Assembly (NCBI RefSeq): GCF_010882175.1
Contig: NZ_WKLH01000002.1
Span: 248,001-312,000, forward strand
Length of the DNA: 64,000 nt
Source: Mangrovibacterium lignilyticum
GTDB lineage: Bacteria; Bacteroidota; Bacteroidia; Bacteroidales; Prolixibacteraceae
Reading direction: 5' to 3'
Position numbers and translations under genes: made by a program. Positions 1 through 64,000 of the stretch are shown piece by piece; position 1 is the stretch's first letter; each line of letters starts with the position of its first letter. A model generated the notes under the pieces. That model saw only the letters and a list, made by a program, of their open reading frames with translations. It was not told where the DNA came from and made no database searches.

Positions 1-1
1 A

Positions 2-403
2 AATGACGACCGGACAGGTTTTGAAGAATTATACACCGACACCATTTTCGACAATCACCATCATGGTCTAATTGAGTTGGATGGTTACATATACGGTTCG
101 AACTGGGAAAATAACCGCAAAGGGAACTGGTTGTGCAAAAATTGGGAGACCGGTGAAATATCTTATAACGAGCCTTGGAATACCAAAGGAGCCATTGTGT
201 TTGCCGATAGCATGCTTTACATCTACGAGGAACAACGAGGAACGGTGGCATTGGTAAAACCTGATCCGGAAAAATTTGAGGTCGTAAGCAGTTTTCAGGT
301 AAAAAAGGGGAGTGGTCCGCATTGGGCTCATCCTTTTATTAACGATGGCAAACTTTTCCTGCGTCACGGCGATGTACTGCAGGTTTATGAAATTAAAGAA
401 TAG
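2..403 (+). CDS. PQQ-like beta-propeller protein, C-terminal part (cut by window start)
   Basis: The reading frame is open from the first bases to the TAG at 401-403, so this is the 3' end of a longer gene. The visible 133 residues carry the repeating pattern of PQQ-like propeller blades (G-x-I/L-Y-G-S-N, L-x-C-K-N-W-E-T-G-E-I). They end with the family-typical closing segment GPHWAHPFINDGKLFLRHGD followed by VYEIKE. A membrane-anchored or periplasmic location is inferred from the neighbours. The stop codon is followed directly by the GTG start of the next propeller gene, so the two are surely co-transcribed. Whether PQQ or any cofactor binds cannot be told from this part. The fold is confident, the function unknown. 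Confidence 0.75.
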   Translation, partial: NDDRTGFEELYTDTIFDNHHHGLIELDGYIYGSNWENNRKGNWLCKNWETGEISYNEPWNTKGAIVFADSMLYIYEEQRGTVALVKPDPEKFEVVSSFQVKKGSGPHWAHPFINDGKLFLRHGDVLQVYEIKE

Positions 404-1828
404 GTGAAAAAGAATCCGGTCCATATAATTCTGTTGTTGGCGATCCTGGTCGGATTGGCAGGTTTTGTGTATTGGTTTACGACCGATCCGGTGAAAGATT
501 TAGCCGTTAGCGTTCCGGGAAAAGATAACCGGCAAAAAGGCAACCTCATTGAAGAAATCATTAAAATCGGTGAAAAGTTCCAGCTGTTTGGAAAAGCCAG
601 TGAATCCAGTTTTGTCGGTACATGGCCGCGTTTTCGGGGCGAGAACTTCGATAATATCGTTAGCGAAAAACAGCATTTGAAAGACAATTGGGATGCCGGT
701 GAGCCGGAGATAAAATGGTCGGTCGAATTAGGCGAAGGGCACGCCGGCGCTGCAATTTACAAAGGTTTGGTTTATGTAATGGACTACGATGAAGAATCCC
801 GTGAAGATGCGTTACGCTGCTTTTCTCTATTGGATGGAAAGGAAATATGGCGGCGTTCCTACGGCATCCATGTGAAACGGAATCATGGCATGTCACGCAC
901 CGTTCCGGCCGTTACTGACGATTATGTCGTTACCATCGGTCCTCGCTGTCAGGTCATGTGTGTTGACCGTAAAACCGGCGATTACTTATGGGGAATTGAT
1001 ATGGTGAAAGAATACGGTTCAGTCATTCCGCAGTGGTACACAGCCCAATGTCCCTTGATCGATGGCAACAAGGTCATTCTGGCTCCGGCCGGAAGTAAAC
1101 TGATGATCGCTGTTGATTTGCAGACCGGAGAAAAAATTTGGGAATGCCCGAACGACCTTCAGTATAACATGTCGCATTCGTCGATCATGCCGATGACTTT
1201 AAACGGTGAAAAAATGTATGTGTACAGTGCGAATGGTGGTATTTGTGGCATATCGGCCAGTGGTGACGACGAAGGAACAGTACGTTGGTATTCCAATGAA
1301 TGGCGTTTTTCGGTGGTTGCTCCTTCTCCTTTAATTTTTCCTGATGGTCGGATTTTTCTGACGGCAGGTTATGGTGCAGGAGGGATGATGATCAAAGTAA
1401 TTCCGACAGGAGATAGCTACCAAGTTGATGTTTTAGCGGAGTACAAACCGAAAGACGGACTGGCTTGTGAGCAACAAACGCCGGTGTACTACAACGGTTT
1501 TGTATATGGCATTCTACCCAAGGATGGCGGTGCATACCGGAATCAATTGGTTTGTGTGAGCCCCGATGATGTGCAAAAAATTCGGTGGACTTCAGGGAAG
1601 GTCAGCCGGTTCGGATTGGGACCTTACCTGATTGCTGATGGCAAAATGTACATTTTGAGTGATGATGGAACGCTGACTATGATCAAGCCGGATCCCAATC
1701 AGTACATCCAGTTGGCGCACAAGAAGCTGTTCGATGGGCATGATGCGTGGGCTCCTTTGTCCATCTCAGATGGTTTGCTGCTTTTACGCGATTCGAAAAC
1801 CATGTTTTGTTTGGATATCAGTGAATAG
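404..1828 (+). CDS. Membrane-anchored PQQ-like beta-propeller protein
   Basis: 474 residues. A GTG start directly abuts the preceding stop codon. Residues about 6-26 form one hydrophobic segment (HIILLLAILVGLAGFVYWF), an uncleaved anchor that would place the rest in the periplasm. The propeller begins near residue 68 with the motif WPRFRGENF, the W-P-x-F-R-G opening shared with two other proteins of this cluster. It continues with blades of the type G-x-x-Y-V-M-D and D-x-x-T-G-E-K-I-W-E-C. No c-type haem motif (CxxCH) is present. Family members bind PQQ or act as scaffolds such as BamB; which applies here is not visible. It lies 6 bp before the next propeller gene. Confidence 0.8.
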   Translation: MKKNPVHIILLLAILVGLAGFVYWFTTDPVKDLAVSVPGKDNRQKGNLIEEIIKIGEKFQLFGKASESSFVGTWPRFRGENFDNIVSEKQHLKDNWDAGEPEIKWSVELGEGHAGAAIYKGLVYVMDYDEESREDALRCFSLLDGKEIWRRSYGIHVKRNHGMSRTVPAVTDDYVVTIGPRCQVMCVDRKTGDYLWGIDMVKEYGSVIPQWYTAQCPLIDGNKVILAPAGSKLMIAVDLQTGEKIWECPNDLQYNMSHSSIMPMTLNGEKMYVYSANGGICGISASGDDEGTVRWYSNEWRFSVVAPSPLIFPDGRIFLTAGYGAGGMMIKVIPTGDSYQVDVLAEYKPKDGLACEQQTPVYYNGFVYGILPKDGGAYRNQLVCVSPDDVQKIRWTSGKVSRFGLGPYLIADGKMYILSDDGTLTMIKPDPNQYIQLAHKKLFDGHDAWAPLSISDGLLLLRDSKTMFCLDISE

Positions 1829-1834
1829 AAGACT

Positions 1835-2806
1835 ATGAAAAAACGAACGTTAATCAATATTATTCTAATCGTTTCAGCGCTGGCCATTGCGTTTATCATT
1901 GGACGAGATTTTGTAGTCAACCGACAGGGAAAGCAGTTGGAAAATCCCTATGAGCTGGATTTGAAACAATTTGCACAGGTTAACCCGGAAGAAATTTTAT
2001 ATGCGGAAACAAAAGCGATCCAATTGAATATCAACGAGGCTTATGCGTTGTCAATATTTAGCGATACCATGTACGTCGTGGCCGACAGTACTTTGTTGCT
2101 AGTCAATCAGGAAGGTCAAATATTGAAGTCATTTCAACTTTCGGTACCGGCAACTGCCATTGCTGTCAATCAGTCGATTTGGTTAGCCTTAAAAAACAGG
2201 ATTATCAATTTAAACAAGGATGGGGATGTCCTAAAGGAATGGGCTGATTTAGGTCCTCGCTCAGTGCTAACATCTTTGGCCGTAGATGATCAATCAGTTT
2301 TTGCTGCAGATGCCGGTAATCGGGTCGTTTATCAATTTTCAAAGTTGGGGGAGTTGAAGCAAAAATTGGGAGAACGGGATGAGCAGAAAGGCCTGGAAGG
2401 GTTTACTGTTCCAAGCCCGTATTTTGATGTTGCGTTGAGTGAGGATGGCTTTCTCTGGGCTGTAAATCCGGGAACACACAGTTTGATTAACTTCAATGTC
2501 GATGGAAGTTTGCGCACTTACTGGTCAAAATCGTCCGCCAATACAGCGGGTTTCAGTGGCTGTTGCAATCCGGCTCATATGTGTATCGCCACTCAGGATA
2601 AATTCATCACCAGCGAAAAAGGAATTGTGCGGGTGAAGGTTTACGACCAGCACGGAGAATATCAGGGAGTGGTCGCTGCACCCGATCAGTTTGATGAATA
2701 CAGTTTGGCGCCGGACGTTTGTGTTGATAATCAAGGAAGGATTGTTTTGCTGGATTTCAACCGGAAACAGATTCGCTTTTTTGAAGCCAAAAACAAGGAA
2801 CTATGA
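1835..2806 (+). CDS. Membrane-anchored NHL/SMP-30-like beta-propeller protein
   Basis: 323 residues. An N-terminal anchor (residues about 6-22, LINIILIVSALAIAFIIG) is followed by a six-bladed-type propeller with NHL-like strands (V-F-A-A-D-A-G-N-R-V-V-Y-Q-F; G-R-I-V-L-L-D-F-N-R-K-Q-I-R-F-F). A cluster GCCNPAHMC near residues 242-250 puts three cysteines and a histidine together in an otherwise Cys-poor periplasmic domain. It could be a metal or Fe-S contact site (inference). The stop codon overlaps the start of the next gene by 4 bp (ATGA), which points to translational coupling with the Tat-type protein that follows. Its partners are probably the ferredoxins encoded just downstream. Confidence 0.7.
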   Translation: MKKRTLINIILIVSALAIAFIIGRDFVVNRQGKQLENPYELDLKQFAQVNPEEILYAETKAIQLNINEAYALSIFSDTMYVVADSTLLLVNQEGQILKSFQLSVPATAIAVNQSIWLALKNRIINLNKDGDVLKEWADLGPRSVLTSLAVDDQSVFAADAGNRVVYQFSKLGELKQKLGERDEQKGLEGFTVPSPYFDVALSEDGFLWAVNPGTHSLINFNVDGSLRTYWSKSSANTAGFSGCCNPAHMCIATQDKFITSEKGIVRVKVYDQHGEYQGVVAAPDQFDEYSLAPDVCVDNQGRIVLLDFNRKQIRFFEAKNKEL

Positions 2807-3000
2807 AACGAAGAGAATTTCTAAGACAATCGGCACGTGTTGGAATTTTGACAGCGATGGCTGGTGGAGTAGTGCTTTTAGCCAGCAAAAACAGAATTGA
2901 CTGGACTTGCACCGAAAATAAAACCTGCAAGGCTTGCACAAAATATGCTTCTTGTGATTTAGACCAAGCGATAGGAAACAGGAAAAATGAAAAAGGATAA
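2803..3000 (+). CDS. Very small twin-arginine-type, cysteine-rich protein
   Basis: 65 residues, starting inside the stop of the upstream gene (ATGA). It opens with a Tat-like signal: RREFLRQ at residues 3-9, then the hydrophobic stretch VGILTAMAGGVVLLAS. The mature part is only about 35 residues and has four cysteines, C36-x5-C42-x2-C45-x5-C51. That pattern could hold one Fe-S cluster or two disulphides. Its 3' end overlaps the next gene by 14 bp. Export by Tat implies folding or cofactor loading in the cytoplasm before transport. I do not recognise a named family. The overlaps on both sides and the signal support a real gene rather than a chance frame. Confidence 0.65.
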   Translation: MKRREFLRQSARVGILTAMAGGVVLLASKNRIDWTCTENKTCKACTKYASCDLDQAIGNRKNEKG

Positions 3001-3595
3001 ACAACAAAATAGTCGAACCAGCCGGCGCGAATTCATTCAAAAGAGTATGCGGCTGTCGATGGGGATAGGACTCGCTGCAGTTGGTGGATTGGTGGCTTTT
3101 CGTGTTCATGCCGATGATACGGTTTGGCAGCTCGATCCATTTAAGTGCGTGGCTTGTGGTCGGTGTGCCGATTATTGCGTCATGACCCCTTCGGCTGTAA
3201 AATGCGTGCATGCTTTCGATCTTTGCGGGTACTGCGACCTGTGTGGTGGTTACCTCAAACCCAATGCGAATGCCCGGTCAACAGCGGCGGAGAACCAATT
3301 GTGCCCAACCTCGGCTATACGTCGGAAGTTCGTTGAAGAGCCTTATTTTGAATACGAAATAGAAGAGAAATTATGCATTGGCTGTGGCATTTGTGTGGAA
3401 GGTTGTACCGCTTTCGGAAATGGATCGTTGCATTTGCAGGTGCGTCACAATGTATGTGTGAATTGCAATGAATGTTCTATCGCACGGGTTTGTCCCGCAG
3501 ATGCCTTTCAGCGGGTACCGACTTCTCAGCCATACCTGATAAAAGGAGAGTGGACCAAAGACCAGGATAAGAAAAAACAAAGCCCAACCGGATAG
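2987..3595 (+). CDS. Tat-exported polyferredoxin (multiple 4Fe-4S sites)
   Basis: 202 residues. The Tat signal SRREFIQKSMRLSMG (residues 12-26) and a hydrophobic stretch are followed by a cysteine-rich ferredoxin body. Clusters seen: C54-x2-C57-x2-C60-x3-C64; C73 with C80-x2-C83-x2-C86; C106-P; C130-x2-C133-x2-C136-x3-C140; C157-x2-C160-x2-C163-x5-C169-P. This allows up to four clusters, as in NapG/MauM-type periplasmic ferredoxins. The protein would pass electrons on the periplasmic face to or from the membrane Fe-S protein encoded 5 bp downstream. The start overlaps the small Tat protein gene. The assignment as an electron carrier is strong; its donor and acceptor are inferred. Confidence 0.85.
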   Translation: MKKDKQQNSRTSRREFIQKSMRLSMGIGLAAVGGLVAFRVHADDTVWQLDPFKCVACGRCADYCVMTPSAVKCVHAFDLCGYCDLCGGYLKPNANARSTAAENQLCPTSAIRRKFVEEPYFEYEIEEKLCIGCGICVEGCTAFGNGSLHLQVRHNVCVNCNECSIARVCPADAFQRVPTSQPYLIKGEWTKDQDKKKQSPTG

Positions 3596-3600
3596 AGCCC

Positions 3601-4857
3601 ATGAAAAAGAGACTAATAAAACTAACCCTGTTGATTTTTTTCATCTGCCTGGCGGTTACAAGCTTTGCACAACAGCAGCGATTTCCAAAACCTGAATTCG
3701 AAACCGGTTATGTGCAGCCGCCAACCCAGCAACCATTACCACGGGCATTGTTTCTCGAATATCTGGATGTAATTGTCTTGATTGGTGCACTGATTTTGGT
3801 ATCCTGGTTTTTACTGAAGAAGCGTTCGCGTCAAGGCGTGCTGTGGACATCAGTATTCTCATTGTTGTACTTCGGATTTTACCGCGAGGGCTGCATCTGT
3901 GCTATCGGAAGTATTCAGAATGTTGCTTTGGCGATCTTCGATCCTACTTATACTTTGCCTCTGACGGCACTCTTATTTTTCCTGATTCCGTTGATAACCG
4001 CGCTCTTCGCTGGCCGAACCTTTTGTGCAGGTGTTTGCCCGCTGGGGGCCATTCAGGATTTGGTTGCTTTTAAACCCATTGAATTGCCGCGTTGGTTGCA
4101 GAAAGTCTTGGGACTGATTCCATATGTCTATTTATCGCTGGCAGTACTTTATGCGGCAACCAGATCCGAGTTTTTGATTTGTCGCTACGATCCCTTTGTT
4201 GGTTTCTTTCGCTTCGACGGAACCTTCCAGATGTTACTGCTGGGTGGACTTTTCCTTCTAGTAGGCGTATTTGTAGCCCGCCCGTATTGTCGCTTTTTTT
4301 GTCCATATGGCGTATTGTTGGGATGGATGTCTTCGTTCTCAAAAAAGCACGTCACAATCACGCCTTCGACCTGCATTCAATGTAAACTTTGTTCCAACTC
4401 GTGTCCGTTTGGAGCAATAGAAGAACCACTATTGGAAGAGGGTAAACGCCGTTCAAATGTAAACCGATTGATGACCTACTTGATTCTCATTCCAATATGG
4501 ATGGGGATCGGCGGGCTTTCCGGTTCGATGCTACACGGTACGTTGGCAAAATTCAATAAAACAGTTTATTTGGCTGAAATGCTGGTCCAGAATCCCGATA
4601 TCCGCTTTAATCAGGAAAATATTGATGCCCGCACATTCATGCAAAAAGGAAAGACGATGGACGAGCTGGTGGTAGATGCACAAAAAATTAAAAGTCAATT
4701 TTATTGGGGAGGATGGATTGCCGGTGCATTCATGGGGCTGGTCGTTGGACTGGTTTTGGTGAATTTATCGTCTTACCGCCGACGAAATGATTATGAACCC
4801 GATCGAACAAATTGCCTGAGTTGTGGACGATGCGTTGATTATTGTCCCGTAAAATGA
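3601..4857 (+). CDS. NapH/NosR-like 4Fe-4S membrane protein
   Basis: 418 residues. An N-terminal hydrophobic leader ends in SFAQ. Several membrane segments follow (about 53-73, 83-97, 118-138, 169-187, 210-228), with the family cysteine motifs CAGVCPLGA (142-150) and CRFFCPYG (230-237). A ferredoxin motif C-x2-C-x2-C-x3-CP lies near residues 258-268 and another at the extreme C-terminus (C405, C408, C411, C415-P). Another helix precedes the terminal cluster. NapH/NosR proteins shuttle electrons across or along the membrane between quinol or cytosolic donors and periplasmic acceptors. Placed between periplasmic ferredoxins and a cytoplasmic NADH dehydrogenase module, it is the natural membrane conduit of this cluster (inference). 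Confidence 0.85.
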   Translation: MKKRLIKLTLLIFFICLAVTSFAQQQRFPKPEFETGYVQPPTQQPLPRALFLEYLDVIVLIGALILVSWFLLKKRSRQGVLWTSVFSLLYFGFYREGCICAIGSIQNVALAIFDPTYTLPLTALLFFLIPLITALFAGRTFCAGVCPLGAIQDLVAFKPIELPRWLQKVLGLIPYVYLSLAVLYAATRSEFLICRYDPFVGFFRFDGTFQMLLLGGLFLLVGVFVARPYCRFFCPYGVLLGWMSSFSKKHVTITPSTCIQCKLCSNSCPFGAIEEPLLEEGKRRSNVNRLMTYLILIPIWMGIGGLSGSMLHGTLAKFNKTVYLAEMLVQNPDIRFNQENIDARTFMQKGKTMDELVVDAQKIKSQFYWGGWIAGAFMGLVVGLVLVNLSSYRRRNDYEPDRTNCLSCGRCVDYCPVK

Positions 4858-4866
4858 GGTTTTGCT

Positions 4867-6738
4867 ATGATGACTATAAACGATAAAAAGCATTTGGCCC
4901 GGGGGCTTGCTTGGTTTGGAGCTATTTTTAGCCTGGTGGTCAGCGTGATGTTGATTGCGAATTACTTTCAACTGAAATCTGTTGATCCGTTGGAAAGCCC
5001 GGCTCTGAAGGTTCTCGTGGAGCAACTACATGAAAATCCGCATGATGATGTGTTGAAGGAAAATATTCGGGCACTCGACTTAATGATTCGCAAAGCCTAC
5101 TTCACCAGCCAATGGCAAATCAGAACCGGAACCTGGATGTTGATTCTGGGAGTATTGGTTCTCATTCTGTCGATTCGTTGGCAGAAATCCCTTCGCAACG
5201 AATTAGATGAGCTTGAATCCATCGATAAGAATCCCTTTCTGGACAAACAACTCGCTCGTAAAGGAGTCATATATACCGCTCTTGGAATTTTTATGCTAGC
5301 CTTACTTTCCGGTTTCTTATCGGGCAATATCCTGGATCAGTATGATTCAACAAAAGGACAGGACCAAGAGGCAGATTCAGCGGTCGAAATCATTGTGGCT
5401 AAGCCAGTGGAGCAAAATTCGGAGACTATTGCAGATTCTTCAAAGTCAGTTAGTATGCAAGAAAAAACTTCAGATGAAATAGTCGAAGTGCCTATAAATG
5501 AAGAACTAGATAAAAAAGAAGAAATAGAGAGTAAAAGTGAAGAGGTTAAGAAAATCAAGTCCGAACCGACAGTCCCTTCCAGAGAACAAATTCGAAAAAA
5601 CTATCCATTCTTCCGGGGACCCGATGGTGACGGAATGAGTTATAAAACCGGCGTACCAAAATCATTTGACGGGCCGAACGTGAAAAACGTTTTGTGGAAA
5701 GCGAGTGTTCCGAAGCATGGTTACAACTCACCGATAATTTGGAACGATCGACTCTTTCTTACCGGAGCCGATAGTGAGGCTCGCATGGTGTATTGCTTCG
5801 ATAAAAACAGCGGAAAGCTTTTGTGGGAATCTGCTGCTGACAATATTCCGGGCTCGCCGGCAAAAATGCCCAAGGTTACTGAAGATACGGGATTAGCAGC
5901 TTCGACAATGGCTACAGACGGACAGGCTGTTTTTGCAATTTTTGCAACCGGTGACCTTATCGCACTCGATTTTGAGGGGAAAAGACTTTGGGCTAAAAAC
6001 CTTGGAGTACCCGACAACCACTATGGACACTCGTCATCGCTGGTAATTTATAAAAACAAATTACTCATTCAGTACGATACCAATAAAGGGGGCAAGCTGA
6101 TCGCCCTCTCCACTGCCGATGGATCTCAAAAATGGGAAACAACCCGAAATGTAAAGATTTCGTGGGCATCACCGGTTCTGGTTAATACAGGAACACGAGA
6201 TGAAATTATTTTGACGGCCGATCCGCTGGTGGCCGGATACGACCCCGAAACCGGCAAGGAACTGTGGACTGTTGAGTGCATGATGGGTGAGGTTGGCCCA
6301 TCGGTTGCCTATGCGAATGGCTTGGTGTACGCGGCAAACGAGTATGCAACCATGGCTGCTATTAGGTTGGGAGGCTCGCCAGAGATCATCTGGGAGGAGC
6401 AGGAATATCTCCCCGAAGTGGCCAGTCCGCTGGCAGCAAACGGTCTGCTGATTGTTGCGACAAGTTATGGCGTACTGGCTTGCTATGATGCTGAAACCGG
6501 CGACAAATACTGGGAACATGAAGCTGCGAGTGGTTTTTATGCGTCACCGGTTTATGCTGACAGTAACGCCTATGCGATTGACATGAGCGGCAAAATGTAC
6601 GTGATCAGGATGGCTAAAGAGTTTGAATTGGTTGCGGAGTCTAATCTTGGGGAGAAAGCTTTTGGCACACCTGTATTCTCGGAGGGGAAACTATACCTCA
6701 GGGGAGTCGAAAATCTGTATTGCATAGGAGGTAACTAG
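4867..6738 (+). CDS. Membrane-anchored PQQ-like beta-propeller with long linker
   Basis: 623 residues. The N-terminal third has three hydrophobic segments (about 12-34, 77-98, 137-158). An acidic/lysine-rich linker (about 160-235, many E, K, S) follows, then a PQQ-like propeller from residue about 243, which opens with YPFFRGPDGDG. Blades show D-x-N-S-G-K-L-L-W-E and D-x-E-T-G-D-K-Y-W-E patterns. The linker looks like a spacer that lets the propeller reach away from the membrane. The gene lies 9 bp after the NapH-like gene and 1 bp before the NuoE-NuoF fusion, so the three are clearly one transcription unit. The propeller's cofactor, if any, is unknown. Confidence 0.8.
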   Translation: MMTINDKKHLARGLAWFGAIFSLVVSVMLIANYFQLKSVDPLESPALKVLVEQLHENPHDDVLKENIRALDLMIRKAYFTSQWQIRTGTWMLILGVLVLILSIRWQKSLRNELDELESIDKNPFLDKQLARKGVIYTALGIFMLALLSGFLSGNILDQYDSTKGQDQEADSAVEIIVAKPVEQNSETIADSSKSVSMQEKTSDEIVEVPINEELDKKEEIESKSEEVKKIKSEPTVPSREQIRKNYPFFRGPDGDGMSYKTGVPKSFDGPNVKNVLWKASVPKHGYNSPIIWNDRLFLTGADSEARMVYCFDKNSGKLLWESAADNIPGSPAKMPKVTEDTGLAASTMATDGQAVFAIFATGDLIALDFEGKRLWAKNLGVPDNHYGHSSSLVIYKNKLLIQYDTNKGGKLIALSTADGSQKWETTRNVKISWASPVLVNTGTRDEIILTADPLVAGYDPETGKELWTVECMMGEVGPSVAYANGLVYAANEYATMAAIRLGGSPEIIWEEQEYLPEVASPLAANGLLIVATSYGVLACYDAETGDKYWEHEAASGFYASPVYADSNAYAIDMSGKMYVIRMAKEFELVAESNLGEKAFGTPVFSEGKLYLRGVENLYCIGGN

Positions 6739-6739
6739 T

Positions 6740-9094
6740 ATGGCAGAAGATCTTCAACATATCCACAAGCAGGTTGATGAAATCATTAGTAACCGGGGGC
6801 GGACGAAAAAGTCGCTGATCCCGATTTTGCAAGACATTCAGCGTCATTTCAATTATTTGCCAGAAGAAGCATTACAATACTTGGTCGAACAGAGCGAAAT
6901 TACGCCCGAAAACATAACCAGTGTCGCAACATTCTATTCCCAGTTCCGGATGAAGCCTGCGGGACGACACATGATCAAAGTTTGTGTTGGAACAGCTTGC
7001 CATGTTAAAGGAGCGATGCAGGTTTACGATTCATTTAAGCGTCATTTTAAGTTGAATGATAATGATCTAACAGATATTACCGGAACTTACACTTTAGAAA
7101 AGGTTGCTTGCCTGGGCTGTTGTACATTGGCACCTGTTGTGCAGGTCGATGATGTGACCTACGGACATGTCACCTCGGATAAAGTGGAGTCGGTCATTGC
7201 TGATTTTGAGAGTCAGGTTGGAAAGCGAGGCGATCGCAAGCAATTTCGCAATGCTGATGGCTCCGAGTTTCAGGGCGAAATCCGAATTGGATTAGGATCG
7301 TGCTGTGTTGCCAGTGGCAGCGAAGAGGTGAAACGTGAAGTTGAAAATACAATTATCGGGACAGGGATTAACCTGCAACTCAAAAATGTGGGCTGCGTGG
7401 GGATGTGTCACCAGGTTCCTTTGCTCGAGGTTATTGACGAAAAGCAAAATCATAAACTATACGCGAAAGTAAAACCGAATGAGGTTTCCGGGATTATCAA
7501 TTCGCACTTTAAGCCCAAAAGTTTGCTGGGAAGGTTGAAGGCCAAAGGCTACAGCTTCCTGGAAAAAATGCAGAGCGACGAATCATGGGAAGGTGTGGAA
7601 CGTTACGCTTTGGATGTTCGAGAGGACATGGTTTCCGGTTTTCTGGATCGTCAGCTGCCAGTTGCTACTGAGCATCGTGGGGTCATCAATCCGCTCGACA
7701 TGGACGAATATCGCAGTCATGGCGGCTTTGAGGCGCTAACGAAAGTACTGGGCATGGACAGGCAGGAACTTATTCAAACGGTTAAAGAAAGCGGTTTACG
7801 CGGCCGTGGCGGCGCTGGTTTTTTGACAGGCTTGAAGTGGGAGTTTGTTGAAAAAGAAAAAGCCGAACACAAATATCTGATTTGTAATGGTGACGAGGGG
7901 GATCCGGGGGCGTTTATGGATCGGATGATTCTCGAGTCGTATCCTTATCGGGTCATTGAGGGGATGCTTATTGCCGCTTATGCAGTAGAAGCTACCGAAG
8001 GCTATTTTTACATCCGCGCCGAGTATCCGCTGGCTGTCATTCGAATTCGGCAGGCACTAATCAATTGCCGCGAACAAAATTTATTGGGTGAAAATATATT
8101 GGGCTCAAACTTTAGTTTCGATATGCAGATTTACGAGGGTGCCGGTGCATTTGTCTGCGGTGAAGAAACAGCACTGATGACTTCAATCGAAGGAAATCGG
8201 GGATTCCCGACAATTCGTCCGCCATTCCCGGCGCAGAAAGGGCTTTGGGGATTTCCCACGCTCATCAATAATACCGAGACCTTCGCACAAATTTCATACA
8301 TCATTCGCAACGGAAAAGAACAATATTGTTCAATTGGTACCGAGCAGTCGAAAGGCACTAAAGTGTTCTCGTTGGCCGGTAAAATAAATCGCGGAGGACT
8401 GATTGAAGTGCCGATGGGGATTACCATTCGGGAAATTGTGGAAGAAGTCGGCGGTGGTGTCCAAAATGGAAAAAAGTTCAAAGCCGTTCAGGTTGGAGGC
8501 CCTTCGGGAGGCTGCATTCCTGCCTCACTGGCCGATACACCGATCGATTACCAGTCGCTAACCGCAGTGGGTGCGATGATGGGATCTGGAGGGTTGGTCG
8601 TGTTGGACGAGGACGATTGTATGGTTGACATTGCACGTTACTTCCTGTCATTTACTCAGAATGAATCGTGTGGAAAATGTACTTTTTGTCGGATTGGAAC
8701 CAAACGCATGCTGGATATCCTGAATCGGATTTGCAGCGGGAAAGGTACGCTTAAGGATCTGGATGAATTGAAATATTTGGCTGAATGGACAAAAAAAGGA
8801 AGTTTATGCAACCTGGGAAAATCAGCGCCAAACCCAATTCTGACAACGCTCAAATATTTTCATGAGGAATACGAAGCACATTTGGAAGGACGTTGCCCTG
8901 CCGGAAAGTGCACCGAAATGATTAGCTACACGATTACAGATGATTGCATCGGTTGTACCAAATGCGCGCAGAAATGCCCGGTTGATGCCATCAAATTTGA
9001 AGCACATAAGAAGCACTCGATCAACACAGAACTTTGCATCAAGTGCGATGCTTGTCGCCCGGTTTGCCCGGTCGACGCTGTGAAAGTGCTCTGA
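6740..9094 (+). CDS. NuoE-NuoF fusion flavoprotein with C-terminal 2x4Fe-4S ferredoxin
   Basis: 784 residues. Residues 1-155 are a NuoE-type 2Fe-2S thioredoxin-fold domain (C82, C87, C124, C128). Residues about 178-260 are a second thioredoxin-like domain with C188, C189, C219 and C223, as at the N-terminus of HndC/HydB proteins. The NuoF core follows: GLRGRGGAGF near 352 and CNGDEGDPGAF near 381 for NADH and FMN, then ESCGKCTFCRIGT near 642 for the N3-type 4Fe-4S cluster. The tail (736-784) is a two-cluster ferredoxin (CIGCTKCAQKCP and CIKCDACRPVCP). It should oxidise or reduce NAD(P)H in the cytoplasm. No hydrogenase H-cluster subunit is present in the window. NuoE and HndC parts are usually separate proteins. 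Confidence 0.9.
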   Translation: MAEDLQHIHKQVDEIISNRGRTKKSLIPILQDIQRHFNYLPEEALQYLVEQSEITPENITSVATFYSQFRMKPAGRHMIKVCVGTACHVKGAMQVYDSFKRHFKLNDNDLTDITGTYTLEKVACLGCCTLAPVVQVDDVTYGHVTSDKVESVIADFESQVGKRGDRKQFRNADGSEFQGEIRIGLGSCCVASGSEEVKREVENTIIGTGINLQLKNVGCVGMCHQVPLLEVIDEKQNHKLYAKVKPNEVSGIINSHFKPKSLLGRLKAKGYSFLEKMQSDESWEGVERYALDVREDMVSGFLDRQLPVATEHRGVINPLDMDEYRSHGGFEALTKVLGMDRQELIQTVKESGLRGRGGAGFLTGLKWEFVEKEKAEHKYLICNGDEGDPGAFMDRMILESYPYRVIEGMLIAAYAVEATEGYFYIRAEYPLAVIRIRQALINCREQNLLGENILGSNFSFDMQIYEGAGAFVCGEETALMTSIEGNRGFPTIRPPFPAQKGLWGFPTLINNTETFAQISYIIRNGKEQYCSIGTEQSKGTKVFSLAGKINRGGLIEVPMGITIREIVEEVGGGVQNGKKFKAVQVGGPSGGCIPASLADTPIDYQSLTAVGAMMGSGGLVVLDEDDCMVDIARYFLSFTQNESCGKCTFCRIGTKRMLDILNRICSGKGTLKDLDELKYLAEWTKKGSLCNLGKSAPNPILTTLKYFHEEYEAHLEGRCPAGKCTEMISYTITDDCIGCTKCAQKCPVDAIKFEAHKKHSINTELCIKCDACRPVCPVDAVKVL

Positions 9095-9099
9095 GTTGC

Positions 9100-9528
9100 G
9101 TGTTTCGAGTTACAAGTTTCGCCTTTACAACAAAAGTGAAGAGAATGAAAAGTTACAAGGATTTAGAGGTTTATCAGGAAGCATGTAAACTGGCGATCAA
9201 AGTTCATCGGGTGAGTTTGGAGCTACCGAAATATGAACTTTACGAGCAGGGGAGTCAGATTCGGAGAAGTTCAAAAAGCATTAAGGATAATATTGCTGAA
9301 GGATTTGGGCGAAGAAGATACAAGGATGAATTTATTCGCTTTTTGATATTTGCACATGCATCTTGTGATGAAGCGATTTCGCAACTAAGCATGATTAATG
9401 AAATCTATTTTGAAAATAGTGGATTAAATGAACTGCTTAGTGAATATGAGATTCTCAGAGCAAAAATCAATAAATTCATCCAATATGTAGAAAGTAATTG
9501 GCAGACTCCAACCCGTAACTTGAAACAC
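9100..9528. repeat. Inverted repeat pair enclosing the four-helix-bundle gene
   Basis: The left arm is GTGTTTCGAGTTAC (9100-9113), six bases after the stop of the NuoE-NuoF gene. The right arm is GTAACTTGAAACAC (9515-9528), inside the 3' end of the four-helix-bundle gene. The arms are complementary at 13 of 14 positions. In RNA they would close a loop of about 400 nt containing the gene, the same geometry as 23S intervening sequences that are cut out at their basal stem. No clear target-site duplication is seen next to the arms. Confidence 0.7.
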
Positions 9529-9543
9529 AAAACATTGCAATAA
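9145..9543 (+). CDS. Four-helix-bundle protein (23S rRNA intervening-sequence type)
   Basis: 132 residues from the ATG at 9145. The frame is open further upstream, but family members start at MKSYKDLEVYQEACKLA. Recognisable signature segments are YKDLEVYQ, IRRSSKSIKDNIAEGFGR and FLIFAHASCDEA. This family is known from intervening sequences in 23S rRNA and from scattered solitary copies. Here it interrupts two consecutive redox genes and shares no visible function with them. A 14-bp inverted repeat flanks the gene (9100-9113 and 9515-9528, one mismatch); the right arm lies within its last codons. The TAA stop overlaps the next ATG by one base, so translation is probably coupled. Its role in the cell is not known; it may bind RNA. 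Confidence 0.85.
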   Translation: MKSYKDLEVYQEACKLAIKVHRVSLELPKYELYEQGSQIRRSSKSIKDNIAEGFGRRRYKDEFIRFLIFAHASCDEAISQLSMINEIYFENSGLNELLSEYEILRAKINKFIQYVESNWQTPTRNLKHKTLQ

Positions 9544-11111
9544 TGATTAAACTCAAAATAAATAGCCAATCCATCGAAATTCCGAAAGGAACAACTGTTT
9601 TGGAAGCAGCCCGAAAGTTAGGCATCAATATACCCACGATGTGCCACCTGGAGGGAACTGAGCATTTTACCTCGTGCATGGTTTGCCTGGTGAAAGATGC
9701 CGGCAATGGTCGCTTGCTTGCTTCCTGCTCCATGCCGGCGATGGATGGAATGGAAATAATCACCGACGACGCTGAATGCCTTGAATCGCGAAGAGTGTCA
9801 CTGGAGCTACTACTGAGCGAGCATGTTGGCGATTGCGAAGCTCCCTGTCAATTGGTATGTCCCGCCCGTATGAATATCCCACTGATGAACCGACTGATTG
9901 CCAGCGGGAACTTCAGCAAGGCTATCGAGGTTGTGAAACGTGACATTGCTTTGCCTGCTATTCTGGGACGGATTTGTCCTGCTCCCTGCGAAGCGGGTTG
10001 TCGGCGTAAATCCATCGATGAGGCTGTTTCCATTTGCCTGTTGAAGGGTTTTGCTGCAGATAACGAATTGACTACAAATAAACACTCTGTAGCGTCAAGC
10101 AGCAATTCAGGCCGCAAAGTTGCAATTATTGGAGCTGGCCCGGCCGGACTGGCAGCTGCTTTTTATCTGAGCAAAGCAGACCATTCAATTTCAATTTTCG
10201 AGAAAAATGAGAAAGCCGGAGGTGACTTGCTGAAAATTGAAGAAACAGTTCTACCCGCGAATATTCGGGAAATCGAGATTCAAACTATTTTGAATTCCGG
10301 TGTAGCCATTCAATACCAAACAGAAATTGATAAAGTCCGCTTCACAGAATTACAACAGAATTTTGATGCCGTTATATTGGCAACAGGAGCCATGAACGGT
10401 GCAATGGAAGAGTGGGGGTTGACTCTCTCTAAAAGTGGGATTGAAGTCGATAAAAAAACCTACCAAACGATACTTCCAAAGGTTTTTGCGATTGGCAACG
10501 CCTTACGGCCTTCAAAACTGGCAGTTCGGTCGGTCGGGCAAGGGAAGGAGCTGGCTCACCTACTGGATGAATACTTTAAAAATGATGTGCTGCATGCATT
10601 GCCGGAGCGATTCAATTCAAAGTTTGGGAAGCTGATCGAAACCGAGTATGTAACCTATTTGAAGGAGAGCAACACCAATAAACGCGTGGATGCAAGTGGA
10701 GGAAAGGCACACGGATTTTCCAGCGAAGAGGCCGTGGCTGAAGCTAAACGCTGCTTACATTGTGATTGTCGAAATCCGGAAAGCTGCAAACTGCGGGCGT
10801 TGGCCGACGAATTTGGAGCAGTTCAAAAACGGTTCCAATATGACGATCGTGTGCTCGTTGAAAAAGAATTTGTGTCAAAAAAGATCGTCTACGAACCCAA
10901 TAAATGCATCAAATGCGGCATCTGTGTTCGACTGACCAAACAGCATCAGGAAGCGTTTGGCTTTAGCTTTATCGGGCGGGGATTTGATGTTCGGATTGGC
11001 GTTCCCTTTTCAGAATCGATAGAAAAGGCTTTGGAGAAAACAGCGGTTTTAGTCGCTGAAAAGTGCCCGACTGGAGCGTTGGCTTTACTGGATTCGGAGG
11101 AACAATTATAG
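9543..11111 (+). CDS. NuoG-N/GltD-like Fe-S flavoprotein lacking the NAD(P) subdomain
   Basis: 522 residues. Residues 1-80 form a plant-type 2Fe-2S domain (C34, C45, C48, C62) as in NuoG/HydA. Residues about 98-175 form the Fe-S domain that precedes GltD-type modules (DCEAPCQLVCP; ICPAPCEAGC). The FAD dinucleotide fold VAIIGAGPAGLAAAFYL starts near 193 and closes with ILPKVFAIGNALRPS near 315. The second nucleotide-binding fold that GltD and NfnB proteins carry between these parts is missing: only about 25 residues separate ILATGA from the closing strand. A ferredoxin-like tail follows (CIKCGIC near 456; CPTGA near 508). The ATG overlaps the four-helix-bundle stop. Probably the electron partner of the NuoE-NuoF protein; the role of its FAD is inferred. 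Confidence 0.85.
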   Translation: MIKLKINSQSIEIPKGTTVLEAARKLGINIPTMCHLEGTEHFTSCMVCLVKDAGNGRLLASCSMPAMDGMEIITDDAECLESRRVSLELLLSEHVGDCEAPCQLVCPARMNIPLMNRLIASGNFSKAIEVVKRDIALPAILGRICPAPCEAGCRRKSIDEAVSICLLKGFAADNELTTNKHSVASSSNSGRKVAIIGAGPAGLAAAFYLSKADHSISIFEKNEKAGGDLLKIEETVLPANIREIEIQTILNSGVAIQYQTEIDKVRFTELQQNFDAVILATGAMNGAMEEWGLTLSKSGIEVDKKTYQTILPKVFAIGNALRPSKLAVRSVGQGKELAHLLDEYFKNDVLHALPERFNSKFGKLIETEYVTYLKESNTNKRVDASGGKAHGFSSEEAVAEAKRCLHCDCRNPESCKLRALADEFGAVQKRFQYDDRVLVEKEFVSKKIVYEPNKCIKCGICVRLTKQHQEAFGFSFIGRGFDVRIGVPFSESIEKALEKTAVLVAEKCPTGALALLDSEEQL

Positions 11112-11136
11112 TTTAAATGAAGCGTTCAATTTAAAA

Positions 11137-12246
11137 ATGCGAAGAAAAATATACCTACTACTTTCAATCCTTTGCTTTTCTGTTTTGGCTAGTGCCCAAA
11201 GCGAATGGCCTATTTTTAGAGGAAATCAGGAATTGACCGCATCAATCAAGGCCGATCTTTCGCCTGACCTGAAACTACTGGCTTCCTTTCAAACGGAAGA
11301 TGAAATAAAGGCATCGCCGGTTGTCAAAGACGGCATCGTGTTTTGCGGTTCGACCGATGGATGGTTTTATGCCTTCAACCTGAAAGGCGAGTTGAAATGG
11401 AAATTTCAAGCTGAGAATGGCATTGAAGCTCCTGCTGTTCTATTGGATGGCAAAGTTATATTTGGCTGTCTGGACGGGCAATTAATTTGTCTGGACGAAA
11501 AAGACGGCGCGCTCCTTTGGAAATACGAAACTGAGAATCAGATTGTCGGCTCAGCCAATTGGAAGGTGATTGATGAAAAAACAGTTTTAGCTGTTGGAAG
11601 TTATGACTATTTCCTCCACGGAGTGAACTTGGCCGATGGGAAGGGATTGTGGAAATATGAATCGAATAATTTCATTAACGGAGCTCCTTCGCTATACAAG
11701 AATACTGTTGTATTTGGCGGTTGCGATGGGCTTTTACATATTGTCGATCTGGCAGTTGGGAAGGCTGAAAAGACAATTGAGCTTTCAACTTATGTTGCTT
11801 CTTCGCCGGCTATCGTAGAGAATATAGCCTATGTGGGAGATTATGACGGTCGTTTTTTTGCCGTCGACCTGCAAGCGGGAAAGGTGCTTTGGACCTATGA
11901 CAATCCGGAGAAAGATCTGCCCTTTATCGCTTCGCCCGCGATCAGTGGCGATTTGATTGTCCTTGGAAATGAAGACCGTCAACTCTATGCATTCAATAGA
12001 AAAGATGGTACATTAGTCTGGACAAAGCGATTGAGCAATCGGATTGACTCGTCGAGTGCCATTGCCGGAAATTCGGTTTTTACAGCCACCATGGATGGGA
12101 TGCTGTACCGGCACGATTTGAAAAGTGGCGAGGAACTGTGGACTTACGAAATTGGCAGCCGAATATCAGGCTCACCGGCTATTAGCGATGGAAAGCTAAT
12201 TATTGGTGCAAGTGACGGCAGAATCTATATTTTCGGAACAGACTAA
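11137..12246 (+). CDS. Secreted BamB/PQQ-like beta-propeller protein
   Basis: 369 residues. A classical signal peptide (residues 1-20, ending LASAQ) is followed at once by the cluster-typical opening WPIFRGNQE. Seven or so PQQ-like blades follow, such as G-S-T-D-G-W-F-Y-A-F-N-L-K-G-E-L-K-W-K-F and D-L-K-S-G-E-E-L-W-T-Y-E. Unlike the other propellers of the cluster it has no membrane anchor, so it should be soluble in the periplasm. It lies 25 bp after the flavoprotein gene and 10 bp before the glycosyltransferase gene. BamB itself is a scaffold in outer-membrane protein assembly, but the position with redox genes suggests another job here. Confidence 0.8.
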   Translation: MRRKIYLLLSILCFSVLASAQSEWPIFRGNQELTASIKADLSPDLKLLASFQTEDEIKASPVVKDGIVFCGSTDGWFYAFNLKGELKWKFQAENGIEAPAVLLDGKVIFGCLDGQLICLDEKDGALLWKYETENQIVGSANWKVIDEKTVLAVGSYDYFLHGVNLADGKGLWKYESNNFINGAPSLYKNTVVFGGCDGLLHIVDLAVGKAEKTIELSTYVASSPAIVENIAYVGDYDGRFFAVDLQAGKVLWTYDNPEKDLPFIASPAISGDLIVLGNEDRQLYAFNRKDGTLVWTKRLSNRIDSSSAIAGNSVFTATMDGMLYRHDLKSGEELWTYEIGSRISGSPAISDGKLIIGASDGRIYIFGTD

Positions 12247-12256
12247 ACCAAACAGT

Positions 12257-13543
12257 ATGAAAATAGCGCATATTATACCAGGTTCCGGAGGCAGCTTTTA
12301 TTGTGGCAATTGCCTTCGCGATAGCAAATACATGCGGGCCCTGCAGGATTTAGGCCAACAAGTAGTGAAAGTGCCGCTATACCTTCCTTTATTTGAAGAT
12401 GCGCATGATTTAGCTGAAGTACCCGTTTTTTATGGCGCTGTGGACACTTACCTGAAACAGCGTTTCCCGGTTTTCCGATATATGCCTCCATTGGTTGATA
12501 AAATGCTGAACTCGAAACCTGTTTTGCATTTAGCGGCGCAAAATGCCGGTTCAACCCGTGCGAAAGGCTTGGAAGAAATGACTGTGTCAATGTTACTGGG
12601 AGAAGATGGTCTGCAAAAAGAGGAGTTGGAACGTTTGGTGGAATGGCTGAAAGAAGAAGCCAAACCTGATGTTGTCCATTTGTCGAATGCTTTGCTATTG
12701 GGATTAGCGCGTCGAATCAAACAAAAACTAAAGATTCCGGTGGTTTGCTCCCTCCAGGATGAAGACGTTTGGATTGATGTGATGAGCGAGAAAAACAGGG
12801 ATGAATGTTGGGAGATCATGAAAGAACGGGCCAAAGAGGTCGACGCATTTGTAGCTGTAAGCGATTTCTATGCCGGCGATATGAAACGTCGTCTTCACCT
12901 CAATGACAAGCAACTATTCGTCAACCATATCGGTGTTGATTCGGCTGATTATTCACCTAAAGTAATTGCTGAAAAAAAACCGATAATTGGATATATATCA
13001 AGGATGTGTGAAGATAATGGGCTCGACATTTTGGTTGATGCTTATATCTTGCTGAAAGAAGATCCTGCTTTCGAATCGGTTGAGTTAAGAATAACTGGTG
13101 GCAAAACAAACGACGACACTAAATTTATTCAGGAACAGAAGAAAGTCATCGCTCAAGCTGGATTGACCGGATCGGTACATTGGGTGGAAGAATTTGAAGG
13201 GGAAGCTCGTCAACGGTTTTTCGACTTAGTAGCGCTTTTGTCTGTTCCGGTGTTGAATGGAGAAGCTTTCGGCTTGTATCAACTGGAAGCACTGGCTTCG
13301 GGCATTCCACTTGTTCAACCCGAACTGGGGGCCTTCCCCGAAGTTGTCAACCTTTCTGAAGGTGGTGTCATCTATCACCCGAACAGCCCGAAAAAATTAG
13401 CAAAAGCCTGGAAAAGTCTGATTCTGGATCCTGCCAAATTGAGCGAACTAAGTAAGGCAGGTCTCGCAGGCGTGAAAAAGCATTTCGACATTCACCAACA
13501 AGCTAAAAAGCTGGTGGATATTTATGAAAAGGTCAAAAATTGA
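12257..13543 (+). CDS. Glycosyltransferase family 4 protein
   Basis: 428 residues from the ATG at 12257, where MKIAHIIPGSGGSFYCGNC starts the first Rossmann fold. The frame is open 54 bp earlier, but that extension would overlap the upstream gene. The C-terminal donor-sugar domain shows the GT4 pattern: GYISRMCEDNGLD, a stretch ending VHWVEEF, and GEAFGLYQLEALASGIPLV, where E-x7-E is the family nucleotide-sugar contact. It should move a sugar from a nucleotide donor to an unknown acceptor on the cytoplasmic side. Close spacing to the propeller gene suggests one operon, but a direct tie to electron transfer is not evident. Confidence 0.8.
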   Translation: MKIAHIIPGSGGSFYCGNCLRDSKYMRALQDLGQQVVKVPLYLPLFEDAHDLAEVPVFYGAVDTYLKQRFPVFRYMPPLVDKMLNSKPVLHLAAQNAGSTRAKGLEEMTVSMLLGEDGLQKEELERLVEWLKEEAKPDVVHLSNALLLGLARRIKQKLKIPVVCSLQDEDVWIDVMSEKNRDECWEIMKERAKEVDAFVAVSDFYAGDMKRRLHLNDKQLFVNHIGVDSADYSPKVIAEKKPIIGYISRMCEDNGLDILVDAYILLKEDPAFESVELRITGGKTNDDTKFIQEQKKVIAQAGLTGSVHWVEEFEGEARQRFFDLVALLSVPVLNGEAFGLYQLEALASGIPLVQPELGAFPEVVNLSEGGVIYHPNSPKKLAKAWKSLILDPAKLSELSKAGLAGVKKHFDIHQQAKKLVDIYEKVKN

Positions 13544-13571
13544 AACTATTAATTCGATGCAAACAGATACA

Positions 13572-13617
13572 CAGGGGGTAACGACCGATGACTGTCCCCT
13601 GAATCCTGCGTCACCCC
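13572..13617 (+). promoter_or_regulatory. Two mutually exclusive hairpins before the ABC exporter genes
   Basis: In the 101-bp gap before the ABC ATPase gene, CAGGGG (13572-13577) can pair with CCCCTG (13596-13601). The overlapping GGGGTAACG (13575-13583) can instead pair with CGTCACCCC (13609-13617), with one mismatch. The two stems share bases and so exclude each other. This could be an attenuator-like leader or chance; no T-run follows either stem. Confidence 0.3.
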
Positions 13618-13644
13618 AATAACTCATAACACGAAACTCATTTT

Positions 13645-14319
13645 ATGCTTGAAATCAACCAACTTTGCAAAAGCTTCACCTCCGGTTCAGGAGAAAAACG
13701 AATCATTCTGGATGAACTGGACCTGACCGTTAATGCAGCCGAACGTGTAGCCATTGTTGGACCATCAGGTTCCGGTAAAAGTACCCTGCTGAATCTGATC
13801 GGTGCTTTGGATGCTCCGGATTCGGGGACGATCTTGCTGAATGGTGAATCGGTGTTCTCGAAGACTGAAGCTGAATTAGCTGTTTTTCGGAACCATTCGG
13901 TTGGCTTTGTTTTTCAATCGCATCATCTCTTGCCGCAATTTAGTTTGAAAGAAAATATACTGCTTCCGGTATTGGCTCAGCAGCGAAATATTGACCAATT
14001 GGTTCTGGAGCGAGCCGATTATCTGATGGAGCGCCTGGGAATAGCTTCTCTGCAGAAACAGCGCCCTTCGCAACTCTCGAGAGGAGAGTGTCAACGCACA
14101 GCTGTTGCCCGTGCTCTTATTAATCGTCCCAAGATTCTGTTGGCCGATGAACCTACCGGAGCACTGGATCAGCATTCCGCTGATCAGTTGGTAGAGCTAT
14201 TGCTTCAGCTCAACCGGGAAGAAAAGGTGAGCTTACTGGTCGTAACTCATGCGATGCGTGTCGCTTCTCAAATGGGCAAAATTTACAACTTGACGGACGG
14301 AAAACTACTGATCAAATGA
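13645..14319 (+). CDS. ABC transporter ATP-binding protein (LolD/MacB type)
   Basis: 224 residues, the normal size for LolD/MacB-family ATPases. Walker A GPSGSGKST is near residue 39, the Q-loop FVFQSHHLLPQFS near 91, and Walker B ILLADEPTGALDQHS near 169, with the H-loop VVTHAM near 204. The signature motif reads LSRGE in place of the usual LSGGE, a mild variation. The gene overlaps the permease gene by 4 bp. The pair should form a MacB-type mechanotransmission complex acting on periplasmic substrates (lipoproteins, peptides or small molecules); the substrate is unknown. Confidence 0.9.
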   Translation: MLEINQLCKSFTSGSGEKRIILDELDLTVNAAERVAIVGPSGSGKSTLLNLIGALDAPDSGTILLNGESVFSKTEAELAVFRNHSVGFVFQSHHLLPQFSLKENILLPVLAQQRNIDQLVLERADYLMERLGIASLQKQRPSQLSRGECQRTAVARALINRPKILLADEPTGALDQHSADQLVELLLQLNREEKVSLLVVTHAMRVASQMGKIYNLTDGKLLIK

Positions 14320-17300
14320 ATTCAATCCGCTACGTATTGAAATCCTTGCTTCATTTTTGGAAGCTAAATGTAACGATCCTTTTGGGAGTCGCTCTCAGTA
14401 CAGCTATTTTACTGGGGGCGCTGATGATTGGCGACACGGTCGCTTTCAACCTGAAGAAAATAAGCAAGCAACGCCTTGGAAATACACAGTGGACGGTATC
14501 GGGCGGGGAACGATTGTTTCGGCAACAACTGGCTAACGAAATGAACCATGACGGCGGAGCATATTCGCCTGTGTTGTTTAGCCGTGGTATGGCTGTGCTG
14601 GATGGTGGAAAAGCCCGAGCCAATCAGTTACAGGTTTGGGGAGTTGACCATTCATTCAACCCAATTGCCGGCACTGACAGCTTGTTCAATTTAAACAGTA
14701 ATGAGGCGATACTGAACGAGAAGTTGGCCACTGTTTTGGGCGTAAATGTTGGCGAAGAGCTTATGTTGCGGGTCAATAAGCAAAGTGCTTACCCGGCGAA
14801 CACCCCTTTGGTCTCCGCTGATGAAAGCACCATTTCGTTTCGGGTGAAGGTGAAAGCGCTGGCAAATGCTGATCAATGCGGGAACTTTAATTTGCAGCCG
14901 ATTCAGTCTGCTCCGCTGAATGTTTTTGTTTCGCTGGATTTTCTGAACCGGCAAATGCAGCTGGATGCAAAAGCAAATTTAATATTGATACCGGAAGTCC
15001 AAATAGATGCTGCAACAATCATCAACCAAGTGCAAGCCAACTGGCAGCTGGCTGATTTGAACCTGGAAATATTCCGTGATTCTGCCAACATGAAATGGGG
15101 AATTCGTTCGGAGCGGGTTTTCATTGAAGAGGATTTGGAGAACAAGATCTTGCAGGCAGATTCTTCCGCCCGGTCTGTCCTGACTTACTTTGTGAATCAT
15201 TTTGACGCTGGCGGACAATCGACGCCTTATTCGTTTGTATGCGGGCTGCCGGATGATGTGCTTCAGCTTGGGGATAATGCCATTGTCATTAATGAATGGC
15301 TGGCTGAAGATTTGCACGTTGAAACAAACGATTCGATTGAACTAAGCTATTTTGAAGTCGGCCCCTTGCGTCAATTGGTGGAAAAGAAAACAAAATTCAA
15401 GCTGACAGGAATTGTACCTCTTTCCGGAAAATGGGATGATCCCGCACTGATGCCTGAGATTCCCGGATTGTCGGATGCCGGACATTGCAGCGATTGGGAA
15501 ACCGGTGTCCCGGTTGATTTGTCAATTATTCGTCCGAAAGATGAAGCCTACTGGAATACATACAAAGGCACACCGAAGGCATTTGTGAGCTTAAAAACTG
15601 CTCGCCACTTGTGGGGTAACCGCTATGGCAAAGCAACGGCTATTCTTTTTTCAACTCCTGATCGGGAACAGTTGGAACAGAAAATCACAAGTTCAGTTTC
15701 TCCAGAAGATTTAGCTTACGCTGTTGTTGCAGTTCAGAAAGAGGGATTGCAAGCGGCCAGTCAGGGGGTAGACTTTGGCGGACTGTTCATTGGCTTGAGC
15801 TTCTTTGTTCTATTTGCAGCTTTGCTGCTGGCTTGGCTCATGTTCCGGCTCTACCTGAACTTTCGGCGTTACGAAATCGGAACGCTTCATGCGATGGGCT
15901 TTAGGTCACGCTTAATCCGGAAGCTGTTTATGCTGGAAGGAGCCTTTCTCATTCTGCCTGGAATCCTGATTGGGATACCATTAGGCATTGCTTACAACAA
16001 AGTCGTTTTGGACGCGATCAATACCATATGGCGGGATATCGTCCGAACATCTGTGCCTGAGGCCTATTTGCAGTTACAATCTGTTCTTATCGCTATTCTC
16101 AGCATTCTCGTGATTTGTATGCTGAGTGTGTGGTTTGTTCTTCGGAAGTTTTCGAAGGAAGCGATCACCAGTGTACAACGACAACAAATTGCATCTGCCC
16201 GACTAAAGCGGCGCAATTTATGGATTGGATTAGTCTTGCTCATTCTGGCCATTGCTTTAATGTTTTGGCAGGGAGTCGGAAACGAAATTCAGCCTGAAAT
16301 ATTTTTTATAGCGGGATTCTTGTTGCTACCCGGGTTGCTATTTCTCGTCGATTTTGGATTTCAAAAGATACTTACCAAACAAGCGAATGGCTTACCATAC
16401 GGACATTTCTCAGCCCTGTTGACTTTTGCTGATCGGCGTCGAAATAACCTGACGATCGGTTTTTTAGCCATTGGCATCTTCCTGGTTTTGTCAACCGGAA
16501 TGAATCGGCAGGATTTGACGAGTGGCGCCGAAGAAGCCTCATCCGGAACGGGTGGCTATCAATTTTTTGCTGAAACCAGTTTCCCGGTTTTGTATGATTT
16601 GAATTCAGAGGAAGGCCGTTTTCAACTGGGGCTGGAAGATACGAAAGCCCATTTTGTCCAGTTACAGACGCTGGAGGGCACCGATGCGAGTTGTTTAAAT
16701 CTGAATCGAGTGAGTAAACCCCGGGTGCTGGGAATTGATCCGACTGAGTTTAATGCACGAAAAGCCTTCAGCTTTAGTTCAAAAAGTGAAGAGCTGAATG
16801 ACGGGAGTTCCTGGCTGACGTTGAAGAAACAACTGCCCAATGGAGCCATTCCGGCAATCGCAGATGCTTCTGTTATTCAATGGAGTTTGGGCAAGTCGGT
16901 GGGTGATACGCTGGTGTACACGAACGAATCGGGAGAGCCCATTGTGCTGCAATTGGTTGGTGGACTGGCAAATTCAGTGTTCCAGGGAAACATCCTGATT
17001 GGAGATAGCCTGTTTCGTGCCAACTTTCCATCAATAAGTGGATCTTCGGTATTTCTGATTGATGCTCCGGGCGAAGAGGAAGCCAGCTTAAAAAGTGCCT
17101 TTCGCAACTATGGAATAGAGCTAATGCCCAGTCAGGAACGCTTGCTTTTGTTTTACCAGATTGAAAACACTTACCTCAATATTTTTCTGATGTTGGGTGC
17201 TTTAGGCTTGTTGATTGGAACCATTGGATTAGCGATTGTTATCTTCCGCAGCTTGTTTGAACAACGGTCTGTGTTTGCCTTGCTTGAGGCTGTTGGCTTT

Positions 17301-17549
17301 ACCCGGGCAAAGATTCGACGCATCAGTCTGAAAGGGCATTTGTTACTGGTTTTGATGGCCTTGCTTATCGGCTTAATTCCGGCTGTTTTATCGGCACTGC
17401 CAAGCTTGTTGTCAGCCCAATATTTCAACCTGTTGTATTGGAGCTTAGGTGTTTTTGCCTTGGTGTTGGTGAGTGCCTGGATTTGGGTTTTCACTGGACA
17501 CCGCCTGGCAATGAAAGGGAAAGCAAGCGACGCGCTAAGAAATGACTAA
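14316..17549 (+). CDS. FtsX-like ABC transporter permease
   Basis: 1077 residues, a double-length FtsX/MacB-type permease. One membrane segment lies near residues 18-38. A large periplasmic domain of about 440 residues follows. A middle block of segments lies near 488-515, 540-562, 590-610, 635-653, 660-678 and 710-728, then a second periplasmic region (about 730-950), and three final segments near 952-980, 1005-1030 and 1040-1060. Ten helices fit the long FtsX permeases that work as single chains with a LolD-like ATPase, which is encoded just upstream with a 4-bp overlap. The substrate is unknown. It is the last gene of the plus-strand run; no convincing terminator hairpin follows. Confidence 0.85.
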   Translation: MNSIRYVLKSLLHFWKLNVTILLGVALSTAILLGALMIGDTVAFNLKKISKQRLGNTQWTVSGGERLFRQQLANEMNHDGGAYSPVLFSRGMAVLDGGKARANQLQVWGVDHSFNPIAGTDSLFNLNSNEAILNEKLATVLGVNVGEELMLRVNKQSAYPANTPLVSADESTISFRVKVKALANADQCGNFNLQPIQSAPLNVFVSLDFLNRQMQLDAKANLILIPEVQIDAATIINQVQANWQLADLNLEIFRDSANMKWGIRSERVFIEEDLENKILQADSSARSVLTYFVNHFDAGGQSTPYSFVCGLPDDVLQLGDNAIVINEWLAEDLHVETNDSIELSYFEVGPLRQLVEKKTKFKLTGIVPLSGKWDDPALMPEIPGLSDAGHCSDWETGVPVDLSIIRPKDEAYWNTYKGTPKAFVSLKTARHLWGNRYGKATAILFSTPDREQLEQKITSSVSPEDLAYAVVAVQKEGLQAASQGVDFGGLFIGLSFFVLFAALLLAWLMFRLYLNFRRYEIGTLHAMGFRSRLIRKLFMLEGAFLILPGILIGIPLGIAYNKVVLDAINTIWRDIVRTSVPEAYLQLQSVLIAILSILVICMLSVWFVLRKFSKEAITSVQRQQIASARLKRRNLWIGLVLLILAIALMFWQGVGNEIQPEIFFIAGFLLLPGLLFLVDFGFQKILTKQANGLPYGHFSALLTFADRRRNNLTIGFLAIGIFLVLSTGMNRQDLTSGAEEASSGTGGYQFFAETSFPVLYDLNSEEGRFQLGLEDTKAHFVQLQTLEGTDASCLNLNRVSKPRVLGIDPTEFNARKAFSFSSKSEELNDGSSWLTLKKQLPNGAIPAIADASVIQWSLGKSVGDTLVYTNESGEPIVLQLVGGLANSVFQGNILIGDSLFRANFPSISGSSVFLIDAPGEEEASLKSAFRNYGIELMPSQERLLLFYQIENTYLNIFLMLGALGLLIGTIGLAIVIFRSLFEQRSVFALLEAVGFTRAKIRRISLKGHLLLVLMALLIGLIPAVLSALPSLLSAQYFNLLYWSLGVFALVLVSAWIWVFTGHRLAMKGKASDALRND

Positions 17550-18043
17550 ACTTCGACTTTAAGGATATCGATGTCTTTTTTTTAATCAACACGGACATGA
17601 TTTAAATGATTCGTAATCTGCAAATTATCTGATTTGCATTTTTCCTCATGTAGTTTTGAAATCAAAAAATCGCTTCCTGTATCAAAACTTTGGCATAAGC
17701 TGTTCGTATTCAAAAAAGTCACCTCAGCCAAAATTTTCAAAGTCTGGGAATGAGGTGAGTGAAGGTTTTTATAGCCGTATACTTAACGTTATTTGAAGTA
17801 CGTCGGTGTGCAGGAAATGAACTTTACAAGAGATCAGTATGTGTTTATTTCCAGAGTTGATATCCAATTTATAGTCAAAACTTTCAATGGAATACAAAAA
17901 GTTCATCCTGCGGATGCCGACTTGCGGGTTAGATGTGACGCTGAAATGAAACAATCTGGTTTCAGATCATTTCAGTATTAATCAGTACGTTGGATTATTG
18001 AGAAATGTGCAACAGATTTATTTTAACTCCAAACTGTGTTCGC
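17550..18043. other. Intergenic region before the TPR lipoprotein gene
   Basis: 494 bp without a gene I can defend. It contains TAGTTTTG at 17651-17658, which fits the Bacteroidota -7 consensus TAnnTTTG, with a weak TCTG 19 bases upstream in place of TTTG. It is nearly 390 bp from the next start codon, so its use is uncertain. Short frames on both strands around 17769-17981 show no recognisable protein family. Confidence 0.4.
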
Positions 18044-19762
18044 ATGAAAACAAAGTTTTTAATCATCGTTGCGTTGCTGTCTTTCTTCATCGGTTGTCAA
18101 TCGACGAAGAAAGAAAAACAGCCTTTGAGTTATATCACTGCGACTTGTGCTCCGCCTCCAACATCCGACAGCGACTGGTATAAAACAGACAAGAAAGCGC
18201 CAGTATTCGAAGGGTTGAACGTTTATCACTATCCGGTAACTACGAATAGCGATGAAGCTCAACGCTATTTTGATCAGGGGCTGATTCTGGCTTACGGATT
18301 TAATCATGCAGAAGCGGCCCGTTCCTTTTATTATGCAACAAAACTGGATCCTGAATTTGCGATGGCTTACTGCGGCTATGCCTATGTTTTGGGGCCAAAT
18401 TACAATGCAGGAATGGAGAGCGACAACTACCAGCGGGCTTATGATGCGATTCAAAAGGCAATAGCGTTATCGGACCATGTAACACCCAAAGAAAAAGCGC
18501 TTATACAAACCGTGGCCAAACGATATTCCAAAGAAGTTCCGGAAGATCGGACGAATCTGGATGTAGCCTATTCGGAGTCATTGAAAGAATTGGTTCAACA
18601 ATACCCGGACGATCCGGATATTGGAACGCTCTATGCCGAATCGATGATGAATCTTCATCCCTGGGATTTGTACGAGGCAGATGGAACAGCCAAGCCGTGG
18701 ACTCCGGAAATCATCACCACGTTGGAAAACGTCATGCGGATTTCACCCAAACACCCCGGAGCGAATCATTTCTATATTCATGCCGTTGAAGCTTCAAGTA
18801 CTCCTGAAAGGGGACTGGCATCGGCTAAACGATATGACGATGGCCTGGTTCCGGGAGCGGGGCACCTGGTTCATATGCCTTCTCATATTTATATCAGAAC
18901 AGGTTATTACCACCTGGGAACAGTTGCGAATATCAGGGCAGTGAAAGTCGATAGTTTGTATACCACTGCTTGTCATGCGCAAGGCGTTTATCCGCTGGCT
19001 TATTACCCGCACAATTACCATTTCCTGTCAGCAACAGCTACATTGGAGGGAAACAGTTATTGGGGAATAAAAGCGGCAGAGAAAATGGCTCAGCAAATCA
19101 ATATTCAACTCATGCAGGAACCCGGTTGGGGAACACTTCAACACTATTATTCAATTCCCTACTATGTGTATGTGAAATTCGGGAAATGGGATAAAATTCT
19201 TGAACGGCCAGCCGAAGTCGCCACTTTAACTTATCCTGCTGCAATAAGATCGTACGCGCGGGGAATGGCCTTTCTGGGAAAGAAAGACGTGGAGGCTGCA
19301 AAAGAAGAATTTTCTGATTTGGAAAAATACGCTCAGGACGAAAGTTTGAAGCAGCTTACAATCTGGGAGATTAATTCAACGTATGAGCTGGTCCAAATAG
19401 CCAGAGATGTGCTAAAAGCTGAAATATTGGCGAGTGAAAACAACTTTGACGACGCCATAGCCATTTTAAAGGAAACCATTAAACTGGAAGACAGCCTGAA
19501 CTATAACGAACCGCCCGACTGGTTCTTTTCAGTCCGTCATAACCTGGGCGCCATACAAATAGAGGCTGGTCATTATCAGGATGCTGTTCAAACATTCACT
19601 GAAGACCTGCAGGAATTACCCAATAATGGCTGGGCTTTGCATGGCTTAAAGACAGCCTATGCCAAGCTTAACCAAAAAGACCACGAATCAGAAGTCGATA
19701 AACTACTGGCTGATGTCTGGAAAACAGCTGATACCCAAATAACGACCGCCCGAATTAAATAG
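18044..19762 (+). CDS. TPR-repeat lipoprotein
   Basis: 572 residues from the ATG at 18044. The frame is open 39 bp earlier, but the signal MKTKFLIIVALLSFFIGC with the lipobox FIGC marks the true start. The protein should be a lipid-anchored envelope protein. It has tetratricopeptide-like helices: EAQRYFDQGLILAYGFNHAE near 70, ATKLDPEFAMAYCGYAYVLG, and C-terminal repeats around DAIAILKETIKLEDS and HYQDAVQTFTEDLQELPNNG. The conserved segment GANHFYIHAVEAS and the HMPSHIYIRTG motif are typical of a large family of bacterial TPR proteins without a defined function. It stands alone and converges on the pirin gene, 24 bp away. Confidence 0.8.
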   Translation: MKTKFLIIVALLSFFIGCQSTKKEKQPLSYITATCAPPPTSDSDWYKTDKKAPVFEGLNVYHYPVTTNSDEAQRYFDQGLILAYGFNHAEAARSFYYATKLDPEFAMAYCGYAYVLGPNYNAGMESDNYQRAYDAIQKAIALSDHVTPKEKALIQTVAKRYSKEVPEDRTNLDVAYSESLKELVQQYPDDPDIGTLYAESMMNLHPWDLYEADGTAKPWTPEIITTLENVMRISPKHPGANHFYIHAVEASSTPERGLASAKRYDDGLVPGAGHLVHMPSHIYIRTGYYHLGTVANIRAVKVDSLYTTACHAQGVYPLAYYPHNYHFLSATATLEGNSYWGIKAAEKMAQQINIQLMQEPGWGTLQHYYSIPYYVYVKFGKWDKILERPAEVATLTYPAAIRSYARGMAFLGKKDVEAAKEEFSDLEKYAQDESLKQLTIWEINSTYELVQIARDVLKAEILASENNFDDAIAILKETIKLEDSLNYNEPPDWFFSVRHNLGAIQIEAGHYQDAVQTFTEDLQELPNNGWALHGLKTAYAKLNQKDHESEVDKLLADVWKTADTQITTARIK

Positions 19763-19786
19763 CTGCTGGTAAAAGCGCTTTTTTGT

Positions 19787-20641
19787 CTAATGTTGCCAGG
19801 TTCCGAACTTACCCAAACGGTAATCTTCGTAAGCTTGTGCAATTTCTTTGCGGGTATTCATGACAAATGGTCCTTGCGAGACAACCGGTTCATATAACGG
19901 AACGGCATGTCCCACCAGCAAAACACTGTCTTCCATGGCATAAATCCGGATCGAATCTGCTTCATTTTCAAATTCAACCAGGCTTTTATTTTCAATTTCG
20001 CGTTCATTAACCTTCAGCTTTCCCCGAATAATATAGAAGAAGATATTTTCATCCCCCGGAATTTGCAGCGAAAAATCGGCATGTTTCTTCATTTCAATAG
20101 TCGCCAGATGCAAGCCAATTCCGGAATCAAAAGGTCCTGCAACTCCGGCATATTCTCCCGAAATAAGGTTGAAGGTTGTTAAACCATCTTCCGAAACAAT
20201 CCGCGGAATATCTTCTTTTTGCAATCCTTTGTAAAACGGTTGTGTCATCTTGCTCTTCGCCGGAAGATTAACCCAAAGCTGCAAAATCTCGAGTGGGCCG
20301 CCGGTTTGTTTAAACGCTTCTGACGAAACTTCCGAATGGATTAAACCACGTCCGGCAGTCATCCATTGTACGCCACCGGCTTCAATAACACTTTTATGCC
20401 CGTCGCTATCGTAATGGGCAATATCGCCATCTAAAATAAAGGTTACTGTCTCCATTCCCCGGTGCGGGTGAGGACCGAACGGTAAGCCATTATTATTGGG
20501 TTGATAAACCTGTGGCCCGTGATGATTTAGAAATAAGAACGGATCAAGGTAACTAATCGATGATGTTGGAATAACCCGGTAAGTGACCAAATCGGCAATC
20601 GGTTCGTAAACCGGCTTGTGAATCGTTTTAATTGTTCGCAT
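19787..20641 (-). CDS. Pirin family protein
   Basis: 284 residues from the ATG at 20641. The frame is open to 20734, but pirins begin close to the RTIKTIHKPVYEP segment. The N-terminal cupin carries the pirin metal ligands in PFGPHPHRGMETV and GRGLIHSE. The second cupin is near residues 180-265. Bacterial pirins are Fe-binding proteins; some act as quercetin dioxygenases and others modulate metabolic enzymes. No partner gene lies next to it. The gene converges on the TPR lipoprotein gene. No -7/-33 promoter element is evident upstream, where a 21-bp repeat array begins about 200 bp away. Confidence 0.9.
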   Translation of the reverse strand: MRTIKTIHKPVYEPIADLVTYRVIPTSSISYLDPFLFLNHHGPQVYQPNNNGLPFGPHPHRGMETVTFILDGDIAHYDSDGHKSVIEAGGVQWMTAGRGLIHSEVSSEAFKQTGGPLEILQLWVNLPAKSKMTQPFYKGLQKEDIPRIVSEDGLTTFNLISGEYAGVAGPFDSGIGLHLATIEMKKHADFSLQIPGDENIFFYIIRGKLKVNEREIENKSLVEFENEADSIRIYAMEDSVLLVGHAVPLYEPVVSQGPFVMNTRKEIAQAYEDYRLGKFGTWQH

Positions 20642-20838
20642 TGTTTTCTGTTTTTCATCAACAGAAACAGCTGACTCGTATGCTTGTTTAGATGAACTGC
20701 ACCGGGATCGAACATTCTCTTTTCGATGCAGCACTGAAAAGGGACGGTTTCGCTGATCACAGCATAAAATCCGGAACTTTTCCGGTTACTAAAGGGCTGT
20801 TTCTTATCCGTTTTGTGCTGCTTCTTTCAAAAAGGGAA

Positions 20839-21027
20839 GCAATATTGATTAAAACTGCAGCAATATTGATCAACATTAGCCCAATGTTGATTATAACTGC
20901 CTCAATATTGATCAACATTACCGCAATGTTGATTAAAACGGTCTGCGTTCTTTAAAGAACCAGCGCACTTCTTTAATGAACTGTCGTGTTTCTTTAAAGA
21001 ATTGACTTCCTTTTTTAGAGAATTATG
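20839..21027. repeat. Array A: nine 21-bp units with palindromic cores
   Basis: Nine consecutive units of exactly 21 bp. Units 1-5 (20839-20943) share the core CAATRTTGATYA; in units 2 and 4 it extends to AATATTGATCAACATT, which is self-complementary at 14 of 16 positions. Units 6-9 (20944-21027) switch to a different core, TTCTTTAAAGAA, a perfect palindrome in units 6 and 8, but keep the 21-bp step. There are no unique spacers, so it is not a CRISPR array. The open frame across it, giving a 7-residue peptide repeat, follows from 21 being a multiple of three. It lies between the pirin start and the terminator of the pectin locus. Confidence 0.8.
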
Positions 21028-21043
21028 CCGGTAAGGCAAACAA

Positions 21044-21073
21044 AAAGAGCTGCCCCCGAAGGAACAACTCTTT
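21044..21073 (-). terminator. Rho-independent terminator of the pectin locus
   Basis: On the minus strand a 13-bp stem with three G-U pairs (AAAGAGTTGTTCC against GGGGCAGCTCTTT) closes a UUCG tetraloop, and a run of T follows. It sits 26 bp after the stop of the last gene of the locus. Confidence 0.85.
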
Positions 21074-21098
21074 AATATACTAGTCTCAGATTAATTGA

Positions 21099-22700
21099 CT
21101 ATTGGAAATACCAGCGAGGATCTCCAGCTGATGTTTTTCCGTCGAACAATTCGTCGGCAATAGAATAGTCGCCGTTCGCAGGATCAGTAAACAGGTCTGT
21201 TGACGCGCCTGAATAACTGTTCAATCCGCTGATTGAAGCGCCACCCAACACAAAATCGGATGTTGCATAGGTGTTTGTCACTGTTGGGCTTCCGTTGAAG
21301 CGAATACCTTTAGCGGTAGCATCTTGTGTTGCACCCAAAATACAGTTTCTCATTGTAAATCCGTTTGACGGACCAAATGAAGAACTATAGTCGAAGAAGT
21401 ATCTTCCGGCAGCAACAACGGTATCGAATGTACAATCAGCAATCAACACACTACTGTTGTTTGACTTGTTGTGCAGGAACAAACGGCCAATGTTGTAGAA
21501 CGTTGAGTTGGTGATGCTGATGTTATCGACTACGTGGTTTGACGCAGAACAATTGATCACATAGTAACTGTCGGGTGTATTGTAAACCATACAATTATCA
21601 ATGTTGAATGTTCCGATGTATTTATCTGCCGAATCTTTCAATCGCAATGGCGTGTTGTTGAAGTCGTGCAACAAACAGTTTGAGAATTCAAGTACTGTTG
21701 TGTTCGTTTCGCCACTTTGATTGATGAAATAGCTGTTTACACCTCCGGTTGGAGTGCCTGTAGCATCGTAAACCAAACCAGAGATATCGAGGTTGGCAAA
21801 CTTCACATAGTCGTGATTGGTTCCCAGCTCTAACTGAGTAAGGTTTAAAATTGCTTTCGTTTCACCCGGCAATCCAAAGAAGTTAAATGAAACTCCGGCT
21901 GGCAGGGTTAATGTTTCGGCGTAAGTGAAGAATGTACCGGCAGGGAAAGTCACAGTTACTGTAGATGCTGTGATGGCATCAAACATTTCCTGGGTCAAAA
22001 CATCACCGGCTTGCAGACGAATATAATATTCAGCCTCCGGCACATCCGGATAAGTGGTGAAGCTGGCAGAACCTCTTTGTTTGGTTCCGTTCATCAGTAA
22101 GGCTTCATAGGCCGTTTCAGGCGAAAGGCCTGTTACTTCCAATTCGCCAGCAGCCATTTGCTCAGCCGTGATGGTGATGTTTTGTACTTCAGTACCATCC
22201 GCATCGTTGATCACAAAATTGGTCACCGTAGCGCCGGCTTCCCAACGAAGAGTCACCGTACGACTGGCAACATCGCCGGCACCAACAGTTTCCATGATTT
22301 GTTCTGCACGGGTCTTAAAGTAAACGGATGCCCATTCAGACTCACCTTTGGCTTTGTCAACAGGAATTGCTTTAATACGCAATGAGTACGCAGTATTTCC
22401 ATCAAGACCGGTTAAGGTGAAACTGTTTGCAGTTGTGTCGAAAGCAGCGATGATCTCGTCAAAAAGCAAGCTGTCGTTACTCATTTCGAACTGGTAGTAC
22501 TCAGTTCCCGGAATCGCTACAAAGTTAAGATCTCCGGTTGTTGCTGTAATACTGGTTACAGCCAGGTTGGTTGGGCGGAACATCCGATTATAATCGTCAT
22601 CCGTTCCCCAATCGTTTTTGTCGACACAGGCATTGAATACAAGCAAGCCTGAGAGGATGACAAAAAGGATTTTAATATTTATCTTTTTTATGAAATTCAT
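21099..22700 (-). CDS. DUF5123/DUF4957-type lipoprotein with FN3 region
   Basis: 533 residues. The lipoprotein signal MNFIKKINIKILFVILSGLL ends in the lipobox VFNAC. Two fibronectin type III-like stretches follow (about 45-130 and 135-220, with TTGDLNFVAIPGTEYYQFEM and GLDGNTAYSLRIKA). The C-terminal half (about 240-533) shows the repeated N-x-x-I/V-x-N-x-x-F/Y pattern of a right-handed parallel beta-helix. Such proteins are common in pectin loci of Bacteroidota as surface lipoproteins, thought to bind or shape pectic substrates. Whether this one has lyase activity cannot be seen. It is the last gene of the SusCD locus, 57 bp after SusD, and a strong terminator follows. Confidence 0.8.
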   Translation of the reverse strand: MNFIKKINIKILFVILSGLLVFNACVDKNDWGTDDDYNRMFRPTNLAVTSITATTGDLNFVAIPGTEYYQFEMSNDSLLFDEIIAAFDTTANSFTLTGLDGNTAYSLRIKAIPVDKAKGESEWASVYFKTRAEQIMETVGAGDVASRTVTLRWEAGATVTNFVINDADGTEVQNITITAEQMAAGELEVTGLSPETAYEALLMNGTKQRGSASFTTYPDVPEAEYYIRLQAGDVLTQEMFDAITASTVTVTFPAGTFFTYAETLTLPAGVSFNFFGLPGETKAILNLTQLELGTNHDYVKFANLDISGLVYDATGTPTGGVNSYFINQSGETNTTVLEFSNCLLHDFNNTPLRLKDSADKYIGTFNIDNCMVYNTPDSYYVINCSASNHVVDNISITNSTFYNIGRLFLHNKSNNSSVLIADCTFDTVVAAGRYFFDYSSSFGPSNGFTMRNCILGATQDATAKGIRFNGSPTVTNTYATSDFVLGGASISGLNSYSGASTDLFTDPANGDYSIADELFDGKTSAGDPRWYFQ

Positions 22701-22757
22701 TCTTTTACTCGTTTAGTAAGAACGTCTGTTTGGGATAAACTGACCTTCTTGCATTGA

Positions 22758-24635
22758 TTAATTAAATCCGTATGAATTAGAAATCGTTCCGTTTGACTGG
22801 CTTACAATTTCCTGGTAAATAGGGAAGAGGTGACGGTTTTGAACCGGGCTGTTCAAGCCTGAGCTGTACCGTTCGATCATTTGTAGTTGTTGTGTTCTTG
22901 AACTGCTTTCTGAATCCAATCCCCAAAACCATTTGACAGGCTCTTCGTAACCATCGATCAGATCTGTTCCCAAATCTTCGTAGAAATTAACTTCGTCGAA
23001 ATTGATGGTTTCGTTATCGTCATTGTATTTGATGTAAATAGCGGAAGGAACATCAACAGTAACACCTGATTGGTTTACAAATTCGCCGCTTGTGTACATT
23101 TCGTTCAACGCATCACGTTGTTCCTGTATTTTATCACCAAGCATGTTCCAACGGATCAAATCATATTTGCGAATACCTTCACCACCAAACTCAAACATAC
23201 GCTCGTTCGCCACGGCGTTGAAGAAGGCATCTTTGTCGTTCAAACCGTCGATGTAAGCATCAACTTTCAACGCTTGGTCATCGGCACTGAATGCGCGACT
23301 GCGAACTTGAGACAAAGCATCTTTCGCCAACTGAGTCGGTCCGTTCAATTCATTTTCAGCTTCAGCAAACATCAATAGGATATCAGAGTAACGCATCATG
23401 ACCCAGTTAATACCTGAACCAATTTTAGAGGTCGCACTGATGTTGATGTTTTTGAATTCTTCGCTCATCCAGCGTTGGTCGTATTTACCGATTGTCCACG
23501 AGAAAGGATTGCTCACGAACATTTCCATCGGCGCATTGGCTTCAGCTGCATTCGGGCGATATTCGTAACAGGCAACAGATACATCGCGGCGCATATCTTT
23601 GGGATCGAACTGGTAGAAATAGTAAGGTGTTGTTGATACGACGTTGGTGTTGTTTCCGTAACCGTATTTCGTGTTTGTCCGGAAGCGCACACCGATTGAG
23701 TATCCAACTTCACCACTGCGTGAAAGTCCCATCGCTACTTCAAACAAGTTTTCGTAAGTGTTAACATCCAGGTTTAAGCCACAAAGGTTCTGGAAAACGG
23801 ACACATAACTGCTGTTCAGTTTGTGTGGGCCTTCAGTCATTACTTTATAAGTAGCATCGCGTGCAATTTGGTAATAGTCCAGGTAATTGCTTCCGCGTTC
23901 AGTTGGGTAACCGCTTTTGTTACGGATTGAGTAACCACCTCTCCACAAAGCGATACGAGCTTGAAGGCCAAGTGCAAATCCTTTTGCGATACGTTCAGGG
24001 CTTGTTCCCCAATTCATCATATCGGCAGCAACCGTTAAGTCGTCGATCATCTGATCCAGGATTGTATCGCGATCGGCAACAGCAGGGTAGAAGTTAGCAC
24101 CGTCAGATTGAGTAGGAACTAATTTGAATGGTACATCGCCCCAGTTACGAACCAGTTCGAAATAGTAAAGTGCACGCAAGGTTAATGCTTCACCATAATA
24201 GTTTTGCATTTCACTTTGGGTATCAGCATTTGAGTATGCCGGGCTATTTGGAATTTCCTGAATTGCCAGGTTAGCACGCTCAATACCTTTGTACAGTGCT
24301 TTCCATGTTCTGTCCAGGTGACCGGCCCAACTTGGAGATGCCATGTAGTTTGAAATACCACGGTTACCCTGTTGGTTGTAAGAGTCCTGGTTGGCACCAA
24401 CTACTTCAATGTCGGTGTTTTCGCTATACATCAAACTTAAACGGGACGAGTACATCTCATCGTAAGTCATGATTGAGTAGATCCCTAACAGGGCTGAGTT
24501 CGTAAAGGCAGGGTTTGAAAATACCACATCACTGGTACTTTCAGAATCTGATGTCTGGTCCAGGAAATCGGTACACGATGCAAAGCCCAGCGTCAGAAGA
24601 ATTAATAATGCAGGTAATATTTTATTTTTAATCAT
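22758..24635 (-). CDS. RagB/SusD family outer-membrane glycan-binding lipoprotein
   Basis: 625 residues with lipobox FASC at residues 18-21. SusD hallmarks are the N-terminal CTDFLDQ segment, the TPR-like helical core (ALTLRALYYFELVRNWGDVP near 145), ARIALWRGGY, DILLMFAEAENEL near 420 and the C-terminal ENRxLFPI-type ending (here QNRHLFPIYQEI). It should sit on the outer-membrane surface as the lid of the SusC transporter and bind oligosaccharide. It follows the SusC gene after 11 bp, the typical order. Substrate specificity is inferred from the pectate lyase gene upstream. Confidence 0.95.
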   Translation of the reverse strand: MIKNKILPALLILLTLGFASCTDFLDQTSDSESTSDVVFSNPAFTNSALLGIYSIMTYDEMYSSRLSLMYSENTDIEVVGANQDSYNQQGNRGISNYMASPSWAGHLDRTWKALYKGIERANLAIQEIPNSPAYSNADTQSEMQNYYGEALTLRALYYFELVRNWGDVPFKLVPTQSDGANFYPAVADRDTILDQMIDDLTVAADMMNWGTSPERIAKGFALGLQARIALWRGGYSIRNKSGYPTERGSNYLDYYQIARDATYKVMTEGPHKLNSSYVSVFQNLCGLNLDVNTYENLFEVAMGLSRSGEVGYSIGVRFRTNTKYGYGNNTNVVSTTPYYFYQFDPKDMRRDVSVACYEYRPNAAEANAPMEMFVSNPFSWTIGKYDQRWMSEEFKNINISATSKIGSGINWVMMRYSDILLMFAEAENELNGPTQLAKDALSQVRSRAFSADDQALKVDAYIDGLNDKDAFFNAVANERMFEFGGEGIRKYDLIRWNMLGDKIQEQRDALNEMYTSGEFVNQSGVTVDVPSAIYIKYNDDNETINFDEVNFYEDLGTDLIDGYEEPVKWFWGLDSESSSRTQQLQMIERYSSGLNSPVQNRHLFPIYQEIVSQSNGTISNSYGFN

Positions 24636-24646
24636 CGCTCTAAAAA

Positions 24647-27600
24647 TTAGAATGTTAAGTTCACACCAACAACATACTGACGACTTCTTGGGTAAGCCGA
24701 ATAGTCAACACCCGGAGTCAGCGGCGTACTTCTTCTTGTATCTACTTCAGGGTCGAAACCGCTGTAGTTAGTCCAGATTGCCAGGTTGTAACCGGTAAAG
24801 TACATGCGCAAGCTTCCTTTGTTTTCACCCTGTTTCCAGTTGAATGGCATGGTGTAACCAACCGATACGTTGTTCAAACGAAGGAATGAACCATCTTCAA
24901 CCGCATAAGAGTGTAAAACAGTCGTTGTATGCAACGGCGACCACATTGTTTTGCCTTCGTTCAGGCTTTGCAATAATGCAGGATCAGCAAATTCACCTCT
25001 GTAGATGTTATTTCCGGTAGCCGGATCAATGATGGTGAAACGGTGAGCCAGATCCATGTTTGTAATCAGGTTTTGGTATTTACGAGACATCAATTGGCTT
25101 GAGTAGTCTAATTTGTTCGCATTGTAGACTTCGTTTCCGTATGACCAGTTCAGGAACGCAGAGAAATCCCAGTTCTTATAACGTCCGGTAAGGTTGAAAC
25201 CTCCGGTGTGAGTTGGCTGAGCAGATCCCAGGATTGTTTTATCGTTTTCGTCGATAATGCCGTCACCATTCAGGTCTTTCAATTTCAATGCGCCAGGTCC
25301 GAAATAAGATCCGGCAGAAGTTAATCCGCTGTCGTCGGCAATACGGGTTACTCCGTCAGCATAGAATTCGTTCAATGACCATGAATTGCTTGATTGATCA
25401 AACGTAAAATCGTCGAATGAATACATTCCTTCAGTCACGTAACCATACATCTGGCCAACTTCATGCCCTTCACGGATGATATAATCTGAAGTTGGAGCAG
25501 CAGAACCGTTCCAGCCGGAAGAATAAGTCTTGTAATTTAAGGCTCCGTTCGAGAATTTATCAACCTTGTTTTTGTTGAAAGTAATGTTGAAGGAAGCGTT
25601 CAACGAGAAGTCTTTTTTGTCGACCAATACCGCGTCAACAACGATTTCAACCCCACGGTTAGAGGTTTGACCGACATTCATTAACTGAGAGCTGTAACCG
25701 GTACTTTCAGGAATCGGTTGGTCAATCAGCAAATCAACCGTACGGTTGTAATAGAAGTCCATCGAACCATTAATACGGCCATCGAACAATCCGTAATCGA
25801 CGCCCAGGTTAGCAGTATGCGTTGTTTCCCATTTCAAATTTGTATTTGCTAACGTACTTGACGGAACATACTGGGCACCTTCACTTTCATTTGGATAGTA
25901 TGGTTTGTTGTTGTTATCCGTACTAAACGTTTGTAAATAGGCACCACTTGGGATATTGTTATTACCGGCGCTACCATAGCTGGCCCGTAATTTAAGGTTG
26001 TACAACCAGTCATTGGTATTTTCCATGAAACCTTCTTCAGTCATTCTCCAGGCGAAAGCCATTGATGGGAAGTAGCCCCAACGGTTTCCATCGGCGAATT
26101 TACTGGAACCGTCAGCACGCATCGTACCTGTTATAAGGTATTTGTCAGCAATCGAGTAATTTACACGTGTAAAGAATGAGGACAGATTTTCGTCTGCAGG
26201 AATCGAAGTAACGGTAGGAATTGCAGTTCCCAGGTTGAAGTTCGCTAAAACAGATTCAGCGGTCATCCCGGCAGGGAAGAAGCGTGATTCGGTTGTTACT
26301 GATTTCGCTTTTTTAGAAGACATCTCCTGTCCAACCATGATGGTTAAATCTTGTCCGGGAGCGATTTTCTTTTTGTCGAAAGTCAAAACGTTGGCAAAAC
26401 GCCAGTTTTCACCATCGTAGTTATAAATGCGTCCAACAGGTTGTCCGGCATAGTTTTTAGCCGTACTGGTTGCTTCTCCCCAAACGTAGTCTGTTCGGTT
26501 TTGTTGGAAAGCATAACCCCATTCAGTGCGGAAAGTCAATGGTTTTGAAATTTTCCAGTTCAAGGCTGCATTGAAGTTCATATTCAACTTGAACTGTTTT
26601 TTGTATTCATCCAATACCGACTCTACCGGGTTATACAACAAACTTGTCGCTTCAGGGCTGTTGATATCATCATCGGCAACATCGCCCTGATTAAATTCGC
26701 GTAAGCCTTTTGTTGGGGCATACTTTACCGCGTTACGCAGTTTTGTATTCGCACCTGATTTATCGGAAGAAGTACCTGCACCATTGGTGATCCCATGAGA
26801 CATACGGGTATTAAAATCTAACGTAAGATTGTCTGTAATTTCCGTTTTCAGTTTGAAATTGAGGTTATTCCGCTCGAACCCTGATGTAATCATGATCGCA
26901 TCTTCATCAGAGCGAGTCAAACTCAGGTTGAAAGTTGTTTTTTTAGTACCACCACTAACTCCCAAGTTATAATACTGTTGGGTAGCTGTGCGACCAAAAA
27001 CCTCATCTTGCCAGTCAGTACCTTTCACCGACTTGTAAATATCCAAGTCATCGTACACCCCATAATAACCTTGGAATGTTGATCCTTGATCGAGCTCATA
27101 TTGATACAAGGTGTATTCGTAAGGACTTAAAACCGATAGTGATTTAACCCGTTGGCGAACACCAAAATAAGAGTTGAAAGAAACGTTAACACGGCCTTCT
27201 TTTCCACCTTTTGTTGTAATCAGGATTACCCCGTTTGCACCACGGGCTCCATAAATAGCTGTTGATGAAGCGTCCTTCAAAACAGTGATATCCTGGATAT
27301 CTGTTGGTGGAATATTGCTGATTGAGCTCACCGGGAACCCGTCAACGATATATAAAGGAGAATTGTCCTGGGTGATTGAACCACCACCGCGGACACGGAT
27401 TTTAACCTCCGCGTCAGGAGAACCTTCAGTGGTTACAACCTGTACACCAGCCATCCGTCCGGTAATCGCTTCCGAAGCAGAACTTACAGGAATATTTCTT
27501 AAAGCGTCAGCACTAACCTGTGCTACAGATCCTGTTAAGTCCTTCTTTTTCATTGTACCGTAACCTACTGCTACGATCTCTTCTACCATTTGTACCGATG

Positions 27601-27892
27601 AGGTAAGGGTGATCTTAATACCGGTAGTTTGTTGTGCCAGAGATACCTCTGCCGTTTCAAAACCGATACTGCTGACCTGTAACATTTGATTTTTTGCGTC
27701 TGCTACATTCAACGTAAAGTTTCCGTCAAAGTCAGTAGAGGCGCCATTCGTGGTGCCCTTCACAATTACTGATGCTCCGGGTAAAGTCTCTCCCTGATCG
27801 TCATAAACAACCCCGGTGACCTGGGTCGTTTGAGCGAATAGGCTCAGCGAGACCAAACACATCAGTAAAAAACTTAATAGCTTTTTATTCAT
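24647..27892 (-). CDS. SusC/RagA family TonB-linked outer-membrane transporter
   Basis: 1081 residues from the ATG at 27892, where a signal peptide MNKKLLSFLLMCLVSLSLFAQ starts; an in-frame ATG 30 bp earlier is less likely. In order: a carboxypeptidase-like domain (residues about 25-100, TGVVYDDQGETLPGASVIVK), the TonB-box-like EEIVAVGYGTMKKKDLTGSV near 115, a plug domain (NIPPTDIQDITVLKDASSTA, IYGARGANGVILITTKGG) and a 22-strand barrel with C-terminal YVVGVNLTF. It imports glycans with the SusD partner encoded next. The gap of about 150 bp after the pectate lyase gene holds no terminator hairpin, so read-through is likely. Confidence 0.95.
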   Translation of the reverse strand: MNKKLLSFLLMCLVSLSLFAQTTQVTGVVYDDQGETLPGASVIVKGTTNGASTDFDGNFTLNVADAKNQMLQVSSIGFETAEVSLAQQTTGIKITLTSSVQMVEEIVAVGYGTMKKKDLTGSVAQVSADALRNIPVSSASEAITGRMAGVQVVTTEGSPDAEVKIRVRGGGSITQDNSPLYIVDGFPVSSISNIPPTDIQDITVLKDASSTAIYGARGANGVILITTKGGKEGRVNVSFNSYFGVRQRVKSLSVLSPYEYTLYQYELDQGSTFQGYYGVYDDLDIYKSVKGTDWQDEVFGRTATQQYYNLGVSGGTKKTTFNLSLTRSDEDAIMITSGFERNNLNFKLKTEITDNLTLDFNTRMSHGITNGAGTSSDKSGANTKLRNAVKYAPTKGLREFNQGDVADDDINSPEATSLLYNPVESVLDEYKKQFKLNMNFNAALNWKISKPLTFRTEWGYAFQQNRTDYVWGEATSTAKNYAGQPVGRIYNYDGENWRFANVLTFDKKKIAPGQDLTIMVGQEMSSKKAKSVTTESRFFPAGMTAESVLANFNLGTAIPTVTSIPADENLSSFFTRVNYSIADKYLITGTMRADGSSKFADGNRWGYFPSMAFAWRMTEEGFMENTNDWLYNLKLRASYGSAGNNNIPSGAYLQTFSTDNNNKPYYPNESEGAQYVPSSTLANTNLKWETTHTANLGVDYGLFDGRINGSMDFYYNRTVDLLIDQPIPESTGYSSQLMNVGQTSNRGVEIVVDAVLVDKKDFSLNASFNITFNKNKVDKFSNGALNYKTYSSGWNGSAAPTSDYIIREGHEVGQMYGYVTEGMYSFDDFTFDQSSNSWSLNEFYADGVTRIADDSGLTSAGSYFGPGALKLKDLNGDGIIDENDKTILGSAQPTHTGGFNLTGRYKNWDFSAFLNWSYGNEVYNANKLDYSSQLMSRKYQNLITNMDLAHRFTIIDPATGNNIYRGEFADPALLQSLNEGKTMWSPLHTTTVLHSYAVEDGSFLRLNNVSVGYTMPFNWKQGENKGSLRMYFTGYNLAIWTNYSGFDPEVDTRRSTPLTPGVDYSAYPRSRQYVVGVNLTF

Positions 27893-28045
27893 AGGATAAT
27901 TTTTAAAAACAGCCTGAATCATTTTATCGTGTGGAAGAATTTGTGATTCAGCTGACTAGTTTGAAATTGATTGTGTTTAATAATTGATAATTGATTTTTT
28001 GTACCTTTTTTTCTCTTCTTTTTTTACCATTTCTATTTCATATCA

Positions 28046-29434
28046 TTAGTCATTATTTGAGTTGTTTATAAGTTGATTTAAATACGTTTCCAGCATGGTG
28101 TAGCCCGACTTGTCTAATTGTTGGCTATCTGCAGGATCATTGGGATTCAGTTTGTGTTGAATCTCCCAGTAATCGGGTATTCCGTCCATGTCGTCGTCCA
28201 GGGGCGCTTCCACCGAAGTCAGTTTCGGCCATCCACCAACATCGGATTGGCTATCTATGATTCCTGCTATTCCTTCTTCCTTCCCGGAAAAGGTTGTTGT
28301 TCCTGTTTCGACCTCGCGAACAATGCGTTTGTCAACAGCATCACGTTGGTGCGAGGCCCCGGCCTGTGCCAGTACTTTTTTATAGGCTTTCTTTGCTTTG
28401 TCAATTTTGAGTGATCCGGGGACAGAGAAAGGGATAGCAGCTGCGATACTTGAAAATTCGCCGCCATCGCTCATATCGATGCCTTCAAGATTGCTTTTGC
28501 TTATTTCCGGATGGCCAAAGAGGTAGTTGCCGGAAACGAAAAAAGATCCATAGCCCTCATCTTCGGCATAAGGCTGCAGAATACGTTCCGGATTTTTAGA
28601 CTGAGGACCGGCTTTGTAATAGTTGTTTATGATATTGAATTTTCCGGCTTCACCACCGTAGGACGAATTGCTGTGCCAATTGTAAATGACATTATTAACG
28701 AATTCAACATTGCCCCGGTATTCCTGCATTTGTTCCGCTGAATCATAAACGCCCGGATGGTCGAAACGCGGATTGCGGCTGTTGTGGTGGGCAAGTAGGT
28801 TGTGATGAAAGGAGGCATTTTTACCTCCCCAAATAGCGCCGTACCCATGGTCTCCTTTTTTGTGAACCGAGTGATTGAGACTTTCGGAAATGATACACCA
28901 CTGCATGGTGAAATTCTTGTTGCCATAAAATGATGCTGCTTCATCGGTGCTCCAGCTCACGCTGCAATGATCGATGATAATGTTTTTGTGGAATTGACCT
29001 TCGATAGCATCAGTTTGCTGCGCCGTCTCATCACCCATCCGGAAACGCAAATAGCGAACAATGATATTGTCCGCATCAATTTTAAACGGGTAGTTTTTAA
29101 GTGTAATACCTTCTCCCGGCGCTGTTTGTCCGGCAATCGTCAAACTGTCACTTCGGATCAGTAATTTTTTGGAGAGCTCAATGGTGCCGGAAACTTTGAA
29201 GACAACCGTACGGGGATATTTGCGGGTGGCTGCCCAGCGTAAAGATCCTTTTTTACCATCGTCGCTTAAGTTCGTTACATATAAAACTTTTCCGCCGCGG
29301 CCACCGCTTGTATACATGCCACCTCCTTCTGCACCGGGGAATGCCCGCAGTTCTTGTGACTTTGCCGTTAAAGCGAAAGCCAGAAGCAAGCAGATTGTCA
29401 ATAAATAATTTGATATGTTTGAATTTAATTTCAT
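28046..29434 (-). CDS. Pectate lyase (PL1-type)
   Basis: 462 residues with a signal peptide (MKLNSNISNYLLTICLLLAF, cleavage after AKS). The opening LRAFPGAEGGGMYTSGGRGG is typical of secreted Bacteroidota pectate lyases. The parallel beta-helix carries NIIIDHCSVSWSTDE near residue 155 and HHNSRNPRFD near 220, matching the PL1 IDHC and R-x-P-R regions that hold Ca2+ and the catalytic arginine. A C-terminal DMDGIPDYWE segment near 420 resembles a Ca2+-binding thrombospondin-3 loop. It cleaves polygalacturonate by beta-elimination, probably outside or in the periplasm. As the first gene of the locus it defines the likely substrate. No regulator of the locus is inside the window. Confidence 0.9.
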   Translation of the reverse strand: MKLNSNISNYLLTICLLLAFALTAKSQELRAFPGAEGGGMYTSGGRGGKVLYVTNLSDDGKKGSLRWAATRKYPRTVVFKVSGTIELSKKLLIRSDSLTIAGQTAPGEGITLKNYPFKIDADNIIVRYLRFRMGDETAQQTDAIEGQFHKNIIIDHCSVSWSTDEAASFYGNKNFTMQWCIISESLNHSVHKKGDHGYGAIWGGKNASFHHNLLAHHNSRNPRFDHPGVYDSAEQMQEYRGNVEFVNNVIYNWHSNSSYGGEAGKFNIINNYYKAGPQSKNPERILQPYAEDEGYGSFFVSGNYLFGHPEISKSNLEGIDMSDGGEFSSIAAAIPFSVPGSLKIDKAKKAYKKVLAQAGASHQRDAVDKRIVREVETGTTTFSGKEEGIAGIIDSQSDVGGWPKLTSVEAPLDDDMDGIPDYWEIQHKLNPNDPADSQQLDKSGYTMLETYLNQLINNSNND

Positions 29435-29541
29435 CGGTTGATCGGTTTTAAATATTGATTTCAGGTTTCAATTTTGGTTTGAAACAGGTTTTGACCAGTG
29501 AGTTGATCCGTATTGTTTTTGATCAGTGCAGTTTGATTAGA

Positions 29542-29561
29542 TTCCGTCAACGTTAACGGAA
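29542..29561. promoter_or_regulatory. Candidate operator: palindrome TTCCGTCAACGTTAACGGAA
   Basis: A 20-bp palindrome broken by one symmetric base pair, centred on AACGTT. It lies 108 bp upstream of the pectate lyase start. A CG-centred palindrome of this size is the usual form of LacI-family operators, which often control carbohydrate loci. The regulator is not in the window, so this is inference. Confidence 0.45.
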
Positions 29562-29827
29562 AAATGCCGTAAAAAAAGAGCACTGAAGGACAACTAGATA
29601 CAAAATCGTTTAGCTTGGTAGAAAAAATAGGTTTAGGAACAGTGCCTTGATAATAGTTAGCGAGGTTAGGCTTATGGGTGAATTCAGACAGGTTTGTCTT
29701 AGGATCAAAACAATCCAAATAAACAGCATTGCCGTTAACGCAAACGGGATTGCGCAAAATAATAATACGATATGATTCATTTCCTCCTGCTACCATCTTC
29801 CTTCTACTTCCTGAATTAATCGTCTAT

Positions 29828-29850
29828 GTTCTCTGCATCTTGCAGAGAAC
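29828..29850. repeat. Perfect inverted repeat GTTCTCTGCA-tct-TGCAGAGAAC
   Basis: Ten-base arms with a three-base centre and no mismatch. No T-run follows on either strand, so a terminator is unlikely. It could be a second operator for the pectin locus or a hairpin in a long leader. Confidence 0.5.
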
Positions 29851-30159
29851 TATCATAATCTCCCTTAGAGGATGCCAAAAATAACTGAAAAAGTATTTTT
29901 TACTATTCTAAATTTCCTAATAATCTTAAATGAGAATCGAATGTGATAAACCGCAATAAAACAGGACCTATTTGTATTATTTACGTTATTTTAATATTCT
30001 TTTGAATCTGAGTATTTTAGCACATCATGTTATAATGACATATATCATACATTTCAGCTATTTAGATTCGTTCCATATTTCAATATTTTTGATGAAGAAT
30101 CTAAGAAAGGAGATGTTGTAACCGTAAAAACGTTGTTCGGTGGATAATATACTAAACAA

Positions 30160-30197
30160 AAAAAGCGCAATTACCATTGCTGATAATTGCGCTTTTT
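30160..30197 (-). terminator. Terminator of the betaine transporter operon
   Basis: A 14-bp perfect stem (AAAAAGCGCAATTA against TAATTGCGCTTTTT) with a 10-nt loop, 22 bp after the substrate-binding protein stop. The A/T ends make it work in both directions. Confidence 0.9.
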
Positions 30198-30219
30198 GAC
30201 CTTGGAGACGTCTGACTTC

Positions 30220-31077
30220 TTAGTTAAACCAAGCGTCTACAATTGTCTTATGTTCTTCGTACCATTTTTTAGCGGCTTCGCTTTCTTTTCCGGGGTTTCC
30301 TTCAACGGCGAGCATTAACGATCCGAGCAGTTCGTCGTCCATTTTAAAGTTTTTAAAGAAGGTAGCCAATTCCGGATTTTGTTCGGACCATCCTTTTGTT
30401 GCAATAACCGAGATCGTCTCTGCATCACCCATCGTCTTTTTAGGATCATCAAGAATTTTCAGATCGTAACGGGCAAACTTAGTGTGAGGTTTCCAACCGG
30501 TTACAACAACCCATTCTTGCTTATCGTAAGCTTTTTTCAGGGAGGCTAACATTCCTGCTTCGCTCGATGTAACCAGTTCGTAATCCAGGTTGTAATCAGT
30601 GATAACTTTCTCAGCAATAGTCATGATTCCAGCTCCCGGATTAATCCCAATGATTTTTCCATCGAATTTATCCTTTACACTGTTTAATTCATCAATTGAG
30701 TTAATTGTAACATAACTTGGTACAACTAAGCCCAATCGTCCTTCGGTATAAACGGTACCAATATGTTCGATTTGGTCACCGAATTTTTCGATGTAAGGTT
30801 TGTGGGTAACAGGTTCCCAAACTTCCATGAACAGGTCTGCGTTTCCACGTGCTACAGCGGCAAATACAGGCGCTACATCAGCGTTAACCAATTCAACGTC
30901 GTATCCTTTTTCTTCCAATACAGCCTTCGCTAAGTTGGTATTGGCGATACATTCAATCCAATTTACCATGGCGATGGTCACTTTCTTCTTGTCAGGTGAT
31001 TTTTTATTTCCTCCGGTACAAGCGGAAAAAGTTAAACTGATTGCAATAAGAAAAGTTAAGAGATTCAATTTCTTCAT
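30220..31077 (-). CDS. opuAC: Glycine betaine-type ABC transporter substrate-binding lipoprotein
   Basis: 285 residues with lipobox FSAC at residues 17-20, so it is a membrane-anchored binding protein. OpuAC/ProX features are VTIAMVNWIECIANTNL near 35, GNADLFMEVWEPVTHKPY near 80, GLVVPSYVTINSIDELN near 115 and VVTGWKPHTKFARYDL near 200. The tryptophans in these segments are the kind that build the aromatic cage for quaternary ammonium groups. It delivers betaine, or a related compound such as choline or carnitine, to the permease encoded 2 bp upstream. Substrate choice cannot be fixed by eye. Confidence 0.9.
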   Translation of the reverse strand: MKKLNLLTFLIAISLTFSACTGGNKKSPDKKKVTIAMVNWIECIANTNLAKAVLEEKGYDVELVNADVAPVFAAVARGNADLFMEVWEPVTHKPYIEKFGDQIEHIGTVYTEGRLGLVVPSYVTINSIDELNSVKDKFDGKIIGINPGAGIMTIAEKVITDYNLDYELVTSSEAGMLASLKKAYDKQEWVVVTGWKPHTKFARYDLKILDDPKKTMGDAETISVIATKGWSEQNPELATFFKNFKMDDELLGSLMLAVEGNPGKESEAAKKWYEEHKTIVDAWFN

Positions 31078-31079
31078 GT

Positions 31080-31901
31080 CTATTTCTTTTTATTTGATTT
31101 TCCTAAATTTTGTGTAATTCGATCTAAAATAATGGCCAGGAGGACGACTGCCAATCCACTTTCGAACCCGAGTCCAATTCGCAACTGACTGATCCCTTGC
31201 AGGACGATTTCGCCTAAGCCTTTTGCTCCGATCATACTGGCAATAACGACCATTGACAAGGCCATCATGATGGTTTGATTGACACCGGCCAGTATTGTGG
31301 GCATGGCCAGCGGTAGTTGCACTTTAAACAACAACTGGCGGGGAGTTGCACCAAAAGCTTTCGTGGCTTCCACAATCTCCTCAGGCACTTGTTTGATTCC
31401 CAGCGACGTTAATCGGACGACTGGTGGCATGGCAAAAATAATTGTTGCAAAAGCTCCGGGTACTGTACCTAATCCGAAGAACAGGACAGCAGGAATCAAG
31501 TAAACGAAGGCCGGCATTGTTTGCATGAAGTCAAGGATTGGCCGGATAATTTTTTGTGCTGTTTCAGTTTTAGCACTCCAAATTCCTAACGGAATACCCA
31601 TGAGCAAGGCAATGATTGCAGAAGCTAAGACCAACGCAAAAGTTTGCATGGTTTCAACCCAAAAGCCGGCGAAGTAGATGAATATTAGCCCCAGTACGGT
31701 AAGAATGGCGTTTTGCTTTCCTGCTTTCCACCAGGCAACACCTGTGAAGATTGCGATAACAACATAAAACGGCAACCAGACCCAAAAGGCTTCAATAACA
31801 TTGATCAATGATGACATGCCATAATTCACGGCATCAAAAAAGCCCGAGAAGTTAATGGTCATCCAATTAATGGCATCTTCTATATATTTGCCGACTATCA
31901 T
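31080..31901 (-). CDS. opuAB: Glycine betaine-type ABC transporter permease
   Basis: 273 residues with about six or seven membrane segments. The inner-membrane ABC contact loop reads EATKAFGATPRQLLFKVQLP (about 179-198), matching the EAA motif of ProW/OpuAB. Other family segments are DFMQTMPAFVYLIPAVLFFG near 127 and MIGAKGLGEIVLQGI near 225. It overlaps the ATPase gene by 4 bp and ends 2 bp before the binding protein gene, so the three subunits are co-translated. It forms the channel of an osmoprotectant importer. Confidence 0.9.
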   Translation of the reverse strand: MIVGKYIEDAINWMTINFSGFFDAVNYGMSSLINVIEAFWVWLPFYVVIAIFTGVAWWKAGKQNAILTVLGLIFIYFAGFWVETMQTFALVLASAIIALLMGIPLGIWSAKTETAQKIIRPILDFMQTMPAFVYLIPAVLFFGLGTVPGAFATIIFAMPPVVRLTSLGIKQVPEEIVEATKAFGATPRQLLFKVQLPLAMPTILAGVNQTIMMALSMVVIASMIGAKGLGEIVLQGISQLRIGLGFESGLAVVLLAIILDRITQNLGKSNKKK

Positions 31902-33124
31902 AATTCAATTGCTTTTTGGATTATATCGTTTATTTCGTGTTTATCCATACCGGTACTTTCGGCGATAATAGAGGTTGGCGATACAACGCCCATCAGATGA
32001 TTATCATCATTGACGACCGGAATCGGCAGGTTCGTTTTACTCAGCAACGGAAGCATGTTTTCAATGGTTGTGTCCGGTGTGACACTCATAATTCCTTCAA
32101 TGATTGCTTTGTCAATCGTTTTCGCTTCTTCCTGTTTCAGCCGTAACACATCAGTTAATTTGATAAAACCAAGAAAGGTTCTGTTCGTCCGAACAACAGG
32201 CAAATGCTCAACACCATTTTCACGCATAATCCGAAGCACTCCGGCAGGACCATCTTTTTTCAGACGAGCGATCTTCGGTTTAGCAAACATGATTGAACCC
32301 GCCGTAACAATTTTACTGCGGTCAACATTCTCGACAAATGATTTGATGTAGTCGTTTGCCGGATTGGTAATGATTTCTTCAGAGGTTCCAATCTGGACAA
32401 TTTCACCGTCTTTCATAATCGCGATTCGATCACCAATTTTAATGGCTTCGTCCAAATCGTGCGTTATGAAGACAATTGTTTTCTTCATCTTCTCCTGCAA
32501 AATGAGCAGCTCATCCTGCATTTGAGACCGAATTAAAGGGTCGAGTGCAGAAAAGGCTTCATCCATTAACAGAACTTCCGGCTTGTTGGCTAGTCCGCGA
32601 GCTAAACCTACACGTTGTTGCATGCCACCGGAAAGCTCACTTACTTTCTGGTTTTCGTAACCTTGCAGACCGACCAGCCCAATTGTTTCCATTGCCTGCT
32701 TCTCGCGTTCTTGCTGAGGTACGCCCTGAAGTTCCTGGCCAAATGCCACGTTACTTAAAACCGTCCGGTGGGGGAGCAAACCAAAATGTTGAAAAACCAT
32801 TGCCAATTCCTTCCGACGAATATTCAACAATTCTTTGTCGTTCATATTGGTGATTTCTTCGTTGTTGACGAAGATCTTACCTTTTGTTGGATTGATCAGG
32901 CGGTTGATACAACGCAATAAGGTTGATTTTCCACTTCCGGAAAGTCCCATTACGACAAATATCTCACCTTCATCAATGCTTAAATTCGCTTCACGAACGG
33001 CGACCGTACATCCGGTCGCATCTAAAATTTCAGCTTTGTTTTTGCCGTTTCCCAGCATTTTAAGAGCTTTGTTCTTGCCCTTCCCGAAAACGAGCGAAAG
33101 ATTTTCAATTCTAATTTTTTCCAT
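31898..33124 (-). CDS. opuAA: Glycine betaine-type ABC transporter ATPase with CBS domains
   Basis: 408 residues. The OpuAA/ProV-type ATPase domain has Walker A GLSGSGKST near 61, Q-loop MVFQHFGLLPHRTV near 110, signature LSGGMQQRVGLARGL near 165 and Walker B VLLMDEAFSALDPL near 187. Two CBS domains fill residues about 275-405 (GVEHLPVVRTNRTFLGFIKL; NLPIPVVNDDNHLMGVVSP). In this family the CBS pair senses ionic strength and switches transport on under osmotic stress. It starts 3 bp after the porin gene and overlaps the permease gene by 4 bp. Confidence 0.93.
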   Translation of the reverse strand: MEKIRIENLSLVFGKGKNKALKMLGNGKNKAEILDATGCTVAVREANLSIDEGEIFVVMGLSGSGKSTLLRCINRLINPTKGKIFVNNEEITNMNDKELLNIRRKELAMVFQHFGLLPHRTVLSNVAFGQELQGVPQQEREKQAMETIGLVGLQGYENQKVSELSGGMQQRVGLARGLANKPEVLLMDEAFSALDPLIRSQMQDELLILQEKMKKTIVFITHDLDEAIKIGDRIAIMKDGEIVQIGTSEEIITNPANDYIKSFVENVDRSKIVTAGSIMFAKPKIARLKKDGPAGVLRIMRENGVEHLPVVRTNRTFLGFIKLTDVLRLKQEEAKTIDKAIIEGIMSVTPDTTIENMLPLLSKTNLPIPVVNDDNHLMGVVSPTSIIAESTGMDKHEINDIIQKAIEL

Positions 33125-33127
33125 TGA

Positions 33128-34321
33128 CTAGAAATAATAACCGATGTTAATGTTGAATCGTTTTTGCCATTCTGCATCAGCATCGCCAACTCCCATTCCT
33201 TCGCCGAAACTAGGTGTCAGCCAAGGTTGGTTTTTACCCATGGCATAATCGATGTAAGTATAGACCGGTCCGGCAGATACCAGAATTCCCGGAATGAGGT
33301 GATGTACATTGGCATATTCACTTTCAATTTTGTCCATCAACGTGTAGTCAACATATGCCTGAATGTTTTTAATAGGTCCTAAATCCACATCAAAGCTTTT
33401 GGCAATACCGGCACTGTACGCATTTGCTTTGGCAGCAATGTCATAAGGAGTACCGTAAGCACCCATTTGAACAATGTCCAGCATGCGGCCGTCGTCCGAT
33501 TTTGCTTTATAGTTATAATTGATGAATGATCCTTTGAAATTCCATCCTTTGCCCCAGTTTGCAACCATGTGCAAAGCGAAAGCTGTACTGGTTTCTGATT
33601 GATCCAAAACACTGTTATAGATTCCGCCAACTTGCGCCGATGCTCCGAATTCAAGAGATTCATTCACATGGTAAGCAGCGCGAGCATTGAATTGATTTAA
33701 TTCACGAATATGGGCGTCAACTTGTTCGCTGCCGATACGACCGACTCCCGGAGTAATATCATAAGAATAGCGTCCCGGACCTGCATTTCCATAGGTCACA
33801 TCTCCTCCGGCAACAGGTCCTTCCGGTTCTGCTTGACGGAAATATGCGAAACTCAAATCCAGCTTTTCAATTCCGGCATAATCGAATTTTATACCGATGT
33901 CATAGTCATCTTCCAGACCAAAATAATATTGGCCCTGAAACCACCAGGAGTGGGAAGCGTACTTTGTAATTCCAAATGGCACCTGAACAACACCTAATTT
34001 CACATACAGGTCATCCGATACCGCATATCCCAACCAGCCATGATGAATGAAATGGGTTCCAAAAGTAGGGTAGAAGCGATATTCAAAACTGAAATCAACG
34101 CCTCCTTGCGAACCATCGACATTTAAGCGCCAGGTATCCAGGGTAAATTCAGGTTGCGTTTTGTTGTTTACCCAACTCTTGGCAAACACATTGAAACGAA
34201 GAGCTCCGCCAACTTTGAAACTATTTTCCTTTTCCTGGGCAAAAGCATGTACGCCAATAAATAATGTTAATACAATTAATGTCGTTCTTACAAGCGACGT
34301 CCTTAAGTTTTTAAAAATCAT
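33128..34321 (-). CDS. Outer-membrane porin-like protein heading the betaine operon
   Basis: 397 residues. A signal peptide ends HAFAQ near residue 29. The mature part shows alternating amphipathic strands with aromatic girdles (DFSFEYRFYP, YYFGLEDDYDIGIKFDY) and ends in RFNINIGYYF, a C-terminal phenylalanine strand as in porins. I take it as a 16-strand-type porin; the closest named group cannot be settled by eye. Only 3 bp separate it from the ATPase gene, and a near-consensus promoter lies 57 bp upstream, so it is the first gene of the osmoprotectant operon. It probably lets the transporter's substrate cross the outer membrane. Confidence 0.8.
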   Translation of the reverse strand: MIFKNLRTSLVRTTLIVLTLFIGVHAFAQEKENSFKVGGALRFNVFAKSWVNNKTQPEFTLDTWRLNVDGSQGGVDFSFEYRFYPTFGTHFIHHGWLGYAVSDDLYVKLGVVQVPFGITKYASHSWWFQGQYYFGLEDDYDIGIKFDYAGIEKLDLSFAYFRQAEPEGPVAGGDVTYGNAGPGRYSYDITPGVGRIGSEQVDAHIRELNQFNARAAYHVNESLEFGASAQVGGIYNSVLDQSETSTAFALHMVANWGKGWNFKGSFINYNYKAKSDDGRMLDIVQMGAYGTPYDIAAKANAYSAGIAKSFDVDLGPIKNIQAYVDYTLMDKIESEYANVHHLIPGILVSAGPVYTYIDYAMGKNQPWLTPSFGEGMGVGDADAEWQKRFNINIGYYF

Positions 34322-34378
34322 AGAAATTTGTTGATTGAATTGGTGTCAGAATAATACACCATAATAGATTCTGTGCGA

Positions 34379-34409
34379 CAAAAGTACACATTTTATAATT
34401 GCCGTCAAA
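34379..34409 (-). promoter_or_regulatory. Bacteroidota-type promoter of the porin-betaine operon
   Basis: Read on the minus strand: TTTG (34409-34406), a 19-base spacer, then TACTTTTG (34386-34379). This is an exact match to the TTTG-N19-TAnnTTTG pattern known for the main sigma factor of Bacteroidota. Transcription would start about 50 bases before the porin ATG. Confidence 0.8.
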
Positions 34410-34503
34410 AATACAATATGACGACAACGGTCATTTGTGATCTAAATTAGAAATTTAATAGGTTTTATTTCAGCTATTTAAAACCATAATTCATACATGC
34501 GTA

Positions 34504-34521
34504 GTCACTATGCTTAGTGAC
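34504..34521. promoter_or_regulatory. Inverted repeat GTCACTA-tgct-TAGTGAC
   Basis: Perfect seven-base arms with a four-base centre, about 100 bp upstream of the porin-operon promoter and downstream of the MarR gene. It could be the binding site of the neighbouring MarR protein or a small hairpin at the end of its transcript. Neither can be decided from sequence. Confidence 0.4.
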
Positions 34522-34701
34522 GATGGGGGAATTAATGTTCTGTGAAAACAATATTAATTAACCAATATTTAATCGTGTATTAAATAGTTTGTATAGAAAT
34601 TAATAACTGAAACTTGAGAGAAAAAAGGGCACGAAAAGGCAACACTAGTCTGTTCCGGAATTTTGCAACAGATACTGGAGATTAATCGTGAATAAACAGA
34701 T

Positions 34702-35178
34702 TTACAGTTTTAAATCTTCATCCGCAGTCAACATGGGGGATGCTTCGACACCTTGGATATTCAACATCTTTGTAAGCAGATCCAATGACTCATTAATGTT
34801 GTCAAGCTCTTCATTGGTAAGCTTAGATAATTTTACAGACAACCGCTGTTGGAGTAAATCCGGCGTCTTTTTCAGAAGTTCGTCGCCTTGCGATGTCAGG
34901 GTAATATTGGTTACGCGCTTATCGCCGGTTTTTGGCAACCTGGCTAAAAGCCCTTTGGCTTCCAAACGGGAAATTATTCCGGTAACTGTACTCGAATTCA
35001 ATTTTAAATGATCCCGAATGTCTTTTTGAGAAGCTTGGTAATTTGGAGCAGACCTTAAAAACTCCAAACACAACACCTGGGGAATGCTAACACCAAAATC
35101 ACTCTGTACCTTTTTTGATTCCAGATTGATTGACCGAACGATTTGTCGGATCTTAATAATGATTTCGGTGTAATTCAT
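34702..35178 (-). CDS. MarR family transcriptional regulator
   Basis: 158 residues from the ATG at 35178. The frame is open to 35226, but the later start fits the family opening (MNYTEIIIKIRQIVRSINLE) and lies just after a TACTTTTG element at 35193-35200. The winged helix is clear: QASQKDIRDHLKLNSSTVTG (recognition helix) and RLEAKGLLARLPKTGDKRVT (wing with the D-x-R signature). C-terminal helices serve dimerisation. It lies upstream of the betaine operon on the same strand and may control it, but no ligand can be named. Confidence 0.85.
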   Translation of the reverse strand: MNYTEIIIKIRQIVRSINLESKKVQSDFGVSIPQVLCLEFLRSAPNYQASQKDIRDHLKLNSSTVTGIISRLEAKGLLARLPKTGDKRVTNITLTSQGDELLKKTPDLLQQRLSVKLSKLTNEELDNINESLDLLTKMLNIQGVEASPMLTADEDLKL

Positions 35179-35192
35179 ATCTAAATTTTGAT

Positions 35193-35200
35193 CAAAAGTA
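35193..35200 (-). promoter_or_regulatory. -7 element TACTTTTG before the MarR gene
   Basis: Identical to the -7 box of the porin operon and 14 bases upstream of the ATG at 35178. The -33 region is poor (no TTTG at the right distance). If used, the longer MarR start at 35226 would lie outside the transcript. Confidence 0.4.
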
Positions 35201-35442
35201 GTTATTTCCTGAAAATTCTTCATCAATTTTATCCGGGAACTTAGTTCATATTTTCTTGTTACTTAAATTATAAATAGGGATTGTCCAGGTCATTTTACCT
35301 CCGACATTGACCTGATTTTGCACAAACGCGAAGCGTAAGCCGATTTTCTCTGAAACTAAAATGGGGTTGGGCTGGTATACCTTTATCTAGGCACCTAGCC
35401 TCTATAATGATTGAATTTGTACAACAACTTTAATTTAGACCT

Positions 35443-36549
35443 ATGCCAATTTACATGGATCGACATGATGTATCAGCCCAGGTTACTGCAGAAGTGGTAG
35501 CACAATTACATCAACAAGATTTAAAACTTCAGCACTTATTTGGTTGTCGCGGATTAACGTATTGGTTTGATGATAAGCGCAAAACAGCTTTCTGCCTGAT
35601 TGAGGCGCCGGATAAAGAGGCGATTAAAAAAATGCACGATGAGGCGCATGGTGAAGTACCCCACCAGATCATTGAGGTAAGTCCGGATATTGTGGAATCG
35701 TTTTTAGGTCGCATTGAAGATCCGGAAAAAAAGACCGATAGTGACCTGAATATTATTGATGATTCTGCTTTTCGGGTGATCATGGTTACCGGTTTTGACG
35801 AATGTCTGTTGTCCAAATCAAGTGCTAAAAAAGAAGATGCTGATTTGAATTGCTGCATGGACTTACTTTCGGAGACATTAACCCGTTATGAAGGACAAGT
35901 CGTCAAACAGTACGAACAACAACTGATGGCTGTGTTTGAAAGTGTTTCTCAAGCCATATTTTGCGCCATCGAATTGCATTCCAACTATCGCAATTGGAGC
36001 ACTAAAACACATTGTAAAAAATTCAATTTGAAAACAGGTATTAGCGCAGGTGTTCCTGTAACGGAGGATAAATCCTTTTTCGAGGAAGCCGTTCACAGCG
36101 CTGAGCAAATGTTTTTCCTGTCAGATACCAGGATAATTGTTAGTTCAGAAATCAATGAGTTGTATCGTAGCGAGAACCGGAACTTAGCTTTGAGCCGTGA
36201 CTTATTTGTCGTTCTAACACCTGCTGATGAAGAGTTTTTAGCCGATGTTATGAATTTTCTGGAAGAAACATGGCAATATCCGAACTTGCATGTCGATGAT
36301 TTTGGGAAAAACCTCGGATTTAGTAAGTCCCAGGTATATCGAAAAATGGTTTCGTTAATTGGGATGTCTCCCAATAGCTTCCTGAAAAATTACCGGCTTA
36401 ATAAAGCGGTTAGCTTGCTTAAAAAACAAAGCAAAAGTATTGCCGAAGTAGCCTACGATTCAGGCTTTAACAGTCCTTCTTATTTCACGAAATGTTTTCA
36501 TAATAAGTATGGCGTTTTACCTTCAGAGTATATTCAAAGTTCGATCTAA
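35443..36549 (+). CDS. DUF4242 - cyclase-like - AraC fusion regulator
   Basis: 368 residues. Residues 1-90 are a DUF4242 domain (MPIYMDRHDVSAQVTAE, HDEAHGEVPHQIIEV), a ferredoxin-like fold whose characterised relatives bind nickel. Residues about 108-260 resemble a class III nucleotide cyclase fold (FRVIMVTGFDE; LSETLTRYEGQVVKQYEQQL; GISAGVPV), but the metal-binding aspartates are not evident, so it is probably a sensor remnant. Residues about 270-368 are an AraC helix-turn-helix pair (LGFSKSQVYRKMVSL; SIAEVAYDSGFNSPSYFTKC). It is a single-protein regulator that would sense a small ligand or metal. Targets are unknown; the truncated haemoglobin gene follows 199 bp downstream. Confidence 0.85.
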   Translation: MPIYMDRHDVSAQVTAEVVAQLHQQDLKLQHLFGCRGLTYWFDDKRKTAFCLIEAPDKEAIKKMHDEAHGEVPHQIIEVSPDIVESFLGRIEDPEKKTDSDLNIIDDSAFRVIMVTGFDECLLSKSSAKKEDADLNCCMDLLSETLTRYEGQVVKQYEQQLMAVFESVSQAIFCAIELHSNYRNWSTKTHCKKFNLKTGISAGVPVTEDKSFFEEAVHSAEQMFFLSDTRIIVSSEINELYRSENRNLALSRDLFVVLTPADEEFLADVMNFLEETWQYPNLHVDDFGKNLGFSKSQVYRKMVSLIGMSPNSFLKNYRLNKAVSLLKKQSKSIAEVAYDSGFNSPSYFTKCFHNKYGVLPSEYIQSSI

Positions 36550-36611
36550 AGGTTCATCCACATACAGCATAAAGATAAAAAGACCTAAAAGTTTTATTCT
36601 TTGAACTAAAT

Positions 36612-36648
36612 GTGCTAGTAAGCACGATGCCCTCTGTTATATCTTTGA
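36612..36648 (+). promoter_or_regulatory. Putative regulated promoter of the truncated haemoglobin gene
   Basis: TATCTTTG (36641-36648) matches the -7 consensus. The -33 position has no TTTG; instead the inverted repeat GTGCT-agta-AGCAC (36612-36625) covers it, which suggests activation or repression by a bound protein. The leader to the ATG would be about 95 nt. Confidence 0.35.
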
Positions 36649-36748
36649 TAAACAATTATTTCATTTTTACCTGGGGATAGAACCGGATCTACTGGTTTTG
36701 CGCTCAGCTAAACAAAAAATACAACAGTTTAAATTTATAATATAAAAA

Positions 36749-37132
36749 ATGAATGTTATGAGTGAACCATTATTTGAACGCCTTGGAGGAACTGAAGGTA
36801 TAACGAAAATTGTGGACGATGTAATTGAGGCGCATATGAATAACCCGGCTGTTAGTGCTCGTTTTCTTCCTTACAAAGAAACCCCGGAAGTACTAAGTGT
36901 AATCAAAAAGCATTCGGTTGATTTTTTTAGTGCCGGAAGTGGCGGGCCTGCTGTTTATGGAGGTCGCGATATGCCTGAAGCCCATCAAGGGATGAATATC
37001 AGCCCTGAAGAGTACATGCATGTAATGGATGATATTTTCGGAGTACTGACCAAACATCAAATCGATCAAGATACGCAAAACGATGTGTTGGCCATTCTGT
37101 GGTCTATAAAAGGAATGATCATTGCAAAATAA
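36749..37132 (+). CDS. Truncated haemoglobin (group 1 type)
   Basis: 127 residues from the first ATG; a second in-frame ATG at 36758 is also possible. Family features are PLFERLGGTEGITKIVDDV, FLPYKETPEV and the proximal histidine H79 in MPEAHQGMNISPEEY. The fold is the 2-on-2 globin that binds haem and handles O2 or NO. The gene stands between the DUF4242-AraC regulator and a convergent DUF302 gene and is probably monocistronic, with a hairpin downstream. Its role is most likely NO detoxification or oxygen scavenging. Confidence 0.9.
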   Translation: MNVMSEPLFERLGGTEGITKIVDDVIEAHMNNPAVSARFLPYKETPEVLSVIKKHSVDFFSAGSGGPAVYGGRDMPEAHQGMNISPEEYMHVMDDIFGVLTKHQIDQDTQNDVLAILWSIKGMIIAK

Positions 37133-37179
37133 CCGCTGAGATTCCAATAGTGGTAAAAGTTTCAATACCCAAGAAAAAA

Positions 37180-37221
37180 TCACCCATTGACCTACTCTTG
37201 CTCTCTGTTGTTAATGGGTGG
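37180..37221. terminator. Hairpin between convergent haemoglobin and DUF302 genes
   Basis: A 12-bp stem with two G-U pairs (TCACCCATTGAC against GTTAATGGGTGG) and an 18-nt loop. A T-rich stretch follows on the plus strand, and on the minus strand the stem is followed by TTTTTTCTTGG. It probably stops both transcripts. Confidence 0.6.
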
Positions 37222-37246
37222 TTCTTTCTGTTTGTTCGGTTGAAAG

Positions 37247-37633
37247 TTACAAGGCTTGAATTACCCGCTCAAGTCTGGCTTTAATTTCGCCGGCAATTGG
37301 AGCCAGTTCTTCATTCTGAATAGCCATCATCGATGCAACGGGATCAACCGCTGCAACAGCAACTGTTTTATCATCTAACTCCCGAACAATAACATTACAG
37401 GGCAACATGACCCCAATATGAATTTCTGATTGCAATGCTTTATAAGCATTTGGAGGATTGCAGGCGCCAAGTATCCGGTAGCGGTTAAATTCAACGCCCA
37501 GTTTTGACTTTAGTTTTTCATCAATATTGATTTCACTCAATACGCCGAATCCTTCTTTTTGCAGTTCTTCGGTTGTTTTACTGACCGCTTCGTCGAACGA
37601 ATAATTAGTTGTCTTTTCGATATAATACTTCAT
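37247..37633 (-). CDS. DUF302 domain protein
   Basis: 128 residues from the ATG at 37633; the frame is open another 84 bp, but MKYYIEKTTNYSFDEAVSKT is the normal DUF302 opening. Family segments are FGVLSEINIDEKLKSKLG, YRILGACNPPNAYKALQSE and GVMLPCNVIVRELDDKTVAV. The conserved GACNP and MLPCN cysteines suggest metal or redox chemistry, but no biochemical role is established for the family. It may share a message with the pterin dehydratase gene 172 bp upstream. Confidence 0.85.
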   Translation of the reverse strand: MKYYIEKTTNYSFDEAVSKTTEELQKEGFGVLSEINIDEKLKSKLGVEFNRYRILGACNPPNAYKALQSEIHIGVMLPCNVIVRELDDKTVAVAAVDPVASMMAIQNEELAPIAGEIKARLERVIQAL

Positions 37634-37805
37634 GTTTGATTGATTATTTATTGATTTTTTTTGTGTTGAATTTTCTGTTTTCTTAAAATTTGAAAGACGT
37701 CTTACTAAGTTAACCAATATCAGTCAAAACATTCCACAACTGTTGCTTAAAATCAACAGGTATGTTGAGAATTAAGGGGACAATTGAGATTGAAAAACGT
37801 TCCGG

Positions 37806-38144
37806 TTAATCTTTCAACGCGTCCGTTTTGGCAGCCATGATGAAGTCATTTTGGTGCAATCCTTTGATTTTGTGCGTCCACCAGGTAACAGTAACTTTTC
37901 CCCATTCGGTGGTAATCCTCGGGTGATGATCTTCATGTTCCGCTTCAACTCCAACACGATGGGTAAAGTTCAGCGCATCAATGAAATTGCCAAATACAAA
38001 AATACGCTGTAGCTTGCTGATACCTTCTTCTTTTACCAGATCCCATTCCGGAATTTCACCCCTGAGAATTTTAATCTCTTCGTCGGTTACCTGTGGCGCA
38101 CCAACCCGGCATGCTTCGCAGGTTTGTTCTTTCAATTTGTCCAT
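37806..38144 (-). CDS. phhB: 4a-hydroxytetrahydrobiopterin dehydratase
   Basis: 112 residues, full family length. The active-site motif EHEDHHPRI carries His73 and His74, and a third histidine lies in TWWTHKIKGLHQND (His91). The enzyme dehydrates the carbinolamine made by aromatic amino acid hydroxylases and so regenerates the pterin cofactor. In bacteria it also occurs without such a hydroxylase, as in molybdopterin-linked roles. No hydroxylase gene lies in the window. It is 45 bp from the FMN reductase gene on the same strand. Confidence 0.93.
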   Translation of the reverse strand: MDKLKEQTCEACRVGAPQVTDEEIKILRGEIPEWDLVKEEGISKLQRIFVFGNFIDALNFTHRVGVEAEHEDHHPRITTEWGKVTVTWWTHKIKGLHQNDFIMAAKTDALKD

Positions 38145-38189
38145 GACTGATTGCTTTTCCTGTTTTACGGTTCAAAAGTCGCTCCGAAA

Positions 38190-38762
38190 TTAATTGCGTA
38201 CCAGATCTTCCAGGTTTACTTTCGGGCACAGATACTGATCAATGTAATCAACCAGGTTCAGGAAAAGCCCTCTGATCCGGTTTTCCATTTTCTGATTGAC
38301 ACACTTGCCATCGTCATCAAATACATCCCGAACATGCGGAATGGATACCGGCCCAGGCAATACAATGCCGCCAACGTGCGAACAGACACTTCGTAAATTC
38401 TCCAGTGATTTAACAGCGCCAATATCGCCTGCAGCTACCCCCAGCAGGCCAATTGGCTTTCCGGCCAACGCAGAAGGGAATCCTAAATTTTCAATGATCA
38501 GCTTAATAACGCTGCTAAAAGAGCCGTGATATTCGGGGGTCGCAAAAATGATACCTGTTGCCGTTTTTACAATCGCAGTCAACCTGACAGCGTCAACCGA
38601 ATGGTCATTGGTGCCCGGAAAAGGCAACTTAAAATCTTTGGGATCGATGATTTGATAGGATACCGTGTGGTTTTTATTGATTTCATCAATCAACACATTG
38701 ACAGCCATGGAGGTATAATTATTTGGCCGCATACTACCTTTTATAATGACAATATTTTTCAT
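38190..38762 (-). CDS. NAD(P)H-dependent FMN reductase family protein
   Basis: 190 residues with a flavodoxin-like fold. The phosphate loop GSMRPNNYTSM (residues 9-19) and the FMN contact TPEYHGSFSSVIKLIIENL near 80-98 are those of the chromate/azo/quinone reductase group. KPIGLLGVAAGDIGAVKSLE follows. It reduces FMN-linked acceptors such as quinones or azo compounds using NAD(P)H in the cytoplasm. It is the first gene of a small minus-strand group with the pterin dehydratase and DUF302 genes. The natural substrate is unknown. Confidence 0.85.
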   Translation of the reverse strand: MKNIVIIKGSMRPNNYTSMAVNVLIDEINKNHTVSYQIIDPKDFKLPFPGTNDHSVDAVRLTAIVKTATGIIFATPEYHGSFSSVIKLIIENLGFPSALAGKPIGLLGVAAGDIGAVKSLENLRSVCSHVGGIVLPGPVSIPHVRDVFDDDGKCVNQKMENRIRGLFLNLVDYIDQYLCPKVNLEDLVRN

Positions 38763-39121
38763 TGAAATTAGATTTAAGTATTCAACACTATTTTATGCTT
38801 TCAAATCCGGAGAGTGCCTTAGCCATCTCCATGTTCTATTAAGAGAGATTAACTTTTTTTCAAACTCAAAAATGTTTCCGATAAAGTTAGATTGAGATGG
38901 TCTTGAGTTTATATACGTCGGCTGTCGGCTAACGTTCTGAATCCTGAAAAAATCAATTTGAAACGATAAATGAATGCAAGGGCAAGAAAGATGCCGGTGG
39001 TGGTTTAAGCTTCGCGAAAATAAGGACGAAGGGGAAGGGGGAATTGAATTTGAGAAATTATAAAAGGCTGGCAGCAACCAAACAACAATTTGGATACTCT
39101 GCCAGCCTTAAGTCATTCGAA
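38763..39121. other. Intergenic region between carbonic anhydrase and FMN reductase genes
   Basis: 359 bp. The only structure I find is the terminator at 39064-39109. No gene or clear promoter is seen in the remaining sequence. Confidence 0.5.
39064..39109 (-). terminator. Terminator of the SulP-carbonic anhydrase operon
   Basis: An 11-bp perfect stem (AAGGCTGGCAG against CTGCCAGCCTT) with a 24-nt loop, followed on the minus strand by TTATAATTT. It lies 13 bp after the carbonic anhydrase stop. Confidence 0.75.
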
Positions 39122-39760
39122 TTAGAAATCTAACTGAAAGGTTTTTTCCAACTGTTCATTGCTGTTAATGTTTACTTCGAGGTCTTTTACAATACCATTA
39201 TTAACCGAGTAAACCCAACCATGCACGATTAAATCCTGGTTGTTTTTCCATGCAGCCTGAACGATTGATGTGCGGGCTAAACCGAAAACCTGTTCTTTGA
39301 CGTTTAACTCCACAAACTGATCAAAGCGTTCTTTTTCGTCCTTAATCGCATCCAACTCAGGCCGGTGAAAACGATAAACATCTTTGATATGGCTGATCCA
39401 GTTGTCGATGATCCCAAACGACGAATTGCCCATTGCAGCCTGAATACCGCCGCAGCCATAGTGACCGCAAACAATGATGTGCTGTATTTTCAGGACATTC
39501 ACGGCATAGTCGAGTACACTGAGCATATTCATATCCGAGTGAACAACCATGTTGGCAATATTTCGGTGAACAAACACTTCGCCCGGTTCGGCTCCAACAA
39601 TTTGATTGGCGGGAACGCGGCTGTCGGCACATCCAATCCACAACAATGGTGGTTTCTGGCCTTGCGCCAATCGGGTAAAGTATTCGGGGTCTTCGTTTAA
39701 CTTATTAGCAACCCATTTTTTGTTGTTATCCAGTAACTGTTTGTATAATCTGTGTGGCAT
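39122..39760 (-). CDS. Beta-type carbonic anhydrase
   Basis: 212 residues. The zinc ligands and catalytic pair are present: C44 with D46 and R48 in CADSRVPANQIVGAEPGEV, then H100 and C103 in CGHYGCGGI. The enzyme interconverts CO2 and bicarbonate in the cytoplasm. It follows the SulP transporter gene after 20 bp on the same strand, so the two are co-expressed. The pairing suggests that the transporter carries bicarbonate and the anhydrase sets its balance with CO2 (inference). A terminator follows. Confidence 0.95.
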   Translation of the reverse strand: MPHRLYKQLLDNNKKWVANKLNEDPEYFTRLAQGQKPPLLWIGCADSRVPANQIVGAEPGEVFVHRNIANMVVHSDMNMLSVLDYAVNVLKIQHIIVCGHYGCGGIQAAMGNSSFGIIDNWISHIKDVYRFHRPELDAIKDEKERFDQFVELNVKEQVFGLARTSIVQAAWKNNQDLIVHGWVYSVNNGIVKDLEVNINSNEQLEKTFQLDF

Positions 39761-39780
39761 AAAGAATTAAAATTTAAACG

Positions 39781-41361
39781 TTATGAAGCTTGAACTTTAA
39801 AAATAGCGTTCAGACTTCTTTCCTCTTTTGAATTTCCATCTTTGCTAATAAGTACGATGGAGATATTTTTGTTTTTGGCTTTGCCCGAAAATTCGTAAAG
39901 AATTTCAATGATATCGTGATCGAGGTATCTGCTCTTGCTGATATCGATCTCTAAGATAGTGTTTTCCGGAATCGAATTCAACTCTTTCAGAATTGACGCT
40001 TTATTAAAGAAAGTTACCTCTTCGGCCAGCGTCATTTTCACTCGCCTGTCATCACTTTCCTCACCGATGTCGTGCACCAGGTGTGAGTTCTGATAGCTTT
40101 TGAAAAGAACAATGGCAACACCAAATGCTAACCCGATACCAATTCCCCACAGTAAATCTTTCAAAATAATGAACGTTACTGTCAAGGCAAAAGGTATAAA
40201 CTGCTTCCAACCCGATCGGTACATGCTGATCAACAACCTGGGTTTAGCAAGCTTGTAACCAACAATAAACAGTATTGCTGCCAAAACAGACAGGGGAAGC
40301 AGATTCAACACCCGGGGAATGAGGACTACGGAAGTCAACAGTAAAAATCCATGAAAGATTGTCGACAATTTCGACTGCGCATTCGACTGGATGTTGGCAG
40401 AACTGCGTACAATGACCTGCGTAATCGGAAGACCTCCAATTAAGCCCGAAACAATGTTACCGGCACCTTGTGCAATTAACTCGCGGTTAGCAGGGGTAGT
40501 TCGCTTTTGCGGGTCAATCTTGTCTGTTGCTTCAACACTCAGCAGCGTTTCGATACTGGCAACCAATGCAATGGTAAAGGCTACCAGGTAGATCTCCGGG
40601 TTCGTTATGGCAGCAAAGTTTGGAAAACTAAACTGTCCGACGAAGGAGTCGAAATTCTCCGGTACCGGAACATTTACAAGATGGCTGACTTCAACGCCCC
40701 AAACAGGGTGAGCTCCAAGAAGTTTCTGATACAAAATTCCGATAACAACAGCCACCAGCGGCCCTTGGATCAATTGAAAGATCCGCGCCTTCTTCACCAA
40801 CACCTGATCCCAAAGAATAAGAATACCAAGAGACATAACTGCAACAAGTGTTGAGCCCAGGGAGATTTGACTAACGCCTTGTGCCATCTCTTTGAAAACC
40901 CCGGTACCACTTATTTGAAATAATCCCCAGTCACTTTCGGGACTACCGTCGTAACCAAAAAAGTGTGGAATTTGTTTCATGATGATGATGATACCAATTC
41001 CTGTCAGCATTCCTTTAATGACCGACGAAGGGAAGTAGTTCCCGATAACGCCGGCTTTTGCAATTCCGAGGGCAATTTGAAACAGGCCAGCCAATACAAC
41101 GGCCAGCAGAAAATTCTGATATCCCCCCAGACTGCTAATGGCGATTAATACAATGGCTGCCAAACCGGCTGCCGGACCACTAACGCCAAGTGCCGATCCG
41201 CTGATACTGCCAACGACGATACCGCCAATAATTCCGGCAATGATTCCGGCGAAGGGGGGAGCGCCACTGGCTAAAGCAATACCTAAACACAAGGGGAGGG
41301 CAACAAAAAACACAATGACTCCCGCAGGAATATCATTTTTAAGATTCTTGAAAATATGCAT
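39781..41361 (-). CDS. SulP family inorganic anion transporter
   Basis: 526 residues. A membrane domain of ten or more segments carries the SulP repeats (PAGVIVFFVALPLCLGIALASGAPP opening split over residues 12-36; SGSALGVSGPAAGLAAIV near 52-70; SIETLLSVEATDKIDPQKRT near 269). A cytoplasmic STAS domain fills residues about 440-526 (STAS-like NTILEIDISKSRYLDHDIIE). SulP proteins carry sulphate, bicarbonate or dicarboxylates. The coupled carbonic anhydrase gene favours bicarbonate. It has Na+-bicarbonate relatives such as BicA, but the ion cannot be settled by eye. Confidence 0.93.
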   Translation of the reverse strand: MHIFKNLKNDIPAGVIVFFVALPLCLGIALASGAPPFAGIIAGIIGGIVVGSISGSALGVSGPAAGLAAIVLIAISSLGGYQNFLLAVVLAGLFQIALGIAKAGVIGNYFPSSVIKGMLTGIGIIIIMKQIPHFFGYDGSPESDWGLFQISGTGVFKEMAQGVSQISLGSTLVAVMSLGILILWDQVLVKKARIFQLIQGPLVAVVIGILYQKLLGAHPVWGVEVSHLVNVPVPENFDSFVGQFSFPNFAAITNPEIYLVAFTIALVASIETLLSVEATDKIDPQKRTTPANRELIAQGAGNIVSGLIGGLPITQVIVRSSANIQSNAQSKLSTIFHGFLLLTSVVLIPRVLNLLPLSVLAAILFIVGYKLAKPRLLISMYRSGWKQFIPFALTVTFIILKDLLWGIGIGLAFGVAIVLFKSYQNSHLVHDIGEESDDRRVKMTLAEEVTFFNKASILKELNSIPENTILEIDISKSRYLDHDIIEILYEFSGKAKNKNISIVLISKDGNSKEERSLNAIFKVQAS

Positions 41362-41429
41362 GGTTTTGTTTTACAATTTGTTTGATTTCCAATGGGTACG
41401 GTTTGATTAGAATTGGAAATAAAATTGCA

Positions 41430-41711
41430 TCAAACGAATTGCGGCGGCTTGAAAATGTCGAGGGTAAATTGATAATGATATTGTTGTTGCAGATGGCGTA
41501 CTTTGAGCATCATTGCTTGCTCAATAACGTTGATAAGAAATATTTGAGGTGATTTCTTTAAGTCTTTTTTAGCCGGAGTCTCTTTGTATTCTTCCTGCTG
41601 TTCTTCTGCAAAAGGAGCTATTTGCGAAAGGATATCGGGATTCTGATATTGAACGTAAACGGTGGTTGCTACGAACGATAAAAATACCAATAAACAGCAC
41701 GCAGCCTTCAT
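41430..41711 (-). CDS. Small predicted membrane or secreted protein
   Basis: 93 residues from the ATG at 41711, which has an AGGT-type ribosome binding site upstream; an in-frame ATG 12 bp earlier is possible. The N-terminal hydrophobic segment (residues about 2-20, AACCLLVFLSFVATTVYV) is a signal or anchor. A charged middle (EEQQEEYKETPAKKDLKKS) and a C-terminal aromatic segment ending IFKPPQFV follow. I do not recognise a named family. It lies upstream of the SulP gene on the same strand, 68 bp away, so it may belong to that operon. Confidence 0.55.
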   Translation of the reverse strand: MKAACCLLVFLSFVATTVYVQYQNPDILSQIAPFAEEQQEEYKETPAKKDLKKSPQIFLINVIEQAMMLKVRHLQQQYHYQFTLDIFKPPQFV

Positions 41712-41966
41712 CGCTACCTGCAAAATACGCCTATGTTGATCTCCTGTTTTGATACGTTTGTTGTTTGTTTTCGACGAGTAAAATAACGCAAAACAGCTTG
41801 CTGTGTTTAGCGGATAGCGCAGCTTTTAGGATTATTAACAAAATTAAAATCCGGCGGTCATGACCGTTTTTGCATCCACGAAAGCATAAGTCCGGTGATT
41901 GTTTGCAGGTTACACCGGAACCAATGAAAAGTAAAAAAAAACATGACTGCATCGCAGCTGTTTGTC

Positions 41967-42164
41967 CGGAACAGCTTGGAGAACGTAGCTGCTAACCGGG
42001 GCACTCCAACTACGGAAGGGGGCCGTGCCGGCATAAGTGACGCGGAACGCATATTGTTTCCCGGGAGTGAGCTTATCAATCCGAGCGGTATGTCCGGCGC
42101 TCATGGTTTCCTGTCACATACTCCCGGCTGTTAGTGGTACTTCGGTGTATTGAAACACGTAAAT
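41967..42164 (-). pseudogene. Remnant of a fibronectin type III protein
   Basis: In one minus-strand frame the translation reads YVFQYTEVPLTAGSM, a stop (TGA, 42114-42116), QETMSAGHTARIDKLTPGKQ, then YAFRVTYAGTAPFRSWSAPV. This is the second half of an FN3 domain with the usual L-x-P-G-x-x-Y-x-F-R-V core. The stop falls where a tryptophan (TGG) is common, so one base change could explain it. Another stop precedes the fragment and no start is near, so it is a decayed piece rather than a working gene. Confidence 0.5.
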
Positions 42165-42244
42165 TCAAGGCATACAAACGAACTCACTGACACCGTTTAT
42201 TGGACACTCTCCAACTGACACAGTTATTTGAACATTCCCTATTG

Positions 42245-42412
42245 GACGTTGAATGAAGTGACAAAACTCGTGAGTTAAGCGACATTACTCGTGAATCAAG
42301 CAACATTACTCGCGAGTTAAGTGACATTACTCGCGAGTTAAGCGACATTACTCGCGAATCAAATGACATTACTCGCTAATAAAATGATAAGACTCGACTG
42401 TTAAGTGACTTC
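42245..42412. repeat. Array B: eight 21-bp units with palindromic core ACTCGCGAGT
   Basis: Seven clear units of 21 bp (42266-42412) plus one degenerate unit before them (42245-42265). The consensus is ACTCGCGAGTTAAGCGACATT; the first ten bases are a perfect palindrome in units 3 and 4. The period equals that of array A, but the sequence is unrelated. An open minus-strand frame repeating SRVMSLN is a by-product of the 21-bp step. Located 145 bp before hrpB. Confidence 0.8.
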
Positions 42413-42501
42413 TTGGCGATAAAAAACGGGGTTTTTTGTGGGATATCGTTACATCGTAGAGAATGGAGCGTTAAGAGCAGCCAATGTTTGAGGGCTTTTC
42501 C

Positions 42502-42509
42502 TATTTTTG
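42502..42509 (+). promoter_or_regulatory. -7 element TATTTTTG of hrpB
   Basis: Matches TAnnTTTG and lies 47 bp before the hrpB ATG. No TTTG is found at 19-20 bases upstream, so the promoter may be weak or use another -33. Confidence 0.45.
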
Positions 42510-42556
42510 CGTTCGCTTTCCGCAAGTAAGCTGTCGGGAAGTCTGCATCCATTCAA

Positions 42557-45058
42557 ATGAAAACTGCTTTGACATTTAATATTCATGATATCGATCTTCC
42601 TGTTGTTGCGATTCTGGAAGAGATCCGCGAAAAACTGAGACAGACCAACACGCTGATTATCACCGCACCGCCCGGGGCGGGGAAGAGTACACTGGTTCCA
42701 TTGGATTTACTGAAGCTGGATGAGTTAGCCGGTCAGAAAATCATCATGTTGGAACCTCGTCGTTTAGCGGCACGCAGTATTGCCGAGCGCATGGCCTCAT
42801 TGCTGGGCGAAGACGTGGGAGAGACCGTTGGGTACCGCATCCGGTTTGAAAACCGGGTAAGTGCAAAAACAAAAATCGAAGTGGTTACCGAAGGAATCCT
42901 CACGCGCATGTTACATGCCGATAATTCGTTGGAGGGAGTGTCGATGGTTGTGTTCGATGAATTTCACGAACGCAGCATCCATGCTGATGTCGCCTTGGCG
43001 CTTTGTCGTGAAGCACAGCAAATCCTTCGTCCCGATTTGCGTATTGTGGTGATGTCGGCAACATTGAATTTGCCGCTTTTGTCTGAAATATTGCAGGCGC
43101 CTGTGATCCAAAGTGAAGGACGGCAGTTTCCGGTTGACGTGATTTACAGTGGTGAAAGCGATCTTCGGATGTTGGCTGAACTGGCTGCGCAAAACGTTAT
43201 GCGGGCTCTTCGTGAACAAGAAGGCGATGTGTTGGTCTTCCTGCCTGGTGAAGGAGAAATTCGAACCTGTGAAAGCCTGCTGAAACGCGAGAAGCTTGAT
43301 CTGGAGATTCACCCGCTTTACGGTATGCTTCCCAAATCGAAACAACTGGCGGCTATTTTCCCAAGCCGGAGAGGAAACCGGAAAGTTATTCTGGCAACTT
43401 CAATTGCCGAGACCAGCTTGACGATTGAAGGCGTTCAGGTGGTGGTGGATTGCGGCTATGCCCGTACTGCCCGTTTCGATCCCAAGTCAGGCTTGTCGCG
43501 GTTGGAAACAATCCGGATTTCAAAAGACTCAGCTGATCAGCGCGCCGGACGTGCCGGACGGTTGGGCCCCGGAACCTGCTACCGGATGTGGACAAAAGCA
43601 AACCAGGAACAATTGGCCGAACATCGCATTCCTGAAATTATGGAAGCTGATTTGGCTGATTTGGTGCTTGATTTGGCACAATGGGGAATCATGGATCCAA
43701 ACCAACTGAGTTGGCTCAGTCCTCCGCCAAGGGGTGCTGTCGCTCAGGCATCGGAGTTGCTCCACCAATTGGATGCTTTGGAGCAGGGGAAAATAACTGA
43801 CTTGGGAAGAGAACTTCATCGTCTGCCTTGCCATCCAAGGATTGCTCATATGTTGGTCATGGCCAGGGAAAACGGTCAGATGGAATTGGCAACCGATTTG
43901 GCTGCTGTTTTGGAAGAACGTGATCCTTTGGGAAAAGAAGCCGGTATCGATATCAACCTGCGGATTGAAGCCCTCCGCAAGCAGCGAGGGGAAAATCGCC
44001 TGTCGAATAAAATGAAGCGGATTGAAAAGATTGCTGAATCGTACCGCAAAATCATTGGTTGTAAGCCAAACAATGAACCCGTTAATCCGTTCGAAACAGG
44101 TTTGTTGCTGGTATTTGCCTATCCGGAGCGGATAGCGTTTGCCCGCCCCGGAAATAACGCGCCCTTTCAATTGTCGAACGGCAGCATGGCCAGAGCAGGA
44201 CACCAGGATGATTTGGCTCACGAACCCTGGTTGGCTGTTGCCCATTTGAATGCACGCGATGGAATGGGAACTATATTTTTGGCATCGCCGTTAGACCCAA
44301 CCGATCTGGCACCCTTGGTTAAAAATCGGGAAGTGATTAGCTGGGACAGCAAAAAGGGCGGAGTTGTCGCCAACAGTGAGTTGCGTATTGGCAGCATTGT
44401 TCTGCAAACGAAACCATTGCCCAACCCGGATAAAAGCCATCTTCAAAAGGCCATTTCCGAAGCTGTTAAAAAGGACGGAGAGCACCTGCTCAACTTCAAT
44501 GAAGAGGTTACCCAATGGCAAAATCGGGTGATGAGTATCCGTAAATGGCTCCCCGATGGTGACTGGCCCGATGTTTCAACAACAGCCTTGCTTCAAAGTA
44601 ACGAGCAATGGCTATCGCCCTATTTGGAGGGTGTTCGCAAAGCGGACGATCTGAAAAAAATAGACTTGACCAATGTGCTGCATTATCATCTGACTCCTGA
44701 ACAGCAGCAAACGCTTGACCGGCATGCACCGGCGCGGGTTAAAGTACCAAGTGGTTCATCGGTTAAGCTGAGTTACCAGTCCAATGGTGCGCCGCCTGTT
44801 TTGGCAGTGCGTCTGCAGGAAGTTTTTGGACTGGCCGACACGCCCTCGGTGAACAATGGAAAGATCAATGTGCTGATGCACTTGCTGTCTCCGGGATACA
44901 AGCCGGTACAGGTAACATCGGATCTTCGCAGCTTTTGGAACAACACTTATTTTGAAGTCAAAAAGGAACTGAAACGTCGCTATCCGAAACATGCCTGGCC
45001 GGAAGATCCGTGGACAGAAGAAGCCATTCGCGGCGTAAAACGCAAGAAAAATGATTAG
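42557..45058 (+). CDS. hrpB: ATP-dependent RNA helicase HrpB
   Basis: 833 residues, usual HrpB length. Helicase motifs: Walker A APPGAGKST near 37, DEFHERS (DEAH-type box) near 134, MSATLN near 171, ATSIAETSLTIEGV near 279 and QRAGRAGRLGPG near 328. The HrpB-specific C-terminal domain occupies about 480-833 (PERIAFARPGNN; a terminal YPKHAWPEDPW segment). The biological role of bacterial HrpB is poorly defined; family members act on RNA. The gene overlaps the DUF2293 gene by 8 bp, so the two proteins are probably made together. Confidence 0.95.
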   Translation: MKTALTFNIHDIDLPVVAILEEIREKLRQTNTLIITAPPGAGKSTLVPLDLLKLDELAGQKIIMLEPRRLAARSIAERMASLLGEDVGETVGYRIRFENRVSAKTKIEVVTEGILTRMLHADNSLEGVSMVVFDEFHERSIHADVALALCREAQQILRPDLRIVVMSATLNLPLLSEILQAPVIQSEGRQFPVDVIYSGESDLRMLAELAAQNVMRALREQEGDVLVFLPGEGEIRTCESLLKREKLDLEIHPLYGMLPKSKQLAAIFPSRRGNRKVILATSIAETSLTIEGVQVVVDCGYARTARFDPKSGLSRLETIRISKDSADQRAGRAGRLGPGTCYRMWTKANQEQLAEHRIPEIMEADLADLVLDLAQWGIMDPNQLSWLSPPPRGAVAQASELLHQLDALEQGKITDLGRELHRLPCHPRIAHMLVMARENGQMELATDLAAVLEERDPLGKEAGIDINLRIEALRKQRGENRLSNKMKRIEKIAESYRKIIGCKPNNEPVNPFETGLLLVFAYPERIAFARPGNNAPFQLSNGSMARAGHQDDLAHEPWLAVAHLNARDGMGTIFLASPLDPTDLAPLVKNREVISWDSKKGGVVANSELRIGSIVLQTKPLPNPDKSHLQKAISEAVKKDGEHLLNFNEEVTQWQNRVMSIRKWLPDGDWPDVSTTALLQSNEQWLSPYLEGVRKADDLKKIDLTNVLHYHLTPEQQQTLDRHAPARVKVPSGSSVKLSYQSNGAPPVLAVRLQEVFGLADTPSVNNGKINVLMHLLSPGYKPVQVTSDLRSFWNNTYFEVKKELKRRYPKHAWPEDPWTEEAIRGVKRKKND

Positions 45059-45755
45059 AAAGGAAGAGCAAATTCAGCTCGTAACGCCCGGCAAGAACGG
45101 ACAATTGTTGAATGAATACGGTATGCCTGTTAAGCCACCATCAGACTGGCGTTTTCTACCGGCCGGAGATGCCGGTGTAACTCGTAAAGTTACTGCTCAG
45201 GGCAAATACTGGCGGGTGCAATATAAAAAAGGACGGAAGACCATCTCCAAAGGTGTTTGGGCACCGGCTGATACCATTAATCAAGCCCAGTCGGAAGTTA
45301 AAGCTGTTAGGGAGACCGACAGCTACCGGACGAAACGCGCGGCCGAATTAAAGCGTCGCGAAAAGAAACAAGAGTTGTATCAGGGGGAGTTTTTTCAGGC
45401 AGTGGAGGAGTACCTCAATTTTCATCCGGACTTCAAAGCTGTTGGGCATAAGATGGCACAAGCCATAACTGTTCATGCAACACCGGTCGGTAGCGGAACA
45501 GTGGCCCGAACACAACTGATTCCGTTAGAGGAACGGGCTGCAAAAGCAGTGATTGCCTGGATGCGTCATCAAACAACGGCTTACGACAATATGAAGATTG
45601 CCCGAATTAAGGGGGAACGACGGGCTGTTCGCAGGGAGTTAGCGCAACGATCGGTTCAGCTGCTGAATAACTACAGAAAGGGATTGCCAATTGCCGGTAA
45701 CTGCCCCCTTTGGCGTGCTGTTCACTCGGATAATCCATCAGAACACCGGGATTAG
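45051..45755 (+). CDS. DUF2293 domain protein
   Basis: 234 residues. The N-terminal 80 residues (PPSDWRFLPAGDAGVTRKVT; RVQYKKGRKTISKGVWAP) form a small basic domain. A lysine/arginine-rich linker (TKRAAELKRREKKQE) follows, then the DUF2293 core (HKMAQAITVHATPVGSGTVA; AAKAVIAWMRHQTTAYDNM; GERRAVRRELAQRS). The high positive charge suggests nucleic-acid binding. Overlap with hrpB supports a role beside that helicase (inference). No catalytic motif is visible. Confidence 0.8.
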   Translation: MIRKEEQIQLVTPGKNGQLLNEYGMPVKPPSDWRFLPAGDAGVTRKVTAQGKYWRVQYKKGRKTISKGVWAPADTINQAQSEVKAVRETDSYRTKRAAELKRREKKQELYQGEFFQAVEEYLNFHPDFKAVGHKMAQAITVHATPVGSGTVARTQLIPLEERAAKAVIAWMRHQTTAYDNMKIARIKGERRAVRRELAQRSVQLLNNYRKGLPIAGNCPLWRAVHSDNPSEHRD

Positions 45756-45766
45756 AAAAAAGAAAA

Positions 45767-45794
45767 CCGCCTCAAAAAACAGGTTCTGAGACGG
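45767..45794 (-). terminator. Probable terminator of the efflux operon
   Basis: On the minus strand an 8-bp stem with one mismatch (CCGTCTCA against TGAGGCGG) is followed by TTTTCTTTTTTC. It lies about 55 bp after the last ABC permease stop, between convergent operons. Confidence 0.55.
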
Positions 45795-45848
45795 CACTTT
45801 AAAAAGTTGTTTTCAGTCAACTTCTCAGGATATATGATATAGCGATAG

Positions 45849-47045
45849 CTAAATTTCGTTGTGGAGTTCCTGCTTCCGCGATAACTGCCAAAACCGAAGA
45901 ACGGCCGTGCTGAAAAAGACCAGACAAAGCGTCCAGAGCGCATTCAGCTGGGGTTGGACGGCAGTCAGATCAGCTCCAAATATTTGAAGTTTCACAATCC
46001 CCTGAATTCCGTGTGTACTGGGAATAATGTAAGCCAGCCATTTAAAAAACGGCGGGAAGGCTTCGACCGGCCAACTGATTCCACTCACAAACAGAAAGAC
46101 AAAGGATGAGAACAGGAATAGCATCATCGATTGTACTCTGAAGCGGAAATAAGTTGATAGCCACATGCTCAGAAAAACCGAGGCCAGCACATAAGGGACA
46201 AGGAAAAGCATTACATCGACCGAATTGCCATGGATGGGAAATTCGAACCATTTAAAAATGACAATAAACAGGTAAAACGAGGCCAGCATGAAGATGAAGA
46301 AATAGGTGAGGGCACGTCCCAAAAACCAACTTTCCCATCCACGTTCGGTCACAACTTTGGGAAGGACAAATTTACCCTCATTGCTTTCGCGATGGGTGCC
46401 ACCAATCATTCCAATGCCAATCAGCAGCAGCTGCTGAATAACTAATGCTGCAATTGCCGGCATCAAATAAGTACCATACCCCCCCGAAGCGTTAAACAAT
46501 GGTTTCGAAACCAAATTCACCGGATTTATTTTGGCCATCAGTTGAGACTCGGGAACTCCCGACATCAATAGTTTTTTGGCTTGAACACCTCCGCCAAAAG
46601 TAAGGCCTGTTTTGGTTGCTGTCGTAAGCACTGTTTTGTAATGCATCAAGTAACTACCGTCGCTATAGACGCCAATATGAGCCTGTTCGCCACGCAGTAC
46701 ATCGCGCTCGAATCCCTTATCGACCGTAATGATTCCGTAGATCTTCTTATTCAGAAAGAGCTGTTGGGCCTGGTGAAAGTCCTGAACTTTTTCGGCTACT
46801 GAAAGGGTAGATGTAGCATCCAGCATATTGATGAAAGTGCGACTGGTCTGGCTGTTATCCAAATTGATTACAGCTACCGGCAAATCCTGCAGCGCTTCTT
46901 TTTGGTAGACAAATGAATACAACGCCGGATAAATCAGCGGGGCCACAAAAAAGATAAGAACCACGCCCGAATCTTTAACGATGCTGTACAGCTCAAGTGA
47001 GGCAAAGTAGACAATGGACTTTATTTTTTCGAACAACGGGTTCAT
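45849..47045 (-). CDS. ABC-2 type efflux permease (second)
   Basis: 398 residues. One N-terminal membrane segment (about 24-45, GVVLIFFVAPLIYPALYSFV) is followed by a large periplasmic part (DLPVAVINLDNSQTSRTF; QLFLNKKIYGIITVDKGFER) and five C-terminal segments from about residue 195. This is the YbhS/YbhR-type ABC-2 layout. The conserved SGISWPVEAFPPFFKWLAYI and IPSTHGIQGIVKL segments support the family. It should pair with the other permease encoded 18 bp upstream and with the HlyD and TolC proteins of the operon to export small molecules. No ATPase gene accompanies it. Confidence 0.88.
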   Translation of the reverse strand: MNPLFEKIKSIVYFASLELYSIVKDSGVVLIFFVAPLIYPALYSFVYQKEALQDLPVAVINLDNSQTSRTFINMLDATSTLSVAEKVQDFHQAQQLFLNKKIYGIITVDKGFERDVLRGEQAHIGVYSDGSYLMHYKTVLTTATKTGLTFGGGVQAKKLLMSGVPESQLMAKINPVNLVSKPLFNASGGYGTYLMPAIAALVIQQLLLIGIGMIGGTHRESNEGKFVLPKVVTERGWESWFLGRALTYFFIFMLASFYLFIVIFKWFEFPIHGNSVDVMLFLVPYVLASVFLSMWLSTYFRFRVQSMMLFLFSSFVFLFVSGISWPVEAFPPFFKWLAYIIPSTHGIQGIVKLQIFGADLTAVQPQLNALWTLCLVFFSTAVLRFWQLSRKQELHNEI

Positions 47046-47063
47046 TTTACGTGCTTTTTAAGT

Positions 47064-48248
47064 TTATAATCGGCCATAATACTTCGGATCTGCCAGTATT
47101 TTTTTCATCCGGGGAATTGAAAGCACCGGCAAAATCAGAAAGCCGCACATCAAGGCAATTCCGGCAAGACCGTTCACGAAAGACGCTCCGTAAAAGGCTT
47201 GATTTAGCATCAATTCAAGATAATGGGTGAAGGGGAAGAATTGCGAAATCGTTGAAGCCGTTTCGGGCATTCCGGATAACGGAAAAGTCAATCCTGAAAA
47301 GCTGAAGGCCAACGCGCCTAAAATGGCGGAGACACTTACTGCAAAGCGCATATTGGCCGACCAGGCAATCAGGGTGAACGAAATGCCGAGGTAGCAGCAA
47401 ATCATTAAGATCAGTCCCGATTCGGTTATGATCCGGCTTCCATACATCGGAACGGATAGATAATCAAACAGCACACTGTTATAAATCAGCCCGACGATTG
47501 TGAATATAAGGGCATAGGGAAGCAGTTTACCTAAAACGGCCTTCCACATCTTATTGTCGGCATAGGCCAGCCATTCCTTGCCCGTTCCGTTGCGCAGTTC
47601 CCTTCCGATTGCATAACCGCCCACCATCAAAACAAAAATTTGAAGCAGGGCCGGCAAGATGCCTGCAACGAGATAGAACAGGTAGTTCACCGTTGGGTTA
47701 AACATCACCTCTGAATCAATCACAATCGGTTGCGCTCTTTTCAAAGCAGATTCGTACGAATCGCCCGCCATCAGATTTCGCTTAACAGCAATACCGACTC
47801 CCATGGTCGCGGTAAGCTTGTTCACAGCCTTGCTCACAATCCCGGATGGAATCAGGAGTTCGTTGTTGTAATACATCGCGACGTTGGCCTGCTCACCCTT
47901 TAAGATCGCTTTTTCAAAGCCATCAGGGATGAGAACCGTTCCGTACGTTTTACTGGCAACCAATGCTGCTTCGGCCGCAGAAGGCTCGCTATAATCGCGG
48001 ATTAGCTTCAGTTCGGGGACTGCATCGAGCATGCGAACCAGCTTTTGCGACAAGGCACTGTTGTCCTGATCAACTACCGCCAGCGGCAGATTCGTTGGCT
48101 GCTGAGCTTTGAACAATTGCGTAAAGAACAACAAGACGGCCAGTGGCAAATAGACCAGACACAGCCGAAGTGTGCGGTTGCCCAGAATCTCATGCCACTC
48201 CCTGCGCATCAATCCCCCAAATCCTTTATATTCGTCTTTTAGCAGCAA
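47064..48248 (-). CDS. ABC-2 type efflux permease (first)
   Basis: 394 residues with the same layout as its partner: one N-terminal segment (about 30-46), a periplasmic domain (NLPLAVVDQDNSALSQKLVR; YGTVLIPDGFEKAILKGEQA) and five C-terminal segments. FSFSGLTFPLSGMPETASTI and FFPFTHYLELML are the family's conserved C-terminal regions. The two permeases are clearly paralogous and probably act as a heterodimer. It starts 11 bp after the HlyD gene. Confidence 0.88.
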   Translation of the reverse strand: MLLKDEYKGFGGLMRREWHEILGNRTLRLCLVYLPLAVLLFFTQLFKAQQPTNLPLAVVDQDNSALSQKLVRMLDAVPELKLIRDYSEPSAAEAALVASKTYGTVLIPDGFEKAILKGEQANVAMYYNNELLIPSGIVSKAVNKLTATMGVGIAVKRNLMAGDSYESALKRAQPIVIDSEVMFNPTVNYLFYLVAGILPALLQIFVLMVGGYAIGRELRNGTGKEWLAYADNKMWKAVLGKLLPYALIFTIVGLIYNSVLFDYLSVPMYGSRIITESGLILMICCYLGISFTLIAWSANMRFAVSVSAILGALAFSFSGLTFPLSGMPETASTISQFFPFTHYLELMLNQAFYGASFVNGLAGIALMCGFLILPVLSIPRMKKILADPKYYGRL

Positions 48249-48259
48249 AATAGTCTGTA

Positions 48260-49243
48260 TTAGTTGAATAATTCAGCATTCAATACCACACTCATCCCCG
48301 GCAAAAGTCCGTTAACCTTATTCACCGGTTTTAGCCGAACTTCAAACGTTTTCAAGTCGTAATCGCCTACCGACTTCGTAGCGGTATTTGTGGCAAAACT
48401 TCCAAGGGAATTGATAAAGCTGACTTCAACAAGCACATCTTTTAAGCCCAATGCGGGGATGGCTACCGGAAACTGCGTGCCAATTTTGACATTGGGAAGC
48501 CAATCTTCGCGAATGTTAAAATTGATCCAGCAATCATCCAAATCGGTGATGGTTACGACCGGAAGTCCCGGAGTAATCAGCTCACCTTCGTTTGGAATAA
48601 CCGTCGATATCTGTCCGGTAATTGTTGCCAGCACCTCAGTCTCGTTGATATAAGATTCCACTTCGCTCACAGCTCCCGAAGCTTGGCTAACCAGGGCTGC
48701 AGCTGCATCTTTATCTTCCGTACGAGCGCCGTTTTTGGCCATCATATATTGCGATTCGGCTGCTTTAGCTGTTAGCACGGCCGCTTTCATTTGTGTTTCC
48801 ACTTCATCGCGGCGTTGTGCCGGAACGACTCCTTCTTCGTAAAGTGTTTGGATGCGTTCATCGGTTTTCTTCATCAGGTCGGCAGCTGCTTCTGCTTTTT
48901 CCCAAACGCTGCGTGCGGCATCAATCTGTTCCGATCGGGCGCCTTTTTGTGCTTTATCGCTTTGCGCCGTGGCAGCTGCCTGAGCTGCTTCAGCCTGCAT
49001 TAGTTTGGCGTATACTTCCGGACTGTCGATCACCATCAATGTATCGCCCTTGCTGACAAACTGACCTTCCTCGACATCAAGACGGGATACACGGCCCACG
49101 ATTTTGGTGGCTACATTTACTTGTTTGGCTTCCACCTCGCCCCGCAATAAAACAGGTTCAGGGCTGACAAAGACCCACCCATATACTGTTACTGCAACCA
49201 GTACGACGAGAATGGCAAACAGGAGATAAGCTTTTTTATTCAT
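48260..49243 (-). CDS. HlyD/EmrA-type membrane fusion protein
   Basis: 327 residues. An N-terminal anchor (residues about 5-25) is followed by the first half of a lipoyl-like domain (VNVATKIVGRVSRLDVEEGQ, VSKGDTLMVIDSPE). A helical hairpin with many alanine and glutamine residues (about 75-190) comes next, then the second lipoyl half (ATITGQISTVIPNEGELITP) and a beta-barrel domain ending in PVNKVNGLLPGMSVVLN. It bridges the inner-membrane permeases to the TolC channel encoded upstream. The gap to TolC is 106 bp with no terminator. Confidence 0.92.
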   Translation of the reverse strand: MNKKAYLLFAILVVLVAVTVYGWVFVSPEPVLLRGEVEAKQVNVATKIVGRVSRLDVEEGQFVSKGDTLMVIDSPEVYAKLMQAEAAQAAATAQSDKAQKGARSEQIDAARSVWEKAEAAADLMKKTDERIQTLYEEGVVPAQRRDEVETQMKAAVLTAKAAESQYMMAKNGARTEDKDAAAALVSQASGAVSEVESYINETEVLATITGQISTVIPNEGELITPGLPVVTITDLDDCWINFNIREDWLPNVKIGTQFPVAIPALGLKDVLVEVSFINSLGSFATNTATKSVGDYDLKTFEVRLKPVNKVNGLLPGMSVVLNAELFN

Positions 49244-49349
49244 AGTATTCGTTCGTTAATGGGCGTGTCTGCAATTCATAAGTCGTTCAAATTCGGGTGA
49301 ATCGCTTCGTGCCGCTAATCTGTTGTGCTTCTTGTTTAAGTATTTATTC

Positions 49350-50756
49350 TTAGTTTCGGTATTGATCGAAAGTGTCGCTGGCGCCGCAATATTGAAGCAG
49401 CGACGCAAGCGAAATGTCGTAGGCATAGGCTGCTTGGAGCTTGGCGATTCGAACTTTTTCCAGGTTTAATTGGGCGTCAACCACATCGGTCGACGTGGCC
49501 AGCCCATTGGTAAATGCTTTCTGACGGGCATCGAGGTATTCTTTGGCAAAGTCTTCGGTGGTGTTGAGCGACTGAAACTCATCGTAAGCTTTTCCCATGG
49601 TCTGATATAGCTTTTGAACCGCCATTTTCAAATCTTCGGTTGTTTTACTGTAGTAACTATCGACCTGTAGCGCCTGACTTTTGGTTGCTTTAATTTTATT
49701 GCTGCGCTCAAATCCATCGAAAAGATTCACTTGAACACCAACACCCACAAACCATTTGGGCGCTAACGATGTCAATTGGTAATCAACCAAATTTGCTCCT
49801 CCCATCAGCGCGACATCCGGAAGGTACTCCGATCGCTCGGCTTTCAACTTTTGTGAAACCAAGTCCCTGCGGGCATCAATTTGTCCCAAAAGCGGGCTAT
49901 TGCTAAGTGCCAAATCCTGGTAGTACGAGAGCGGTTGAATATTTGTGGCGATAAATAACTCGTCGAGCGGAACGATATGTTGATTGGTTCCCAAGGTATT
50001 TTGAAGGGCACTTTGCGTGATTTCCAGGTCGCTGGTCGATGAACGGAATTCTCGGGCGGCATTTGCATAGGCAACCTCGGCATGTAGTCGTTCGACATGT
50101 GCAATTTGTCCTTGCTCTTCCAGTTTTTTAGCGTTATCGAGATGCTTTTCAATATTGTTTAGTGCATCCTGCCTGATCTTCAGAACACGCGAAGTAAGCT
50201 GAACACCGTAATAGCGACTCACCAGTTCAGTCACCTGTTGATTCGTCACTTCCCGCAAATTTTCTTCCGACTCGAATAAACGAGCTTCAGCAGCACCGTG
50301 AGCCGCATTTATTTTCCCGCCGGTGTAAATTGGCATCGCGAATGTTCCCATAACCACACCTAGTTGCTGCTCTTGCAAGGTTAACCCTAGATCGGTGGGA
50401 AGTGAAACTGAAGGAATGGTTCCGGCAGGCAGCAAGCTTCCGATTCCTTGCAAGAGATTCCCCAAAGGCTCTGTGATTTCCGAGAGATCGGCTTGCATCT
50501 CAATATCATCATCCATAATGGCATAAGTGCCGGTAATGCCAATCTTGGGCATGCGGTGGGCATTCGTAGCCTTCTTTTCATGTTCACTGGCTTCTTTTTG
50601 GTGAGATGCAACCTGGATGCTTTGGCTGTTTTCCATCAAAAATTGCAGCGACTCGCTGAATCCGAAATAAAGGGTGTCTGCCGGCGTAGTCTCCTGCGCC
50701 CGAAGTGCACTGGAAATCCCCATTTGCAACAAGATTAAAATCAAATATTTATTCAT
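49350..50756 (-). CDS. TolC family outer-membrane efflux protein
   Basis: 468 residues from the ATG at 50756; an in-frame ATG 12 bp upstream is possible. The signal peptide MNKYLILILLQMGISSALRA is followed by two tandem OEP repeats (about 45-240 and 260-450) rich in coiled-coil helices. Conserved segments include FAMPIYTGGKINAAHGAAEA and QVNLFDGFERSNKIKATKSQ, the paired strand regions before the helices. It forms the trimeric exit duct of the efflux system. It starts 14 bp after the FNR-like fragment gene. Confidence 0.92.
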   Translation of the reverse strand: MNKYLILILLQMGISSALRAQETTPADTLYFGFSESLQFLMENSQSIQVASHQKEASEHEKKATNAHRMPKIGITGTYAIMDDDIEMQADLSEITEPLGNLLQGIGSLLPAGTIPSVSLPTDLGLTLQEQQLGVVMGTFAMPIYTGGKINAAHGAAEARLFESEENLREVTNQQVTELVSRYYGVQLTSRVLKIRQDALNNIEKHLDNAKKLEEQGQIAHVERLHAEVAYANAAREFRSSTSDLEITQSALQNTLGTNQHIVPLDELFIATNIQPLSYYQDLALSNSPLLGQIDARRDLVSQKLKAERSEYLPDVALMGGANLVDYQLTSLAPKWFVGVGVQVNLFDGFERSNKIKATKSQALQVDSYYSKTTEDLKMAVQKLYQTMGKAYDEFQSLNTTEDFAKEYLDARQKAFTNGLATSTDVVDAQLNLEKVRIAKLQAAYAYDISLASLLQYCGASDTFDQYRN

Positions 50757-50770
50757 ATATCGGTACATGT

Positions 50771-51247
50771 TTATTTCACATTTTTAATCAAGAGCTCCTG
50801 AATTTGACTACCTGATATACCCAACATTTCCAGCATTTCAGAAACAACCAGAATAAACTCGGGCCTTCCGGCTACCAGAAACCGGATCCTTTTGTACAAC
50901 GAGCAATTGATCTCCAGCTCCAGCTTTTCCTGAATCGTCTCCCGTGAGTCTTCAGGGACGCTTGGATTGTAAGGAATAAAATGCACCTGGAATCGCTGCG
51001 GCATTCGTTTTGTGAGCTCATGCAGCTCCTGGTTGAATAGAGCCTTTTCAGCATCGTGCAGGTAGATCAGGCTAAGCATTTTGCTTCCGTCTCCCAATTT
51101 TTGTTTCAGAACCGGGAACGAATGTCCCAATCCGGGCTCATCGGCAATAAAAATGGAATGCACATGCGGATGCATCAACGCATCTAAAGTGCCGATTAAT
51201 CGTTGGTATGAATGAAGCTGAAAGATGGTTGTATTCATCGCATTCAA
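50771..51247 (-). CDS. Ferredoxin-reductase-like NAD-binding domain protein
   Basis: 158 residues. The segment IFIADEPGLGHSFPVLKQKL near residue 32 resembles the G-x-G-x-x-P opening of the NAD-binding half of ferredoxin/flavohaemoprotein reductases. RIRFLVAGRPEFILVVSEML and LGISGSQI near the C-terminus match the closing G-x-P-x-x-x-x-x-V strand-helix of that fold. The FAD-binding barrel that normally precedes it is absent, so it is a stand-alone nucleotide-binding domain. It sits between the Crp-like regulator and TolC on the same strand. Its function is unknown; the family assignment is my reading, not a search result. Confidence 0.55.
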   Translation of the reverse strand: MNAMNTTIFQLHSYQRLIGTLDALMHPHVHSIFIADEPGLGHSFPVLKQKLGDGSKMLSLIYLHDAEKALFNQELHELTKRMPQRFQVHFIPYNPSVPEDSRETIQEKLELEINCSLYKRIRFLVAGRPEFILVVSEMLEMLGISGSQIQELLIKNVK

Positions 51248-51321
51248 ATTGATGAATGCAAAGTTGAGCTGAAAAGAGGAGATATCTTTTGACCTGGATC
51301 AAAAAACGCTTTACCATCAAA

Positions 51322-51879
51322 TTATTTCGTGCGGATTCGGCTGAGTGTTTCCTGCGTAATTCCCAAATACGAGGCGATATGACCAAGCGAAACATGCAAT
51401 AAGATATCAGGATACTTTTCCAACATGGAGTTGTAGCGTTCGAGAGCCGGCTGAAACTGAATGAGATAATATTTGTCGCTCAACTGCCGGATAAATTTCG
51501 CCATTTCAATTTCATAGAGATGCAGGATCCCCGGCACCCTTTCGATCATTCGATGGAAGTCACTGTACATAAAAGAGGTGAGTTGAAGATCTTCTTCAGC
51601 CTGCAAGCCATACTTTGTCGGATCGTTGAAATAGACAGCATCAACCGGTAGCGTGAAGGTGTTCTCCTTGAGAAAGAAATACGTGATATCCTTTCCGTTT
51701 TTCTCATAGAAATTCCGCGCATAACCCTGTTCAATAAAATGAATAATCTTGCTTTTCGTATTCGGTTGGCGAATAATGTCTCCTTTCCCATATTGCTCAA
51801 CCTTCAGAAATTGCGAAATATAAATTTCGTCTTCCGGTGTTAAATCAACATACGACTTCATAAAACTGATCAGGTCCAT
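51322..51879 (-). CDS. Crp/Fnr-type transcriptional regulator
   Basis: 185 residues. Residues about 15-120 form a cyclic-nucleotide-binding-like beta-roll (QYGKGDIIRQPNTKSKIIHF; YFFLKENTFTLPVDAVYF). A dimer helix follows (ALERYNSMLEKYP) and a compact C-terminal helix-turn-helix ends the protein (HVSLGHIASYLGITQETLSR). Residues needed for cAMP contact are not evident, as in most Bacteroidota members. No Fe-S cysteines are present. It heads the minus-strand group leading to the efflux genes and may control them; the gap to the next gene is 74 bp. Confidence 0.88.
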   Translation of the reverse strand: MDLISFMKSYVDLTPEDEIYISQFLKVEQYGKGDIIRQPNTKSKIIHFIEQGYARNFYEKNGKDITYFFLKENTFTLPVDAVYFNDPTKYGLQAEEDLQLTSFMYSDFHRMIERVPGILHLYEIEMAKFIRQLSDKYYLIQFQPALERYNSMLEKYPDILLHVSLGHIASYLGITQETLSRIRTK

Positions 51880-52030
51880 AATTATTGATGAGACTGGGTG
51901 TTTGATGGAAATTCTTGAATGATTAACAAATTAAGGAAGAAAATCAGACTTTTTGCCTTTGTGCAAATACTTTTTGTAAATCGGCCCCGACAACTAATGT
52001 TTTTCTATTTTAGCTTTTCAAATAGAGAAT

Positions 52031-52429
52031 ATGGCCGATAGTTTATGTCCTTGCGGATCGAAAAAGTTAAAGAATGCGTGCTGCGAGTTGATTAGCTCGG
52101 GAAAGCGCGAAGCAACAACAGCAGAGGAACTAATGCGTTCGCGATACACTGCCTTTACAAAGGCTGACGGTGCTTATTTGATGAAAAGTCACCACCCGGA
52201 AACCAGACCAGTAAAAGACCGAAAAGCGATTGAAAACTGGGCTAAATCGGTGCAATGGATGGGACTGGTTATTTTGGGGAAGCAAGCAGGAGAAGCATCC
52301 GATAGTAGCGGTCATGTTGAGTTTCGGGCTCTATACCTGGAACGAGGGGAAATGCATCAAATCCACGAAAACTCACTTTTCAGGAAACAAGGCGAAAAGT
52401 GGTATTACCATTCCGGAGTCCATTTATAG
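52031..52429 (+). CDS. YchJ-like SEC-C motif protein
   Basis: 132 residues, full family length. The N-terminal SEC-C zinc motif CPCGSKKLKNACC (residues 6-18) is followed by the YchJ core (TAEELMRSRYTAFTKADGAY; SHHPETRP; VEFRALYLERG; HQIHENSLFRKQGEKWYYHSG). The fold is NTF2-like with a zinc-binding head. No defined biological role is known for this family. It stands alone; the next gene is 101 bp downstream. Confidence 0.9.
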   Translation: MADSLCPCGSKKLKNACCELISSGKREATTAEELMRSRYTAFTKADGAYLMKSHHPETRPVKDRKAIENWAKSVQWMGLVILGKQAGEASDSSGHVEFRALYLERGEMHQIHENSLFRKQGEKWYYHSGVHL

Positions 52430-52530
52430 TCATCGCTTTTCCCGAAAATAGCTTCGAGAAATATGGCTTTCAGCTTGGACTAAAAATAACTTTCAGCGTA
52501 CCTTTAAGGAAATCGACTAAAATTACGGAA

Positions 52531-53151
52531 ATGAAAAAATTAATATTTGCCGTTACCTTCTTCCTTCTCGTTCTATGTTTGAAAGTTTCTTATGCCCAAT
52601 CAGTGGAGTTCACCCCAATTGCAGGATATACCTTTGCCGATCGTTTTGACATTTATCGGGGCTATGGCCGTGTAGGCGGCGGATTTACCTTCGGCGGTAC
52701 ATTCGCTTATGTGGTTGATAGCCAGCTGGCTATTGAGTTGAGCTATTCACGCCAGGATGCGTGGGCTACTGCCTGGTCGGATTATTACGGTTTTGACTAC
52801 GATGACAAGATCAGCGCTAATTATCTGCTGCTTGGCGGAACCAAAATTCTTCCGCTTTCGGAAGCCTTCCGTGTTTTTGGTGGAATGGGAGCCGGAATCG
52901 GGATTTTCTCCCCCAAAGGACGCGATTTGAACACCATCACAAAGTTCGCTGTTGGGGTCAAAGCCGGATTGAAATATTTCTTCACCGGGCGCGTTGGCTT
53001 TGTTGCACAAACAAGCCTGAACTTCCCGATTACTAATGCCAGCGGGTCCCTTTGGTGGGACGTCGGTAACGGCGCATCGGTCGGTGTATCGAGTACAGTC
53101 CCTTTTGTTCAGTTCGGTCTTTCAGGTGGCTTGGTCTTTCGACTGAATTAA
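52531..53151 (+). CDS. Small outer-membrane beta-barrel protein
   Basis: 206 residues from the ATG at 52531; the frame is open 132 bp further upstream, but MKKLIFAVTFFLLVLCLKVS, with cleavage after YAQ, marks the start. The mature part has about eight amphipathic strands with aromatic ends (FTPIAGYTFADRF; LAIELSYSRQDAW; FGGMGAGIGIFSP; GLKYFFTGRVGFVAQTSLNF; FGLSGGLVFRLN). This fits the OmpX/OmpW-size barrel proteins of Bacteroidota. Function is unknown. It ends 142 bp before the convergent transaldolase gene with a terminator between them. Confidence 0.8.
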   Translation: MKKLIFAVTFFLLVLCLKVSYAQSVEFTPIAGYTFADRFDIYRGYGRVGGGFTFGGTFAYVVDSQLAIELSYSRQDAWATAWSDYYGFDYDDKISANYLLLGGTKILPLSEAFRVFGGMGAGIGIFSPKGRDLNTITKFAVGVKAGLKYFFTGRVGFVAQTSLNFPITNASGSLWWDVGNGASVGVSSTVPFVQFGLSGGLVFRLN

Positions 53152-53240
53152 AACGGCCAATTGACTCACTTCGGAGTCTTTCAATTCCATGCAGCCGCTA
53201 TCTGCATCAGCTGAATATTGCCTGTCAATTTTATAAATGA

Positions 53241-53270
53241 AAAAGGCAGACCAAAATTGATCTGCCTTTT
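53241..53270. terminator. Bidirectional terminator
   Basis: A perfect 10-bp stem AAAAGGCAGA/TCTGCCTTTT with a 10-nt loop between the convergent barrel and transaldolase genes. T-runs flank it on both strands. Confidence 0.9.
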
Positions 53271-53292
53271 ACGTTTATTATTTTTTACCCTG

Positions 53293-54249
53293 TTACAATT
53301 TCTGACTGATTTTTTCTTCCAGTTTGATGATGTCGGCAGCAAACTTGCGGATTCCTTCCGACAGCTTTTCTGTTGCCATAGCATCTTCGTTCATCATCCA
53401 GCGGAAGGCTTTTTCATCAAGTGAAATTTTCGCTTGATCATAACCATCCAGATCATCGGCTTTCAACTTTTGTTCCAGTGTTCCGTCCATTTCGTCCAGT
53501 TCTTTTAACAGGTTTGGCGAAATGGTCAGCAAGTCGCAACCGGCCAATTCGGTAATTTCACCTGCTTTGCGAAAGCTGGCACCCATCACCTCAGTTTTAT
53601 ATCCGTATTTCTTGTAGTATTTAAAAATCTCGGTTACCGATTCTACGCCGGGATCTTCACTGACGGGAATGTCATCTACACCACGATCTTTCTTGTACCA
53701 ATCGTAAATGCGGCCTACAAACGGGGAGATTAACATGACTTTAGCTTCGGCGCAGGCAATGGCTTGGGCCATGCTAAACAGCAACGTCAGGTTGCAGTGA
53801 ATACCTTCCTTTTCAAGGATCTCGGCTGCTTTGATACCTTCCCATGTCGAAGCGATTTTAATCAGAATCTTTTCCTTCGGTATACCTTCGTCTGCATATA
53901 ATTTGATCAACTGGTGCGCTTTTTTCAAAGTGGCTTCCGTGTCGAATGACAGGCGGGCATCAACCTCTGTCGAGACGCGTTGCGGAACAATTTTCAGAAT
54001 TTCGGTACCAAAATTCACCGACAACTTATCCATGCAAAGACTCAGTTGTTCTGCTTTCGAACCACCTTTTGCCTTGGCGTATTCCACCGCCTGATCAATC
54101 AGGTGTTGATATTTTGGATCTCCGGTTGCCGCATATATTAAAGAAGGGTTTGTCGTAGCATCTCGCGGTGTGAATATTTTCATTGATTCAAAATCCCCGG
54201 TATCAGCTACCACTACAGTCATCGTTTTCAATTGTTCCAACAAACTCAT
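53293..54249 (-). CDS. tal: Transaldolase
   Basis: 318 residues, the length of the TalB-type enzymes. TNPSLIYAA near residue 33 and the Schiff-base lysine K131 in [12 protein letters not shown] identify the active site. Other family segments are [15 protein letters not shown]-like [18 protein letters not shown] and [15 protein letters not shown]. It moves a three-carbon unit between sedoheptulose 7-phosphate and glyceraldehyde 3-phosphate in the non-oxidative pentose phosphate pathway, in the cytoplasm. It stands alone, divergent from the next gene. Confidence 0.97.
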
Positions 54250-54594
54250 AATCGTTTATTTTTTAAGTTCACTTTAATAAACAGATCAGTTTCAGGAGAG
54301 TTTAGATTTCTTTCAACTTTTAAATTAAGTTAACACGACGGTCACAACTGTGTCGCAAGCTTCCGTTTTTAACGGGATCAAAAAATTTGTATCGAACCCT
54401 TAAATCGAACAAATTGTCGCGTTTTCAGATCAACACATCAGAAGCTGCTATTCTTTAAAAATCCTTAATTCTTGGGCAAAAGCAGTAAACAAATTCCACT
54501 GGCGAACGTTCCAAAGGGGGATTTGCTTAATTTGAATTCATTAACCGAAATAACAGCAGACTGCATGCTGTAACGCAATAAATTCATTCTCAAC
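54250..54594. other. Intergenic region between divergent genes
   Basis: 345 bp between the transaldolase start and the start of the unknown protein. It must contain promoters for both, but I find no element that fits the TTTG-N19-TAnnTTTG pattern well and no strong inverted repeat. Confidence 0.4.
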
Positions 54595-56019
54595 ATGTCG
54601 AACACATTAGGTACGAAAGAAAAATCAGTACACATCAATATCGATTCAAACTACTATGGTTCCGTTGCCGAAATCGGTGGAGGGCAAGAGACCGCCAGAC
54701 ATTTATTTCAGGCCGGAGGAGCATCGAATACGGTTGCCAAAACGATTTCGGCATACGATAAAAGCTTTAGTGATCATTTCTACAACCATGGCGAGCCTTC
54801 GCGATATGTAGCAGAGGATCGGGTCAAGAAAATGGTTGAATACGAGTACAATGAGTTGTTGACCATTCTGGATAAAAAGATCGATCAAAAGTTTTTTGCC
54901 TTTGCCAATACGGTAGAGACCTTGAACTATACGAAAACAAACCAGGGAAGCGGCTGGCTGGGAATTGCCGTTGAAGGAACAGATCGGAAAAATCCGAACA
55001 AGATATTCATTCATGTGAAACTGCATGAGCGGGATACCCTATTACAGCAATACACCCTTGGAACCCTTGGGATCAACCTGATCTACGGGGCTCTGTTTAT
55101 GTGGGAAGATCCGAGAAAGCTCTTGTTGACCTTGCTTGACAATTTAGATATTGAGCGGGTAGAAGTGGACTATATTTATGTTGAAGGACCCGGTTTAACC
55201 TGGGTTGACAACCGGATTTTGAACCTGATGCTGGTCAGTAATAATATGACGCCTGCAATCATGTTCGACGAAAGCGGAAAAGTGCAGCAACCCGGTGATA
55301 TGTTGTACAAGAAGAACGTATTGTTAATGCGCGGTTACTTCCGCCCGGTGAATAACCTGGTCATTGAATTCCTCGAAGAAAGCCTCGAAGTTTTTAAACG
55401 CGACGAAGACTATCGCCCTGACAATACCATTGCTTTTTGTGAAATATCGCTCAACAACCTGATGCAGGACCGCAAAGTGGATGAGAAAGATTTCCTGCAT
55501 CGCGTTGATTTGCTGAACATGGTCGGGCAAAGTGTAATGGTCTCGAATTTTAGCCGCTATTTCGAATTGGTCAATTATTTTGGACAATTTAAAATGATTA
55601 AGCTGCGGGTGATTATGGGGATGCCAACCTTCGACATGATCTTGGATGGTTCGCTTTACCCCGATTTGAGGGGAGGCCTTCTGGAATCAGTTGGAAAACT
55701 GTTCCATGAAAATGTCAAGCTTTACCTGTTTCCGTACATTGATATGAAAAGCGGTGAAATTATTTCGCCGGACACCGACCACTTTGAAGGTTCCAAAAAA
55801 CTGTTGTGGCAGTACCTGAATGAAACTAAAAAGATTCTGCTCCTGGAAATTCAATCTGAAGATCTGATCAAACAAACTTCAGAACATATTCGGGAGTTAA
55901 TCCGCAATGGCGATGAGCGCTTGTTAAATGTTTTGCCCGAAAAGGTTTATCGGCACATCAAAGAAAATTCGCTTTTCGATTATAACTGCAATAATGCGCA
56001 ACAAACCGATTTGATTTAA
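54595..56019 (+). CDS. Conserved protein of unknown function
   Basis: 474 residues with no signal peptide or membrane segment, so cytoplasmic. The N-terminus has the conserved-looking block HINIDSNYYGSVAEIGGGQE, followed by TARHLFQAGGASNTVAKTIS and SAYDKSFSD. The middle part (KKMVEYEYNELLTILDKK; FFAFANTVETLNY; GWLGIAVEG) and the C-terminal half (GRVIMGMP-type KLRVIMGMPTFDMILDGS) are rich in charged residues. I have seen this type in other phyla under misleading names, but I know of no tested function. It is monocistronic with a strong terminator. Confidence 0.75.
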   Translation: MSNTLGTKEKSVHINIDSNYYGSVAEIGGGQETARHLFQAGGASNTVAKTISAYDKSFSDHFYNHGEPSRYVAEDRVKKMVEYEYNELLTILDKKIDQKFFAFANTVETLNYTKTNQGSGWLGIAVEGTDRKNPNKIFIHVKLHERDTLLQQYTLGTLGINLIYGALFMWEDPRKLLLTLLDNLDIERVEVDYIYVEGPGLTWVDNRILNLMLVSNNMTPAIMFDESGKVQQPGDMLYKKNVLLMRGYFRPVNNLVIEFLEESLEVFKRDEDYRPDNTIAFCEISLNNLMQDRKVDEKDFLHRVDLLNMVGQSVMVSNFSRYFELVNYFGQFKMIKLRVIMGMPTFDMILDGSLYPDLRGGLLESVGKLFHENVKLYLFPYIDMKSGEIISPDTDHFEGSKKLLWQYLNETKKILLLEIQSEDLIKQTSEHIRELIRNGDERLLNVLPEKVYRHIKENSLFDYNCNNAQQTDLI

Positions 56020-56432
56020 AAGACTGAATCTTCCTTAAATGGTTGGCAGTTAAAAAAGATATTAAGTGAAACCGTTCAGGCTGTCTTGAACGGTTTTTTT
56101 CATATACAAAATTTGGGCGTTTCATACGCGGTCATGAGCGAAACACCCTTCCTTCAATTAACCGAATCCGATCCGGTTAAAGTATTTCCCCCAGCCAGTC
56201 CAATACCAATCATTTCTGGACTTCCGCTTTTCAGCTTTTAGAGAATAATTACTTCCGGCGACGAAAATCCGGTATCGTTGAAACTAGCCCGTAGTAAAAC
56301 CCGAAGGAGCGATGATAATTGCACCAGACAAGTAATATTAGACTTTATCTGAAAAACATTACGATTAGTAGAATGTGTGTTTTAAAGAAATGTCATAACT
56401 TGTATGGTAACAATTTGAAACTCCAAATACCT
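56020..56432. other. Intergenic region before the Bat operon
   Basis: 413 bp. It holds the terminator at 56069-56096; the remainder is the leader and promoter area of the Bat operon. An in-frame extension from 56319 into the MoxR gene lacks family features. No clear TAnnTTTG promoter was found. Confidence 0.45.
56069..56096 (+). terminator. Terminator of the unknown-protein gene
   Basis: A perfect 10-bp stem AAACCGTTCA/TGAACGGTTT with an 8-nt loop and a run of T. It lies 50 bp after the stop. Confidence 0.9.
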
Positions 56433-57392
56433 ATGGCTTACAATGAAATAGTAAAACTAAAAAAGCAGCTTAATGAATCGATCATTGGGCAGTCTGACTT
56501 GGTAGAGAAAATGTTGATTGTATTGCTTGCTGACGGGAATTTTCTACTTGAAGGGCTACCTGGATTAGCCAAAACAAGAGCAATTAAATGTCTGTCGAAG
56601 CTGTTGAAAAGCGATTTTAACCGCATTCAGTTCACGCCCGATTTATTGCCTTCCGACATTACCGGAACGACCATCTATCAGCCGGAGAGCGACGAGAAGT
56701 TTATTTTCGAACCGGGACCGATCTTCAGCAATCTGATCCTTGCCGACGAAATTAACCGTGCACCAGCAAAAGTGCAGGCTGCTTTGCTCGAAGCCATGGA
56801 AGAGCGGCAGGTAAGTGTGGCCGGTAAAACATATGCCATGAAACCACTCTTCATGGTAATGGCAACGCAAAACCCGATTGAGCAGGAAGGAACCTATCCG
56901 CTTCCCGAAGCACAAATGGACCGTTTCCTGATGAAGGTGAAAATTGGTTACCCGGATAAAGAAGCAGAGATGCAAATTCTGGATTTGGTACGAGGGGAGA
57001 AGTCTTCGACAACAGCAGGCCAAAGCGTACAAATTAATGAACAATCCGTTTTTGAGGCTCGTCGGGAGATTGCGAAAGTAGCCTTGACCGATGCCATGAA
57101 ATCATATATAACCGATCTTGTTTTTGCGACCCGTTATCCGGAGAATGTAGACGGAGAGCTGGCCCAATGGATCGAGTGCGGCGTATCGCCAAGGGGAACC
57201 ATTGCCCTGGATGTTTGTGCCAGAGCACATGCCTGGATGCACCAATCCGATCATGTTTCGCCCGAGAATATCAGGGCCATCGCCAAAGATGCACTTCGTC
57301 ATCGCATCATCCTGTCCTTTAAAGCAGAGGCGCAGGGAATAACCACCGACGATGCGATCGATAAAGTTATTGAAAACGTGGCTTTGGCGTAA
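56433..57392 (+). CDS. MoxR-type AAA+ ATPase
   Basis: 319 residues from the ATG at 56433, where MAYNEIVKLKKQLNESIIGQ gives the usual MoxR opening. Walker A is GLPGLAKTR near residue 47, Walker B LILADEINRAPAKVQAALLE near 104, sensor 1 ATQNPIEQEGTYPLPEAQMD near 147. MoxR ATPases act as chaperones that insert metals or assemble VWA-domain complexes. It is the first gene of the Bat operon, 15 bp before the DUF58 gene, and should work on the VWA proteins encoded downstream. Confidence 0.95.
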   Translation: MAYNEIVKLKKQLNESIIGQSDLVEKMLIVLLADGNFLLEGLPGLAKTRAIKCLSKLLKSDFNRIQFTPDLLPSDITGTTIYQPESDEKFIFEPGPIFSNLILADEINRAPAKVQAALLEAMEERQVSVAGKTYAMKPLFMVMATQNPIEQEGTYPLPEAQMDRFLMKVKIGYPDKEAEMQILDLVRGEKSSTTAGQSVQINEQSVFEARREIAKVALTDAMKSYITDLVFATRYPENVDGELAQWIECGVSPRGTIALDVCARAHAWMHQSDHVSPENIRAIAKDALRHRIILSFKAEAQGITTDDAIDKVIENVALA

Positions 57393-57407
57393 TCTAAAAC
57401 AAACGGT

Positions 57408-58337
57408 ATGAATAAAGGAACATCCTACCAGCCCGAAGTTTGCGTGTCGTTTGATGACCTGGTACTGCAGCAGGAGTTCGCCGCATTTGTGAACTTATCA
57501 TCCCGACAAGCGATTAAAAATGTACTCACAGGTCGACACGGATCAAAGCTGAGAGGTCGCGGACTCGATTTTGACCAGGTGCGCAAATATGTGCGGGGCG
57601 ATGATGTGCGAAACATCGACTGGAAGGTTACTGCCCGTACTCAGACAACACACATCAAAGAGTTTTGCGAAGAGCGGGAACGTCCTGTCTTGTTAATCAT
57701 CGACCAAAGTTCGTCCATGTTTTTTGGATCGGAGCGTTACCTGAAATCGGTGATCGCTGCCAGACTGGCCGCGATTTTAGGCTATCGCGTTCTAAAAGAT
57801 GGAGATCGTGTGGGAGCAATGATCCTAAAGGATCAGGAAGCGGTGTACATCAAACCGGCAAATAACCGGAAAAACTGGCTTCATATTCTACAGGAAATTC
57901 ATGAGGCAAACAACGAATTGCCGGGCAAGGATCATAAAAATCCGGAGACAGCAACCATTCAAAATTGGTTGGAGAAGGTTCAGCAACTAAAAACGCAAAA
58001 TTACCTGATCATAGCCATTAGCGACTTTTTGTATTATCGCCCAACAGTGAAAGAAGTCCTGCTATCGCTGGCAAAACACAACGACGTGATCTTAGCCAAG
58101 GTGAACGATCGACTGGAATTTGCGATGCAGCAAGACCGTTGGGTCCTCAGTGACGGTGAATTTCAATCGAACTTTAACGGTAAAGACAGTGACATACACC
58201 GCAAATACGCTGCAATCACGAAAGAGTCGTTGGATCGATTTGAAGCCGAGTTGGCGCAAACCGGCATTCCTCTGATGCTCTTTAATACCACTGATGATGT
58301 TGACAAACAAGTGCACAAACATTTTGCCGGGTACTAA
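57408..58337 (+). CDS. DUF58 protein with VWA-like fold
   Basis: 309 residues. The DUF58 signature GRGLDFDQVRKYVRGDDVRN (near 49) continues with the IDW-x3-AR element and HIKEFCEERERPVLL. A MIDAS-like D-x-S-x-S is present as DQSSSM near 101. No membrane segment is seen. Such proteins partner MoxR ATPases in aerotolerance clusters. It lies between the MoxR and DUF4381 genes in one operon (gaps of 15 and 18 bp). Confidence 0.93.
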   Translation: MNKGTSYQPEVCVSFDDLVLQQEFAAFVNLSSRQAIKNVLTGRHGSKLRGRGLDFDQVRKYVRGDDVRNIDWKVTARTQTTHIKEFCEERERPVLLIIDQSSSMFFGSERYLKSVIAARLAAILGYRVLKDGDRVGAMILKDQEAVYIKPANNRKNWLHILQEIHEANNELPGKDHKNPETATIQNWLEKVQQLKTQNYLIIAISDFLYYRPTVKEVLLSLAKHNDVILAKVNDRLEFAMQQDRWVLSDGEFQSNFNGKDSDIHRKYAAITKESLDRFEAELAQTGIPLMLFNTTDDVDKQVHKHFAGY

Positions 58338-58355
58338 TAAAGAATATTTGTAGCT

Positions 58356-58826
58356 ATGCTTCCACAATCAAACATAGAAGCCCCGGAGATAATGGTTCCG
58401 GATCCTATCGCATTTTCATTTGAGGCAATCGGCTGGAGCATTTTGTTTGCCTTGCTTGCATTGGTTGTTGTCCTCACCATCGGGTTTTTCGTGTATCGCT
58501 ACTACAAAAACAGATACAGGCGCGAGGCTATCAAAGAGCTGAGTGCATTGACTGAATCCGGGCTATCGAACCAACAATTGACTGAGAAGATGGGCGAGTG
58601 GTTAAAAATAGTCGCAATGTATCGCTATGGGCGTCTCCAAGTGGCCGGGCTCTTTGGCGAAGACTGGCTCAGCTTTCTATTGGGAAAGTACAAGAGAGCC
58701 GATAAGGGGCACTTACAGTCCGTGGTTTTTGGGGTTTACAACCCCGGTTACAATAAAGGGTTGGACGACAAGGATTATCAGAATATTGTTGAATCGGTCA
58801 AAAAATGGATCAAGCATCATGGGTGA
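58356..58826 (+). CDS. DUF4381 membrane protein of the Bat operon
   Basis: 156 residues. One membrane segment near residues 25-49 (SILFALLALVVVLTIGFFVY) is followed by a cytoplasmic helical domain (REAIKELSALTESGLSNQQL; YRYGRLQVAGLFGEDWLSFL). This is the DUF4381 pattern found only in MoxR-VWA clusters, where it is thought to dock the partner proteins at the membrane. It overlaps the following VWA gene by 8 bp. Confidence 0.88.
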   Translation: MLPQSNIEAPEIMVPDPIAFSFEAIGWSILFALLALVVVLTIGFFVYRYYKNRYRREAIKELSALTESGLSNQQLTEKMGEWLKIVAMYRYGRLQVAGLFGEDWLSFLLGKYKRADKGHLQSVVFGVYNPGYNKGLDDKDYQNIVESVKKWIKHHG

Positions 58827-59868
58827 AAGTTTTGAATTTGCATATCAGTGGGTACTTTACCTGTTTCCGCTGCCACTTTTAATGATCTATCTATTTCCGC
58901 CCATGCGGGTGCGAAAGACTGCCCTGCGTGCCCCATTTTTCATGCATGCAGTAGCGGCCGGTGGCGACAAACCCAATCCCAGCGTCCGGCAACTGAAACG
59001 CCCCTGGCTTCGTTCGCTCATTGTGTGGATCTCCTGGGCTTTAATTCTGACGGCTGTTGCCAGGCCGCAACTGGTGGGTGAGCCCGAGCAAAAGATTAAA
59101 ACAACCCGGAACATGCTTATCGTAGCCGATCTGTCGTTTAGCATGGTTCAAAAAGACTGGACCCTGAATAGTGAAGCGGTTAGTCGTTGGGATGCCGTGA
59201 AGCACCTGCTTGCTGATTTTATTGCTGAACGCAAAAGCGACCGGATCGGGGCTGTCTTGTTTGGTTCAAACGCTTATACACTGGCCCCGTTTACCAGTGA
59301 CTTAAGTTCCTTGCAGCTTATGCTTGACGATACTGGGGTTGGCATGGCCGGCCAGCAAACCAATATTGGCCGGGCTATCGGGAAAGGAATTGAGCTTTTC
59401 GACAACGATACCCTTCCTCAGAGAGTTATGTTGCTGATCACTGATGGTTCTGACAGCGGCATTGGTATGTCGCCGACAGATGCTGCAGTTCTGGCGCAGC
59501 AGGATAGCATTACCATTCACACCATCGGTATTGGTGACCCTGCAAAACCGGGATCCGACCTTGACGAAGAGATGTTGCAAAATATTTCAGAATTAACAGG
59601 AGGGCAATATTTTCTGGCCATGGACTCGGAGGCGATGAGCCGGGTGTATGAAACGCTCGACGAACTGGAGCCTATTGATTATGAGGTGGAAACTTATACG
59701 CCGGTGGAAGAACTGTATTATTATCCCCTAATCGCAGTGATTCTCCTCAGTATGGTGTTTCAATACACCATGGGGATTATTCGCTTATTGAAAAGCTTGG
59801 CACAAGCCGCCGGGAAGAACGTAACGCGTCCAAATCCAGCGGACGAATTCAAAACAGAACGAATATGA
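58819..59868 (+). CDS. batA: VWA domain membrane protein (BatA-like)
   Basis: 349 residues from the ATG at 58819; the frame is open 192 bp earlier inside the previous gene, but MGESFEFAYQWVLYLFPLPL is the natural N-terminal helix. Two N-terminal membrane segments (about 8-25, 57-75) are followed by a VWA domain (about 90-280) with intact MIDAS DLSFS near 105, TDGSDSGIGM near 210 and a C-terminal membrane helix near 310-330. BatA proteins expose the VWA domain to the periplasm and support growth under oxidative or other stress. It overlaps the next gene by 4 bp. Confidence 0.9.
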   Translation: MGESFEFAYQWVLYLFPLPLLMIYLFPPMRVRKTALRAPFFMHAVAAGGDKPNPSVRQLKRPWLRSLIVWISWALILTAVARPQLVGEPEQKIKTTRNMLIVADLSFSMVQKDWTLNSEAVSRWDAVKHLLADFIAERKSDRIGAVLFGSNAYTLAPFTSDLSSLQLMLDDTGVGMAGQQTNIGRAIGKGIELFDNDTLPQRVMLLITDGSDSGIGMSPTDAAVLAQQDSITIHTIGIGDPAKPGSDLDEEMLQNISELTGGQYFLAMDSEAMSRVYETLDELEPIDYEVETYTPVEELYYYPLIAVILLSMVFQYTMGIIRLLKSLAQAAGKNVTRPNPADEFKTERI

Positions 59869-61508
59869 ATTGGATACCTGACTGGGAACTGTTTCATTGG
59901 TTGCGACCTCAATTTTTGTGGTTGCTTCTTCCTGCAATATTATCTCCGTTGCTTTACCTGCGGGCTAAACAGCGCAAGGAGAACTGGATAAATAATGTGG
60001 CGCCTCACCTGCGAAAGTTTGTTGTACTGAAAGGCAATAACAGGGCTTTGTATGTTGCCCGTACATCTTTATTTATTGTCTGGATATTGCTTGTTGTTGC
60101 CATCAGCGGTCCAACCTGGAAACAAATTGAAAAGCCCGGTGGCGAAATTGAAAGTTCAGCGATGTTTATTTTGAAAGTTGCACCGTCGATGTTACTGGAC
60201 GATTTGCAGCCGAACCGTCTGGAACGTGCCAAATTTAAAGTAAACGACCTGCTGGATGCAAAACCCGGTGTTCGGGTGGGACTAATTGCCTATGCCGGCA
60301 CAGCTCATCTGGTTATTCCACCGACCATCGATTACTCCACCATATTGACCCATTTGGGAGCCATTGAACCCCGAATTATGCCGTTTGAAGGGGAAGATTT
60401 AGGTGCAGCAGTCAGCCTTGCGGATACCGTGCTGATTGACAACGAAGCTCCTTCAAACTATATTTTGCTGACCGATAAGCTTGGAGCGAATGAAATTGCT
60501 TTGCTGGAGAAACGTTTTAAGGGATCGAAGGACCTCTTGACGATTATGCCATTGTCGCCGGAGAGTGGACTGTCCTCAAGCGCCCAGGCCGGAAACAGTC
60601 TGCCGGATCCCCTGAAACAACTGGAAAATGTCAGCATCATTCAACTAACGCTCGACAACAGCGATATGGAACAACTGGCAGCACAGCTATACGAAAAACG
60701 CCTGTTCAAGGAATCTCCGGAAGTGCAGGAGACTTTATGGATCGAATTTGGTTACTTCCTGACCATTCCCATTCTGTTGATTGTCCTGATGTGGTTCCGC
60801 CGTGGATTTATGGTAACCGCTTCGCTGGCTTTATTTATGCTGACAAGTTGTTCGAACACCACCGATAATGCCTGGTCGCGCCTTTGGTACTCTGCCGATT
60901 ACATGGCACAAAAACAGTTTGAAGCAGGCGACTATGCCGCGGCGGCAAATACTTTCGAGTCGAATTTGCACAAAGGGATTGCGTATTTAAAACTGGGCGA
61001 CTACGAAGAGGCTGCTAAAAGCCTGCAACAAGACACGACCGCCATTGGCCAATACAACTTGGGGGTAGCTTATATGAAAATGGGCAACTACAAAGCAGCA
61101 TTGAATGCATTTGCCCTTGCCGATCAATTGGATGATAACTTCACGAAAGCAAAGGAAACCGAACAGCAACTTAATGATTGGATTCAATCTCAAGCATTGG
61201 CTGAACTCGAAGAAGCCATTCCCGACCTCAGTGATTTGGAAGATCAGTCTACCGAAAATACAAACCCCGATGAGGATTTTGGAGGAGGGGGGCAGGAAGC
61301 TACCGAAGAACAGATGAAAGAAGACCGCATGATGGAAGAAGTGGAAGATGAAATGCATGGCGGCAAAGAAGAGGATGAAATACCTGAAGAGTTTGAGATG
61401 AACAACGAATTAGACGCCAAAAAAATCATGATTCGTGATGTAGCTGAAGATCCCGGTGAGTTTTTGAAAAAGAAGTTTGAGTATCAAAATAAAAAGCGAA
61501 ACCAATGA
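59865..61508 (+). CDS. BatB-BatC fusion: degenerate VWA plus TPR protein
   Basis: 547 residues. The first 330 residues are BatB-like: membrane segments near 15-32 and 65-82, then a VWA domain whose MIDAS site reads KVAPS (104-108) where active proteins have D-x-S-x-S. Asp and the first Ser are lost, although the flanking DLQPNRLERAK is kept. A membrane helix (about 302-318) is followed by LFMLTSCSN near 328, which looks like the lipobox of a separate BatC. TPR helices (about 350-440) and a very acidic C-terminal tail complete it. Together this suggests fusion of batB with batC. It overlaps batD by 4 bp. Confidence 0.88.
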   Translation: MNWIPDWELFHWLRPQFLWLLLPAILSPLLYLRAKQRKENWINNVAPHLRKFVVLKGNNRALYVARTSLFIVWILLVVAISGPTWKQIEKPGGEIESSAMFILKVAPSMLLDDLQPNRLERAKFKVNDLLDAKPGVRVGLIAYAGTAHLVIPPTIDYSTILTHLGAIEPRIMPFEGEDLGAAVSLADTVLIDNEAPSNYILLTDKLGANEIALLEKRFKGSKDLLTIMPLSPESGLSSSAQAGNSLPDPLKQLENVSIIQLTLDNSDMEQLAAQLYEKRLFKESPEVQETLWIEFGYFLTIPILLIVLMWFRRGFMVTASLALFMLTSCSNTTDNAWSRLWYSADYMAQKQFEAGDYAAAANTFESNLHKGIAYLKLGDYEEAAKSLQQDTTAIGQYNLGVAYMKMGNYKAALNAFALADQLDDNFTKAKETEQQLNDWIQSQALAELEEAIPDLSDLEDQSTENTNPDEDFGGGGQEATEEQMKEDRMMEEVEDEMHGGKEEDEIPEEFEMNNELDAKKIMIRDVAEDPGEFLKKKFEYQNKKRNQ

Positions 61509-62836
61509 GTCGATTGTTTTTAATACTGACGATACTGGCTTGTGCTTTTTCCACCAACGCGCAGGAAACCTTCGTGTCAGCCAAATTAACCCCAGGCGAC
61601 GTGTATGTCGGGCAACCGGCAAAACTGTCGATTACCACTTACACCAACACCTGGTTCACAAGCGCTGCCAAAATACCACCGTTGGTTTTGTCCAATGCAT
61701 TTGTGGTTCCCTCTGAGAATAATGTCGGAACTGAAAGCATTAACGGAACCACCTTTAGCTACGTCTCGACTAATTTTATGATCTATCCGTATTCGAACGA
61801 AACGGTAGAAATCCCCGTGCTCAATATCATACTCTTCACCCCCGAACCCGGCGGTTTTAAAGGAAAAGAGAAAACAGTCCGATCGAAAGCACAGAAACTC
61901 TTGGTTAGCGACGCTCCCGTATCAGTCGATAAAAGTCAATGGTTGGTCGCCAATTGGCTCAGCGTTAAACAAAACTGGTCAAAGTCGCTCAAGGCTGTTA
62001 AAGTCGGTGATGTTGTTGACCGGGAAATCAGTTGGTCGGCCAGTGGCACCATGGCGGCCTTTTTCCCCGACATTGACTGGGTCAAAACTGATGGTCTGAG
62101 TGTTTATCCGGAATTGCCCGGTAGCAACACCAAAATGCCGGAACGAGGCTCTGAGCAGATAGCCTATAAGAAACAAAAAATCTCTTATCTGTTCGAGCGG
62201 GAAGGGCGCATTACGCTGCCTGCCATAAAGATGGGCTATTGGCATGCACGTCAAAATCGCTGGATCGATCGTTCCCTTCCTGAAATAATCGTTGAAGTAG
62301 CAGCCAATCCCGATCTGGCGATGTTAGCATCCGTGCGCGATTCACTGAGCCAGCTAACAGCCGATCCGACTCAGAACAGTGATTTGGAAAATGAAGCTGC
62401 TTTTCAATGGAAAACACTGCTGCCGCTTTTGCTGAAGATTGCTGCTTTAGCAATATTGCTGGGCTTGCTGGTTTATTATATTCGGCTGTTTATCCTTAAG
62501 CGGAAGCTCTATTTGCAAAGCAATACCCATCAGTTAAGCAAGCTAAAGCAAGCCTTGAGTAAAGGACAAAAACCAACCATCCAGACAGCGCTTTATCGGT
62601 GGATGGATCATTTGCCCACCAGTCGGAGAGAAGCGAATTTCTCCCGGCTTTGCGAAGCAAATCTGGACCATGTCAGCCCGTCATTGAAATCAAGCATCGA
62701 CCATTTATTCGAGCCTGAGCCAAGCATGCTGGACACCAACGATCAAAAGGAATTGCTAAAAACAGTGAAGGTGCTCCACCGGAAATGTTCTAAAAAGCCC
62801 GACAAACAAGCCAGGCGATTACAACTAAACCCGTAA
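61505..62836 (+). CDS. batD: BatD family protein
   Basis: 443 residues. The signal peptide MSRLFLILTILACAFSTNA is followed by BatD-type immunoglobulin-like domains (about 20-290: QETFVSAKLTPGDVYVGQPA; WSASGTMAAFFPDID; YLFEREGRITLPAIKMGYWH), a membrane helix near 302-325 (LLPLLLKIAALAILLGLLVY) and a cytoplasmic tail. It is the last gene of the Bat operon and is thought to be a periplasmic scaffold for the VWA proteins. It converges on the helicase-type gene 30 bp further on. Confidence 0.9.
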   Translation: MSRLFLILTILACAFSTNAQETFVSAKLTPGDVYVGQPAKLSITTYTNTWFTSAAKIPPLVLSNAFVVPSENNVGTESINGTTFSYVSTNFMIYPYSNETVEIPVLNIILFTPEPGGFKGKEKTVRSKAQKLLVSDAPVSVDKSQWLVANWLSVKQNWSKSLKAVKVGDVVDREISWSASGTMAAFFPDIDWVKTDGLSVYPELPGSNTKMPERGSEQIAYKKQKISYLFEREGRITLPAIKMGYWHARQNRWIDRSLPEIIVEVAANPDLAMLASVRDSLSQLTADPTQNSDLENEAAFQWKTLLPLLLKIAALAILLGLLVYYIRLFILKRKLYLQSNTHQLSKLKQALSKGQKPTIQTALYRWMDHLPTSRREANFSRLCEANLDHVSPSLKSSIDHLFEPEPSMLDTNDQKELLKTVKVLHRKCSKKPDKQARRLQLNP

Positions 62837-62866
62837 ATTCAATGACGAGTGTTTCGCTCCCTATGA

Positions 62867-64000
62867 CTAAGCGTTTTTCAGCCACGCTTGCACCATGCGT
62901 AGCTCGCCATAGCTGAATTGATCACCCAAGCCGTTTTTCGCTTCGGTTAAGGTACTTGCCGGGTGCTCTTCCATATAGTTCTGGATTTTATTCAGCTTGT
63001 CCAGGTCAATCAAGCGGCTTAACTCCAGCTCGCCGGTTGTTACGTAATGCGCCAGATGCCCCTCGATGGTTGTCACCGCCATATCCCGCTCAGTAGCAAT
63101 CCGCCCGATACTTTCACCATCCAGAAACCGTTGATAGCTAATCTCCCGTGACGGTACTTTCGGCTTCATCTCTTGAGTATCCAGTTGTGTTTGAACCTCA
63201 ATTTTCAATTGCTTATCCTGCGCGAAATCGGCGATCTGCTTTAAAATGGCGGTGCCGTAATGCTTTACCGTCTTTTTACCAATCCCTTTCAAATCCAGTA
63301 AGTCTTTGGTGCTTACGGGCAAGGTGTTCACAATGGCCACCAACGCTTTTTGGGTCAAAATCTGGTAGGCAGGTACACCCTGTTCATCGGCCAAATCTTT
63401 GCGCCAGGCTTGCAGTTTACGGAACAAGTCCGGGTGATTTGTTTCAACGGCCCGTGAAGTTGCAGCCGGTTCTTTTTCGGCCGGAGCCGCTGTTAACAGC
63501 GCCTTCGCACGGGTTGGCAAGTAGTCCTTAACCACCAAGCCGTTCTGACAAAGCTGCCAGCAAGCCAGTTTCACATGCAGAATCTCGTTCATCTTCCTGA
63601 GGCGTCCGTTAATGTCTTTCTTCACCCCGTGGTTGTCGGTTTCAAAGGTAGCGGCTTTCAGCACCTCCTGCCAGTCCACTTTCAACTTATCGTGAAAATA
63701 GGCGCTGGCCTTTTTAATGCGTTCCTGCAAATCGGCGTTGTTTTCCACATCGTCGGCAAGCGATGCCAGCTCGTGTACCTGACGCATAAATTTAGCCGAC
63801 ATCGGAATCATTTCGTTGGTGCATTGTGCGGATATCACTCCCAGCTTTTCGCCGAGTGTTCCCAGCACTGAACCGGCATTCTCGCCAAAGATCTTTACAG
63901 CCTGCCGAACCTGGTATTCGTACGTTTTGAAATTGAACAACTCTTCGAGCAAAGCGAGCTGGTAAGCCTTTTGCGATTGCTGCAAATCCTTTTGCTCCGG
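62867..64000 (-). CDS. HRDC and helix-turn-helix C-terminal region of a helicase-type protein (5' end outside window)
   Basis: The frame is open through the window edge, so only the last 377 residues are visible. An HRDC domain lies near the middle (LFRKLQAWRKDLADEQGVPA; LPVSTKDLLDLKGIGKKTVK). The C-terminus is a helix-turn-helix of the RecQ/Pif1-associated type (RFLDGESIGRIATERDMAVT). The N-terminal visible part is helical without motifs. Bacteroidota encode AAA-type helicases with such tails; the ATPase part must lie beyond the window. DNA repair or replication is a likely role (inference). Confidence 0.75.
   Translation of the reverse strand, partial: PEQKDLQQSQKAYQLALLEELFNFKTYEYQVRQAVKIFGENAGSVLGTLGEKLGVISAQCTNEMIPMSAKFMRQVHELASLADDVENNADLQERIKKASAYFHDKLKVDWQEVLKAATFETDNHGVKKDINGRLRKMNEILHVKLACWQLCQNGLVVKDYLPTRAKALLTAAPAEKEPAATSRAVETNHPDLFRKLQAWRKDLADEQGVPAYQILTQKALVAIVNTLPVSTKDLLDLKGIGKKTVKHYGTAILKQIADFAQDKQLKIEVQTQLDTQEMKPKVPSREISYQRFLDGESIGRIATERDMAVTTIEGHLAHYVTTGELELSRLIDLDKLNKIQNYMEEHPASTLTEAKNGLGDQFSYGELRMVQAWLKNA

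Follow-up and report, generated by a model that had tools for sequence, protein, structure and literature searches.

Here we describe, in Mangrovibacterium lignilyticum, a conserved run of about 14 genes whose order is shared by many related bacteria and whose products are likely to be organised as an electron relay. We lean towards outward electron flow through this relay, and a lipid is a possible, if less than evenly favoured, client or partner of it. The whole explanation, a conserved relay spanning the inner membrane with a lipid client where terpenoid genes are present, is the best we can offer and stands at about even chances. Two things are new beyond the preliminary description of this DNA: the link to the ABC-FtsX pair and, at another place in the genome, the terpenoid operon.

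The window, that is the whole 64,000-nucleotide stretch analysed (positions 248,001 to 312,000 of contig NZ_WKLH01000002.1), opens inside the run, which begins two propeller genes upstream of it and goes on, past a glycosyltransferase gene, as far as an ABC-FtsX pair. The ten packed plus-strand genes that had been named by family at positions 2-12246 are all in place, with intergenic spacing of -14 to +50 bases. Between the NuoEF and NuoG-like genes lies a 23S_rRNA_IVP four-helix ORF (9145..9543, plus strand; PF05635, 4.2e-26), an occasional insert that gene calling picked up in 13 of the 80 named loci, themselves the best 80 of 574. The run closes, on the same strand, with a family-4-type glycosyltransferase (12257..13543), an ABC ATPase (13645..14319), both recognised by Pfam, and an FtsX-type permease (14316..17549; PF02687). 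Upstream, 18 kb hold the two propellers, an OmpA/TPR protein and histidine kinase and response regulator ORFs, mostly named by eye, together with a redoxin family protein (L002:9494-10096) and an ORF with no Pfam match (L002:12439-13656); farther upstream are ORFs that by eye resemble sugar and transport genes. A known terminal enzyme just upstream had been named as something that could explain the set, and none was recognised by eye among ORFs of at least 120 aa in these 18 kb. Upstream of the first two propeller genes, promoter-like sites were fewer than in shuffled sequence and terminator-like sites numbered 6 against 2.9 (sd 1.6) in shuffles.

The cytoplasmic end of the relay carries most of the argument. 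Its NuoE-NuoF fusion (6740..9094, plus strand; Pfam and alignment), equivalent to StnA plus StnB or HydC plus HydB, had been taken for a plain NuoF; it is instead of the bifurcating Stn/Hyd type, matching 9n5u_B at 729 bits and StnB at 686 bits over residues 181-783. It is HydB/StnB-like, with a Trx domain, FMN-NAD residues and a C-terminal two-cluster ferredoxin domain, and its E386 and D388 pair in the alignment with E184 and D186 of StnB, residues to which, like the C-terminal two-cluster domain, the accessible text on Stn gives a role in bifurcation (PMC10482914). By sequence, then, it is the core of an electron-bifurcating enzyme of the Stn/HydABC type, bifurcation residues included, and the corresponding activity is predicted. 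The NuoG-N protein with a degenerate GltD domain (9543..11111, plus strand; conserved Cys) aligns to StnC as two pieces with about 147 residues absent between them: the alignment skips from 288 to 444 of StnC, and from 289 to 425 of the 9bov chain, the NADPH-binding Rossmann fold of the GltD domain. StnC 289-443 and 672-1172 have no counterpart in the alignment, and R239 of StnC, an arginine required for activity according to the same accessible text (PMC10482914), pairs with V236. Because the NADPH-binding part is absent and Arg239 is replaced by Val, only the NADH site is left as judged from the sequence. The earlier proposal of a transmembrane pathway from cytoplasmic NAD(P)H is supported in part: the anatomy fits electron transfer across the inner membrane, and by sequence the NADPH side drops out. 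The NuoG-like proteins of L089, L090 and L232 are only 323, 335 and 327 aa long, matching 2Fe-2S and 4Fe-4S families and no flavin-domain family, as expected for an Fe/S wire. The NuoG-like protein is probably a wire joining the core to a partner, and the core, to go by this anatomy, probably exchanges electrons with the NapH-like protein, the 17-Cys Tat ferredoxin and the propellers. In HydABC and Stn its counterparts dock on hydrogenase or NADPH modules; the NuoG-like subunit would dock in this way on the NapH-like protein, and electrons from NADH, with those of reduced ferredoxin in a confurcating mode, would then pass out by way of the NapH-like clusters and reach the Tat ferredoxin.

The gene neighbourhood is kept beyond chance. 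Conservation in other genomes had been proposed as a check, and the order propeller 3, NHL, Fe/S, NapH, propeller 4, NuoEF is indeed retained in 25 of 28 fetched loci and in named loci, with Sunxiuqinia, Mariniphaga and Draconibacterium among the named carriers. In the 80 named loci (the best 80 of 574 confirmed, picked by their ferredoxin), wherever at least 2.6 kb followed and counting a partner among the next three called genes, ferredoxin was followed by NapH in 71/71, NapH by propeller 4 in 68/68 and propeller 4 by NuoEF in 64/64 cases; some of these named loci are on the same contig as an unnamed one, such as L116 and L064 (a 230,315-base contig). The exception to the last pairing, L082, lies outside the best 80. 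The glycosyltransferase follows the run in many type A loci and was not called in three type B loci; the ABC ATPase comes after the glycosyltransferase or PQQ5 in relatives whose loci extend that far, with FtsX after it in L089, L090 and L232. Whole-genome searches, spanning Bacteroidota samples, found the relay in 30 of 61 related genomes and left 31 non-carriers, including G014 and G019, which were scored as such on best E values of 6e-4 and 4e-6 without inspection of their loci. Two of the 30 are weak: G052 is counted by its NHL gene, on a 3.8-kb contig, and G024 a rearranged cluster with NuoEF absent from the fetched 20 kb. The ferredoxin was found in four of 395 genomes of a class sample, which shares at least G000, G055 and G057 with the 61 relatives. 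In a phylum sample of 296 genomes, the ferredoxin matched its own genome strongly, and 43 others gave hits of a generic ferredoxin kind, none better than E 2e-7. The three sets of genomes overlap. A plasmid collection gave one weak match for the NHL protein and none for the ferredoxin.

What surrounds the run differs by lineage, and this bears on the direction of flow. Periplasmic oxidation of a sugar, aldehyde or lipid might instead feed low-potential electrons inwards, where the core would bifurcate them to NAD+ and ferredoxin. Stn itself runs both ways, as far as the accessible text goes (PMC10482914), and in Gaoshiqia L116 and Sunxiuqinia L117 Pfam identifies the three genes immediately before PQQ1 as those of a 3-keto-disaccharide hydrolase, a xylose-isomerase-like protein and a Gfo/Idh/MocA oxidoreductase, with a ThuA protein (Pfam) between NuoG and PQQ5 in L122. 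The neighbours, however, change from lineage to lineage (TypA in L077, a pectate lyase and GH43 in Sunxiuqinia indica L115, the cyclase operon elsewhere), and the conserved set holds no small-molecule-oxidising enzyme. We consider inward flow unlikely, at perhaps one chance in a handful.

On the membrane and beyond it, the preferred outward relay would continue through three Fe/S or cysteine-rich proteins. The NapH/MauN/NosR-like polyferredoxin (3601..4857, plus strand; Fer4_5, 1.4e-14) has several hydrophobic stretches and Cys residues, and its top NCBIfam models are NapH and NapH/MauN, at 49.9 and 49.6 bits (cut-offs 234 and 213). The Tat-exported ferredoxin (2987..3595, plus strand; Pfam/NCBIfam and a Tat-like motif) carries 17 Cys, by count enough for four putative [4Fe-4S] clusters, and an RR/KR/RK-x-F type motif was found in 105/105 sequences. 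A 65-aa Tat-signal protein with the pattern C-x5-C-x2-C-x5-C (2803..3000, plus strand), whose gene falls below the ORF-list length and was read directly from the DNA, has no Pfam match, shows its four Cys conserved at 97% or more across 87 sequences and has a Tat-like motif in 90 of 96. In L089, L090 and L232, where a separate small Tat protein was not called, the NHL protein carries both a Tat-like signal and a C-x2-C-x3/4-C-P tail, as if the two proteins had been fused; the small protein was not called in L078, L083 and L186 either, so that its absence by itself means little. This small protein and the NHL propeller may pass electrons on to the other propellers. An alternative is that the NapH-like protein and the Tat ferredoxin oxidise menaquinol as a NapGH-like quinol module, the NADH core being only loosely linked. 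NapG is a Tat-exported four-cluster ferredoxin, and both this likeness and the best NCBIfam matches favour such a module; the NapH score is nonetheless far under its cut-off, no NapG model is listed for the Tat ferredoxin, and the unbroken succession of propeller 4 and NuoEF in those best-80 loci with room ties the core to the set. We regard this module as improbable.

A five-gene terpenoid operon elsewhere in the genome encodes an Fe/S protein, a radical SAM protein, a DUF116-prenyl synthase, a toroid protein and a DxDDT cyclase. The cyclase has D-x-D-D-T in 25/25 sequences examined, pairing with the same motif of SHC; a DxDD acid motif is the mark of class II terpene cyclases, and by this motif the operon cyclase is of that family. 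Of the 61 related genomes, 18 of the 30 relay carriers have the cyclase and none of the other 31 does (Fisher, 6.6e-8, uncorrected for kinship), and the DUF116-prenyl synthase is found in exactly those 18; in the class sample the cyclase occurs in two of 395 genomes, both among the four ferredoxin carriers. A cyclase without the relay was seen nowhere in these 61 and 395 genomes, which overlap. Since the other 12 carriers lack the cyclase, the DUF116-prenyl synthase and any close radical SAM relative, the lipid cannot be the sole client and the relay can exist without terpenoid genes. Cyclase-operon genes lie upstream on the same strand in 8 of the 50 named loci (from the best 80 of 574) that have PQQ1 and more than 2.5 kb upstream, seven with the cyclase and L165 with the prenyl synthase only. 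Relay and operon are joined in several arrangements, other same-strand joins being those in L163 and, downstream of PQQ5, in L120, L089, L090 and L232. In L151 and L160 the cyclase and PQQ1 genes flank an ArsP-type permease (Pfam), and in L163 Pfam finds a CobW GTPase. Recurrent neighbours of the stand-alone operon were on the opposite strand in all larger groups listed and were taken as unrelated. Three genomes have a divergent form with synthesis genes, relay and ABC genes in a single run, seemingly transferred as a unit. G001, which is filed in the genus of the window, has the divergent type of relay and cyclase alike: its NapH and cyclase are 41% and 39% identical to those of the window and 69-71% and 62-65% identical to those of G059/G630, from other families. 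Across type A loci the identities of the relay go together only weakly with those of the cyclase (correlation 0.36), which counts against our explanation.

In genomes with the cyclase operon, the client of the relay would be an isoprenoid lipid from the five-gene pathway, which the ABC-FtsX pair may carry outward and which the periplasmic end may reduce or otherwise process. A bolder and rather doubtful version is an envelope machine, in which redox reactions on the far side of the inner membrane are driven, through Fe/S proteins and propellers, by an NADH core of the bifurcation type, a novel cyclised isoprenoid is made and exported as the substrate or the own mobile carrier of this machine, and synthesis, relay and exporter are one unit moving between families. 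Extracellular electron transfer to an outside acceptor, with the terpenoid operon as a membrane-lipid accessory or a passenger, would accommodate the 12 carriers without cyclase and the several propellers of secreted look. Against it, CxxCH is absent from all 17 locus proteins by motif scan, bearing out the earlier remark that the run has no haem c motif, no outer-membrane conduit family is matched in the run by Pfam, and the cyclase was seen only together with the relay in both samples of 61 and 395 genomes; we give this reading a small chance.

Of the six propellers of the locus (PQQ1-PQQ5 and NHL), three have membrane anchors and three are probably secreted, and three begin with the [WY]P-x-F-R-G opening noted previously. 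PQQ1 (L002:15911-17125), just upstream of the window, precedes PQQ2 (whole gene L002:17162-18403), whose C-terminal part enters the window (2..403, plus strand, as for those that follow; PQQ_2, 7.9e-23) and whose hydrophobic N-terminal stretch 4-22 is read as a signal peptide. PQQ3 (404..1828; 474 aa; PF13360, 2e-17) has a BamB fold and a single N-terminal membrane anchor (hydrophobic residues 8-26); the membrane-anchored NHL-type propeller (1835..2806) was recognised by structure model and alignment and has a conserved G-C-C-N-P; PQQ4 (4867..6738; Pfam and hydrophobicity) has three hydrophobic N-terminal helices; and PQQ5 (11137..12246), with an N-terminus of secreted look, matches BamB best in NCBIfam (150 bits, cut-off 285). 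The PQQ3 model (pLDDT 87) is closest in Foldseek to BamB and tetrathionate hydrolase, and the NHL model (pLDDT 88) to the TRIM2 NHL domain, general propeller folds and nothing more specific. After removal of exact duplicates and of sequences whose length deviated by more than 20% (a length rule from which the small Tat protein was exempt), C139, C186, C216, C384, C469, H113, H161 and H258 of PQQ3 were conserved at 97% or more across 88 sequences, and C243 and C244 of NHL at 97% or more across 94. A PqqC search found none, and control genomes likewise gave none. Despite Pfam PQQ_2 matches, the notion that the propellers are PQQ-dependent dehydrogenases feeding the Fe/S chain is very improbable, as dehydrogenase models score far below cut-off (at best 91 against 480 bits, for PQQ5) and the nearest folds of PQQ3, BamB and tetrathionate hydrolase, are not known to carry PQQ. 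The PLuB system (NCBIfam NF040673) was also rejected (17.2 bits for PQQ1, cut-off 250), and its name was not found in the open-access literature searched.

If the outward relay is right, a large bacterial group would use a bifurcation-type core to power reactions outside the membrane from a locus that has no cytochromes. Conserved propeller, NHL and Tat proteins that family libraries name only as repeats or ferredoxins would thereby gain their first function. The cyclase-operon link offers a direct way in, namely a lipid to seek.

Among known systems, Rnf, an NADH- and ferredoxin-linked membrane electron transfer complex, is the same in kind as the proposed relay; no Rnf subunit model exceeded its cut-off in the ten proteins scanned, and RnfB is encoded separately in this genome (80.6 bits, cut-off 68.7). 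NapGH, MauMN and NosR modules also pair a membrane polyferredoxin with a Tat-exported multi-cluster ferredoxin, and MauMN likewise accompany a propeller enzyme. In contrast to these modules, the protein here scores far under the NapH cut-off and its partner is an NADH core; no nitrate reductase, amine dehydrogenase or N2O reductase was recognised at the locus, and no nap nitrate reductase genes appeared among ORFs read by eye or by NCBIfam models. Stn (StnABC), HydABC and their NiFe relatives have in common with the relay a NuoG-N/GltD-like third subunit and a NuoE/NuoF-like core that includes a Trx domain, the FMN/NAD residues and a two-cluster domain at the C-terminus. The relay differs in that the StnA and StnB parts are fused, the StnC NADPH domain, Arg239 and FdhF part are missing, and genes for membrane and exported proteins share the operon of the core. 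Squalene-hopene cyclase pathways, finally, share with the terpenoid operon a prenyl synthase and the class II cyclase family with D-x-D-D-T, the cyclase matching a solved SHC at 70 bits, mainly across its C-terminal half, whereas the DUF116-fused prenyl synthase, the extra toroid protein, the radical SAM protein and the HdrA-like Fe/S protein set the operon apart.

The ten closely packed plus-strand genes of the preliminary description were all found, packed as it had stated, in the ORF listing and a DNA reading of the window, which lies within contig 9 of the 5.6-Mb host genome. Two PQQ-like propeller genes, PQQ1 and PQQ2, open the run upstream of the window, 176 bases past an OmpA/TPR gene, and beyond PQQ5 it continues with a glycosyltransferase, an ABC ATPase and an FtsX permease. 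Between the genes for the NuoE-NuoF fusion (NuoEF) and its NuoG-like partner (NuoG) lies a four-helix ORF of the 23S_rRNA_IVP type (window 9145-9543), which looks like an occasional insert, since gene calling found it in 13 of 80 loci (the best 80 of at least 574 matches).

These gene families, previously taken for a single electron pathway, are indeed kept together in other genomes. A search with the NHL-type propeller (NHL) matched 32 of 61 relatives' genomes, its own included; 30 were counted as relay carriers, 28 with E-values of 4.8e-51 or better plus G059 (5.8e-25) and G001 (1.1e-22), and G014 and G019, above 1e-6, were left out. We compared 28 loci from 28 of the 29 other carriers (G001 and G059 in; G030, a carrier, left out). 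The order PQQ3, NHL, small Tat protein (optional), Tat-exported ferredoxin (TatFd), NapH-like membrane polyferredoxin (NapH), PQQ4 was present in 26, at times with an inserted ORF, and continued through NuoEF in 25. Among the deviating loci, L088 is truncated where its contig stops, L082 shows a rearrangement, and L084, a contig of 3.8 kb, carries only NHL.

A ferredoxin search of named genomes gave at least 574 confirmed stretches, of which the best 80 were used; a pair was counted when the second gene lay within the next three called genes and at least 2.6 kb followed. In these best 80 loci gene order is nearly fixed: PQQ1-PQQ2 59/64, PQQ2-PQQ3 66/66, PQQ3-NHL 73/73, NHL-small Tat 70/72, small Tat-TatFd 70/70, TatFd-NapH 71/71, NapH-PQQ4 68/68, PQQ4-NuoEF 64/64, NuoEF-NuoG 49/51 and NuoG-PQQ5 17/17. 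The matches listed include Sunxiuqinia, Gaoshiqia, Mariniphaga, Draconibacterium, Maribellus and Tangfeifania, and many MAGs filed under Prolixibacteraceae or Bacteroidales. The cluster also occurs in MAGs bearing the labels Saprospiraceae and Phaeodactylibacter (L173 and L180), through either wrong binning or transfer. The relay is uncommon in broader samples, with 4 of 395 genomes in the class sample (two outside the order) and, in the phylum sample (n=296), a strong match in its own genome only.

Against solved structures, the entire NuoF part of NuoEF matched NfnB of 9n5u (729 bits), 9bov_B (690) and StnB (8oh5_B, 686), and complex I NuoF more weakly (at most 387 bits in the same table). 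Its residues E386 and D388 align with StnB E184 and D186, which the Stn study discusses at the bifurcating FMN (PMC10482914). The N-terminal NuoE part is the counterpart of StnA. Two separate stretches of NuoG align with StnC (2-284 to 4-288; 293-513 to 444-671). NuoG lacks the FdhF-like end and also about 147 residues between these stretches, the region in which the GltD-type fold has its NADPH Rossmann domain. StnC R239, whose change to Ala lowered Stn activity from 1.08 to 0.03 U/mg according to the same study (PMC10482914), is replaced by V236. Cluster-type Cys are kept across homologues, and in the divergent type B loci (L089, L090, L232) the partner, of 323-335 aa, matched only 2Fe-2S and 4Fe-4S families, with no flavin domain in the family search. 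We therefore read NuoG as a subunit probably cut down to an electron wire, with the NADPH region and R239 gone and the cluster Cys retained.

NapH has a signal-like stretch, then several hydrophobic helices, with Cys grouped in pairs or larger sets at 142/146, 230/234, 258-268 and 405-415; its sole match among solved structures is a weak NuoI-like stretch. TatFd has 17 Cys, and a Tat-type motif is present in all 105 TatFd sequences. The 65-aa small Tat protein keeps four Cys (C36, C42, C45, C51) and NHL a G-C-C-N-P motif. In each type B locus an NHL protein carries both a Tat-like signal and a C-terminal C-x2-C-x3/4-C-P, and gene calling gave no small Tat protein of its own there, which suggests a fusion of the two; the small protein is likewise uncalled in L078, L083 and L186, so its absence alone is weak evidence. 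L090 has an additional, anchored NHL copy. Structure models give a BamB-like propeller for PQQ3 and a TRIM-type NHL propeller for NHL. Because several Cys and His of PQQ3 are kept across homologues, it may bind a putative ligand.

HydABC/Stn cores split or merge electrons among NAD(H), ferredoxin and one more partner, to which NuoG-like clusters lead. Here NapH would take the place of that third partner, and NADH with reduced ferredoxin would drive low-potential electrons outward. The propellers may be acceptors, substrate holders or scaffold. The host probably makes reduced ferredoxin, as its genome has an RnfB gene. Several RnfB-like ferredoxin-domain matches cluster at G000:C11:214664-219911, possibly a hydrogenase locus. 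The main rival is reverse, inward flow through the relay. Genes for 3-keto-disaccharide hydrolase, xylose-isomerase-like and Gfo/Idh proteins directly before PQQ1 in Gaoshiqia (L116) and Sunxiuqinia (L117) would suit an inward relay fed by sugar oxidation, but the PQQ1-side neighbours differ in other lineages. Together with ThuA between NuoG and PQQ5 (L122:18186-19145), they may point to sugar oxidation working with the relay. Directly upstream of the cluster in L131 and L140 we saw by eye a very long ORF, then one resembling an efflux membrane-fusion protein.

Upstream of PQQ1 in L089 and L090, on the same strand, lie genes for a radical SAM protein, a DUF116-polyprenyl synthase fusion, a toroid and a squalene-cyclase-like protein. 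The window genome's copy is on contig 11 (L095:13354-19724), preceded by an HdrA-like Fe/S protein. Stand-alone operons have this Fe/S, radical SAM, prenyl synthase, toroid, cyclase order in 13 of 13 loci (L217-L229); in L230 the cyclase has different neighbours, and that genome's prenyl synthase is on another contig (L212). All 25 cyclases examined have D-x-D-D-T, and all 16 prenyl synthases examined the Asp-rich stretches of their type. The cyclase occurs in 18 of 61 genomes, every one a relay carrier (the Fisher value for this association ignores kinship), and the prenyl synthase in the same 18 (E at most 1e-30); in the class sample both cyclase genomes (2/395) are carriers.

Cyclase and relay are joined on one strand in L133, L142, L144, L151, L160, L174 and L189, as is the prenyl synthase only in L165, making 8 of 50 loci with PQQ1 and room (best 80 of at least 574). 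Further one-strand joins are L163 (PQQ1 uncalled), L089, L090 and L232; in the last three ABC and FtsX directly follow PQQ5, so that a single run holds the genes for synthesis, relay and ABC transport. In L120 Fe/S and radical SAM genes come after PQQ5. A single accident of descent is unlikely to explain the linkage, since there are at least three arrangements. The run of relay and cyclase probably transfers horizontally as a whole unit, since G001 (L090), assigned to the window's genus, has both in the divergent type common to other families' genomes. Within type A, the correlation of pairwise identities is weak between NapH and cyclase (0.36), against 0.77 between cyclase and prenyl synthase. 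An ArsP-type permease lies between the cyclase genes and the relay, upstream of PQQ1, in L151 and L160 (Pfam), with a like ORF there in L144, L163 and L165 (by eye) and in L174 and L189 (judged from position and length alone); L163 has a CobW GTPase upstream of PQQ1 (Pfam), and L165 a like ORF. Cyclase and prenyl synthase are absent from 12 of 30 carriers, so the relay has a role independent of the terpenoid lipid or something else replaces it. In those 12, G505 and G614 no close radical SAM relative was found; two of these 14 carriers, G028 and G050, have relatives at 30-32%.

The NuoEF core of the relay belongs to the known Stn/HydABC kind, whereas its NuoG-like partner and genomic setting are unlike every system tested and had no match in the open-access literature searched.
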